This document shows positions 1 through 64,000 of a stretch of 64,000 nucleotides of DNA, piece after piece; positions within the stretch are counted from its first letter, which is position 1; every line of letters starts with the position of its first letter. This DNA is from Bryopsis sp. KO-2023 (taxonomy: Eukaryota > Chlorophyta > Ulvophyceae > Bryopsidales > Bryopsidaceae). The stretch is taken from assembly GCA_030272585.1 (NCBI GenBank), contig BSYQ01000003.1, positions 3,038,001-3,102,000 on the forward strand, in the 5' to 3' direction. Position numbers and translations under genes: made by a program. The notes beneath the pieces are model-generated. The model saw only the letters and a program-made list of their open reading frames with translations. It was not told the origin of the DNA and searched no databases.

Positions 1-460
1 TGGTTATTGTTGTCTAATGGACATGCAAACACTGCCATCCTCTCTTACAAGAAATAATAGGTTCAGTTCAACATACATCCTTCACTTATATTTCGCATGC
101 TCCTTGTACACATTTCTGTGTGGAAACATGTCACAATGACAAATTTACATACACATATACATCTCTAGATCGACCTAGCGAACTTTTCCCCAGAACTGAC
201 ATTTGGTTTCCAAAGCCATTTCCATGAAACGTGAGGAAAACTAATACATGAATGTGGCAGTCTCAGGGTTCTTGTTCATCTGATTGTCCCGACACCTTGA
301 TTTCACATTGAATCTAACAGCCCTTCCTTGAAAATCCTCCGTGCCAAAAACACACAAGGTTGGAAGAACAACTAGAAAAACACAAATTCCACCCCCAACA
401 ATCAGGAATTCAAAACCTCGCAAGCATTCTCAATGCAATTGCTTCCTCTGCCTGGTGTGC
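1..460. other. 3' flank of the F-box/LRR gene
   Basis: No gene is supported here. The stretch lies downstream of the minus-strand F-box/LRR stop codon and probably holds its 3' UTR and spacer. The short ORFs on both strands show no recognisable family and no exon-like splice signals. Confidence 0.4.
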
Positions 461-1534
461 TCAGTACATGATTTCGGCCAGCGATTTCATGCCAGAGAAA
501 TAGTCCAGAAACTGCTCCGGATATATCGCTATGTCATTCCCGACCGAAGTGTTTAACACATCCAAAGATGTGAGGCCCGTCAAATTTGCCAGGTGCTCCA
601 AACACCTATCCGTTATCCCGGTGTTTCTCAGCCCCAGGAAAGTCAGCTGGATCAACTTCGAGACATGCTGAACGCTGCGATTCCCCACACAAGTGCATGA
701 CAGATCGAGAAAAGTCAAATTCGACAGCCCCACGAGGTGCTTCACCCCCCGATCGCCTATCCAGGTCGAGGTGAGGTCCAACGTGGTGATTGCCTTCATC
801 TTGCCCAACCATTGCAGCCCGTTGTCGGTGATGCCGGTCGACCACAGATTCAACGAAGTCAGACCTGTGAGCTTGGATAATCCTCGCACACCACCATCCC
901 CCACCAAAGTTGCTGCCAGGTCCAGCATCCTCAGATTCGACATCGCCCCGACGCACTCCATCCCAGCATCGCTTACACTTGTGTCCCACAGGTTCAGAGA
1001 TTTCAATTTGTGCAGCCTTGTCAGACACTCCAGCCCAGAATCCATCGTCTGCTTCCCCTTCAGGTCCAGCTCCGTAAGATCAGTCAGATTAGCGAAAAGA
1101 GCGACGTTGTGGTCTGGGATGCCCATCAAATCCAAGCTTCTCAAGTTGGTGAATCGGTTGCAGACGACCTTCCTCACGTTCAGGATGGACCCCATGCATT
1201 GCACCGATCGACTGGAAATACGAATGCCGGTGACGGTGCTGTCCACCACATCCCTCCAGCGACGATTCACCGTCCGGACGGGGCTGAGCTGTTGTCTGGT
1301 GAAGTCTTGGATTATGGCTGCCAAAATATCGTGATGCAGAGCACCCCACGTTTCTGGTTGTTGTGCCTGGGGACAGCCAGCTGCACCAGATCATTAGCGA
1401 TGAATTTCCTCCCTGTCCGATTTCCCGTTTTGAAACCACAAAATGCTGAAGGCAATCTTTGGTGTTTTTTTTTTTTTTCTGGGGACAGATACCTCATTCA
1501 CCCTGTTGCTTGTGGAGGCCTCAGCTCCAGACAT
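461..1534 (-). CDS. F-box-like leucine-rich repeat protein (FBXL/AMN1 type)
   Basis: Two exons, 1493-1534 and 461-1366, encode 315 residues. The start is the ATG at 1534. The first exon gives MSGAEASTSNRVNE and splices in phase 0 (donor gtatct, acceptor ccccag) onto the long exon, which has no ATG of its own at the right place. Residues about 18-50 (LHHDILAAIIQDFTRQQLSP, then a WRDVV) look like a degenerate F-box. From about residue 60 to the end there are eight or nine repeats of the form LxxLxLxxTxxxDxGLxxLxxL, the cysteine-containing/AMN1-like LRR subtype. By family knowledge such proteins bring substrates to SCF (SKP1-cullin-F-box) ubiquitin ligases; the substrate cannot be inferred. The gene is divergent from the AMSH gene. 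The repeats are clear; the F-box call and the tiny first exon are less certain. Confidence 0.8.
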
Positions 1535-1993
1535 CTTTTCCTGAGAACACAGCGATCACACACCCATCCCATCAAATTCCAAACACGTGAATTGCATGTG
1601 TCATGAAGGTGAGCATGGCGGGAAGCGTATCAGTGAGGGTCCACGCAAATTTTTTGGCAAAAAACCTCACCAGACGGGGAAAACACACACTTTCACGGAT
1701 GGGCGACAAGATCAGGGGACCTGTTCCATACATACTTGACGAAAAAACGAGTCGAAAGAACGTGTCGTTTTTTCCAAAAAAAACAGTAATAAACTCGGCG
1801 AATGCTTTCTTTCCCCCCACCCAACGTCAAGCATTTGGATGGGCTCTGGTACGTAACCATTGCTAAAATTCTGTTCGTACAGTTTCAATGACGTAATCTT
1901 CCGATGCGGAGCTCTCGCATAAGTCGGTTCGGGACTGGATTGTCCCTGCGACGTTCTTCTCATTCGAGACCATTTTTTTTTTCTCCCGTTACT
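1535..1993. promoter_or_regulatory. Shared 5' region of the F-box/LRR and AMSH genes
   Basis: About 460 bases separate the two divergent start codons, so both promoters should lie here. I see no TATA box or known operator. A run of T just precedes the AMSH ATG. Confidence 0.35.
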
Positions 1994-4379
1994 ATGCCGA
2001 GTGCGATTCAAAGCAATGGCCAGGGGTCACTGGTGGAATATCTGGCCTCCAAGGTCCGTAAGGTGGATCCTTCGGAATTGCAGAGCGTCCACAGATACCT
2101 GCAATCCGCCCAGCTGGTGTTAACTCAGGTGCAGTGGAGTCTGCTCCAACGAATCATCCGTCTCGGAATCCCCTCTGGCTTCATCGTGGGCGTCGTGTGG
2201 GTTGAAGATAATATTTTTGCAACTCATGGGAAAATGCTGTGACAGGCTGGGGTCTATCGAAAGTATGGAAACGAAGAGCAGCTGTACCTCATGCTGCTGA
2301 GGTTCGCAAGGTATGGGCAGGAAGATCGAATCGGTTTTCCGTCGCACGGAGTGGGTGCTGCTGGAGAAATGGGGGTGCCAGAAGCTGGAAGGAAGCTGAT
2401 ACAGACGTGGTGTTTTTCTGTTGCAGTTTAATGATAGAGACGGTGCCGAGGCATTCACAATTCAATGCGAAGAATTCTTCATACATTCAATTGAAAAAGG
2501 TGATCCAAAGAAATAAAAAGAAAACGGGAATTTAAAGAAAAGAAAATTATCGGCTTGAGAAGATCGACATGACTTGGGGCCAGGGCAGGGTCGTTCCAAA
2601 TATTCGTTTTAGTTTTCTGAATTCGAAGAATATTTTCGATTTGTTTAGTTTAGTCACCAGTCAATTCGGAACATCAACTTCAGTTGCAGTCGAGGAAAGT
2701 GTGGCGAATAACATTTTATTTCCATTTTCCTTTTTCCCTTTTTTTTTCTAACCCTGTTCAAATTTCATCCTCTTCCTCTGACAACTACAATTTTGAATTT
2801 TTTTTTTGTTAAAGGTGCTAAAAACTTCCTGTCTACAAGAGCTGGAGGAACTGAAAACCTCCCTGTCCACAAAATCTCTGGTGCAACCCAAACCAGCAAA
2901 ACCGAAACGGCAGACGCACACCGTGCAATTCGGCACCTCCCTGGTTCCAGAGATCGACTGGGGAGATTCAGCAATACCCCAACCAAGCAACGGCTCTCTA
3001 ATAGATGCCATTCCCTCAGCATCCATGGCTCCACCCCCCCAATTCAACCTCAAGTACTCCAGGTCTGCCAAGGGAACCAGCTTGGAAAAGCATGGCCTGT
3101 TCGGGGCTGCTCAGCCGGATCCACTGGAGCCAGCTATGCATTCTTCTCAAATCGCTTACCCAGCTGTGGAGGGCATGTCGCTCATCGATGCAGAGCCCCC
3201 GATGAACCCTGTCGTCAGTCCACCTCCGGAGCTTGAGTTGGGGCCACAGCAAGTCGAGGTGAATGCTTCGATGACAGACCGGCATATCCACCTGAAGATT
3301 TCAAATTGTTTAATTTTTTTTTTCCTGGAAGAGTTTCAGTTTCATGGGTAGCTTATTCACGGTGTGGTTGGGCACCACCAGGCATGGATGGTGAATCTTG
3401 ATTTGAGTTGGCACAGGGAGCCTTACAGGGTTTGGTCGATATCTGTATTTTTTTTTTCTTCTGGAGTATTCATCGTTTGGTCGATGTGTGATTCAGGTGG
3501 AGTATGTTGCAGCCCCCACTGCTCCGCCCGATCCTTCCCACACATGCTGCACGGCCGTGGCTCCAGTAGAAAAGACTGTCGTTAAGAGGGAAGGGCTGCG
3601 GGAAGTCCAGATTTCGTTTGATATGATGAAGCTCTTCCTGCACCACGTCGAGTCGAACACCAGAAAGGGAATCGAAACTTGTGCAGTGCTGGCTGGTGAG
3701 GATTTGGCTGGGTGGAATTGTTTTTTTTTGTCAATATTTTTGGTGGGGGAGGGTGCTCTTGTGCATTTGATTTCCAAAGCGGTGTCGAGTTTCATTCGAG
3801 TTTCAAATTCATATGAAAGTGTTGTATGATAAGGTGCTGATTTTTTCAAACTGTTTGTTGTTATCCTTTGAATTTTTTTTTCGAGTTTATATTTGTGTAT
3901 TTCCACTTTTTTTTTCCCCAAAAAAAACAGGGGAATTAGGGGGCGAAGATGATGTGTTGCGGGTCAATGCATTAATCCTGCCTCCACAGAAGGGCTCCCG
4001 AGATCAGGTCGAAATGCTGAACGAAGAAATCTTGCTTGAGGAAACCGTGGCAAAAGGGTTGATCGTGATGGGATGGATCCACACCCACCCCGAGTTCGAA
4101 TGCTTTCTCTCCTCCGTCGATGTGCACACCACTCTGGGTTTTCAGATTTTGCTGGAAGAGGCGCTGGCGATCGTCATGGCTCCAAAAGACACCAAGAGGA
4201 AATGCGGAGTGTTTCGGTTGACCACCCCAGGGGGAATGGACCTGATCCAAGGCTGCCCGCACAGGGGTTTTCATTCGCACAGCGAGACGAAAACCGGGCA
4301 GCCGATTTACGAGGTTTGCAACCATGTGTTCATCAATCCGAGGCTGAAAGTCAGTGCCATAGATAGGAGGGCTGGATAG
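1994..4379 (+). CDS. AMSH: AMSH/STAMBP-type JAMM deubiquitinase
   Basis: Six exons in consistent phase: 1994-2128, 2246-2310, 2427-2499, 2815-3258, 3497-3695 and 3931-4379, giving 454 residues. Residues about 10-115 match the USP8-dimerisation/MIT-like domain (AGVYRKYGNEEQLYLMLLRF, then ETVPRHSQF). A proline-rich linker follows. The C-terminal third is an MPN+/JAMM domain: the catalytic-site Glu in GIETCAVLAG, the zinc motif GWIHTHPEFECFLSSVD with both His and the Asp present, and the AMSH-specific second zinc site around CPHRGFHSH. By family knowledge AMSH trims K63-linked ubiquitin from endosomal ESCRT cargo. All catalytic residues are present, so it should be active. The length is close to animal AMSH (about 424). 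It faces the minus-strand RIIa gene tail to tail. Confidence 0.93.
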
Positions 4380-5079
4380 GGGAAGAAGAATTTTTAAGTT
4401 AAAAGAATCTATCATGTTGAAGTGGAAGAAGGGGGGGGGGCTATGTCGGGCTTGTTTTATGGCGAGGCGATTTTTTGTTTGTTTATCCAGCTGTGTTTTC
4501 TTGATTTTTATCATGTTGGGCGAGAAAAAAATGTGAAAAGGGGTTTTAGAAGAGAAAGGGATAGTTTTGTACACAAGATCTGTAGCGGGGATAGTTGAGG
4601 GTGCAATTTATTGAAATAATCGAAAGAAAAAGAGAATTTTCAGCCGATCGATTTTGTGTGGGGGGCGGGGACAGCAGCAAGAGAGAGAGAAGAGTATATG
4701 GGTTCTTGTTTGGAAGTGTTGGCTTGGGGTTACTGTAGAATTGGAATTGTTTTGTTTTGTTTTTTTGCTGTTGGAGGAGGGGCGACTGTAACTCTTTTTT
4801 GTGGGATTATTTTTTTATCAATCTGGTTCTAGAACATTTTTTGTGCAGCCAAACGAGCTTCGATCAGCAACATATTTTATTAATCATTTGCTTGAGTTGA
4901 GATTCCAGTCGATCATGAACCACGCTTTCGCCACATTACAAAAGTTTGGAGCACAAGCTCTCCTTCATTGAGTATTTTCAGTCGGATTGAACCTTTTCTG
5001 ACATGCGTTTTGAAAGAATTCCCTTTTGTTTTCTCGAGAAAATCGCCACCCCATTTTCTGCTCGTGCGGTGGAATCCAC
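4380..5079. other. Convergent intergenic region
   Basis: 3' flanks of AMSH (+) and the RIIa gene (-). A G-run (4429-4440) and T-rich stretches are visible, but no gene or RNA is supported. Confidence 0.4.
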
Positions 5080-5298
5080 TCACACATCCTCCGCGTCTTT
5101 CCTTCTCTTTTCGGTCGTCAGCCAATCCACCATGAAATCCAGAGGGTTATCTGGCTTGGATATCATAACGTCAGTGATCATTTTGTGCAAGACATCCTGA
5201 AGCTCTTGCTTGTGGGCGTAGTCTTCCATTTCTTTGAACGCTGGAGTTTCTGGTCCCGAAGCCACCTGGGGTCGGGTCGGACTGTAAACGTGTGCCAT
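5080..5298 (-). CDS. Small RIIa/Dpy-30-like dimerisation-domain protein
   Basis: A single exon of 72 residues starting at the ATG at 5298. The frame stays open upstream, but only with non-ATG starts. Residues about 30-68 (HKQELQDVLHKMITDVM, then KPDNPLDFMVDWL) fit the RIIa fold: two helices joined by a KPDxPxxFM turn. That fold forms the dimerisation/docking module of cAMP-dependent kinase regulatory subunits, Dpy-30 and many axonemal proteins. No catalytic or cAMP-binding domain follows, so it resembles the small stand-alone RIIa proteins that bind AKAP-like helices, often in flagella. The specific partner is unknown. An upstream exon cannot be excluded. Confidence 0.7.
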   Translation of the reverse strand: MAHVYSPTRPQVASGPETPAFKEMEDYAHKQELQDVLHKMITDVMISKPDNPLDFMVDWLTTEKRRKDAEDV

Positions 5299-6077
5299 CT
5301 TTTTTTGCCGAGCTTTTCCCCTCTTGCTTGCCTTTCGAGAATCTTGCCCCCTCTCTGGCGACTTGGCTGTTAAAGTCGTCAGCAAAGGACGTCAAGGCGA
5401 TTCGTTCAATGGGAATGTTTTGGGTCGTTGATGTCCAATGCCGTGTCGGTTTCTGGGCACTGCTTATTCAGGCGATTGTTCGTTGTCCCGTGGATGCATC
5501 CGAACGACTTCCTTTCTCGCAGTGCACATCCCCTCTGAACATGACAATGACGATTATGACGATTTATGATGCATCACCGATGACCCCCCCCAAAAAAACA
5601 ATCACATATCTCAATGTGATTATTATTTATTGCCAGTATCCATTCACCTCGACCTGGTAATACATTACAAAAGGCAATTCCCCACACATACTCATACATA
5701 CCAATGTCCCCACAGTACAAAAAAAAGCACATCAGAAATCTCTCTCTGTCTCTCTGTTTCTCTCTCTCTCCAAAAACATACAAAAATTATGGAACAGCTC
5801 CGATGCAAAAAAACCCACCCCATCCAGCATCAAATATTGGGCATCTACAATTGTGATCCAAGGCTCGACCACACTCAATCTCTCGACCATCAGGCAAAAT
5901 CCAAATTCAGGGATAGCATATTCCCACCCACCCCCCCCCAAAAAAAACCCATCCCTTGCCACTGCTCATTGTTTTTCTTCCTCTCTTTTTTTTGTCTACT
6001 TTTCCCCCTCAAATCACACTTCCAGATTGAACCGACCAATCGACTTATCCCTCACGATAGGATGCGGAGATTTCCAA
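5299..6077. other. Spacer between two minus-strand genes
   Basis: It contains two C(n)A(n) junctions (5584-5598 and 5931-5947) and a CT-rich microsatellite near 5740-5770. It should hold the CBS gene 3' UTR and the RIIa promoter. No ORF is supported. Confidence 0.4.
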
Positions 6078-8340
6078 TCAAGCTTTGGAATCCAAAAAGC
6101 GGAAATTATTGACGGTGGCCCGCATGATGTCGCCCCGGGAAATCACGCCGATCAATCGCTCATCCCCATCCACGACGAAAACTCTGTGCAATCGTTTCTG
6201 GACGATGAAATCGGCCACGTCGCTCATAGGCTTCGTCAGTGGAACAGTAAATGTTTTGTGCATGCTGTCACCCACCTGCCAAGAAAAACAACACCATTAT
6301 GCATCTTACATCTACAAAAAACCAGCATGCCGTTGCGTTCCGGTCGATTTTCCTGTTTTTCCGGGTTTTGCACCAGTTTATGCCCTTTTCAGGAACAGAA
6401 TTTGCCGTTTTCAAAATGACCAAGACCTCATATCTACTGCATTTTTTTGACATGTGTAAGCATTTCAATATCACACACACACGACTATATAAAAGACGCC
6501 ACAAAATTCCTTTTCAGGGTGGAGCAATGTTTTGTCAGGTAATTAACCCCCCCCCCCCCCAAAGTTGAGACGACTTCTCTGTTTTTCCTAATCGATTTAT
6601 TAATAAAGAAGCCAGCGTGCTGCCCCTTCAAACACCCACACTCAATGTAAGCATCCTTCAACTCACGATGCATAAAAAAATATCCCCACCAACAAATCTA
6701 ACTATACAAACTGAAAAGAATAATTCTCACCAGGGTGGCTTGTGCCTTTTGGATGCTTTCTCTCAACGTGAGGAATTCACGCCACATTGCATTCCGATCT
6801 CCATCATATTCATTTATACACCTGTCGACAGGCAGCCACCACCCACCCCATTTCACAACAGAAAAAAAAAAGAAATATATATATATATATATATTATATG
6901 TATATGTGTATTATAGACACATATCCACATGCAATGGAGGAAGCCTGAGTCGACTTCCGTTGATTCTTGTTCGCTGAGGGGAGCTCCCAACCTACCTGTT
7001 CACTGGAGGAAAAAATCCATCTGATTTGTCGAGTTGGCCCGGCGTGCAATCCAGCGCCAAAACATCATAAGCAGAGACGACTCCCACAACTTTTTTGTCG
7101 TCATCTACAAGAAACGAAAAAATGAATATAGCCTCAAGTCCTTGAAAAAAAAATAAAAGCGCCGACTCCCTGATCGAATAATTGAAATAAAAAGAAGGAA
7201 TTCACTTTCTCCTCCCCTCAACCACCACCTTCTTCAAAAAACGAAAAAAAAAAATCTTATCCTGTTTTTGAGGTTCACAAATGGAACTTTGCGATTTTAA
7301 ATTTGATTGTTTATATGGAATCTACACTTCGCAAAAAAAAACACGACGGAGTAAGAGAAATACGAGAATTATGATTCGCACGATTTTCCTTCGTCTCTCT
7401 ACTAGAATGCTTTTGTCTTTCTCTCCTTTCAGTGCCCTGTTTTGTTTTCTTTTCTTTCCCTCTCTCTATTTTTCTTGAAAAACGGCATCAATGCCCGTTT
7501 TCTTTTTTTCTTTTTTTTCTCCCCATTATTTCTTAAATTCAACCATCATACCAACAACGGGAAGACCAGACACCCCCGCCTCCACCAAAGTCTCCATTGC
7601 AATGAACACGGAAGCATCCACATCGATACTCAACACAGAGGGGGTCATAATATCGGCCGCAGTCAAATCATCCCAGCATCCCTTCCAAAAAACAAATCAA
7701 CGGGCATAAATTCAGCAATCTATTTTTTATCGACCGAGTACAACGACAAAGTGGATGCCCTGCCTAAACTTCGGTCCTAAGTTTTATTTCCTGGTTTCGT
7801 CTTGTAATGAGCCATTGGTTGTTGATGGGCAGTTTTCATCAGCTTGAAACAGATTTGGTCTGCTGTCCAAAGGAAATACATTGGATCGACCGGCCGGGGG
7901 TTCAAGTTCAATACATGTACCTAATACATGCCCAATGCCATCAATTTCATTCAAACTTTTCTTATGTTTGCACCAGCATAAAAAAAATAAAATAAAAATA
8001 AAAATAAAATCCATCAGCATCCAACCATCTCTTGCCATTTTGCCCTTATTTCTTCACGAGCAGCACCAGGATTCCATTCCAGGGGTAACGAAATTATCGA
8101 ATTGCGGTTTTTCATCCTGACCTGTATCGGACAGTCTCGCGCCGCCCCATATTCGCTGACGTTTGTGGCTTTCAGACTCCCGCACCTCTGCCGGCGGCTC
8201 GAGTGCAGAGAGAACGCAGAGACGTCGACAGGGCGTGACGCTTGTCCAGCGCGAGGAGGAACTCCGATTCGATACACAGACGGCCTATCGTTTGATCGAC
8301 ACGGCCATGAAATCGGATCGCCAGTCTTTATCCCCAGCAT
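6078..8340 (-). CDS. CBS-pair protein resembling plant CBSX1/2
   Basis: Five exons: 8122-8340, 7552-7681, 6996-7104, 6731-6821 and 6078-6275, all in matching phase, for 248 residues. Two CBS domains are visible. The first begins DIMTPSVLSIDVDASVFIAM and ends LPVVDDDKKVVGVVSAYDV. The second begins VGDSMHKTFTVPLTKPMSDV and ends FVVDGDERLIGVISRGDIMR. Between them an ALDCTPGQLDKSDGFFP linker and a short W-containing helix match chloroplast CBSX1/2, which bind adenosine nucleotides and regulate thioredoxins. The first exon (about 73 residues, Arg/Ser-rich, few acidic residues) would suit a targeting peptide, but its frame and start are the least certain part. Organelle location is an inference. 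The gene is divergent from TOM7. Confidence 0.82.
6877..6900. repeat. (AT)n microsatellite in a CBS-gene intron
   Basis: About 12 AT dinucleotides. A similar TA tract is at 13550-13574 in an RFC2 intron. Confidence 0.7.
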
Positions 8341-8607
8341 CGTCTTTCCCAGTTCCAAAAAAATCAGCGGAGAAGCGCGTTTTCGATGTCGGGAGTTTGT
8401 GTGTGAGATTTTTTTTTCTTGTTTCTTGTGTGTGTGAGTTGCTGAGGTGGGAATTTAGTGACGACACGTCACGTGGTGGAAAATCCAATGGGGAATTTGA
8501 CATTCTTTGAAAAAAGAGCATTGGGTGCTGCTTTTGTGTGTCCGCGACTTTCTGGTTCCTCACCACGAATTGGTCGATTCTGAGACGAGCCCCAAAGTGT
8601 CGATAGA
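8341..8607. promoter_or_regulatory. Shared 5' region of the CBS-pair gene and TOM7
   Basis: A 267-base gap between divergent start codons. It contains an inverted ACGTCACGTGG-like element near 8462-8474 with a CACGTG E-box/G-box core. The match is seen in the sequence; any regulatory role is inference. Confidence 0.35.
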
Positions 8608-9163
8608 ATGGCAGAGGGTCGGGCGGAGGCGCTATTGAATTCCGCCGTGAAATGGTGGACGGTTGTAGCTGACAAGAGCAAGGTGTGAATAAGTTTGGCT
8701 CAAGTTTTTCATTTGTGAATGGCTGCAGCCTTTGAGAAAGAGAGTCGCATCTCTCAACCAATTTCCAGTACTTTTTTTTTACTTTTTTTTTGGGGGGGGG
8801 AAGAGGTACTTGGGAGCCAATTCATCTTTTCTTCTCAAGGAAAAGACACTGTGGTGTTTTGTTTTTTTTATCTTTATCTTTTTCATTTTTCATTTTTTGT
8901 TTTTTTTTGGGAGGGGGGGCATTGGTAATCACCTCAGCCAGCCCATTCACTGTGCAAATGAGTGGCCACTCTGGAAAACCAATCCTACAGAAGTATCATT
9001 TTGTGTTTTTTGACCTGAGATTTGATGTTGCATGTGTGTCATTCACTTTTCCCCTTACTGTCAGCCATTCCTTCAATATGGGTATGTCCCCGCCATCATC
9101 GTCTATGGAATGCTGTTCACGGAGCCAAGCCCCACATTACTTCAGCTTCTGTCACCTGCTTAG
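8608..9163 (+). CDS. TOM7: Mitochondrial import receptor subunit TOM7
   Basis: Two exons, 8608-8682 and 9065-9163, joined in phase 0 for only 57 residues. The N-terminal exon ends in AVKWWTVVADKSK, a short amphipathic basic helix. The second starts PFLQYGYVPAIIVYGMLF and ends LLQLLSPA. This matches the TOM7 signature: an aromatic/YGF(Y)xP turn followed by a single tail-anchoring membrane segment. The terminal LLSPx is typical of plant TOM7. By family knowledge TOM7 is a small subunit that modulates assembly of the outer-membrane TOM complex. The intron (8683-9064) contains two T(n)G(n) tracts. Start and stop are unambiguous once the splice is made. Confidence 0.88.
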
Positions 9164-9895
9164 CGGAGCGACAGGGTGTCAAGAGGGAGGGGGTTACGAA
9201 AAGCAGGCTCATGCAAAAATTAGATGCCCGAATTAGACGATGCGTGCAGTCTCGAAATCATGGGAGATATAGGGAAAATGAAGAATGTTTTTTAGATGGA
9301 CTGCTATTTTGTCTCGGTTTTTCCCCCTGAGGATTGTGTTTTGTAAGAATCGACACGAATCTTAATTTCTTGATCTGGGAATGGAGGTTTTTCTCTATTG
9401 GTTGCGTGAAATGAGGGAGGGGGGGTGGAAGGTGGAAAACATGTCTTGGATTGAGTGGCCCATTGAAAGGTCTGACGATTGAAAGCAAGATTCACTTTCG
9501 AGAATGAATGCACTGTCAGTGTATCGCTGAATAGTTGGATTTTCTGGATCAGCATGATGGGAATAACTTCATGAAGGATTGAAGTTGTTGAAATCATTGC
9601 GAAAGAGTTTCACAACAAATTGTTTGATGCTTCTTTCATTTTTTTTTGAGACAGCAGGTGATCTTTGCTGGGGAAATGAGGAGACTGCAAAAGATTTCGG
9701 TTTTTTGTGCATTTGGGCAGCCAGATCAAAAACCTCTCTTCAGTTTTGGGAGTTGCTGTTTTTTGGGCATCACAGCTCTACAAAAATGAACTCACGACAG
9801 ATATGACCACCACACACATTTGCACCCTCAAGGGATGCACCATTTCCACAGCCCCATCACAACAATCTCCAGAGGCAAGGTTGGGATTCCTTCAG
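9164..9895. other. Intergenic region downstream of TOM7
   Basis: TOM7 3' UTR and spacer. Short ORFs on both strands show no family resemblance or credible exon structure. Confidence 0.4.
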
Positions 9896-10183
9896 TCACC
9901 CCACCAGACGGCAGTCGAAACGGCACTCGACTGACAAACAAACTCGGCTGGTGTTCTCGTGCATCCATTTCTTCACCACGGCTTGGATCCAGGAGGGGAA
10001 AAAACGGCACATGACCCGAGGTGTTGACGGGGAAAACGTGCTCCACTGCACTCCATTGCGATCGACGAGAATAGATTTCCTTGCCAATGTGCGACGGACT
10101 CCCTTCGATTCCAGCCAGCGTCGCCAATCACAAATCCGACGCCCATACTTACCGCACCTGGCGGAGTGGATGGCGGCACTCAT
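9896..10183 (-). CDS. Possible small unidentified protein antisense to the SOUL 5' flank
   Basis: An uninterrupted frame of 95 codons starts at the ATG at 10183 (MSAAIHSARCGKYGRR) and ends at 9896. Its third codon positions are GC-rich, like neighbouring real exons. I do not recognise the family; the segment FFPSWIQAVVKKWMHENTS looks like a real helix. A strong donor (gtaagt, near 10153) and a weaker donor just upstream (gtgcgg) occur inside it. Splicing the weaker one to an acceptor near 10087 would keep frame and shorten the N-terminus. It could instead be chance or 5' UTR of the SOUL gene, whose ATG lies 29 bases from this one. Confidence 0.3.
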   Translation of the reverse strand: MSAAIHSARCGKYGRRICDWRRWLESKGVRRTLARKSILVDRNGVQWSTFSPSTPRVMCRFFPSWIQAVVKKWMHENTSRVCLSVECRFDCRLVG

Positions 10184-10211
10184 CGAGTCTTCCACGCGTC
10201 TTTGTCTAAGG

Positions 10212-11825
10212 ATGCGGTCGTCCATTACGGTGCTCGCGGCACTCCTGCTCGCCTTAGCTGTCGTCAGTTCGGCTATCGACCATCCGTGTGCAAACGGAGT
10301 AAAAACTTGCCCTCGCTATGAAAAAGTTGAGACGTACGAAGGCGTCGAGATTCGACGATATTTCGGAAGTAGGTGGACCTTTGGGGCGGTGGGGTTGGTT
10401 AGATCGGGAAGCCGGGTCGGAGATCTTACCCACGGGCTTGCCACGGCTCACAGGCATGGATAATGGTCGCACTAAGAAACGTTCGTTCTTCAGGCAGATG
10501 GGCTCAGGTTTTCGCTCACGAGGACGAGTATGAATACATGAAGGAGAAGGCGTACGAGGTGAAGCTCCCCCTTGGAACGAGTCGTCAGTTGGAAAACAAA
10601 AAATTAAAAAAATTGAGTTTTCCCTGTGTTTGAACTGCTGTGTCAGCTGCAAAAACGAGTGTTTTTCCCGTCGGCAAAAAAACCCTCAGCTGTCTGTCCA
10701 CTGTCTCGTTGACGGCTGGCCTTTCACACGCAGGACAATCGATACCTTTCAGTGACTCGTTACGCTCCCCGTCTCGCTTGTCATAGCTTCTATTGGAACA
10801 TGAAAGCAGGTCTGAGTGAATTTATTGCTTCTCCATTTTGTTTTCTCCAGGATTTGTCGGCGTACTTTCAAGGATACAATTACGATGAGAAAAACGTTTC
10901 CTTGACCACACCATTGGTGTTCTCGTTTGAGCCCGGCAATTTCTATAAGCCTTACTCCAGGAAAGGTCAACTTTACCTGAATGATCGCAGTGAAAGTGCC
11001 AAGGTGAGACGGCCTGATTAAGGAATTGCATTAGAATCAAACGAGAACATGGTTGGCTGGTTGAAACTGTAACAAGTGACTGTCCATCTCGCGTTTTGAA
11101 CTGAACCCCCCCCCCCAACCATCCTCCCACCAGAAGTAGATTTCCCCCCCCCTTTCTTGGATAGGTTTACTTGGCATTTCGAAAAGAGTTTCAATAATAA
11201 ATCCTCATATGTCAAGCGAATGCAGCGTCTGCAGAGAACTGTTGGTTTGACTCTAGAAATTGCAACACCAATGGTGATGGTTTGAATCTGGAATCTGTCG
11301 GTGGTGGTGCGGCTGGATTTCGTACATCCACTGGTTAACCTTACCCAAAGCAAACAATATCCATTCTTGGTTACCCTTGGCGGAAGTACGCACAAGCAGA
11401 CCTGCCTTTTCCAAGTTCTCAACCCTCCTTTTGCTGATCAGGATCTTCCAGCTCCAAAATACCCAGTGGGCATCGTCGAGATGGACCCCGCCTACTTTTA
11501 CATCCGAAAAGTCAACCCTAATGCTGATTTGAAGGAGCTGTGGCGCGAAGCTCACACTCTGATGGCCGACCTCCAGGTCGAACGCCAGCCGATGGTTAAG
11601 TCCAGGGTGTATTTGGCAATGTACAATTACCCAGTACAGTCCAAAAAACCCGTGCAGAACGAGATTTGGATCAAAAAGGAGATCTACAACCCATACAACA
11701 CCCATGTGTACGATCATCCCACCGCCCCGAGAGAAAAAGCTCAGCCAGCAGCCAGCCCAGTCCAAATGATCTCCACGATGGAAGTCCATGCGCGACCCCA
11801 CTCCACGTTCGGCGATAAGTTTTGA
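10212..11825 (+). CDS. Secreted or organelle-targeted SOUL-family haem-binding protein
   Basis: Four exons, 10212-10368, 10494-10558, 10734-11003 and 11442-11825, give 291 residues in consistent phase. The N-terminus (RSSITVLAALLLALAVVSSA) is a classic signal peptide. The SOUL/HEBP fold follows: PRYEKVETYEGVEIRRYFGS near residue 35, a middle YFQGYN, then VSLTTPLVFSF, matching the family MTxPV strand. The C-terminal half has YPVGIVEMDPAYFYIRKV and NEIWIKKEIYNP. By family knowledge SOUL proteins bind haem or other tetrapyrroles with modest affinity; in algae some occur in the eyespot or plastid. Location after the signal peptide cannot be told from sequence. Exon 3 includes an intron-like 41-base stretch that must be retained to keep frame. 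Confidence 0.87.
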
Positions 11826-12889
11826 GGTGTAAAAAGAAAAAAAGGATATTTTTTTGTTGTTGTACTTTTTCTTAAAATTCAATTTTATTTTGTTTCCCAA
11901 ATATGTACATGCGATGGGTAGGGGTAACAGATTCTGGACAAGCTGCAATTCGGAAGCAGAAAGATGAAAAAAAAAAAAACACAAGGAGTTTCGGCATGTT
12001 AAACCTTTTTTTCTCGGTTGGAGCGTCAGCTAGAATGCAGTGCTTTTCTCTTTTTTTTTTTTGAAATCCAGATGTAGAGGTTGCCGTGACTGAAAAGTAC
12101 GGTCGACCAGAGCGGGGAAATCGATTTTAGTCTTACACAAACACGGAAAAGCCAATTTGAGTGTGAGCTCATGATTGGTGGAGTTTTTTCTCGTCCGATA
12201 TCACTTCTCTTGGTACGGTCGAGTGTGAATAGGCATGAACAGCTTTTTTGTTCTTTTTTGTTGCCAGATATGGTTGCATGTCTTGGCTTGATCTGCCGTG
12301 TGTCGTGGATATTGGATTGTAAATAGATTCAACATTTTATTGATGAGATTCACAGTTGAACGGGCTTTGTGGATGGATCTCCACGGGGTGAAGCCATCTT
12401 TCACACCAACATCTGAACAGGGACAATGCTCCCCTTTCGGAGCATGAGTTAGGGGGAAGTTTTCAACTCGTGAACCCTCATGTACCCGTATGCTGTTATT
12501 GGGTGTGTGTTGTAACTCGAGGTCAAGCCACTTGAGCACAACCCTTTCATTGTCGAACAGCTGGGGGCCATTTGGAAGCCATTTATGATTCCTTTACTAA
12601 TCTCTACATCTTTGTGGATGTACATAGGCCCTAATCGCATCCCCCCAGTCGAAGTCAGACACCCACGAGTGTTCGATCCAAGACCTTGGTCATAAAGATT
12701 CGGTTTCCCAGGGTTAATTCTACAAACTACTGTTTTATGTCAGACAATCCCTAGCTATTGATCTCTCCCCCCCCCCCCCCCTTTTCGAATCCTGCACTCT
12801 ATTTCTCGAATTTTCTCCTGTCTGTTTTTTTCTTCTGGTCTGAAAATATATGGGACCTATTTTTTATGCAGCATACACAGAATTATGGG
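11826..12889. other. Convergent intergenic region between SOUL and RFC2
   Basis: 3' flanks of two convergent genes. A C-run followed by T (about 12768-12785) is present. The ORFs here look random and no RNA gene was recognised. Confidence 0.4.
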
Positions 12890-13543
12890 TTATCGGCATT
12901 TTTCTGAACATTCACACAGGTCGGCAGCAAGCTCCATCACTTGTGCAGGGGAACTGTATCCTTGCAGCATCCGCATGTGAGACATCCCGATCAGCTGTGA
13001 TCAGTCCCAATTCAAAAAAGAAAAACAGAAAAAGAAAAAAGTCAAAATCAAACCGAAAGCCTTTTGAAAGACAGGAGTAATTCCCTTTTTACCTCTGACG
13101 GAAAAGGAGGTACTCAATGCAGGATGTCGATTTCTCGACGCTCAAGTTTCCAACTCGATGGAGCATGAAGCTTGACGAGAAAAACTTGTTACGAAAATTT
13201 GCACCGCAAATTGGCGACGATAAATAAAAAAAGATATAGCGGGACTGACATGTCTATCTTTTTCTTTTCCACAATTTCTATGAAAGCCAGACATGTGCGT
13301 ATAACGGTTGTTTCATTAAGTCGATATGCATCTGGAATTTCCCCACCTACGCAAACCCTGGTGGATTCAAAAAATTCCACCCTACACACAATTCACTGAA
13401 AAAAAACTTACCTTGATGTACTCAAGCTTGAGGAATTCTTCCAAGTCTTGATCTCGGTTAACGATTTTGAAGAGAGTGGATACTAAATCAACCCCTGTGT
13501 ATCCCAGATCCATTATCTCCTGAGAAGTATAAAAAAATATATA

Positions 13544-13574
<31 letters not shown>

Positions 13575-16426
13575 TGGGTGGGGTAAGGAAATATCAATCA
13601 CCACACCACACAATTCTCACACTTTCTTTTCTTTTTAAGAATCTACTTCCCCTTTTAATTCAGAATTCCGAATTCGCCGTTTTAAAAAACTTAACGAAAA
13701 CAAGAACCGGAAAGAATAAAATGCGGACAGGAAGAATCTCCTTATTCCCCCCCCCCCCCCCCCAAAAAAAAAAAAAAAAAAGAAGAGAAAAAACTAAAAC
13801 AAAGTGGAAAAAAACCAACACCATCGATAAAGGACTACAGAAAGAAAAATAGAACAGTGAAGGAAAACAATGATCGGAGATTTTTTTAGTTATTTATTTC
13901 GTGGTCAGAGCAAAATACCTGGATGATATTCAGACCCATGTGAATGTCCCCTGCCAAGCATTGCGTCAGAAGTTTCTTGATCATCAGTGGAGGGGGAAGA
14001 GGGCAAAGTTTGGCTACGTTTTCCCGAGATACTGTAGTAAATGCATTATAGGTTGCCTGCAAGAAAACAAACACCACGATCCAATTTTGATGCATTACAG
14101 CCCCTGTTTTGGGTTCTATTTTCTTCTTTTTTTTTACCAATCTTGAAAAGTCAGACTGGGGTTTGCGTGACATGGAGGTGATTACATAGCGTGACACGGA
14201 TCAACAGGTGTCCTGGCAGATTTTTTATTCCAATTGTTTAAAAAAAAAAATGAAACAGGGAGAACCCCAAGAATTCACAGAAAAATAATTAAAAATTTGT
14301 TCTCTGTAAAAGAATTTCCATACACCACAAGCAGGCGCCCTGAGGTCATGATGCTGCTGACTAAGAATTGACTAAGGATAATTAATATCCACGTTTGTTG
14401 CTTTTGTTAATCGATACATACCTGTAGACTTTGTAAACCTCTCCGCATGTCCCCATCCGCAACAAAAATAACCATTTCGAGGCCACCCTCATCGTAAGTC
14501 ACCTGAACATCCAGCAAAAGTTTTTGAAAAGAAACCCAAAAAGGAACAAAAAAGGAAACAAAAATGAAAAAATGAAAAAAAAACTGCGGAACCTTAACTG
14601 GGGAAAGAGAGCTCAAACTTTAACCCCAGGGGAGGAGGGGGGGGGGGGGGGGTTGAAAGCATCACTCACGTTTTCTTTTTGGCACACGTCCATTAGACGC
14701 TTTAACAGTTCCTTATCCGACAATTTGGAGAATCGGACGATGGCGCAGCGACTCTGTATGGGTTCGATGATTTTTCTGGAATTGTTGCATGACAGAACGA
14801 ATCTTGTCGATTTGGCGCACTCTTCCATGGTTGCCCTCAGGGCTTGCTGTGCAGCTTTAGTCATCCTGAAAAAAATTTGAAAACCACAAAAAAGAGCGAT
14901 AAATAGTGAGAAATTATGTGTTTCTTATATCTTCACTACAGCTTTTCAACGTTTTTCATCAGTAACAAAAACACTACTACTACGAGGCCAGCGAGTGGTG
15001 CAATAACCCCCCCACAAAATAAAAATAAAAATTGCTTAATTGCTGGGTTTTTTACGTCTCTTTGTCCTGTGCAGGGAGGACCAAAAACAATTAAAGCTTA
15101 ATTGACAATTAAAGCTGCTTTTTTTTTGCGGCTTTTTGTTCCTGATCCGGGAAAACATCTCTCACCCATCAGCTTCATCCAAAAACACGATTTTGTGGCA
15201 GCCAGCAGGAAACCTCACGAGTTTTGTAGCAAAGAGCTTGATTCTTTCTCTCACAGTGTCTATTCCCCTTCACACAACAAAAAAAAATAAAAATCAGCAT
15301 ATATCAGCGATACTAAAACAGCAATTCGCTTTTCTTATTGTCGCCAGCAATTTAAAGCGATTCAAAGAAGCTTCTGGAGCTCTACCTATCATCGGAAGCG
15401 TTCAGCCGAAGCAATCCTTCTTTTATGTGTTTCGAACCCAGCATGTCATGTGCAAGACACATCAAGCTGGTTGTTTTTCCAACGCCAGGCGGGCCCTGGT
15501 AAAGTGGAAAAATAAAATAAATAAATGCAATAAATAAATAAATCATATATATAATATATATCACTCCTTGCCTGAGCCAAAACCGTCACAATTGAAAATT
15601 CCTCATCAGTGAAAACAATTTCGTAAAACTGCATAATCACTATTTTGCAAAAGAGGATTCTATATCACCCCCCCAAACAATCACAAATAGTCAAACTTGT
15701 CTGTGTTTTTGCTATTCTTAGGTAGTGCCAAAAAACTCCTCAAATTAATTATTTACATTATTATACACATTTTTTTTTCTCAAATTGTAGGAATTCCACA
15801 ACTCCGATGGTGTATGCCTTTCATAGTATTTTTTTTTTCGAGTTTTTGCCACTAAAAAAATATAATTAAAAAATGTGGTGGTTGAGATGCTCACAGAGAA
15901 CAGCAGATGCTGCAGATTTCCATCTTGAGATGCTTTCTTCAGGTATGCGACCGTCTCTGAGTGACCTAAAACGTCATTCAGAGTTTTCGGTCGATATTTT
16001 TCCACCTGGTCGATAAACAGCACAGTGTCTTTTTCTGCATCACAGTAAAAGTCCTGAAATGCAAAATCCTGAAGCTTGCACTTCAACAGAAATTTTAACA
16101 GATTGTGTTTGAAAACAAGAAAGATTGGAAGATATGTATTCTTTAGTCCTGTTTCGACACTTTCATCCACAAAAGTTTTTTGCTCCTCCAAAGTAATGAG
16201 CACTCTAAAAGTGATGGAATTTAGGAAAAGCGAACAGTTGGAAAATTATTATTTTTCGAAGCCCCATCGGCTGAAGTGAGGACGCGAGCGGTCTGTTCGT
16301 GCTTCTAAGCGCTGTGCAATTGGTTCGCGCACTTCCCCTGGTTTTCGCGCTTACCCAGGGAATTTGATTCTTTGAAGGTTTGGAGCTGGACTGGCCAGCA
16401 TCCACCATCATGGCGTCGCCCATCAT
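12890..16426 (-). CDS. RFC2: Replication factor C small subunit (RFC2; yeast Rfc4 type)
   Basis: Nine exons: 16355-16426, 15895-16005, 15386-15495, 15166-15267, 14670-14865, 14422-14502, 13919-14056, 13412-13519 and 12890-12994, all phase-compatible, 340 residues. The order of motifs is diagnostic of clamp-loader AAA+ subunits: RFC box [17 protein letters not shown], Walker [26 protein letters not shown], Walker [11 protein letters not shown] (the family usually has Ser at the last position), the sensor/arginine-finger region [15 protein letters not shown], and a C-terminal collar helix domain ending [20 protein letters not shown]. With the other RFC subunits it loads PCNA at primer ends. The length is typical. 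Introns include a long C(n)A(n) run at 13747-13781 and a G-run near 14639. Confidence 0.95.
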
Positions 16427-17416
16427 ACAGAAAACTTTCGCACGTTCGGCAGGAAAAAACGAAGCAACAGAAGGTCCTCGAGGTGTGCAGTGGTTGGACG
16501 CACGTTGAGCTCCATGCCAGAAACGTTGAGGCTGCTGGCAGCTCTCATGACAGACAGCATTCACACCGCCAGTCACACGCTCCGATATGGATTCAGGATT
16601 TTACAGCGGGTTTTCAGGAGTTGATTTTCTTCCTCCCACCTCTGGACTTCAGCAGGCTGTCCTCCAATCACCCCCTAGATTTCTGGATTTCTAGATTTCT
16701 ATTACAATATTCGTGAAGTGTTTCTGAAAGCACAAGCTGGCAATAGATAGAACAATTCACATCATACGACTCAAAGTATCGATGGAGCTCACGCAGACAA
16801 GTTGTTACATTGCACCTCCCACAATTGCCCCTCACCAAGGGTCGCACAATCACCAGGCTCCAACGAGTACTTTTCCCTCCCCCTCACTTTTCTCATTTCC
16901 CAGCCTCAACCTGTCTTTTCACTGTCTTCTTTCTTTCATTTTACAAGTCACTGTCCCTGCCATTGGCCTGTCAAACCCAATATTCTGACAGTCAGGGTGC
17001 ACCATGGCTAGGCATCTTAGCAGAAGCTTCCTTTCCAATTACAGACTTCCAGGACAAACTCATTGGAAAACAACCAACCAATGCCCAGATGTAAAGAATC
17101 GATGACAGAAAGGTCTTTCCCTTTCCTTCTCCCTCTGACGACTGTCATGCAGAATTCCAGGCCCCCCACCCTCTCTTTCTTTGTTTACTGTTTGCTTCTG
17201 TCTTGCCCACCCACTGGGAGTGGTCAAGACGCCAAGCAACCCTCCAATTTGCAAACCAAAAGAGGATGCTGTCCTTAGCACTCTCACCCACCACTCCACC
17301 AACCCATCATCCCTTCCCTCAGACAGAAGGGTCTCAGTGAGCCTCAGAAGTCTTTTGTTTTCTCAAAGTTTTTTTTTGTTGGGAAGGCAATCCCTTCCCC
17401 CCCCGGCTTTCATTCT
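16427..17416. other. Spacer between RFC2 5' end and MED10 3' end
   Basis: About 1 kb with no supported gene. It should contain the RFC2 promoter and the MED10 3' UTR. A CT-rich stretch lies around 16860-16960. Confidence 0.4.
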
Positions 17417-17830
17417 TCACGGTGCTGCGGATGATTCGGGCTGACTGGTGATCGCTTCGAACGCTCGCCACTCTTCGGGATATTCCGACTTCAACTCGCT
17501 GGCCAGAGTATCTCGCAGGCTCCGAAACGCGACCACTTTCCCTTTGGACTCCTGGTTGGCGACGACGCACCCGATGAACAAGTCCCTAGTGAAAACGTCG
17601 GGATTTCCCCCTCCGTCCAGAAAATCCACCAGGTCCAGAGGCACGTCGTCCTCCAGAAGAGCGCTGCAGTTTTTCAGTTTGTCGAGATGTTCGACATATT
17701 GATTCACCTTGCCCACCAGCGCATCCCTCCCTTCTCGTTTGAGGTCGGACAGCGAATCTTCCAGGTTCACCAGCGACCACAGCAGCTGGTCTACCGATTG
17801 CAACACAGGCCTTCGATGGTTGGCGGACAT
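17417..17830 (-). CDS. MED10: Mediator subunit 10 (MED10/NUT2)
   Basis: A single uninterrupted exon of 137 residues with ATG at 17830. It matches MED10 through an N-terminal helix (SVDQLLWSLVNLEDSLSDLK), a middle VGKVNQYVEHLDKLKNCSAL, and the conserved block VPLDLVDFLDGGGNPDVFTR, corresponding to the family's VPLEVxxYIDxGRNPxxYTK. It ends with a lysine-containing helix for the Mediator middle module. By family knowledge MED10 links the middle module to RNA polymerase II regulation. It is one of the few intronless genes here. A serine/proline tail follows the domain. Confidence 0.88.
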   Translation of the reverse strand: MSANHRRPVLQSVDQLLWSLVNLEDSLSDLKREGRDALVGKVNQYVEHLDKLKNCSALLEDDVPLDLVDFLDGGGNPDVFTRDLFIGCVVANQESKGKVVAFRSLRDTLASELKSEYPEEWRAFEAITSQPESSAAP

Positions 17831-18626
17831 TTTTCGACAGGGGCCAAACCAGAATCAAGAAGGTTCAAAAAACGAGTGGTTTCTGTATGGAGGATGCAAA
17901 AAGCTAGATGGACGAGTTTTTTGGGGGGAAATGGATGATGCATTACAAAGACGTCACGGACGGAATGCATTTCCCCCATCCCACGGAGTCCAGGAGACGT
18001 CAAAAAGAAACTCAGCCCCGACATATTGATGAGCCTACTTTGAAACAATGGGTGAAGGTGAGACGATTGAGAAACCCGTTCATGTGCTATGCAACACCCA
18101 TCGGCTCGACGTCGTCGTTTGAAAACCAAGAGAATAGCGTGCCGCCGCTCTGCTGTTGCACTTGCTAAAACCCCCATACTTCGCAAATAATCTTGGGGGC
18201 ACGGGCAAAAAAAAATGACGAAAAGACGAACAGAAGGCACTGCTCGCAAAATCTAACGAATTCGATCATGCCGACTCAATAATACGTGAATTGGAATCCC
18301 ACAGCATGCATTTCGTGGAGTTGCATGTCTGCATCTTCCAACGAATTTAGCTTATGTTTTGTCAGACCCAATTGAATGAGATTATTTATAGTACAGATCG
18401 GATCTTGGCAGCAAGGATATAGTCTCCTTCTTGGTTGTATCTAGGTCTTTCTTTAAGCTTCGATATGTTGTTTGTTGTATGGCCGAAGTAACACTTGATA
18501 AAAATCAGAGAAAGCAGCGGAGCTCCCCCCAGAATCTCTTCCCGAAGTGGGAATACATATCATGAGTGAAATCATGAGCCGACCAGTTTTGGATCTTTGA
18601 ATTTTCCGCTGTTTGGATCCATACAG
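17831..18626 (+). other. Possible 5' exon region of the coiled-coil gene
   Basis: An open frame at 17908-18057 (50 codons from an ATG, ending in a good gtgaga donor after LKQWVK) could be the first coding exon of the downstream gene. The next clear exon starts at 18627 in a different phase, so at least one small linking exon would be needed and I could not place it. The region also serves as the MED10 promoter. Confidence 0.3.
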
Positions 18627-21600
18627 TTGCGATAGTGGCGATGAGGGAGATGCAGGAGAAATTGGTGCTGGCCCAAGCAGAAATCGGAAGGCTGCAACGA
18701 GAAAACAAGAAGGACAGCGACAAAACATCAAGGTGATAACCCCCCCCCCCCCCCTTTTTTTTTTCAAAAAACGCTGTGAAAACGATTGCTGTGTTACTCG
18801 ATTCTAACTTGTGAAAATGCCGCCAGGGAGCTTGCAGAGAAAGAGCGACTGAACAACAAGGTAAGTAAAAACGTATCTCATCTTTTTTTTTTTTTTTTCG
18901 GGGGGGGGAGGGGGGGGGGGGTTCAAAAATTACAAATTACAAAAAGAGAAAAATCAACATCGTTTCTTGGACATCCTCTTTAGTCATTTGCAGATCTGCC
19001 TTTCGACATCAAGACCACCTCATTTAAAACTCTATATGGGGTGGTGTGGGGGTTTTCAAATATTTCCACTGTGTTTTTGCAGCTGAAACTCAAAGGAGAA
19101 CAGCTTCGAGGAATTGTGGAAGAGATGAGGGAGGCCCTCGAGGTCACTCTCGCCGAAAACACCCAGCTGGTTGTTGATTTGGATTCAGCAAACTCGACGG
19201 CAAAAGCCTTGGAGGAACAGCTGTCAGACAGCAAGAAAGAACTGGACCTCTGGAGGAATTGCCTCAACGACTCCAGATCAAAGTGTGAAAAAGCCATGCA
19301 TGAACTGGAAATAGCGAGATCGGGGCGGAAGGAGGCTGAGGATGCAGTCGATAGGGTTAGTAAGGAGGTCACCTGTTTCACCGGCCCGAGAGAGTGTTCT
19401 GTTTGGCAGTCGATGAAATTGGAAATACATGAGAAGCCTTGTCAGTGAACCCATATTTAATTTTTTTAAAGTTATTTTAAACAATTTGAAATTGAAATTG
19501 ATTCCTGACGGTTTTTACTGCAGGAACGGCGGGCAGCGAGAGATATGTTGAGAGAGGTGGAGTCCTGTCGATCCGAAAAGTTGTTTCTAGAGGGAAAGCT
19601 CCAGGAATGTGCAGAGAAGATAGCTGACCAAGTGCGGTGATGAGAAAACCATGCATAGAACAAGGGTATACAACTGAATATATACATATATGCATATATA
19701 TGTAGTCCTTCAACTGAAAGATTTTCCGTTTCACGTGAAGTCGATCATGTAGGGTCGATCAAAAACCCGATGATTTGAAATGGAGATAGACAAGGGCTAA
19801 AAAAGGGTAAAGAGTGAGGTGGATTTTTGTTGCATTTCGTGTTTTTGATATTGCTTGTAGGACCGTGATTGTGCAGGATGGGAACAAAAATATGAGATGA
19901 TTGCCTCCAGACTGCTGTTGGCAGAAGCTCGAGCTGAAAGACTGGCACCTTACGAAGGTAGATGGTGTTTTTCTTTTCTTTTCTTGATTTTATTTTATTT
20001 TTATTTTTTTTTGGGGGGGGGCGCAGAAGTGAGCATATCAAAAAGGGTGGAATCTGAGATCTAGTTGCTTTGGATTAATTTGACAATGGATCAGTGTTCG
20101 GATTGTTGGAATTCGTTTACACGATTTTGTTTTCAGAAAGGGTGGTGGAGCTGCAGGCTGCCTTGAGTTCCGAAAGAAAAGCCAGGGGCCGTGCAGAATC
20201 AGCAACACTACGAGCAAAAATAGCATTCACTGGCTTTCAGGCAAGAAAAAGTCCCAACCGACCCATTTTGAATTTAACAAGCCCTATTCAAACTATCCAT
20301 TGGGTGAAGTACAGTACTCAGTTCACCTGTACTGTACTCTGATGATATGCTGCTTTCATCGTTTTTAATTTAAAAATATATATGGAAATAAAAATAAAAA
20401 TAACATAAAAATAGAAAATATACTTAAAATATGTATTTTTTTTGGGGGGGGGAGGGAGATTCCCTGATACGAGGTGGGGTCAGAACGAGAGATTTTTGTG
20501 TTAAAAAAACAGGAGGAAATCGAAAAATTTCGACATGAGGTGGAGTGCCAAAGTTCTGAACTTCAGGCGATAAGGCCTTTGGCCGTAATGAGTGGCAAAA
20601 CCACGATTTCAGAGAACAACAGGGAAATCTCTGAGGCTTTGTGCTTAGCTTTGAGAAACTCAGAAGCCACCCTCCAGCATGTCGTGCATCTGGACCAGGC
20701 GGTGGCCAAGCAGTTCAAAAACCTCAACGCACCCCCACTCGAGGAGATTCCCCACTCTTCCAGGGTTCTGCAAGAGTCCGACCTTGCCAGTCGGAATTCA
20801 GGTTCAAACGATTCTTGTGGCATGATGGTGCAAGGCAGTGTTCAGCCAAGCATGGATAATTTGTTTCACAGGGAGACTTTGCCAGCCTTTTCCAAACCTG
20901 GCGCAGATTTGAGGGTTATGCAATGGAAAAACAGTGGGGAGAATATTCCCCCAGTGGACTGCCGAAAAGGCCCTCAGGTGGGGTCATGACTTCTTTTAGC
21001 AACTTTCCTTTTGTTGGGTCATCATTGCAGCAATAGAAATAGAAAAATAGAAAAAAAATATAAATAGAAAATAGGAAAAAAAATAGAAATAGAAATAGAA
21101 ATCGATCAATTCCTTTCAATCAATGGAGGAATGCTTGAAAAAATGACACCAGGGTGGCGATTCAACATGTGATTTCACAGGTGTCTTCGCTGCCTGAGCA
21201 GCTGGACGTCCGGGGGGGTTTGGAAAATGCTGCTCCAGGGATGGCTAGCTCGCTGAATTGCAGAAAAGAAGATGTGGTGCTAACGGTAGGAAAAATAAAC
21301 CGACCAAATGGACTGCAGCTCATTCCATTGAAAACAAGAAACAATTTGCTCCAGGTTCTGGGAACAGTATCAACAGCTGATTGCACTGCGTATGTCGTAA
21401 TTTTCCTTCTAGAAACATCAAGTCCAAATTTGGAGAAGAGGGAGGGGGGGAGAAGGTGAGTAGTGAATAGCTCGTTTTGAATATTTTGTCCTATTCTGGA
21501 AATATCAGCGGCGGGCTCTCGCTGCCAAAGAAAGGGCATGCTCCGAAACCAGCAAACAAAGCAGCTGCACAAGCACCATCAACCCCAAATCACGGGGCAT

Positions 21601-21742
21601 GGCAGGGAAAAAAACTGGGAAACCGGCAAGAAATCAGCTAAATCAAAGCCTGCCAAGCAATAAGATCACCAGAAGACCTTCCACTGCCGGAAAAGCCAAG
21701 GGAAAAATTATACATGGGCAGAACAGCAAGAAGATTTTGTGA
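18627..21742 (+). CDS. Coiled-coil protein of unknown function
   Basis: Supported exons are 18627-18732 (first internal ATG at 18641), 18827-18860, 19083-19355, 19524-19631, 19861-19957, 20137-20240, 20513-20977, 21181-21285 and 21509-21742. A 36-base exon near 21319-21354 is optional. Most exons are heptad-rich helices, for example MREMQEKLVLAQAEIGRLQR, LRGIVEEMREALEVTLAEN, and RVVELQAALSSERKARGRAE. A lower-complexity middle follows, then a very basic Lys/Ser tail (KSRGMAGKKTGKPA). No motor, kinase or other catalytic domain is visible in the window. A basic-tailed long coiled coil suggests a cytoskeletal or centrosomal scaffold, but that is inference. The intron at 20241 starts with GC instead of GT. 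The true start is unresolved. Confidence 0.7.
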
Positions 21743-22945
21743 TGGAACTTGCCTGAGTTTTTATTGCTGGATTAGGATTGCTGGCCTTTTCCCCCAGCGT
21801 ATGTAGAAACAAGAAATGGAATTTACTTTGTGATTTCCATCTGGAAAAGATTATAACTAAATTTTGAGAAGTGGAGATGAAGAGGAACAGTTGGGAAATG
21901 CAACGAGAATACTGTGTGGGGGAAATTTGGAGTTGCTGTAGTCTCAATTTCCCACACAGCTGATAACCAGCAAAAAAGAGCTATCATCCACAGAAGGGGG
22001 ATTGTTTTCATCTCAGGCTTCACCACTTTTATTCCTCTTGGCCCATACAAGCCCCAACGAATATGACACAGTCAGGCACCACCTCAATGAACTACCCCAT
22101 TCGGCAGACAAACAGCAGAGTGTTTATTTGATATGCTCTCCTTGCACGACATCTATATAGAAAAAATCAAGTCCCAGATGACTATAATATTAATGCACCT
22201 CCAGAACCACTTGAAAAAGGAAAAATCGGAAAAAGCCGACTGTCAATGCATCATTATGGACTTGCTTCACAATCTCCCCTATGAATTTCATAAATTTATG
22301 ATGAAGAAATTGGAGTGCTTCCTTCTTCCCTTGTGAGAAAGCATAATATCCAAAGTTTGCTTCTGAATAATCTTCATGGGAAACTCCCACCAGTAGGACT
22401 TTCATTTTCTTTTCTTTTTTTCCTTGGAGTGTGCACAGTGAGTAAAGATTCAGACTTAGGGCAAATCAACAAAGACCAAGAATGCCTCTCAGAACCAAGA
22501 AATTGATTGATCTTTGATAGATTTCGACTTGGAGGGTATGCAATTCCCAGACAGCGAAACCTTTTGTGGGGGACAATTTTCGTTTTCACTGGAGAGGAGT
22601 GTAAACTATCTCAGGCTGAAGCCTGGATACAGTGGCAGCTTCATGTGATGGACAAAATCATTTCAACACCCAATTGTCCCACCAGACACAGGGTTGATGG
22701 ATATCTCCAACAGGGATTAGTGCCAGTAGTCAGTCAGTCAGTCAATACTGAGGGACACATTCCACAGCAAGGATAAGTGGGGAGGCTTTCTTGTCTGACT
22801 AGAAAACCAGAGAGGAGGAACCCAAAAAAAAGCAGAGAATCGTAACACTGTCTACCCCTTTCGTTCAAGCCCATGTCAATGGTGCTCTACAACAAACTGA
22901 GATAATCCAGTTCTTGTTTGGAGAGGGTGCTTCCTTCCTCCTCCA
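21743..22945. other. Convergent intergenic region, 1.2 kb
   Basis: Between the coiled-coil gene and QCR6. Short ORFs on both strands (for example around 22190-22405) do not match a family I know and lack convincing splice context. 3' UTRs are expected. Confidence 0.4.
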
Positions 22946-24337
22946 TCATTTTAGCGATGAAAATACAGCATTGGCCGCCTGTGCGCATCCCCCAAAAAAG
23001 AAAAATTGAAAACTACAATTAGCCAGCAAAACAAAAACATGTGCGTATGTATATTTTACAATTTTGTTCATTTTTTCGGCATAGTTTTTCGTTTTTTGAT
23101 TTTTTTTTTTGGGGGGGGGGGATGGTGGGTTCAATGCACAGAAAGAAAAGTGTTGCCCAAAAAAAAAATTGTGTCTTGAGAAACGATGACACCCATACGG
23201 AAGGGGAGGGAGGGGGAAGTGGAGCCAGGGAGGATTGATTTTGTAGTGGTGGAACCAAGACTTACACATTTGTCAGTACAGTGCCAAAAATCGAAGTATT
23301 GTCCGGTGCAGTGAGCCTCCCCTGTGGTGTCATTTTTGATTCTTTCGGCACACGCCTGAAGAGCATACCAACATTTTATCAGGATTTTTTCCTCCCTTTA
23401 TTCTTTTCCCCCACCGTATCACTCCAGATGGGAACATCCCCATGTAGGCCATTTGCTATTATTTGCAAATTGAGGTACTATGGCCAAGAAATAGCAAGAA
23501 GCCATTTTCTCCCTAACCATGTTCAAATTTCACCCCTAATATAACATATAATATATATTACTTCTCTTCATTTCCCAAAAAATCATCAGCTACATTTGGG
23601 GAGTTGTTATCCCTGCCGTTTTTTCTCAAACTTTTCACTATTTCCCCCTTCTTTTTTCTTTTTTTTTTTTTGTTCGAGGGGGCGGGGGAGCGACAGGGGA
23701 GGTAAGTTTTATCATAAGCTTTCTTTTCCCTTGACAGGATTCTATTTGTGCAGTCACTTTCCAATTCGAAAACATGCTCCATGCAAAAAACAATGTAATA
23801 CACCAACTGTCGAAAAATTTTCTTCGTCTCGTTGGAAATGGGTCAAAGAAACAAATTTTGGATCAGAATTAATGCAGGGCATCTGAACTTTAAAGGTTGA
23901 GATTTCACAGTTACAAAAAAAATTGAAAAAAAGAGCAATCTCAGTTGCAGACTCACGTTGTAAGCAGAGAGCTCGGTCAGACATTTGACCTTGCACTTGG
24001 CCTCATACTGAATCACAGAATATTAAAAAAAAAATAGACAGCTCAATCCACATGTCTGACAGACGAGTAAGCATAATGGGAATGTAAACCAGCGCCATCA
24101 GTTTTCCTTTTCAGAGTTCAAAGCACTGGGAAAACTGAAAGAGACACCGAGCTTGCCAAATTTTATGTGTTACCTCTGGCTTTTTGCAGACAATCTCTTC
24201 TTCAGACCTGCGAACGTCAAAAGGGATGCAGAGATCAACTGATGAGCGAATGGCGCGTTCGTTTTTTTTTTGGGGGGGGGGGCTTGTTCCCGAAACCACC
24301 ACCAACAGGGGAAAACAAAAAAAAATGCAACTCACAT
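22946..24337 (-). CDS. QCR6: Ubiquinol-cytochrome c reductase hinge protein (QCR6/UQCRH)
   Basis: Five coding pieces: AT at 24336-24337, then 24174-24207, 23957-24007, 23266-23355 and 22946-22978, for 69 residues. The protein has the hinge-protein cysteine pattern: CKVKCLTELSAYN, ACAERIKNDTTGEAHCTGQY, FDFWHCTDKC, and the typical terminal AANAVFSSLK. The Cys pairs form the family's twin disulphides. It sits on cytochrome c1 in complex III in the intermembrane space. The first residues (MSEEEIVCKKPE) are acidic, as in other hinge proteins. No other ATG gives this frame: AT before a gtgagt donor joins G after the acceptor, so the intron appears to split the start codon. The gene is very short exon-wise but spread over 1.4 kb. 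Confidence 0.88.
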
Positions 24338-24550
24338 GGCTGACAACGATCGCGGATGGCAAGCCCTGGACGATTCGCTGAAAAACTCCTCAGGAAATCG
24401 GTGACAGCTTCTCGGCCCAGCGGACGATCTTTTTTTCTTTTTTTTCCTTCGGTTGAGAAAGCATAATGTCGATTTTGTGCATTAAACCACGTACGGCATC
24501 ATCTTTTATCATTACGTTCCACGCTGTTTTGCGTTTCTGGCTGTCGCAAA
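24338..24550. promoter_or_regulatory. Shared 5' region of QCR6 and the acidic-protein gene
   Basis: Only 213 bases lie between the two divergent starts, so this is a likely bidirectional promoter. No known element was recognised. Confidence 0.35.
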
Positions 24551-26053
24551 ATGCCTGGCGAAACAGTGGTGGGTCCGTCGGGAGTAAACCGACTTGCCAA
24601 ACATCATGGCTCCAGACGGCTGGTTCGTCGCCAGCCGAAGCAAATTTTCGCTGCTGATAGAAGCTACGGAGCTGGCGGGAGGGATCTCAACGGGAATTCA
24701 CACAGGAGTGGGGTTGGCAGGGAAATCGCGACGAAAGCCGTGTCGTTTTCTGGGGATGGGGATATCGACCTCGGGCCCTACAAATATGACAGTCGGGAAC
24801 TGAAGGAACTGGCGGATATGATGCCAGACAGACTGGACGCCACCTTGAAACCGAGGTCCAAATTGCTGATGAAACAGTTGCTCGACAAGTATGACCTGGA
24901 CACCTCCACTCTTTTCGAGGATGAAGAGGAAATCGACTTGTCGGAGGCTCCCAAATGGCTGGATTCGAAAAAGGAACCCTCCATGTCTGGCTTCAAGGAG
25001 CCTTTGCCAGAACAGATGGGGTTCCCCCTTCCGCAGGAAGGTGACCTGGCTGGCTGGGATTTTTTCATCACCAATGTGGAGATGGGTTATGAAGCTAAAA
25101 AGGAGCTGCAATTGCAGAGGGTGTTCGATCAGGCATTGAAGCTCCATCACAGTCAGAACTTCAGGGCTAAAAACATCTATGCGGTGTCCATGTGGTATGC
25201 GAAAGTCTTGGAGCAGGTCGAGTTATGGGATAATTACGAGGGTGGGGATCCGTCCCCCATACCTTCGTTCGTTCGGGCGTTGTACATCCTGGAAGAGAGT
25301 TTCGATGATCTCAACGAAAAGCAAATCGAAGTGGATAGGAAAATTGCGGAGAGGTCCGACAAGCTTCAGGAGGTGAGGGGGAGAGGAAGGAGTGGAGTGG
25401 AGTTTGTTAGTAATGATAATGGCCCTCCAATGCAAATTCAACTGTTATGACAATTTCGCAATGAGTATATGTTGGGGTGTGGAAAACCCTCGGGCAAGGT
25501 AGCTTTTAAAAGAGATTTTCCCCCAGAAAATTCCGAAAAGAAATGAAAATACAGTAACAGCCTTGTATAAGAGACTTTATGGTCTCTGTCGTATGGAAAT
25601 CTGATAAAAAAAAAATAAAAAAAGATTAAAAAATAAAAAGATTAAAAGATACATCTATTTCTGCCAAGAATAAGCCGCTTGCATTATGCGTGCACTATTG
25701 AAATTTTTACTCACTCAAGTTTTCGCATGGCTCAGGCAATGTTTTACAACTGGGTGGAAGAAAACCTGGATGTAACCATTGACTTTGCAAGTCCCATCGT
25801 CAAAGATGGATCCATAGCCAAGTCAGACGTGGTGGAGGAGGAGGAAGAAGAATCGACAACTTTGGAAATTGACGATCTCTTGCATGGACTCATTCCGAAT
25901 GCTGAACCCGAAGGAAGGGCTGAGGATGACTACGACGATTTCACAAAAGACCTGCTGGAGGGCGGATCCGGGGACCTCGAATTCAGGGAAACCTCTGCCG
26001 ATTTGACGTTCCAGCTGCCAGATATGAAAGACCCAGAGGAATCACCCACATGA
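24551..26053 (+). CDS. Unidentified protein with acidic C-terminus
   Basis: Two exons, 24551-25372 and 25736-26053, in phase 0, give 379 residues from a clear ATG. I do not recognise the family. The first 70 residues are basic and Ser/Gly/Arg-rich, which could be a targeting peptide. The middle (residues about 80-280) looks globular and helical, with WYAKVLEQVELWDNYEGGD and FVRALYILEESFDDLNEKQI. The second exon begins AMFYNWVEENLDVTIDFASP and runs into a Glu/Asp-rich tail containing EEEEEES. No membrane segment or catalytic motif is evident. Codon use and GC match neighbouring genes, so it is probably a genuine native gene. Confidence 0.72.
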
Positions 26054-26721
26054 GGCAGCTTTTGCTTTTTCTGGCTGGATATATTTGCAGCACCGGGTTC
26101 TTTTGGGGATTGTGCCTCTCTTGTCTTTCGTCCAGTTTTGGAATTGGCTGGTTGGAGAGCAGGTCAGGTTTTTGGTAGACGCAGGACTGGGTGGCCTTGT
26201 GTCAATTCCTTTGTGTGGCGGTTTCGAATGCGATTTTGAAAGAGGATGTAACATTATTTGTGTGCGGGGGGACCTTGAGCTCCCAGCACACAGCTGGTTC
26301 AAGACAGGATGCAAACAAGGGATCCATTGCTTTGGCGGTGGTTCTGAGTTGCGTTTGTGTGCAGCATGACGTCCCCAAACTAAAAACTGATATTCTCCAC
26401 AGTTCCCTCGCTGGCAAAAAATTGACCGCAGATCTGAAAACCAGCACTGGCAGCCTTGCTGGCAATCCTGATTCAACGTCGTGGTTTCGTCTCCATTGCA
26501 CCCCCACCCCCCCACCCTCTGTCACTTGTCCTTGCGGCTGCCTAATCAATCTTCCTCGCCGCCAACCACCTCAACCCACTTTTCAACAACCTCGGAACAG
26601 GCACCAGTTTCTGGCGCGCCTTGGGGACTGTCAAGTTCTGTAACACGGACTGCGCTCTGGCAGCTGCACTGACCCATATGACACACGAAACCCTGGTCGC
26701 TTGGAAGGGAAGATTGCAGTG
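26054..26721. other. Spacer upstream of the giant EF-hand gene
   Basis: It should contain the 3' UTR of the acidic-protein gene and the promoter of the next gene. Both strands show short random ORFs only. Confidence 0.4.
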
Positions 26722-29700
26722 ATGGTGTCCCAGATCCTTCCTGTTCACTCCGTCGAAATGACGGAGAGGGTGGACGACTCTGCCTTGGAAAGCCCCACGC
26801 CGCCGGTGAGCTCTCTTGATCCAGCCTTTCAATAGATCTGGGTCCGATCTTCTACAACTGATCGAGATATCCGTTTCCAACAGGACGAGAAGTCGTCGGC
26901 CGTGCCGAAGTGGTCCACGATCAGGAACAGCGTGGCCCTAACTAGGAAGAAAAAGGTGAGAAACTGCAACATGGATCTTTCCTTGCGGTAGAGAAACTTT
27001 TCCTTCCTTGTAAAGGAGTCTCAAGAGATGGCGGCACACTGCCAAACGAAATGCTGCAGCATCTGTGGTTCTGATAGAAGAGCACTCTCCTTGTTTGTAG
27101 ACCTCTTCGGGACCTTCCTCGGGACGACGCTGTAACCCGACGGGTCCCAGAGCCCAGGCGCTGTTTCAGCTGGCGGTTTTTCTTCTCACCAACTTCGTCG
27201 TGGTATGATGAGAGTTTCTGGCAAAGTGAAACACTACGCATTAAAAAAAACACAAAAAAACAAAGAAAACATTGTGCATAGAGCCCTTGCAACCCGAAGA
27301 CGCACTGTAAAACATCGTTCAGAGTAACATTGTTCAGTCGGAGTGAGCATCAACGGCATTTTCTGATAACGCGCATCAAACTTGTGGCGTTTTCGTTCAT
27401 TTGTGTTTCAGGTGTTTTTCCTCTTCGTATATCCGCAAATCACCGAGTATCAATACTTGAAGAGCTACGACGAGGACGTACGTTTCAGAGACGTGTCTGA
27501 GCTCACAAAATGAACACAGCAATACTATTCAAAAAGCTATTAAAAGTATCACTAAAAAACGAATCTTATTTATGAAATTTTCGATAGCTAAGGAGGTCTC
27601 TAAAGAAGCCCCTGAACATGGGGGTTTTACATTGTTTTTGTTTAACGAACTGCATGTCGGCTGGGTCGTCAGCAACTCTCCTTTTCAGCCATAACGGGTA
27701 TAATTGTTCCATAGTTCGACAATTCTTGCTTTAAGTTCTGTAATCGGCTGTTCTGTAAGTCCACAACTGAGGGCAGGCACTTCCAGTACCAGCGCAGATA
27801 CCAATATTATATACACTTCGCCATGACACTTTTTCCCGGTTTCCCACAGGAAGAGGCGGCGTTTCACCAGTTCACACCAATCAGCATACCAGTAGAGGTT
27901 GATGATGATGTCGATGGCGCTCCCCACGATCACGATTATTTGCTCCAATACAATGCTCTGGTGTATATTCCGGAGGATGTCAAATGGAATCCTTACACAA
28001 TGGGATGGAACCTTCAGGTGACCTCACCGTTTCTTTTCGAGGAAGCAATATTTGCTTGATGGGGTCGTCCCTTGCAGTTGATGGGCCTGAATTGTGTAAG
28101 CATAGTTCAATAGTTCTCTGGAGTAGGAGCTAGTCGCTGACTAAAGTGGGTTGGTTTTCACCCAGGACATCATGGATCTGCCTCGAGCAAGGGATGTGCC
28201 AGATGCATACTGGGAACCTGGAACTGGTAAAAGAATGGTTCAAAACTACACTGCGTGCTTTGAAAGCTGCCTGGACGGTCTCGGAAGGCCAAAGGATATG
28301 TATGATAGTGGAGGAAATCCGACGAGGTATGCTGAAACAGGAACACATTGGCTTCTGGCGTACTTAGGTTGCACATTGTCCCCTTTTATCTTTTAGCTAG
28401 ATCATCGTGGATTATGTTTTGTTCTCCACAAGCTTAGGATAGGTTCAGAGTGTTCAATGGCCTTTTGCTAGCTTTATTTCTGGCACGCTTAAAAACTAAG
28501 GAGCTGATGCCTGTCGAAGGGACTTCACTCTGGAACCATATGGACAAGCAAATGACTATTACCTGAATCGCGAGGAGTTCCTGGAATTTGTCGACTACGA
28601 CTTCTACCATGCCTTTTCATCCAATGACGACAAGGGACATGCTCACAAGGACGCTTATGGTGGCTTTGGAGTGAGTGGTCTCCAGGGAAACTTGAACCTT
28701 ACGAGCCCAACATCGTCTTCCTATGTCTGCAACCTTGGCACACAAAGAAGGATAACGACGGCCATCAGAATTCAGACCCACGGTACAGATGTTGAACTCT
28801 ATAAGCACAGGGAGAAATCCCACAGGAGTGATATCTAGAATGCGGTAGGAGGACTGCTTCCAGCCTTTTTTGATTCGTAAGCCCTAAGGTTCTATTCTGT
28901 TCGTTTTCAGGGTGCCATGTTCAAGTATCCTCGACAGAAGGAGATCACTATCGTTTGTTCGTCAAACAACGCCACAGAAAAAGAGTCAGAGCTTCCGTTC
29001 GAAAGGTTGCCAAAAAGGATGTGGTTTCGGGGTGTAGAACTCAACACGTCCTGATCGAAGCCTTCAATCCAACATGCAGAAGAGTGCAAGTCCCAGGCAA
29101 GGGGGGATATTTTCATCCTGATCACTTGCAGACCCAATCTCACTGATACTCACACACAAACTGACGCCGTTTTTCCTTTCTCCAGGAACGGAAGTCGCTT
29201 GCGAACGTGAGTGCTCGGTCGTTCTGTTCAAAGGTCATCGAGCTCGTCGAGTCCCCATCACTGTCGAACCGTTGGGCAACCTAACGAATCCTCTCCCCAC
29301 GTTTCGCATTGACGATCAGTATCTTGTGCTGGATGCTCTCGGCCGAACAGATGACTTTGATCTTTACATAAAGGGGGGGTCGATGGATGTGGATCTATCT
29401 AACGCAAGAATAAAAAGCCTGGGTGTTGGGCTGAAATATGGAACTGTCAGTCTTGACCACCTCAGGCATGACTACGCATATGTATCAGTCGAGGCAGATG
29501 ATATCGCTCTTCAGGACGACAGAAACTATGAACTTCAGTAAGGAATAAAAACACAATTTTTCGAGTCGCCTCTGCCTCTCAGGGTGCCTGTTCGAAGAGC
29601 TTCGCTACGCTTGAGTGTACAGCTCTACATTGATCTGTTTTTTGGTTCAGATACCGAAGTGCAGCCAATCTGGTATGTGCAACCGCACCAATCGTCGAGG

Positions 29701-32700
29701 ATATCCCAAGAGAAGTCATACCATGCGAAATGCAACCCCCCGCAAATCCTGAACTGGATGCACACAAGTTTTACGACGACAAGGCTGACGGATATATTGA
29801 TCGAGCGGAGTTTTTGGATGGAATGGAGCGACTTGGTCTCACAAACGAAACCGACTCGCTCGATATTGAAGATTCGGAGATGGAGCAGCTCATCAATCAC
29901 GTGTTTAGCGACTCCCAGCCTGATGCAGCAGTTCAGGAGCTCACATACGAGCTGTTCGAACAGCAGCTCAATCTTTTGATGCTACCGCTCACGACACTGT
30001 ATGACTCCGAAGCCAAGGAAGATTGTTTACAATTCTGTTCTGGAGGAATATCGTCAGTCGAATGCCTGCAGAACTGCACTTGGCACTGTGGGGGTGGGAG
30101 CATCGGAATCACAGAGCCGGTGTTTGGGTCGTGTGATATATCACAGGTAGGCAAACAAGCACTGCAAATAACAGATTGGCTTGTGGTCGGTACAACACAA
30201 GAATCGACCTTAGGTTGGTCTGCGTCTCCAGGGTTGCACGCCTAGCTGCGGAAGTCCAGATACCTCCATAACTGGCGAGCGAATCCCAAGCTTGGGTGGG
30301 GTCAATTATCATCTCTACGACTTGGATCCACCTGATGGCGTTATAACTGTGGAGGAAATGAGGCAGGCCCTCCTGAAACTGTATGGCAACTGTACATATA
30401 TCATAGAGCCTTATGAGAAGGACTACGTGACATGCAAATATGTTGGCTCGGGTCAGTATGATTTAGGTGGCGGAAGGGATAGAAGAGAATGCACAAGGTA
30501 ACTGCGTTTGTCATCTCTACCTATCTTATCTTACTAGCTCAATTTTTGCAGCACCGCAGCCATTTTGTTGTGGCAAAAGTCTGACACTCTTCGCTAAATC
30601 GATGAAATATTTTCCCTGCAATTTTTTTTGCATATTCTTTATTCACCACAGATATAGCGATGCTGATCGATCTGCTGATGGATACCAAGCCTATGACAAA
30701 AATGAACATGACTGGAGGATAAACAATCCAAATATGCCAGATGGAACCAACGAAACTCTGTCAATGTACGGAGGCCAACCAAGGGAGTGCCGCCCCTTTC
30801 CTGACTATGACCCGAGATTAAACGGCAGGCAGGTATGAAATGCACGGCTGTACAGTTGAATGCTGTATGAAAGCATGTTCTTATTAATGGTGTGTTTTGC
30901 AGTTTGACCCCAACGCCAATCCTACAGACTGTCCAGAGTGCTTCTTACCAGATGGCAATTTGGTGCCCTCACATTACTTCAACAGGTCAACTTGGGATCT
31001 CCAGAGCTACAATGATGTACTGACTTCTTTGCGAAGGGTTTTCACTTACGACCTTTTCGGATACAATTTTCCATACTTCAATATCTCGGATGACGACCAG
31101 TATCGCCATTTCGCTTCCAAAATATTTTCAAGAACCATCGTTGAGAATCGTGTGGAATATGCAACATTCAACTCAAATCTTCAAGCTGTGGGGAGGGTGG
31201 CCGCCATTGGGGAGAATTTCTACCTGTTCAATCCCTGGTGTTTTCGGGGGCTGTTCTTGAAGTTGGGCCCCAGTGACTACACGAACCCGGATGCACAGAC
31301 TGTTGCAGATGAGTCCTCCATAAAGTATTTGAGTGCGACCAATACAATAGAGAATACAAACATGCCAGGCTTCAGAATAAGTTCCAGCTCAACAGCGCTG
31401 AATCCATGTCCAGAAGACTGGGGTACCGGGGCTCAAGGAAGCACCCAATTCTCCTACTTTCCATGGGCAACAGAGTCATCAGGAAGAAAATGGGGGAAGG
31501 CCCTTCCAATGTGGTGTCTGGATGAATCTTGGCCGAATGGGGGGGTCGACGGGGTTTATCCATACGATCAGTCAAAATATGGAAGTATGGCTGGAAAGGA
31601 GATACCCCCAGGATGCGAACCGATGGTCTGTAAGCCCCTGATGCAAGCGGACGTTATCGAGGGATCCATACATGCCCAGGTACCTTATTCTCTGAACTCG
31701 ACCCTTCTCGACACGTTTTCTAGCTTTCTTGTGGCGTTGTTCCGAGATATGACAGCCTTCGACCTCAGGTGTTGCCGTTCAAATTCGATCCATTCAATGT
31801 TTCTGGGAGCTACCATACCATGATAGAGAACTGCAAGACCTCAGACGGGAGCAGCAGATGCTTTTTGAAGGTAAGAAATGCAGGCGGCGGCAGCTGGAAG
31901 TATCTTGAAGATATGAATTCATCGTTTCTCAGAGCTTTCTCCCTGTGCAGGGTTATGATGCCCACTTGGAGGCCAGGTTTCGCGGCGTGGACGAAGATAA
32001 GCTTGAAAGTATCAAACACAACTGGGTCGATGAATCACAAGCAGCCGACGATTCAGTGGTTGTGTTGGACGTGGCCGGTTTTGGAGTTCCAAACTTCAAG
32101 AAGTGGTTCTGGACGTCCAGGGATGTTTACATGCAGCTTGAGCCAGCGTGGCTTAATGTGTTTTCTTTGGGGGTTCTTGATCCCAGGATGGTGGTTGCCG
32201 ATGTGCGGATGACTCCCGGGTAAGCTTCACAAAAGCATAAATTTGTATCTCCCCCTCAAAAAAAAGAACGAAACCGTGGAGTGCTGTCCACCAGGAAAAG
32301 CTTCAGCAATACTCTGATATTACACCGCAGCAAAGCTTCAATTAAACTACGTACAGTCGATTGCGCTTCTCAGAAGTAATACTATGGTGTTCACGATAGG
32401 ATGTGCGATCCAAAGTACGGTGCCATCGAAAAAATTGACTGGAGGCAGAACTCGACAGATGGAGCTGTGCAAACTCTGCGAACAAGAAGAGAAACTACGA
32501 TTCACGAACTTTTGCAAGACATGATCAGGCCAGACTTTGAGCCGGAGCTTCCTGGCAGCTTTTACTTGAAACAGGTAAAGCTATCCTTATGGGTTCCGAG
32601 CCAGTAAGCTTTCCTTTTTTCGCCGCACGAATCCATTCTGAAAAATAGATTTGTGGCTGTTCAATTCCCAGATTTGGAGGACTGGGTACCATAATGAAGA

Positions 32701-35700
32701 GCTTATGTTCGATCCTATCACTTACAATCCGCTAACGGACACGGATCCTGGTTTTATCGATGGAAGGGGTGTCCGCGTTGGAGTGGGCCCATCATTTCGA
32801 CACAAGAGAGTCTGTGTTGACTCTCAACCTTGCAATGCAGTTTACGCCATCTACTCAGACAATTGTCGTATTGAAAGAGAGCTGTTTCTGAACACGAGTT
32901 CTGGAGAGTATGAACTCACGCCATGCGTGAATGAATACGGAGCTTCAGCTTATTTGGACCCAGTGCTCCAGGTACGGAATTCACTCTGTTCGAGTGCACA
33001 GGACCAGAAGATCCATTGTGTGCTGAGATATATCCCATGATTTGCTTTTGGATAGTACAGGGTGATGGACCGGTGATGAACGAATCTGATTTCAACAACC
33101 AATTTCCACGCACGCTGGACCAATACACTTGGGAAGAGGTGAAACGAATGAGGGGGGACCAGGTGCTGAGAAGGAATCGATACGTAAAGCTCATTCATCA
33201 CTCGCACGCAAACGCAACCACCTATTTCTATGACAAGAAAAGGGTGGAGCTTGGGGATGGAGGGGAGCTCAACTTCGTCGACGCCAACAACGAGATGTTT
33301 CAGAATGTCGCACTGGTGGGACACAACCCAAACCACACAAAATGAATCAAAAATGCACAGATGTATCGACACAAAGCTGTTCTCACAGTTATAATATGAG
33401 TTTCTTTAGTGAAGGACAAATGTTGATATTTGAAACTGACAAGGTGCGAATTTGCAAAGGTGTTGTCGCTTGTCCTGAGCATGATGATAGCTGGGACCAT
33501 AGGAACCGCTGTGATGCTATCTTTGACGCTGCTTGCATTGAAGGCTCTTGGAAGATACAAGCGAGAGCAGAAAAACTTGAAAAAAATCGACAAAGGGAAA
33601 AGGAAGGATCGATTTGATGCATTGGTTGAGCTTGTTGCTGTCGATCACAGGAAGGCAGTCAGAAAGGCGGCCCTGGTAATTATCAATAAATAAATCAATC
33701 AATCATTACAACTCACTAAAAGAGAGCCATCCCCCTCCATGATGCTGGAACAAATACGAAAAGGAAAAATCCATAGTTGTCTGCTTGCCTCATGTAGCAC
33801 CCATCAACAGTGATCATTCCTGAAACGAGACGGCTAAGAATGTACATAGGATATGAACGGGGCGGAGTTGAGACGAAAAATTTGTTTATTGTTATCAGGA
33901 CGATGGTAACGACCCTCTGACGCTTTCTGCAATTGATCTAGCCATTCCTAAAGATAAAAAGCAAGATCTTCTAGACTTCGCAAAGCAAAAATGGGATCCG
34001 CACAGCGACGTCAGTGAGTGGAACGTTGAGGAAATGAAGTTCGAATGGGATAGGTATGTTTTATCCACCCAAAATAATAGGCTTAATTATTATTATTATT
34101 AATACTAATTGGCTGGTCTTTGTTCCCTGTGCATAAGTCCTATCTTCATTTGTGTAGGTTTTGTGCAACAGGAGAGGTACCCGAACTTTCCCATGGCGGC
34201 CAAGTCGTGAAAGAGAATTTCTCCAAGTTGACCGCAATTGCACTTCGGCCCATTAGCCCTGCTTTCGCGAAAGGCAAGAATGACTCAGACGAGGAAGGCA
34301 AGGGACTGCTCACCAACACGCTGAAAAACGCAGCGGAGATTCAAAGTAGAATCGACCAGATGGAGGAGAGCAACTCGAGAATGCACTACATAAAGCTTTA
34401 TCTTGCGGCATTAACGAGGTACACACAACTTGCCGTATGGAAGTCAGGACACCTTTGTACAAGTTTATTGCCTGTTGTTTATTGATTTTATGGGGATTTC
34501 TGGGCTTGTGTTGCAGAAAGTTCAAGACAATTTTGGACCTGCTCCTCCAAGCAGATGTGCCATCTCCATTCGATGTGATTGAGGTAGCGATCATCGATCA
34601 ATGCCGCCGCCGCCTCATCAACAGTCTTCGGACCTTTGTGAAGGAGAAATGCCTCCAGGTTCGGTCACTGCCTTGTGGGGATTGTATCAGGGCATATTGA
34701 TCCTTTCCAACTGCAGCTTGACATGTAGATCAATCAATCAATCAATGATTACATGTTGCCTGGCATGTAGATATGCATTGAGACATGTATGAGTTATTGC
34801 TTTTCGCGCGCTCCACAGGACCAGCCTCTGACACAGGATTTACAAGTTCGACTTGGGGGCACACTGGATGACCTCGGAGACTTCGAGGAGGGTAAAGAAG
34901 TGATTCGTCTTGGGATTGGCTCAGACGTTGGTGTTGGGAAGTCCATTTTTGGGAAGATGATCAGGTTGGTAGCAAATATCTCATGGATTAATCCACGACG
35001 ACTTTTCTTTAAATTCTTTTCTGTGCATTTAAATTGGTTGAGTAGATTAAAAAACTACAAATATATTAACAATGAATGTTTTATCTCAGATACAAGGTGG
35101 CTTGGGTTAAGATATGGTGTCAAAAGAAAAGATGCTCAGTCCACGGCATCGAAGCTGATCTGCTCGTGGTCAATATACATGAAGGCCCGAGGACATTCAC
35201 AAACCCCACAACCCCGCTGGAACCGTGGGAAGAAGGTCTTGAGGATCCCCTGCTTGGCCATGAACGTCTTTTCACCCTCCCAGGGCCCGAAGCTCTTGGA
35301 GGGGGGGTAAAGCACAACTACGTTATATCTGCCGAATGGGGGACAAGAACTATTCAAATCAACACCCAAGGGAACTTGGATTTGAAGGCCTTGGGACCAA
35401 CTGTCCAGTTCAAGACGGTTCTGCGCAACTTTTGCCCCGCTTATGAAAAATTCTGCATGAATTGGTCCCTCCTTCAAAAGGATGTATTGAAATCGGAGGG
35501 CACACTCAAGGTTAGTTCAATTCTGCCCAATTTTTTTCCCAGATCTCGTTTGGTGCCCCCATCCTCATCGCTAAGCATTTCTCTAAATAAGGCAATGCTT
35601 TTTTCTCCACCCCAGTCACTAGGAATACATGCAACCAAGAGAATCGTCACCTCGTTGAAAGGTTTGAAACTGAAAACGGATGACGATCGCGCAAAAGAGA

Positions 35701-38664
35701 AACGGGCAGATAAACAGCTGACGTTCAAGAAACGAGATGATGCCTTCTACTCCTCTTCGCTGCACGAGTCACAGAATCAAGCCGTTCTCAATTTTACAAT
35801 TCCAGTTGGGATGGAGGTATGCAATGGCATTTTTCTTAAGGAATCTGTTTACACTTGAGAGGGCCGCTGGGGCTGTACATCTGGGGCCTGTTTCAAGTCT
35901 CAACTAATGAGCTGTTCATTATTCAACAGGATTCTCCTTGCCATTTTCCCTGTTCATAACTCATGAACTTGCCCTCTATTGTAGGACGGAAGTATCAGAA
36001 TCGATACGCAGAAACTCCAAGACAGCATTCAAGGTTGTCTCTCAGCTTCTCTTCTTCCGGGAGGTGTGCCCGAAAGGCCCAAGGAGGAAAAAAAAGATAC
36101 AAGCCCATCAAGCACAGAGCGTGCTACTGGCGACTCTGGCCAACAAGGATCCCAGACAGCGCGAAGGCTGCCGCCAATCGAAGAAACAATCTATGTACGT
36201 CGACTTGAAAAAAAAAAGCAAATCAACCAACAATACTTGCGCAAAGACATCTTTGTATGTGGCACTTCGTGGTGTTCTGCGTGGTGCGTCGACATAGCCA
36301 TCCGATTTCGAGCTGTCTCAAGCTTTCCTACTCTTTGTTTTCAGGTAAACACAGAAAAGGGGGTGTTTTCAAGTGGAATGAAGACGGCTATGGTCGAAGC
36401 AGGCCGGTCAAGTTTCCGTCGTATAACCAGTGATGAAGATGGAGGGCTACAGCATTGCTTGTCCCGTGTCTCTGAAGTGTCAGACGACGAGGAGTCGTCC
36501 GACGAAGAAGATAACTCTCAGTCGCTGGAGCTAATTCAATCGCAAACTTTGCTGGCGCAGTTCATTCGGTCACAGTATACAGTATCCGGAAATTATACAC
36601 GCGATACAGAAGAGTATGAAGTGTTCAAGGTGGGTTTGCCGAATTCTCGCTCAGCCTATATTATATCAAATATTGCACCACAGAAAAACAAGCTTTTATC
36701 CTTCTCTGCAGGCCAGATACAAGCTTTGGTGCAAGCGAATGCGCACGTCTCCTGAAGGAATTGACACAGGGGAGTTTTTCGACTACGGAATAATATACAG
36801 CGAGGATGCTTTCCATGATATGTTTGGTGTCACCGTCAATGAGCGAGATCTGGCAGTGAACCCGATGGGCTCCAACCAGACGGTTTGGTACCTGATGCGA
36901 GTTCTCAGCGTCTGGCTGCACATCTTCTTCATTTGGCTCCCTGTCTACCCTCTCATCCATGTCGCATTCCACCAGCAAAAGTTTTACTCAAGAACGACAG
37001 CAATTCAGCCCCAGCTGACGCTAGATGACCTCCGGTCCAACCCCGACGACTTCGGGGAGTATGGAATAACACCGACGAACAAAATTGTGCTGGCGATATG
37101 CACCACGTGGCTCGTGTTCTGCCACCTGAAGATGGTCGTATATTACATCGGAATAGCACGTATGTATGCACAAATGAGCCCCCATTGCGCTGACAGAAGC
37201 CGTTTTTCACAGAATTAAGAGATGAACTCTCTTTCAGTTGTGGTGCAGTTCCCAGGCTTCGCAACAACCGTGTGAGGGGCTTGCTGAAGAGCATCTTTTG
37301 GGTCTTCTTTTGCCTGGTTTTGGCGATGCTCATCTCATACGTTCTGTTCGTGTTTTCTTGGCTCATATTGGGGGCCGTCATTCGGCCCCAAGCGTTTCTG
37401 CCGTACTGCGCGGCGGTCGTCACCCTTTTCATGCATGCAAAAGCCACGGGATCCAGACTCCTGCTCTCCTTCGATAGGTATAAAGCAAGAGTTGCAGCAG
37501 TCGTCGCAGCCGCATTTGCTGCGAAGATCGTTGCAACTTTGGCAATGGGTAAAAAGAAAAAAAAGAAGCAGGATGAGAAGGGAAATGGTGAGTGTGGATG
37601 TCCGTGTGCAAACCGCAGAGCTCGTTCATCTGAACTGGGTGTTAGTTGGTTATGGCATTTCTTCGTCTCCGCTTTCAGAACCTGGTCCCAGCGAGGCGAC
37701 TTCCCTGGAGCCCTACCCAATATTCAAACTGTATTCTGGTGATGACGATGACCTGAGCTATGACGAATTCAGCGCTTTGCTCGACCGTTTCGACATAGAT
37801 ATGATCGAGGACAAACGAAGAATGTTCTATGCAAAGGTGATGCAGATGTAATCTCAATCCTCCTTCCACTCAAACTGTTTATTTGGTAGCTCAAATTACC
37901 CATCCAACCCGTTCCCAGGTCTCAACTCAACACACGCACAAAAGTTTTCAAGACCAATGTAATTGATGTTTGTTTGTTTGTTTGTTCAAGACCAATGCCA
38001 TTCGGTTCTTTGTATGTGGCTTTCACAGATTTTCCGGTTTCAATTGGGGCGGGAATGGCTTGCAAAAAGATTTCTGTATATAGATAACACAAAAGAAGGT
38101 TTGTTTCTTTTTGCTCTGAAGCATTCGCGCGGATGTTAAAAGTATTGCTATGAACCCCACAGGTCGATGAGGATGGGAGTGGGCAGATCGGCTACGTTGA
38201 ATTCGAAAAGGCCTGGAACCAAATCCAAAGAGAGATCATCAAGACCAGGATGCGGGAGGCAGGCATCACAAAAGGACGCGTCGCTTGTTTGTTTATTTAC
38301 TCCATGTTCCTTCTCTTGCTGGTGTTTGCTTTTATATTCGTGGGTGTCACAGCTTTCGTTGGAGAGGGCGCCTTCGGTGCCGTCATCAACTCCTCCCTCA
38401 CTGCTGGTAAGCACGTTTGGATGAAATTTCAACCCTGCAGCGTTTTACGTTTCTTTTCGAAGAAGAATTTGCTCTGGAACGCCAGAACACGCCCCTCCCC
38501 CAAGGAAATCTGGGGAAGTTTTTATGTGAAAAGCCAGCTTAAATACCACGGATTTTTTCTGCACAGGTGCTGGAGTTGTCATGAACGCTGGGAAAGAGAG
38601 CGATGAAGACGAGGATGTCGATCTAGGGATTGAGAAGGTTGAGGAGAATGAGGATGATGATTGA
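26722..38664 (+). CDS. Giant multi-pass membrane protein with EF-hands, unknown family
   Basis: At least 32 exons chain in consistent phase from the ATG at 26722 to the stop at 38664, for about 2,470 residues. The largest exon is 30903-31679. One junction, between 33324 and 33444, is unresolved, and exon 28911-29031 has an alternative frame. Visible in order: a short cytosolic start and possible membrane segment (VFFLFVYPQITEY); a large Cys- and sequon-rich part (NCT, NRS, NIS, NST, NAT), probably extracellular or lumenal; a canonical EF-hand loop DDKADGYIDRAEF and a looser DLDPPDGVITVEE; a membrane segment (MMIAGTIGTAVMLSLTLLAL); a soluble stretch of roughly 750 residues; four or more membrane segments between about 36880 and 37540; a second canonical EF loop DEDGSGQIGYVEF; a last membrane segment (YSMFLLLLVFAFIFVGV); and an acidic tail. 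A Ca2+-responsive surface or channel-like protein is plausible but unproven. Confidence 0.75.
34728..34762. repeat. Dispersed short repeat, copy 1
   Basis: An (ATCA)n-type run followed by ATGATTACATGTTGCCTG lies in an intron of the giant gene. A second copy with the same 18-base tail is at 38844-38874, and the ATCA part alone recurs at 33693-33710. Confidence 0.6.
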
Positions 38665-40087
38665 TGGAATTTTGGCATTGGGATTAGTTAGTGGGGTTTG
38701 TCGGTTTGCTTTAGGAAGACCGATTTCCGATTTTGGGCTATTCCAGCAATTTTTTTTTAATATTTTGTTTTTACAAGGACTGTGGTGCTGAGGTGGCAGA
38801 AATGCTTACGGAAAATTTTCACTGTAACAAGTACGTACCACCCCAATCAATCAATCGATGATTACATGTTGCCTGAGGAGGCACTCTGCTCCTACAGCAA
38901 CCCAATACCAGACAATCACTTCATCAAAAAAAAATATGCATATAATGGCGAAGTCACCAATCAGTGATCATGATTGATCAGAACCAACTTCTCATTCTTG
39001 CACATGATGTTGGAATTTTCCCCACAGATACATGATTGGGGGGGGGGCGCCAGTGTGATATATGTTTTTCCAAGGGCGGTGGAATATCACTACAGACCGT
39101 CTTGCCCTCTCCATATTTCGAACATTCGTTGCCAGCTGAGTTGATCTATCTTCATTTATCACCTCAGATACATTGACTTTTGTCGATTCCTGGTAAATGT
39201 TTTGTTCAGGTTGATAAGGAATTTTACAGAGTTTTCCAAACAGGATTTTACAAGATCCTGCTCAATTCCATGCCCCTTTTTTGTGTCTGTGCAAAAGAAA
39301 ACGACCAGTGACAGTAACAGTGCTGGAGGTAATGGTGGTTCATGAAAAAAACAAAAATGAGAGAGCCCAATTGAACTTGAAACATTGAATATCGCCACAT
39401 TTGGTAAGGATGTACACTTCGCAATACTTAGTAGGTCTTTCTTCTTCTTTTTGATTTTCATAATTTAACTTTTTTTAAATCGGGGTGCCGCCTTGCTTGA
39501 AGGTGAGTTGATTCCCTAGTTTTTCCAATTCAATTTGTTTGCTTCTCTTTTTTCTACAATTATTTTCGTGAGTCAAATTTCTTTTTTTTTTATAGGTTTG
39601 GGTCGGGGTGAGTGGAGTGGAGTGGAATTTTCTGGGAGCTCAAAAAACAAATTCTATTTAATCAAAAGTATTATTTTGTGAAGAACAACAAGAAGGGAAC
39701 AGTGGTGGGAGTCTTTGGACCAATCAATACAACTTGTGCTCTTTGGGTGGTGATGAGTGTAAAACTCCCCGCCAAAACTAGCCGATATCTCCACAACTCC
39801 TATTTCTATTCCCTCATTCATAATCTCGCCTACGTCATTAAGCAGTGTTACATTGGGGTTCAATAACAAAAGCGCTGTGATTTGTGCAACAAGGATGGTG
39901 CCTTCAATCCTCTTTTGACAGTATTCCAGAAATGCAAAGACCATCCCCCAAAGCCCTTACATAGAATTGATTAGAACATCCAGAACTCCACACGAACCTA
40001 CAGGAATCGAGTCCATGCCCAATTCTTCGCTAAAAAAAGAGACATTAAACCCCTTCAAAAAAAAAAAAAAACCTTGAAGCCCTCTGA
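38665..40087. other. Convergent intergenic region, 1.4 kb
   Basis: Between the giant gene and BMS1. It carries one copy of a short dispersed repeat (38844-38874) and a G-run near 39038-39048. No gene is supported. Confidence 0.4.
38844..38874. repeat. Dispersed short repeat, copy 2
   Basis: Same orientation and same ATGATTACATGTTGCCTG tail as the copy at 34728-34762, located just downstream of the giant gene. Confidence 0.6.
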
Positions 40088-43000
40088 TCAAGATTCGGCC
40101 TCGGCACGCTTTCTTTTCCTGACTTGCTGTCCTTTGTATCGGTGCAATCGCATTTCCTGCACCCCAGAACACCATATTGAGATCAAAACACAGCAATCAA
40201 CTGCTCGAAATTGAAAAAAACCCTTAGTAGTCCTTGCAAATAGACATGAAATTCAGACCCAATCCTATGTGCCCTTCACTTTTTCTTTTTCACTTTTTTT
40301 TAGAACACAAAACCACCAGTGCACATATTGCAAGCTTCCTGTAAAACTTCTGCTCTGGACCTCCTGATACGATATTTTTTGAAAATATATATATGTGATA
40401 TGATATTTATATTGAATTGCACTGCAATCTTCATATGCATATCTTGAAAAAAAGAATTGTGCAGGGAGGACTTGTACCCAAATCTGTTCTGTCCGTTTTT
40501 TTCCTTCTTTTCGAGGAAACCTGAAAAATGTAAAACAAAACAAAACAACCACACTCTGTTACCTTGTTGTATTCTTCCCTCCATTTGGCCTCCTCCTTCT
40601 TCTTCCGCTCGAAAACTTGACGCCGCTTCTCGTTCAATTCCTTTCTCTTCCGGTTCTTGTCATTGCGAATCGTTCTCAACTGAGTGAGAAGATTGGCCAT
40701 CTGCTCACCCCCCCCCAACAAAAATAAAAATAAATCAAAACGAAAACAAACCCATATTTACACCTCGGCACTCGGTTAATCATCGTTAGATCATTCATAT
40801 GAGCAGCAGACGAGCTATATACAAAAAACAATACGCCTCAGAAAATCGACACATCTCTCAGCCTGCCTAGGATTCATACTGAACAAAAATAACTATTTTG
40901 CTTGAAAGTCGAACTGCTCTAATCCAACTTATATCCGCTGAAAAAAAGCATGGTTATACAAAAACTTGATGCTTGCATAACACCCCTTCTCAGATGGAAT
41001 ATCCTCTGTAGGTCACCGAGTTCGTTCCTTTTTTTTATTTCTTTAACGCACCTTCTTTTCGTGGGGTTCTCTGATGACCACGTTTCTCCTTTCGGCCTTC
41101 TTCTGGTCCTTGCTTTTGCTTTTCAGGGTGGGTTTGCTGGAAATCGGAAGATCGGCGATCAGGTTCTTTGGAATGTGCATGGGCAGCCATTTCCTCGCGG
41201 CACGTTGAATGGGTCGATACTCAGAATCTGCTATTTTGGGAGCTCCAATTCCTCGTTCTTGCCGGAGCTCCATCACCGTGCGCATTCTTTTCCAAGAAGG
41301 TTGATCAGATTGGTGTTCGACGCTCTTCGACCCCTTTGTGGATGCAACCGACAGAGGAACCAGCGAATCCCTGAGTTATCGGAGGGAAAAAACAAAAAGT
41401 CAAAAGCGAAATATTTCTGAAAAAGAGAAGAAAGAAGGAGTTAAAATCAAACACTTCTGGAAAAAACAGGCATAAAAAGATGTGTTTTCGGAGGGGAACT
41501 AAAAAGGATAAGCGAAAACCAAAACATTTCTGAAAAAGACAAAGAGGAAGGAGTTAAAACCAAACATTTCTGGAAAAACAGGCATAAAAAGAAGTGCAAG
41601 GGATGCATCGTTGATACTCATACAACAAGCTGCCTTGCCGTTTTTCTTTCTATCGAAAAATGTTGCAGAACGAACCTGTAATAACCCAACCCACGTCGCC
41701 CTGTTTTGAAACAGTATCCAGGCCTGGAGCCTTCGAAAGCGGGTGCTGCAACGAATTCAGGTAGTTCATCTCCTTCTTTGTCTGGCATTTCAGCATCTGC
41801 CAAACGCATGACACAGTTTTTTTAAACGCTGCTGGGAAACCACTTGCCGAAACCAAACATTAACACAAAAAAAACCCTAGAGATCCTCGACATTTGGCCA
41901 GGAAAAAAAAGTCGAAAAACAACCCCCCGGTAAGACGAGGATGAAATTTTACCCCATCTCTGTACATCATAGTCCCCAATCCTCTGGAAAGGTCGCTCGT
42001 TTCGACCAACCAATCGAACCCAATTGCACAGCCTCAATACAAATATCCCTTTCCTTGCAAAAAAACAAACAAACATGGAGCTCCCCTGTCTTACCTTCTC
42101 CTCCCTTTTCCTCCTGTTCCGAATCCTCCGCCTCGGCATCCTTGGCCCTCCTCCTCACGAAAGCCCGGTCGTTCTTTTCAGGTTTAAACAGCATATCAGT
42201 GACCACGTTGCAGAACCTAGGGATCTCCACCGTCGCCCAAGATCTCAAAAACACGATGTCGCTTTTGATAACCCTGTCCTCAAACGTTGCTCTGAAGGTG
42301 CCCTTTGGAGCGCCGAGTTGTCCTGAATGAATTCCCCCACATCCACACAACATCCTCAAAATGAAAATTCAGAAAAAAAAACGCGGAACCACTTCAGATA
42401 TCCACCCACATTAAAAAAAATTAAATGAAAAACATTAAAAAACTTATTGATATAATAATAATTATAATAATTATGATTATATCTCAATAATATATATACA
42501 TATATGAGATGCAGCACATTTGGAAAGCTTTGATGATGGCCATGTGTTGAAACACTATTGGTAAGAATTATAAAAAAAAAATCAAGAATTTCAAAATATT
42601 ATACCGAGCACAGAATATAATCCTAATGATCAAACATCAACGAACTTTTCTCGAAACAGATTTACTTTCACGCCGATAGAAACACAAAACCCAACAGGTC
42701 ATGGAGATGCACCCCACAAAAAAACACACATAGAATAGCTTCATCGTTTCATGATTTCAATTTCTGGCACTGACCATCGCGTACGGCCTTCTTGATGGTT
42801 CCACGAATTCCGCTGACTGTTCTTATCGATGCACCCTCGAATCTGGAAACTTCGATGGGCGAATTGAACATCCCCGAAACGAAAGCTGTGTTTTTCTGAA
42901 CCTTGAAGGGATGCCCCAGAAGCTTCAACTTTTTAACGATCCGGAAATTGGCCTCGATCTCCACGATCGTCCCTGTTGCACTGATCCGCCAGCTCTCCAC

Positions 43001-46000
43001 GTTCGATGATAAATTCTGAATGGCCACGAAGCCGCTGTTTGCTGGAGAGATGGGACCTGATGTGTTGAATTATACCAGTGAAAAAATAAATAAAAAGAGT
43101 GAGAATGTGTGTCAAAATGAAACAGTTTGTACAAAATGAAACAGTTTGAATGCATTTGAATGAAGCAGCATCTGATTTTGTCCGCAAGGCCAACGTTCGA
43201 TTGTAATTTCGATTGGGTGTTGCTTGCTAAACGTGGAGAGCGGGAAAACCCACAGAAGATAGCACTCTTTTTTCAAAGACTTTGCCGACCTCGTTTTGCC
43301 TTTTTTTGGGAAGGAAAAGGTTGATCATATCAATGAAATCTCCATATTGGTATTCAGTGCTTTCCAGAAAAAAAAACACAGAAATAGACACTCGCACGCA
43401 TGTCCATTTATGTTTCTGAAGCAATTTTTCATGAAAATGATCCCTACCCCAAACGGCCCCGATACAGTGAGTGTGTTCCGGAGTATATTTCAACATTCGT
43501 ATTCTTCGGTTATGGTCCTCCACTGCATAGATGGGCAAAGACTGGTATCGCCGCCAGCCGAGCGAAAAAATGAGGGGATCTCGAGTTTTCAAAATCTTGG
43601 GGAACCATCGATGCTTCTTGAACCTCAATCGCATGCACCCTTGTCGATCTTCGCCAGGTCCCAGGCCCCCCACCAGAATCGGACGGCTGGTGTCGAAGCA
43701 CTCCACCATTTGATACGGAACCCCTGAATATATAAACCGAGATTTAATAATAAAAAAATAACCAATAAAATATGCAAAAAGAAAAACGCTTCGAATTGCC
43801 ACGACGTCGAAGTTCAAAACAAAACAAAGCAGGTTTTTTGGGGGGGGGAGAAAAAAAATCAAGAAAATCTTCTAAACAAATATAAAATCTTCTAAAAAAA
43901 TATAAAATCTTACAAAATCTTCTTGGGATTTTAGGTTTTCTCACCTTTGATTTTCATTCGAACGTAGGTTCCAGGCTGGAACCCCTCCAGGGCGATTCGT
44001 CTGTGGGAGCTCATGCCATCCAAGGCCTCCCTGGTTCTCATCCACTTTTCGGTCATTTCTTCTTTTACGGCATCGTAGTAGGTCTGCTCCTTTCCCCCCG
44101 ATCGACCCGCACCCTCATCCTCTTCTTGCTCGGACTCCCCCGAGGCTCCGGCACCCCCTCCCCCTTTATCATACTGCCAAACAACAACAACAAGAGAAAA
44201 AAAAACACTTGTCTTTTCCGTAACCACAAGAAATTTACGTGCCGATTGCTGATGCGTCGATTGACTGCCAAATGCGTTGCCTTTAAACCATGTTTTCGAC
44301 TGAAGTCTGCACTGGAGATCGACAGCCCCTCCACTTTCTTGAAGGAAAAACACTTCAGTAAAATTTGCACAGATAATCGCACAGATCTATTTCAGGCTGG
44401 ACCGCATGCAACATGCTACCATCACCAAAAACATACTGTTTCAAAAAAATTCAAAACAAAAAAAAACCTCATAAAACTCATTGATTCCATTTCTGGAGGT
44501 GGGATTCAGGGAAAGCACTGCACCTCATCATCGAACATGGCTTTCCGGGCTCTTTTCTTCTCCCTCCGTTCGTCGGCTTCCACATCCCCTATGGCTTTTC
44601 GAGCAGCATCTATGGCAGCATCGTTTCCTTTGAACACCTCGCCAGTTTCCAAATCTTCGAAATCCCCATAGACGTCGCTCCCACTGCTACCTTCACCGTC
44701 TGAATTGCTGTCTGGTATTTTCCAGATGAGATTTGGGGAAAAACGAAAAAAAACAACAAAAAACACTCTTAGCATCTGTCGCAGATTCTTGTTCGTTTTA
44801 TGCATGCTGTATTGGGATTAGCCGGAAAGTCTCATCTGACCAGCTAATTCACAACATCTATTTTTATTGGGAATTGTCCAAGTATCAACCTCTGAAAATC
44901 GTTGAATACCATGTATTGCTATTTACCCATATTTATATATATCACGTAGAAACGCTGTGGAGGCTCGTATTCTGAACGATGTATGACCAATCATCGAAAA
45001 ACAGTCTACCAAGTAAAAATCTGAAAGGGGAAATTACCGTACCTTCTGGCCTGGTCGAGCTCCTGTGCTTTCCTTCATCCCAGTCCCCCGAAACGAACCT
45101 GTTTTGGAGAGAAGAAGTGGCACCCTCTCCGCTCCACTTAGCAATCACATTAAAAGGAGGAATAACACGAGTCGTATCCACACCTGCAGCAATTTGGTCA
45201 ACATAAAAAACCCAGCCATGTTCAGAAAAAAACACACACACACACTTCAAATCTCTTCATCTCCATACGATGGATAAACCTCTATAAACCTCTCTATATA
45301 TAGAGAGAGGTTTTTGCTTTTTCTCCAGGCTGTCCTTGCTTTTTTCTTTTTTTTTTCCCTTGTTTTTTTTTTCTGAAATGCTTACCGTCACCATCATCAT
45401 CGCCGCTTTCATCGTCCGCGGTGGATTTCTTTCCGTAAATGAATGCTTGCAGGTCTTTGCCTCGATCATCAAACAGCGTTGCAGCTCTGGTGGTCATGTC
45501 TTGCTTCCAAGCCCCAGCTCTCCCCATTTCTACACACAGTTTTTTTTTTTTCCCTTTTGTCAATAGTAGTTGAATAAAATTACAGATTTCAACAGTGAGT
45601 TTTGAAAAGAGACAATATATATATATAGATACAAGAAACATAGGCCGATCAAACATAAAGAGACATGTTTACACAACTTGTCAAAACTCCCTTATTTTGC
45701 TCGATCCAAAATTTCCAAAAGCGCGACAACTCCAGAACACCAGAAAAATGGCCCCCTTCAATTAACAGTTTGCTGCAGGAAGTTACCTTCTTGATAATCC
45801 TCATCATCAGAGGAGGTCGACTCTTCCCCACCATCTTCTTCCATCGGACCCGGCCTTTCCTCGCCAACGTCAGGAAAATTCACCCTCCTTCGTATTCGAC
45901 CGCCAGCATCCACCGTTTCGAAGGCTTTCCCACTGAAATCCTTGCTGCTGCTTTTCCCCTCATTTTTCCCATTGTTGTAGTTCTCCTCTTCAGTCATGAA

Positions 46001-49000
46001 TCGGAACAGGGCATGTTAATTTTCTTGTTACTTTTTGGTTTTGTGTCAATTCACAGGGTGAAGAAAAGTAAAATAAAAAATCTGGCACTTTTCTTTTTTT
46101 CGCATTAATACCACCACCCCGAAAAAAAATAAAACAATTAACCCCCCACACACACAGATTCAGCAACCAAAAACGGTTGTTCAACTTGATTGTTTCCATG
46201 AATTCGTTCTTTTGTATGAGGGCGTTTTGGATGAAAGATAACAGGTTTTATACATCTAATTATAGGTTCGCTCAACAAGGGTCCTCAGACAACCTCGCTC
46301 TAATCTTCATCATAATGAGCTGAAGAATGCTGACTCGGGTTTGCTGTTTTCCTTTCTTTTCTTTTTTCTCAAGTTTCGATTTCCCCCCCCCTGTACCGTT
46401 ATCAGAATCCTCCTCCTCCTCAGAAGAAACTTCTTCGAGCCCATCCATATCGCCAGCAAGGGCAGCCCCATTTTCGAACAGCTTCAGGGACGCCGTGTTC
46501 AATTTTTCGTCGATCGTTCGCTGGGTGTTCTGCAAGTCTTTCACCATCGTTTCCCCCTCCCCGCCCTCTTTCATATCTTCTTTCCGACCCTCACCACCGC
46601 CTGTCGAAAATTGAACCTCGAATCAAAAGACATCACAAGAATCAGCAAGCGGGTCCTTCCGTGAAACCGAAAATCGATTTCCCTCCTGCCCCCCCCCCCC
46701 CCCCCCAAAAAAAAAGCCTGTATTCTTCATGGAAAAAGAAACAATTCTTAATTATTGAAACTAGGATTGATATTTTTCTCTTTCACGTTGGGAATGATGG
46801 CTTTCTGGTGTTGTCTTTTTTTCCTGTATTGATGGGCAGACGAATAACAGAAAGCCATTGTTCGCACCAAGAAAACAGCCACCTCAATTACATTGATTGT
46901 GCAAGTTTTTCCACATGTTCAGATCAACCGTGGAAAAAAGCGAGACTTTGCTTCCCATACATTCCCTTCACAAACAAGCATCGTACTCACACTCTTATGG
47001 AAAACTAGAAAACAAAAATGCTGTTTTCCCCCTCACCTTCCAATCCGGGATATCGATATACACCGCGTCCTTGTCATATATGAACCCTCCGAGATTACTC
47101 ATCGGGGCATACATCACCCTTTCCTTTTCGTTGAGACCTCGTTTTTTGAGCGCTTCAGGAAACGGACAGGGGTCGACCAGCCCGTCGATTTCCTCCAAAG
47201 TATAATCTCCGACTCCAGCCACATGCACTCGGGCATTCAATCGCAGATTGCATCCTCTTAAATATCCGTAAAGAGAAATGTTTCGGTCACACTTTGGATT
47301 TTGACGGACGCTCTCTGGAGGGGTGGTATCCTGGACAAGATTAAAACACAGTTTTGTTGAAAAAAGGAAACCTTTGTTAGTTTTCCCATGCAAAAATTTC
47401 AACGTTCTCCCTCTTTTTTTTAAATTTCTTTAAGGACGTTTTGCGATCACTTTTTACTTGTTCTGGAGGTCGCTAAAATTTAATATACGATATATAGAAC
47501 TGGATATAGAAAAAAAAAATGTATATAGATATCCAGTTCTACAATATACTGTGTCTTTTCTTTTCAGAAATGGCTCGAATTGCTCATTTTTCCGAAACAT
47601 CAGCATTGCCATCTATCTGAGACCATCTACGACTCCAGATCGTGTGGAGCAGGATAGATTGTGTGGAGCAAAAAAAAAATTTCAGAGGAAGCAAAAACCC
47701 ACCTCGAAACGATCCACCACGCTGTAAGGGTGAACCGTCCGCCAAGAGATCGGCCGCATTTTCATCACCGACACGAATCTTGCCAAATTCTTGATTTCGT
47801 GATGCATGTATTTTCGATTTCGAAAACCGCTCAAGTAGAACAGTCGTGCACCGTCGTAAATCTCCGTCCAAAACCTCGACTTGAGTTTTTTTTTAATCTT
47901 TCTCAGCTTGGAGATATCACTGACGGCATCCAGATGAGTCAACACCCCCATCACTTTGGGAAATCCATGCGCCTGCGCAAGAAAAATCGAAACGGTTTGA
48001 TTGCATTGAAAAAATCTCCATTTTCGAAAAAAATGCAAAAAAAAAAAGCTGAAAAATTGAAAAAAACGTTTGATTGCATTGAAAAAAAGCTTACTACTAT
48101 TAGAGGAAAAACAAGATATTAATAAAATAACTGAGCCAATATGCTGCTGTCGATCCAGTTTTCAGTTATTTGTCAATCGTACCGGCGCCCCCTCAATCAC
48201 ATCCAGATGCCTGTTTTGAGTATTTCCTTTCGAACGATAAAAGGAGCAATGCAATGCTAATTCCATTTATAAGTCGATTTTCTTTTTTTTTTTTACCAAC
48301 CTGAAGCAAATTCAGAAACTCGAAGGTCTCCATTTCGAATCCGAAGGAGCCATCCACACACAGCAACACCAGATCTGCGTATTTGGCAGCATCAATCATT
48401 CCATTCAGGTCATGGGGGCACTCAATGAAGGTGAGACGCCGCTTTTTTCCAGCCATCACGGTTATTGGTCCTTGGATGTCGTTCACGATTTGACGGGTGA
48501 AATGTCGCACCAAGCATTTGATCAAGGTGGTTTTTCCCACCTGGATGAAATTAACAAAAAAAAAGAAATTATGGAGAAAACAAATGGAATGGAATACGCC
48601 AAAAAAAAAAGTGTGTGGGGAAGATTTTCGCATCTCTTTGTTTTTTGCATGTAAATGCATGTGATTTTGCTTTTCAATTTTTTGCTTGATGTTGTGGGCA
48701 CATTTAACTTTTTCGACTCAAGGAATTCTTGGACTCATTGCGTACGACTTTATACGTTGAAAAATTAAGAAGAAAAAATAACAATCAGCAGACTGGAAAA
48801 AATAAAACAAGAAGCTAGGAAACCTCACCAGGTTCAAATGAAAAATATGAAATACAGTGATGCCAAATGTTTGGCTGATTTGATCAACAATTTCTTGTGA
48901 AATTGTAAGATAAGATGAGATGAATAAAATGATTCCAAACAGAGGCCATTCAAAACACTACCTTTGGCGGACCCTGCACGAGAACGACATATGGAGGTGG

Positions 49001-49530
49001 ATCCAATGCCGATTTATCAAGCAAAGGGGCTGTAAAAACAAAAATCAAACCACCATCAGATCATGACTAATATTCCGACCTGGAATCCCTCCTCAATTTA
49101 TGTTTCCATCCGAAAATTCCAAACACAGTAAATCTGGAGCGCCTCATGATTTCAACTTACTGAATGTGAAAATATTTACTGGATATTGGGAAAAGATCAA
49201 CATCAAAAGCTGCTTTAACACGGTGGATTCACTAGGGTGTCAGATTTCATTACTAATTCAAGAATCGACCTCACAGAATCACACAGACTGGGGGAGAATG
49301 AGCCGCCGCCACCACCCACCATGAAATCTCTTCTGCTCCAGATCCGCCGACCTCGCGAGCTGTTTCTGCGCGTTCCTCGCCGAATTGAACGTGAACGCTT
49401 TGGGATTCCGTTGCGCAGCGCTCATCCCCGACGCCCCCACATCCCCCTGCCTCTTCTTCTTCACGGCATCTTTTTTGGAAGCTTTCCTTCCTGCCTTGTT
49501 TGTTTTGTGCCCTTTCCCTGGTGGAGGCAT
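40088..49530 (-). CDS. BMS1: Ribosome biogenesis GTPase BMS1
   Basis: About 20 exons from ATG 49530 to stop 40088, roughly 1,200 residues. Firm exons include 49320-49530, 48962-49029, 48301-48540, 47703-47972, 47037-47330, 45043-45098, 44524-44711, 43945-44173, 43448-43723, 42775-43056, 42095-42322, 41676-41796, 41052-41370, 40563-40700 and 40088-40156. The N-terminus has RNPKAFTF and the P-loop GPPK/VGKTTLIK split by an intron. GVLTHLD is the BMS1 form of the G4 motif. An acidic middle region is followed by YGDFEDLETG, then the C-terminal domain with KHRWFPKILKTRDPLIFSLG, FEGASIRTVSGIRGTIKKA and GTFRATFEDRVIKSDIVFLR, and a basic tail. BMS1 acts with RCL1 in U3-dependent 18S rRNA maturation in the nucleolus. 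Exons around 45110-46620 are clear as acidic coding blocks, but one small linking exon is unplaced. An extra motif is inserted near 41676-41796. Confidence 0.94.
41405..41595. repeat. Imperfect tandem duplication in a BMS1 intron
   Basis: Two units of about 80 bases start about 105 bases apart, each holding TTTCTGAAAAAGA, then GGAGTTAAAA, then ACAGGCATAAAAAGA. They differ by a few substitutions and small indels. Confidence 0.7.
45290..45307. repeat. Perfect 18-base palindrome in a BMS1 intron
   Basis: CTCTCTATATATAGAGAG equals its own reverse complement, and flanking AAACC/GGTTT extends the symmetry after a two-base slip. Confidence 0.6.
47495..47541. repeat. 13-bp inverted repeat in a BMS1 intron
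   Basis: TAGAACTGGATAT at 47495-47507 pairs perfectly with 47529-47541 across a 21-base A-rich loop. Confidence 0.65.
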
Positions 49531-49709
49531 CCCGAAAGACAGAAACAAACAAAAACCAAAGCAGCAGCTCCATTTTCACTACACCAAGCCAAATGCTGGA
49601 ACCATGACTAATCACTACACCTCGTATGTCTGACAGAAAATCGCAATAAAAGCAAAGTGCAGGAAAAAAGGAGTGACGAGTGCTGAAGTTGGCAAGTGGT
49701 GGTGGGTGC
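49531..49709. promoter_or_regulatory. Shared 5' region of BMS1 and TADA
   Basis: Only 179 bases separate the two divergent start codons, so this is a likely bidirectional promoter. No recognised element. Confidence 0.35.
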
Positions 49710-51708
<1,999 letters not shown>

Positions 51709-52369
51709 GTTGTTTCGGAATTTTTTTTTCTTCAAATTTGTGTTTTGTTGTATCCATTGTAATAGTCGACAGTTTAAAACATTTTCAAAAATGTGGCATT
51801 GTCCCAGAAAATATGGAGAAAAAAAAACCCAATCTCTACAACATCCGATCAAAAAACACAGCCCTCTAAGCAACCAAGAACAGCACTACCCAGGTTCATG
51901 AAAAATCCACCACTTACCCCCCTCCCCTATTTTTTTTCTCCCTCGACCCTTCGAGATGGCAAAAACCAAGGATCGAGTTCATTACCCTTCCTTACTTTTC
52001 CTATCAGAAATAAAACATACAATCTGGACATGTTAATTCTACGTAAAATATAGGCCAAACAGGCCGCTCATCCATGCGGCCCCAAATTGCTGCATATCAA
52101 AAAACCCCTCCAAGAATCATCTATCGAGATTCAATGGAACCTTGACCAATCAGAAATGCTCCAACCAGCAAAGAAGCAAGCTGCGTGGAGGTGTGGATTG
52201 GTGGGGATGCACAGGGCTCTTGTCAGTTATCATCCATTGGGGAAAAACTCTAGATCGGCAGCATTCATTGGAAAAACCATACACTTCCTGTGTGTTTCTA
52301 GGGAGCAAAACTCCCACAACTCTAAATCGAAAAGCCGAATGTTTTCCAAACGCTCCTTGGGTTGCTGTA
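51709..52369. other. Convergent intergenic region
   Basis: 3' flanks of TADA and CCDC124. Small ORFs only; nothing supported. Confidence 0.4.
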
Positions 52370-53653
52370 CTACACCCTGTTCATCGGATTGTCTACGCTC
52401 TTTTGCCACAGCTTGAAAATCATGTCCCTGTATTGCGATTGCTTGAGGCCAGGTTTTTCCGACTTCAGTCGTTCCAGCTCCCTCTCCTCGAAAGCGAGGT
52501 AAGCTGCCTTCCTCCGTCTGTAAAGATTCACAAACCAATGACCATTTCATTGGACTTTCCTCCACCACCATTAAATAAAAAAAAGTTTATCTTTCAACCA
52601 CTTTATGCCTTGTTGTTTTTTTTTCATTTAAAAGAATTTGACCCTCCCCCTCCCCTTCTTCGCTTTTTTTTTCTTCTTTTTTTCCTAAAAAAAAATGGGG
52701 GATTGGGCAACCAAGTCGCTTAACACAGTTATGTTCCTCCTGATGATCTGTGAGAATTCTTTTATTGTCAGAATAAAATCAAATGTAGATATCAAAGACA
52801 CTTTCAAAAAGGAGTCTCTTGATTGAAAACAGTTATGGAGGTTATGGATCCATATTCTATGTATTCTTAAGAAAAAAAAATTATACGCCTACGATTCAAC
52901 AATCTTTTTTTGTCAAATTGCTTCAATCTGCTACCTTTCTGGATGTCTGTCAGCCTCATCTTCCTCCACCGTCAGTTGTCTGATGGCCTGCTCCACATTG
53001 TGTGCCTCCAGCATATCCTGATCCCTGTTGGTGTTCCTGTGGTCGACCATCGCAACATACGCTTCTTCCGCAACCTCTTTTCGCTCAATAGCTTTCTTTT
53101 CCTTCTGGACCTCCCCTTGCTTGGCAGCCGATTCTTCTTGTTGCTTTCGAAGCTGGTATTGGGTCACCTGGTGTAAAAAAAAAACAAAAAAAAACAGTGG
53201 AAATCACGCAAACAGTTTTTATGTCTGTCAAAACACTATCTCTCTACACCACCACCTTCCCTTTGGGGTTCTGAAAAACTCCTGACTGCAACTTCAAGTA
53301 GCCCCTTGAAATCTGTCTGATCACTTGCAAGCGAGCAAGATACATTTGCCCCTTACCTTTGGGATGCCAACTCTTTCTCTAGCTCCCTTTTTGAGGCTGG
53401 CGTCCATCTGCTTCGTTTCTTCGTCAGCCAGTCGCCTCGCTTCCAAACGCTTGGCAGCAGCTTCTTGCTTCTTCTGCTCCTGTTCCTCGCGTTTCTTTTG
53501 CGTTTTGGACTTGGCCCCGTCCCCCGCATCCTTCCAGAACTCATCCTCCGTCTTACGAGCGTTCTTTTCCTTCTCCTCGGCTCGTGCGCTGGCCTTTCGC
53601 TGACGTCCCTCCACTTTTTTGGAGTTCTCTCCCCATTCTTTCTTTTTCCCCAT
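52370..53653 (-). CDS. CCDC124: CCDC124-family ribosome-associated protein
   Basis: Three exons, 53357-53653, 52935-53167 and 52370-52517, code for 225 residues with consistent phases. The start MGKKKEWGENSKKVEGRQRK is the conserved ribosome-anchoring N-terminus. A long charged helix (KKREEQEQKKQEAAAKRLEA) follows. The C-terminal HMG-like region contains IRQLTVEEDEADRHPERRRK, then LERLKSEKPGLKQSQYRDM and the family-ending DNPMN. By family knowledge CCDC124 (fungal Lso2/Oxs1 relatives) binds idle 80S ribosomes and aids restart after stress. The length equals the human protein (about 223). It is divergent from RPL8, so two ribosome-linked genes share a promoter region. Confidence 0.92.
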
Positions 53654-54221
53654 GTTTTTTTTTTCTTCTATCGAGCGTTACTGGTTCTTCTTCTGCCTTT
53701 CCCCGCTTGCCGATCTCTTTCTGAAGGATCCGCAGAGTGTGCGCGCGAAAATATGCGTCCTCGCCCGAAAAAATAATAACGATCGCTTGCGAGGGAAAGC
53801 GTTGCGTGCTTTGTACTTTTGCACGCGCGCGTTGCAGCGAACGGAAGGTCGAAGGAGGTCGGCAGTTGCTTACGCACATTGCTGAGTGGATATCGCTCCA
53901 CTCGATCAGCGACTATCGATGATGAACACGGCGGCCGATTTCCGATTTCAGCCTGGTCCGAACACTGCACAACCCTCGCTCAATTCCAATATCGGCCGCC
54001 GGGGTTGCGTCAGGAGAGAGGGGAGCACAGAAGGCTAGCGGGAAAAGGAGGAAAAAAAGGTATTGTGGCCTCGTCCATCCGGTTTTCGCGAACATCGTAC
54101 GGCTTTTGGGCAGAGTTCCCGACCGAAGTGCGCGTCAAGAGGAGATAACTGGGACTTCTCTGGTCCTGTTCGGTGTCGTGGCGACGTATTTATGGAGTGC
54201 TGATGTTTGGGTGTTGATCAG
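53654..54221. promoter_or_regulatory. Shared 5' region of CCDC124 and RPL8
   Basis: 568 bases between divergent start codons. A CG-rich alternating tract (gcacgcgcgcg, near 53820) is visible. The RPL8 ATG directly follows an acceptor-like gatcag, so a 5' UTR intron is possible but not shown. Confidence 0.4.
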
Positions 54222-56481
<2,260 letters not shown>

Positions 56482-56968
56482 AGTGGAGGGGGTGGCTGTT
56501 GCTGTCGTGTCCTGGGTGTTTTTGGCCAATTGTGGTGGCTCGTTGATGGGGGGGGGGAAGCCTCGGCTCTTCGTGGTTCTGTGCATGCGTTTGTGACTGA
56601 GTGCTGGTGGAGGTGGCGATGGATTCAGTAGTAGAAGAGGCTGCTTGTGTGTTTTTGGTGGTTTTTAGGGCGATGTAAGGATGTTCACTTGGGTGGTTCA
56701 ACAAATAGAAAATCAGTTTTCTCATTCATATGGAAAAAGGACCAACAATAGAAAGAAAAGCTGTTTCTCATTCATGGAAAAAGGACAGATGAAGAAAACA
56801 TGCACTCATGAAAAAAAAAAAAAAATCTCAAATCGATTATTAGAGGTTACAACCACGATGCCCGCAAGTTTCTGGCAAGATGGGGTGGCCTGTCGGAATT
56901 CTTGAAGGGATGAGAGGTCGAGTCTTGAACAAAATCCCGTCCAAATTTTTCTCCCCAAGGACTGCGGG
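56482..56968. other. Spacer between RPL8 and the RBJ-like GTPase
   Basis: RPL8 3' UTR and the promoter of the following plus-strand gene. A run of A lies near 56811-56825. No gene supported. Confidence 0.4.
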
Positions 56969-58628
56969 ATGCGGGCTGTTCGAGCGCTGGTCGATTCCCA
57001 AAAGCGTCGACCACGCGACAAAGTCTTCAAAACTAAAATCATTTCGATGGGTGAGAATGGTGTCGGGAAGTCGTGTCTCATCAAACGGTAATCACAGTGT
57101 GTTCGACCCAATCATGTAATCCATTCCACTCAGATTTTCCAGCAAAAATAATCATGTATGGGTGGGATCTGCCATTCACCCCCACCTAAGGAAAACCTTG
57201 GCTTCCTTCAAAGAAAAATCCAAAAAAACACACACACACACACACTTCTTGTACAGATTTGGGTCTGTATGAAAATTTCTGTAAAACAAAAACCCATTGG
57301 ACACACTTCTTGTGCCATTTTGATGAGTGGCTTGGTAAGGGATGTTCTTCCTTCTGTTTATCAGATACTGCGAAGGCAAGTTCATATCGAAATATGTTGC
57401 AACCATTGGTGTTGATTATGGTGTGAAGCCTGTCGACTTCGGGGACTTCGAGGTGCACAAAAACATTGAACTGGGACTTTGGTAATCCCCACATATATAC
57501 AACCAGAAATAATGTCTACTGCGACACTGTTTTTTTCAAGATTTTGTGAAATGGAAAGAGAGAGTGTTCGAAGCACCACTTTCGAATACCGGTTGTCCTC
57601 CCCACCCCCACCCCCCCCCAAAAAAAAATGAAAAAATGAAAAAAGCAGAAAAAATGACATGGTGTGAAGGGAACCGAATTGCAAGGTTAAGCAAGGTTGG
57701 CTGTGTACGTTGGGGGGCATCCAGCAAAAGAAAGCTGACAAATATAATAAGTTGGCATTCGTATGAAAAATATGATTTTAGTGTCCTGGAGGTCCAAAAG
57801 CGGAATTAGGAACTTTGCTTCCGTTTGTGCTGAGGTCAGGTTCGCATGAATCTGTGGGATCTTGCTGGTGGTGGTGACTATTTGGACATTCGCATGGAGT
57901 TTTACAAGGGTGCCCAGGGTGGCATCCTTGCTTACGACAGCACAAACCGTTCAACATTTGAAGCCCTCGATCGTTGGATGGAGGAATCCACCGAATTTGG
58001 TGCAGCTGGCATGGTGATTTCATTTGGGCCTCAGCGAAAAAGCTTCACTTGCTGCTTATAGTTCATAATTGTGGTGGTCGACATGGAACCTCCAACCCTA
58101 ACTTGCCTGGTACAAGGTTTGCTTGATATCCCCCTGAGTTTGATGGGAAATTTGGGTGCTGTGTAGGTGGTGATTGTGGTGGCGACCAAATGTGATGTCC
58201 CCAGCCAAAAAGTCAGTGAGCAGGAGGGTAGAGAGTGGGCATCCAGCAAAGGGTTTCTTTTCTTTCAGGTGGATATATCATGAGCCCAAACCGGTGAATT
58301 TCAGCAATACCTTTCCATGAAGAGTCATCCATGGTTTTTTTTTGGACGGATTTACGGTTTTCAAGGTTGTGTACTGTCACACAGACAAGAATGTTGATCA
58401 TATTATGGCATGTTGCAGTATTATTTTATTATTATGTGGGAATAATACCCTAAGAAGATGTTTGAATGGGTGCAGGTTTCTTCAGCCACTGGACATCATG
58501 TCGTTCCAATGTTTGCAACTCTCTTTGCAAGGGTAATGGCCACCATTCAAGGAATTCCAGAAGATTTGGTTTCGGAAGCTGTTCACAGCGCTGCCCACTA
58601 CAGAGATATCGAAGATGCCCAACTGTGA
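56969..58628 (+). CDS. DNAJC27/RBJ-like small GTPase lacking a J domain
   Basis: Five exons, 56969-57087, 57365-57452, 57840-58013, 58167-58268 and 58476-58628, encode 211 residues. G-motifs: P-loop ISMGENGVGKSCLIKRYCE, the RBJ-specific KYVATIGVDYGVKPV, switch II NLWDLAGGGDY (no catalytic Gln, as in animal RBJ), TKCD (G4) and SSATG (G5). FYKGAQGGILAYDSTN is also close to DNAJC27. In animals this GTPase domain is followed by a DnaJ domain. Here the protein stops soon after the GTPase core (YRDIEDAQL), and no HPD motif appears downstream. The family has roles at the flagellar base and in MEK/ERK control. There is no C-terminal prenylation cysteine, as in RBJ. Confidence 0.9.
57226..57246. repeat. 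(CA)n microsatellite in a GTPase-gene intron
   Basis: A simple CA dinucleotide tract. A shorter one is at about 45233-45244 in BMS1. Confidence 0.7.
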
Positions 58629-59062
58629 CTATTATGTTTCCTCTTTCTTGCAATGCTTTGTAAATTCACAGCAAAACAAAGAAAGAATTTATCGTCACTT
58701 GTGTTTGGAAAATATATTTAATGATTAATTTTCAGCTTTTTTTTTTTCACATGGGGATTTTCCGATTTGGAAGTTCGAATCTCTCCATCCTTAAATTACA
58801 AAAAAAAAAAATCAATACACAGCCCCAACAATCTTTTCAAAAAAACAATTCTGAGAAATATCGTGGCAAAAAATTATAAAAATGTGGTGCCAAATTCCGA
58901 AAGAATATAATCCCTCAGCATGACCAGGGGAAAATAAAAATTTCACTCTTCTTCCCCCCCCATCAATCAAAACATCGAATTTCCTCTCTGTCTTTTTTTT
59001 TCTGTTTTTTTCCTTGTTTTTTTTTCTCTTTCCTTTTTTTCCTTCCCAATCCCTCATTTACT
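58629..59062. other. Convergent intergenic region
   Basis: 434 bases between the GTPase and glycine-cleavage T stop codons, with runs of T and A. Only 3' UTRs expected. Confidence 0.4.
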
Positions 59063-62000
59063 CTATCCCTTGAAGTATTTAGCCGGAACGAAAGGCATTT
59101 TAGTGATGGTGGCATCTTGGCTTCGCCCTCGAACCACCACCTTCAATTTAGTATCCTTTTTGTCATGTGGCTTGTTGACATATCTGAATGAACAAAAAAA
59201 CAAAGAGTTAAAACATGAACACATCCTTGATTTATCCCTTAAAAATAAAACAAATAAAAATTTTCCAAGTCATCTAATATTCCATTGATAGGCATGTTAC
59301 CAAATTATCTTTCTTAAAGGGGTAGAAAGGAGTGAAGAATGAAATCTTAATATGTTTTCCAAATCTTTTCACTTTCAGGGTATTTGAAGGTGTACCGATT
59401 TATTTTAATTTTTTGTTTTGCCCCCTGGCAAAAATTCAAAAAAAAAAAGGAGTATTGTTGTTTTTTGAACACTTTGGGGGGGTGGTGGGTGGTGGGTTGA
59501 GGTTCATCCTTTTTGTTCTACTCACCCCATTGCAATGGGCTTTCCAAGGTTGGGACTGAAGGCTCCGCTGGTGACCTCTCCAACCTACATGCCAAATATC
59601 ACATTCTGATTCCATCAATACAAGCTTTCCTCGGATTCCTTTCCAAACAAAAGCATAATGTCGATTTGGTCAAAATTTTGGGCTCCGAACATCAATGTCA
59701 ATACCTCCTTCCCATCAGCATCAACGATCGCTGAGTGGTCCCTGGCTGGAGCACCCTTGACGAGCAATCCGACCCTTCGTCGAGAAACACCATCAGCCAA
59801 TTGCTTCTTGATGGCCTGCAAAGCCACACCCATAAATCAGCTGGAAAGCAGTGAAAGCGCCACGCCAAGGTTTTCCACTGGTCACCGATGTTTTAAAGCG
59901 ACGCTCTGGATGACCAATTCCCACCCCTTTTTCAAACTCAAAAACCTCTTCCTGATGCATTTCTTAGTATCAGCCCCCCCCCCCCCTTCTCCAATTTTGA
60001 CCATCATCATAACCTCCTTTTTCAGCTTCTCGGTCATTTCAACCACGCTATTCAGAAAGGGAAAAAAAAAGGGCGACGAAACAAACAAACTTACCTCGCC
60101 ACCAATGAAAGAACACTCTGCTCTTCGTGACTTGGCGATGGTCCATGTCAGACCAGCTTCGATGGGGGAGGTTGCTTCGGTGATGTCATTCCCATAGAGG
60201 CACAAACCGGCCTCCAATCGGAGGGCATCCCTGGCTCCCAAGCCTCCCAGCCATACCTCTGGGTTGGCAATCATCTTGGATGCAAGGGTTTCCAAACCTT
60301 CACCAGGAATGGACAGCTCGAAACCATCCTCACCGGTGTATCTGTTTCGAGAAAGAATTAAAAAAAAAAGAAGGATCCCTCTCAACAAAACTCAGTCAAT
60401 GGTTGCTTGAGAATCAAACTCAGAACAATACAGCTTTTATCTTTAAAAGAAAAATGGCATGGGTTCTGGCATTGAGATGGTAACCAGCAGATCGAATTTT
60501 CACATTTATCGACTCATTCCTTCTTCAGTGTTTTTGTTTTTCCAAGAAAATGTATATGTATCTACACAAATATTCCCAAGTTAAGAGATAAATCGATTGA
60601 GGTTGAAAGTGTTATCTCCTTCTAGTTAAAAAAAGAAAAAAACATGAAGAAAAAAAAATCCAGTTTAATTATGGACGAACGATTTGCGTTTCACTGTTCC
60701 GTTTTCAAGTCATAGAATAGCTTCTTTCCGCTTTTTCTGTCTTTCCTTGTACTGACCCAGTTCTGGTGATCCAAACTGGAACTCCACCCACATCGGTCTT
60801 GGTGAACATCCCAAAGAACAGCTTGGACAAATCAAAATCAGTCATTTTCTGGAGAACCCCCGCTGCTTTGGGACCTTGCAAGGCCAACAGACCTCTGTCA
60901 TCGTGGACAGTCATTCCTACGTCCATCTGGGACACCCACATGAACCCCTCATATACAGATATAGAAACAAACACCCAGGCAAGGTTTTCTCAATGGAAAA
61001 AATCAATCGAGCAACGCTCAACAGCACTTTGATAGTTCTTTTCGATAGGATGCAACATGTTGTTGAATTTCCCCCCTGAGACGATCCATTTTCTAAAATT
61101 CTACCGCAGGGGTTATCGAGTGAACATTTCGACTCTTTGACTTTCATATGTAGGGAAAGTGGATAGGCATACAAGCTTGAGCAAGAAAACAGATTTTTTT
61201 CCCTCACCGAAGAATTTTTGTCCAGGTGTGCCTGGATGTGGGCCAGGTCGACATCACGTCTTCCGGCATTGACCACGACATAAATATCATCGTCTGCAAC
61301 CTATAGGAGGCAGTAAAAACAACACTTGATCAACTCCTGCCACATCGATGCACCGAGGGCTGGGCTGGGGATTATCAATAAGAATCATATACCCCCCTAT
61401 GGATGCACATTGTATTTTTCAAAGCATTACTATATTGATTTTTGTTGTTTCTTCTCTCATTATCATTAGTTATTTACTTTATTTTTTTGGGGGTGGTTAT
61501 TAAACAACACGTCATTATGTTTATGTTTCTTTTGGGGGGTTGATAACACACTCATGATTCAAGTCTTTGGCCATGATTTTGAATTTTGATACTTTTCCCT
61601 ACCTTAGTGATGACGGAATCGTCAATGATGCCCCCCTTCTCGTTGGTGAACACCGTCAAAGATCCCGTCCCAGCTTTCATGGCCCCTACGTCGCCCACAA
61701 CCAACTTCTCCAGAAAAGGGACTGCATCTTTCCCCTAACAAAAGCAAAGATACCGCTTGGAACGCTCACCCCCACTTTTCCTTCCACGCAACAAACATAG
61801 TATAGATTGCGCGCGACGCAATGGATGCGTCGCGCGAGTTCGAGCCGATCGAAACGAGCTCGCTCGCTTGAGTGAGTGAGTGTCACCTTCAGGGATAGGC
61901 CGCACATGTGCGCAACGTCGAACACCAAGGCGTCACTTCTGCAGTGTTTGCTGGATTCCATCACGGTCTTGTCGTATTGCAAAGGCATCGACCAGCCCGC

Positions 62001-62319
62001 GAAGTCGACCATCTTCCCTGCGCGCAGTGTACACTTCTCATATTTCTGTGTGTTTCTTTTATTTCTTCAATCTTTCAGGTGTCCCCTTTCCCCCAATAAA
62101 CAACGCTTCATGAAGGGGCTCGTTCGCGCTTTCGGAAACCATCTACTGACCCCCATTCTTGACGTGGAAGTCGTGTAGAGGCGTCTTTTTGAGATCCTCT
62201 GGGTTGGTCGCGAGACCAGCGGTTTGTTGGAACTGGGAGGTGCTGGCCCACGCCCCCTCTCCAGAAAGGCGGCCAGCGGAGCCCAGTCGACGCGCGAGAC
62301 TGCACACGTGGTTTCGCAT
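59063..62319 (-). CDS. GCVT: Glycine cleavage system T protein (aminomethyltransferase)
   Basis: Nine exons: 62151-62319, 61887-62017, 61603-61734, 61208-61300, 60757-60926, 60095-60341, 59705-59815, 59526-59584 and 59063-59183, all phase-matched, 410 residues. The start [18 protein letters not shown] is an Arg-rich mitochondrial presequence without early acidic residues. The mature part begins [20 protein letters not shown], then [10 protein letters not shown], the folate-site region [56 protein letters not shown] and the terminal [10 protein letters not shown]. It transfers the methylene group from H-protein-bound aminomethyl to tetrahydrofolate, releasing ammonia, in the mitochondrial glycine decarboxylase complex. 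That matters for photorespiration if the organism is photosynthetic. An intron carries a perfect GC-rich hairpin at 61810-61836. Confidence 0.96.
61810..61836. repeat. GC-rich 11-bp perfect stem with 5-base loop in a GCVT intron
   Basis: The arms 61810-61820 and 61826-61836 are exact reverse complements (core GCGCGACGCA) around the loop ATGGA. It is far more GC-rich than the surrounding intron. Confidence 0.7.
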
Positions 62320-62699
62320 CCTCCCCGCTTAAATCTATTTCTTTGTTGGGTTGCGTTTCCACAGAGCGCAATGGAATTGCAGAAAAAGGGAAAGTTTGGG
62401 ACTTGGCTTCTTCTCCAACATACAACACGTCGTTTTAAATGTTTCCATGTCTCAGGGTCGTCACGCTGAGTCAGACATGTGGCTTGCACAGTGCCGCCAT
62501 GACTGACATTACGGCGGCGGCTGACAAAAAGCAGCCATCGGAGTCTCAAGCATGCTGAAACCACCAGGAACAGCAGGGTTTTCCAGGGATTTCCACGCTA
62601 GAAACCCGCTACAACTACGCACTACCATTTTGTTACTCCGTGTCGTTTTTTTCTTTTTTGTGGAGTGGTTTTCTACAAGGGGGGAGAAAGAGGTTCAAA
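62320..62699. promoter_or_regulatory. Shared 5' region of GCVT and NAT10
   Basis: 380 bases between divergent start codons. No known element recognised. Confidence 0.35.
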
Positions 62700-63873
62700 A
62701 TGAAGAAGAAGGTGGATCCCAGGATCCGCACTCTGGTGGAAAACTGTGTGAAGTTGCGTCAGCGAGGGATGTTCGTGATTGTCGGCGACAAAGGCAGGGA
62801 ACAAGTCGTCAATTTGCACTACATGCTCAGCAAAACGCTGGTGACCGCCAGGCCCTCCGTTTTATGGTGTTACAAAAAGGAGCTGTTCATAAGCAGGTGG
62901 GTGCCAGTGTGTCGTACACGAAAGAATCAGAATATGATGTCACTATTTCTTGAATTGCCAAAATTGCTGGTTGAAATGTTGAGAAAACACAAACATGTAC
63001 ATGAGGGGGGAAAAATAAAGTCTAGACATTATTATTATTATTATTAGTTTTTATGTGATTTTTTTTTTTTTTTTTTAAATTGGACTGGATGTCAAAATAG
63101 CTCCATCTGGGGCAGGGACGAAAACCAAATAACATTTTTAATTGAGCAATGCTGGAAAAAAGAATTTATCATGGGTATTTATTTTTATTTATTGTTTTTT
63201 TTCTCAGTCACAAGTCCAAACGTCACAAGCAAATCCAGAGGATGGTCAAAAGCGGATTGATGGATCCTGACAAAGAGGATCCCTTCACGATGTTCGTGGC
63301 ATGCACCAACATTCGATACTGCTACTACAACGAAACGCACAAAATTTTGGGAAATACCTACGGCATGTGCGTTCTGCAGGTGGGAAAATGCAAGAGGTCC
63401 AGCCCACCAAAATTTCGGGTGTTTATGACGGCCATGGTGCTGATAAATTAAACAATCATGTGTTTTTTTCCCACATTCAATGACACTCCTAATCAAGCAA
63501 GCCGGATAAGAGAGCTTTCGACTTCACTTTACTTTTTTTTTCTCCTTTTTTGAATCTGGAGCAAGGAAAAGTTGAGTTGCGGGAATGTATGGTCAGACTG
63601 ACGTTTTTGAACCTTTCCATGAAACGAAAACGCTGTTGGGAAATTGTTCGTTTTGTTTCTGTTGATGCCGAATTTTGAAATTGTCAGAATTATGATACTT
63701 TCAGGATTTTGAGGCAATGACACCCAATCTCTTGGCGCGAACGATCGAAACGGTGGAAGGGGGTGGCCTCGTCGTTTTGCTGCTTTCCACACTGACATCG
63801 CTGACTCAGCTGTACACTTTGACCATGGATGTTCATTCTCGACTACGAACAGAATCGCATAAGGAAGTTGTGG
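62700..63873 (+). CDS. NAT10: RNA cytidine acetyltransferase NAT10/KRE33, 5' part
   Basis: Three exons, 62700-62896, 63208-63379 and 63705-63873, are present. The third ends in phase 1 at a gtaaga donor and the gene continues beyond the window. The about 180 residues seen are nearly diagnostic: VDPRIRTLVENCVKLRQRGM, FVIVGDKGREQVVNLHYMLS, ARPSVLWCYKKELF, NIRYCYYNETHKILGNTYGM, TPNLLARTIETVEGGGLVV and LYTLTMDVHSRLRTESHKEV. This is the N-terminal DUF1726-type region. The helicase-like and GNAT domains would lie to the right. The enzyme makes N4-acetylcytidine in 18S rRNA and tRNA and helps small-subunit assembly. Partial only because the window ends. Confidence 0.96.
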
Positions 63874-64000
63874 GTAAGACGGCAACTATAATTTTAAAAA
63901 CCACCATGATTTTGATCGATAAATAAAAATGCAGAGATATAATTATGGACCAAAGAAACAAAAATGGTGAAACTGGAATTCTCCTCAAAATGAATGAAGC

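What the first reader, a model, noticed from the sequence alone, without database searches (positions are those of the whole stretch)
26722..38664. Giant EF-hand multi-pass membrane protein with no recognisable family
About 32 phase-consistent exons encode roughly 2,470 residues. Seen in the sequence: two canonical EF-hand loops far apart (one in a Cys- and sequon-rich ectodomain-like half, one just before the last membrane segment), a central membrane anchor, a soluble region of roughly 750 residues, and a C-terminal cluster of hydrophobic segments. I know no family with this order. It could be a lineage-specific Ca2+-responsive surface or channel-like protein. That role is inference.
Basis: partly seen in the sequence, partly recalled or inferred. 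Interest (0 to 1): 0.75.

Follow-up and report, generated by a model that had tools for sequence, protein, structure and literature searches.

The report
Giant EF-hand-like algal membrane protein
This is a real alga gene, apparently present once, for a very large membrane protein that probably binds calcium on both sides of the membrane, but no library available here recognises it beyond its calcium-binding loops, so what it does is still a guess.

Summary
My final model has 32 exons and 2,473 residues with no internal stop. Layout: N-terminal anchor; 1,266 residues enriched in glycosylation sequons (14 against 6.7 expected, P 0.0035); central anchor; about 705 residues rich in Lys and Arg; C-terminal membrane cluster with an EF-hand pair before the last segment. 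Only the C-terminal loop fits the strict EF-hand pattern; the ectodomain loop is near-canonical. Pfam shows only EF-hands, below curated cut-offs. NCBIfam and PDB (21, 63) add only EF-hand resemblances. No paralogue in the own genome with about 1,490 of 2,473 residues queried; no relative in viral, prokaryote or phage collections for the pieces tried. Single-sequence folds were useless. The host is a plastid-bearing alga, probably Bryopsis (inference). No eukaryote collection was available, so 'lineage-specific' is untested. Best reading: a Ca2+-responsive multi-pass membrane glycoprotein; a channel or transporter role is speculative.

The parts
26722..26805 (+). exon 1, start codon (residues 1-28), first ATG after an in-frame stop
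26884..26955 (+). exon 2 (29-52), basic N terminus
27101..27202 (+). exon 3 (53-86), first half of TM1
27412..27477 (+). exon 4 (87-108), end of TM1 (74-97)
27850..28017 (+). exon 5 (109-164), ectodomain
28166..28326 (+). exon 6 (165-217), ectodomain
28520..28670 (+). exon 7 (218-268), ectodomain, EF-like motif by eye only
28911..29031 (+). exon 8 (269-308), ectodomain; 3' end less certain
29186..29537 (+). exon 9 (309-425), ectodomain
29651..30146 (+). exon 10 (426-591), near-canonical EF-hand loop at 468-479, Cys-rich stretch 551-587
   Evidence: Pfam EF-hand_6 E 2.2e-5 on the slice
30232..30497 (+). exon 11 (592-679), ectodomain, degenerate EF-like loop 621-633 by eye
30652..30832 (+). exon 12 (680-740), ectodomain; place of the possible two-gene split
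30903..31679 (+). exon 13 (741-999), ectodomain; 3' end set by eye
31769..31870 (+). exon 14 (1000-1033), ectodomain; 5' end set by eye
31951..32219 (+). exon 15 (1034-1122), ectodomain
32400..32574 (+). exon 16 (1123-1181), ectodomain
32672..32971 (+). exon 17 (1182-1281), ectodomain
33061..33315 (+). exon 18 (1282-1366), end of ectodomain
33460..33675 (+). exon 19 (1367-1438), central TM2 (1367-1392) then basic stretch; weak acceptor
33899..34053 (+). exon 20 (1439-1489), soluble region
34158..34418 (+). exon 21 (1490-1576), soluble region
34517..34658 (+). exon 22 (1577-1624), soluble region
34819..34964 (+). exon 23 (1625-1672), soluble region
35090..35510 (+). exon 24 (1673-1813), soluble region
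35616..35816 (+). exon 25 (1814-1880), soluble region
35985..36194 (+). exon 26 (1881-1950), soluble region; added by eye, least certain exon (frame score 1.3 against 1.4 for another frame)
36345..36629 (+). exon 27 (1951-2045), acidic soluble stretch
36712..37159 (+). exon 28 (2046-2194), TM3 (2104-2128) and TM4 (2168-2194)
37249..37587 (+). exon 29 (2195-2307), TM5 (2207-2237), short hydrophobic stretch (2241-2260, by eye), Ala-rich segment (2276-2295), six lysines
37679..37836 (+). exon 30 (2308-2360), degenerate EF-hand half 2326-2337
   Evidence: Pfam EF-hand_7 pair E 7.7e-5 on the slice
38163..38406 (+). exon 31 (2361-2441), canonical EF-hand loop 2362-2373, last TM (2401-2426)
   Evidence: strict loop pattern
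38567..38664 (+). exon 32 (2442-2473) and stop codon, acidic C terminus

Best explanation
A real nuclear gene encodes one EF-hand-bearing, multi-pass membrane glycoprotein of 2,473 residues. Computed here: the gene, its exon chain, hydrophobic segments, sequon enrichment, charge pattern and two EF-hand regions. Inferred topology: N terminus inside, about 1,266 residues outside between TM1 and TM2, about 705 residues inside, then a C-terminal bundle with one EF-hand pair inside just before the last TM; an odd number of crossings, about seven, puts the acidic tail outside. Inferred mechanism: Ca2+ outside holds or reports the ectodomain state, and a cytosolic Ca2+ rise acts on the EF-hand pair wired directly to the last TM helix, changing the conformation of the membrane bundle. 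I put Ca2+ regulation at about 0.6, and transport of an ion or solute through the bundle at about 0.25 (the short hydrophobic stretch 2241-2260 could be re-entrant, which is speculation).
For: Gene finder with the span left out of training, shuffles, reverse strand and frame test; open 32-exon chain; EF-hand matches E 5e-5 to 1.3e-4 on the whole protein and E 2.2e-5 and 7.7e-5 on slices; PDB matches of the C-terminal pair to EF-hand proteins, mostly calpains, best E 0.0019; 14 sequons against 6.7 by shuffle in the ectodomain (P 0.0035), not significantly enriched in the other three parts; K+R 9.0% in the ectodomain against 14.2% in the soluble region (Fisher P 0.0005); positive-inside flanks at TM1, TM2, TM4 and the last TM.
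Against: EF-hand scores are below Pfam's curated cut-offs (23 against 25.4 bits), so Ca2+ binding is not secured. Cys enrichment in the ectodomain is not significant (Fisher P 0.11). TM3's 15-residue flanks point the other way (-1 left, +2 right), and 2276-2295 has positive charge on both sides. No channel or transporter profile matches. Structure predictions of two exons had mean pLDDT 30.5 and 32.1. No transcript evidence was available.
Confidence: 0.5

Rival explanations
1. Two adjacent genes: an N-terminal surface protein ending near 30722 and a second protein starting near 30734 or later.
For: With a low gene-start cost the held-out finder splits there (scores 79.0 and 147.3); put on equal costs the split is only about 6 nats worse than one gene. 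At zero cost it breaks the span into 12 calls.
Against: One gene is preferred at the standard cost. By the coordinates, the second product would begin inside the sequon-rich ectodomain with no signal or membrane segment in front of it.
Confidence: 0.1
2. A distant, diverged member of a known channel, transporter or receptor family whose core is too diverged for the profiles used.
For: About seven crossings with a cytosolic EF-hand pair is a common regulatory plan (general knowledge); a single sequence without an alignment is a weak query.
Against: No such family at E up to 10 for the whole protein nor at E up to 2 on eight slices; the weak hits to DUF2207_C, DUF5693, Tetraspanin, DUF1189 and DUF4199 are far below their cut-offs.
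Confidence: 0.3
3. A structural or adhesive surface protein (wall, matrix or organelle anchoring) in which Ca2+ only stabilises the fold and nothing is transported.
For: Half of the protein is ectodomain with 14 sequons and 33 Cys.
Against: The C-terminal bundle with several membrane segments is more than an anchor needs (inference).
Confidence: 0.25

Closest known systems
EF-hand pair as in calpain penta-EF domains (PDB 1qxp, best E 0.0019)
   Same: Canonical loop whose following helix resembles the calpain helix in the printed alignment; degenerate plus canonical loop pair
   Different: No protease domain in Pfam scans; here the pair leads straight into a membrane helix
EF-hand-regulated membrane channels and oxidases in general (polycystin-2, two-pore channels, NADPH oxidases; recalled, not compared here)
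   Same: Works-like only: cytosolic EF-hand next to membrane helices
   Different: None of their Pfam families was listed for the whole protein or the slices scanned; the ectodomain EF-hand region and the 1,266-residue ectodomain between two anchors differ

Membership tests
EF-hand superfamily (PF00036 and relatives) | 12-residue loop with acidic ligands at 1, 3, 5, 12 | tested here: met
   Strict pattern (recalled from PROSITE) matches at 2362 only; the loop at 468-479 has Lys at position 3 and does not match
EF-hand superfamily (PF00036 and relatives) | Score over the curated Pfam cut-off (a filing threshold, not a structural feature) | tested here: not met
   23.0 against 25.4 bits whole protein; best slice 24.2 against 25 for EF-hand_6; E-values nevertheless 2.2e-5 to 7.7e-5 on slices. 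Called EF-hand-like for this reason
Calpain | Papain-like protease core | tested here: not met
   No peptidase family in whole-protein or slice Pfam scans
Cation channels of the voltage-gated, TRP or polycystin type | Ion-channel transmembrane domain profile | tested here: not met
   No such family at E up to 10 or 2
Cation channels of the voltage-gated, TRP or polycystin type | Ion conduction | not testable with these tools
   needs electrophysiology
Tetraspanin | Tetraspanin profile | tested here: not met
   13.4 bits against cut-off 32.1, over the last helix only

The most novel reading that the evidence does not exclude
The founding, so far single known member of a new family of dual-sided Ca2+ sensors: one EF-hand region outside and one EF-hand pair inside, joined through two anchors and coupled to a membrane bundle that conducts or transports.
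Probability: 0.1. Interest if true: 0.7.

Novelty: new variant of a known kind. Interest (0 to 1): 0.35.

Why it matters
If the host is a Bryopsis-like siphonous alga (inference), its giant single cell must signal over long distances and close wounds, and a Ca2+ sensor of unknown kind in its membranes would be worth having. A gene of this size kept open over 32 exons, with no paralogue found, gives one clear target. As it stands, though, giant proteins without a family are common in algal and protist genomes (general knowledge), and without eukaryote-wide comparison the claim of novelty is weak.

Tried and rejected
First self-training of the gene finder ran away into thousands of false introns because the intron cost was too low; replaced. 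That model joined neighbouring genes into one chain and, over 26060-41500, ran on past 38664; I took the end from the run limited to 26060-39000 and from the held-out run on the same limits, so the stop at 38664 depends partly on that limit. A membrane-anchored calpain was considered because of the PDB hits and rejected for lack of a protease domain. XopAW (17.6 against 120 bits) and conju_CD1108 (9.6 against 100 bits) in NCBIfam are far below cut-off. Weak Pfam hits to DUF4199, DUF3177, GlutR_dimer and Flexi_CP and Cbl_N and Flexi_CP are far below cut-off; the DUF3177 hit came from a wrong frame that I had submitted. A hydropathy peak at 1585-1603 has prolines and charges and is not counted as a membrane segment. 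Rfam and tRNA scans of the window found nothing. I first took the host for the chlorarachniophyte Bigelowiella natans; rejected because the plastid contig is 91,672 bases while PMC4757882 (passages seen) gives about 70 kb for chlorarachniophyte plastids; Amorphochlora has a 214-Mb genome (PMC12730881, abstract seen). Structure prediction of two single exons gave no usable model, so no fold search was run. Paper searches for the protein type listed nothing that I recognised as describing it; I saw only the listings.

Full report
The span 26722-38664 is a real gene. I trained a simple spliced gene finder on 200 kb from 20 other places of the same genome plus the rest of the window, leaving out 26000-39000, and ran it on 26060-39000. 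It returned one plus-strand gene with ends 26722 and 38664, score 218, and nothing on the reverse strand; 20 dinucleotide shuffles scored 0-13.4. The cost settings had been chosen with the window in view. The called frame was the best of three in 31 of 32 exons and the best of six in 29 of 32. The held-out run has 25 of the 32 exons of my final model; the run of the model trained with the window has 29 of 32. I set exons 13 and 14 by eye: the finder had used a 41-base intron, while an 89-base intron (31680-31768) keeps the frame, drops about 30 residues and adds about 13. Exon 26, between 35816 and 36345, is also by eye and is the least certain: its called frame scores 1.3 and another frame 1.4. 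The final chain is 7,422 nt, 2,473 residues, one terminal stop. Over a longer stretch (26060-41500) the finder ran on past 38664 through tiny exons, so the 3' end rests partly on the limit I set.

One gene or two: at a low gene-start cost the held-out finder splits at 30722/30734, at zero cost into 12 calls, and when starts are rewarded into many short ones. Put on equal costs, two genes come to 212.3 against 218.0 for one. That is not decisive. The split falls inside the ectodomain half and would leave the second product without a signal or anchor at its start, so I prefer one gene.

Layout: hydrophobic segments at about 74-97, 1367-1392, 2104-2128, 2168-2194, 2207-2237, 2276-2295 and 2401-2426 (two neighbouring peaks are merged in 2168-2194), and a shorter stretch at 2241-2260 that is by eye and did not pass the threshold. 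A peak at 1585-1603 (1.36) has prolines and charges and is not counted. The part 98-1363 has 14 sequons where shuffles of its own letters give 6.7 (P 0.0035), K+R 9.0% and 33 Cys; 1396-2100 has 5 sequons (2.9 expected, P 0.15), K+R 14.2% and 10 Cys. The K+R difference is significant (P 0.0005), the Cys difference is not (P 0.11). Charge flanks agree with N inside, 98-1363 outside and 1396-2100 inside; TM3 does not fit locally. Between TM5 (ending outside) and the EF-hand pair (behind six lysines, taken as inside) exactly one of 2241-2260 and 2276-2295 should cross; the other may be re-entrant or lie on the membrane. That step is inference.

EF-hands: the strict loop pattern hits only residue 2362; a relaxed one hits 2332 and 2460, which I do not count (patterns recalled). 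Pfam finds EF-hand_1 at 2358-2379, E 5e-5, EF-hand_6 at 465-488, E 1.1e-4, and the pair model at 2329-2377, E 1.3e-4, all below the curated cut-offs; on slices E 2.2e-5 and 7.7e-5. In PDB sequences the C-terminal pair resembles calpain and other EF-hands, best E 0.0019. The N-terminal 1,400 residues match nothing in PDB below E 0.6.

No family, no relative found: Pfam whole protein at E up to 10; eight slices at E up to 2, which leave out 767-999 and 1901-1950 (741-999 alone was scanned, no family at E up to 1); NCBIfam. As a check that the gene finder and library work here, 9 of 10 neighbouring predicted proteins had a Pfam family over its cut-off. I picked those 10 from the 16 models, partly because they looked familiar, and trimmed one, so the 9 of 10 flatters. 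Own-genome searches with about 1,490 of the 2,473 residues found only the gene itself (at E up to 0.01; 19, 20, 34, 35 at E up to 10); residues 1-309, 681-739, 1000-1033, 1409-1673, 1814-2045, 2308-2360 and 2445-2473 were not queried. Viral contigs (two pieces), prokaryote genomes (one piece) and phages (one piece) gave no relative; reach close relatives only and may leave out records near the host. These collections are not of eukaryotes, so absence there says little about lineage specificity.

Structure: two single exons (259 and 140 residues) folded without an alignment gave mean pLDDT 30.5 and 32.1. Nothing can be concluded.

Host: the assembly has 91.1 Mb in 28 contigs, a contig of 91,672 bases with a bacterial-type SSU and a RuBisCO large-chain match, a contig of 356,152 bases with another bacterial-type SSU, and eukaryotic rDNA on C24. 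This is a plastid-bearing alga. I recall organelle lengths near these for Bryopsis sp. KO-2023. PMC11852573 (passages, and the Discussion) names that strain and gives 408,555 bp for the mitochondrial and 139,745 bp for the chloroplast genome of B. hypnoides: the first shows that Bryopsis mitochondrial genomes can be this large, the second is larger than the contig here. I did not see the KO-2023 lengths in print. Bryopsis is therefore an inference, about 0.75.

How it probably works: a membrane glycoprotein whose cytosolic EF-hand pair, wired directly to the last membrane helix, passes Ca2+ changes to the membrane bundle, while the ectodomain EF-hand region binds Ca2+ outside. Ca2+ regulation I rate at 0.6, transport at 0.25; both are inference. 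Novelty is limited to the order of parts; interest 0.35 because giant proteins without a family are common in such genomes and the decisive comparison could not be made.

Noticed in passing
window 24551-26053 (+): Predicted two-exon gene of 379 aa just upstream; acidic stretches in the C-terminal third; the only one of the 10 neighbours scanned without a Pfam family at E 1e-5.
   Followed up: partly
window 1994-4379 (+): JAB/MPN ubiquitin protease-like gene (PF01398); AMSH-like by recall.
   Followed up: partly
window, within 7825-11825 (+): SOUL heme-binding protein (PF04832) with a signal-peptide-like start by eye.
   Followed up: partly
window 39957-49530 (-): Two predicted pieces; the 46272-49530 piece has the AARP2CN domain and looks like the start of BMS1 (recalled); the other piece (39957-45997) may be the rest of it, not scanned.
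   Followed up: partly
window 53919-58628 (+): Predicted model holds a ribosomal protein L2 domain and a Ras-like GTPase; probably two genes joined by the finder.
   Followed up: no
G000 contig C24 (L044-L046): Three SSU rRNA matches about 12.4 kb apart on a 35,781-base contig; the one scanned (L044) is eukaryotic with 5.8S beside it.
   Followed up: no
L043 3750-4081 (contig C27): A second, partial bacterial-type SSU match, cut by the locus end, close to the full one on the 356-kb contig; split rRNA or another copy.
   Followed up: no
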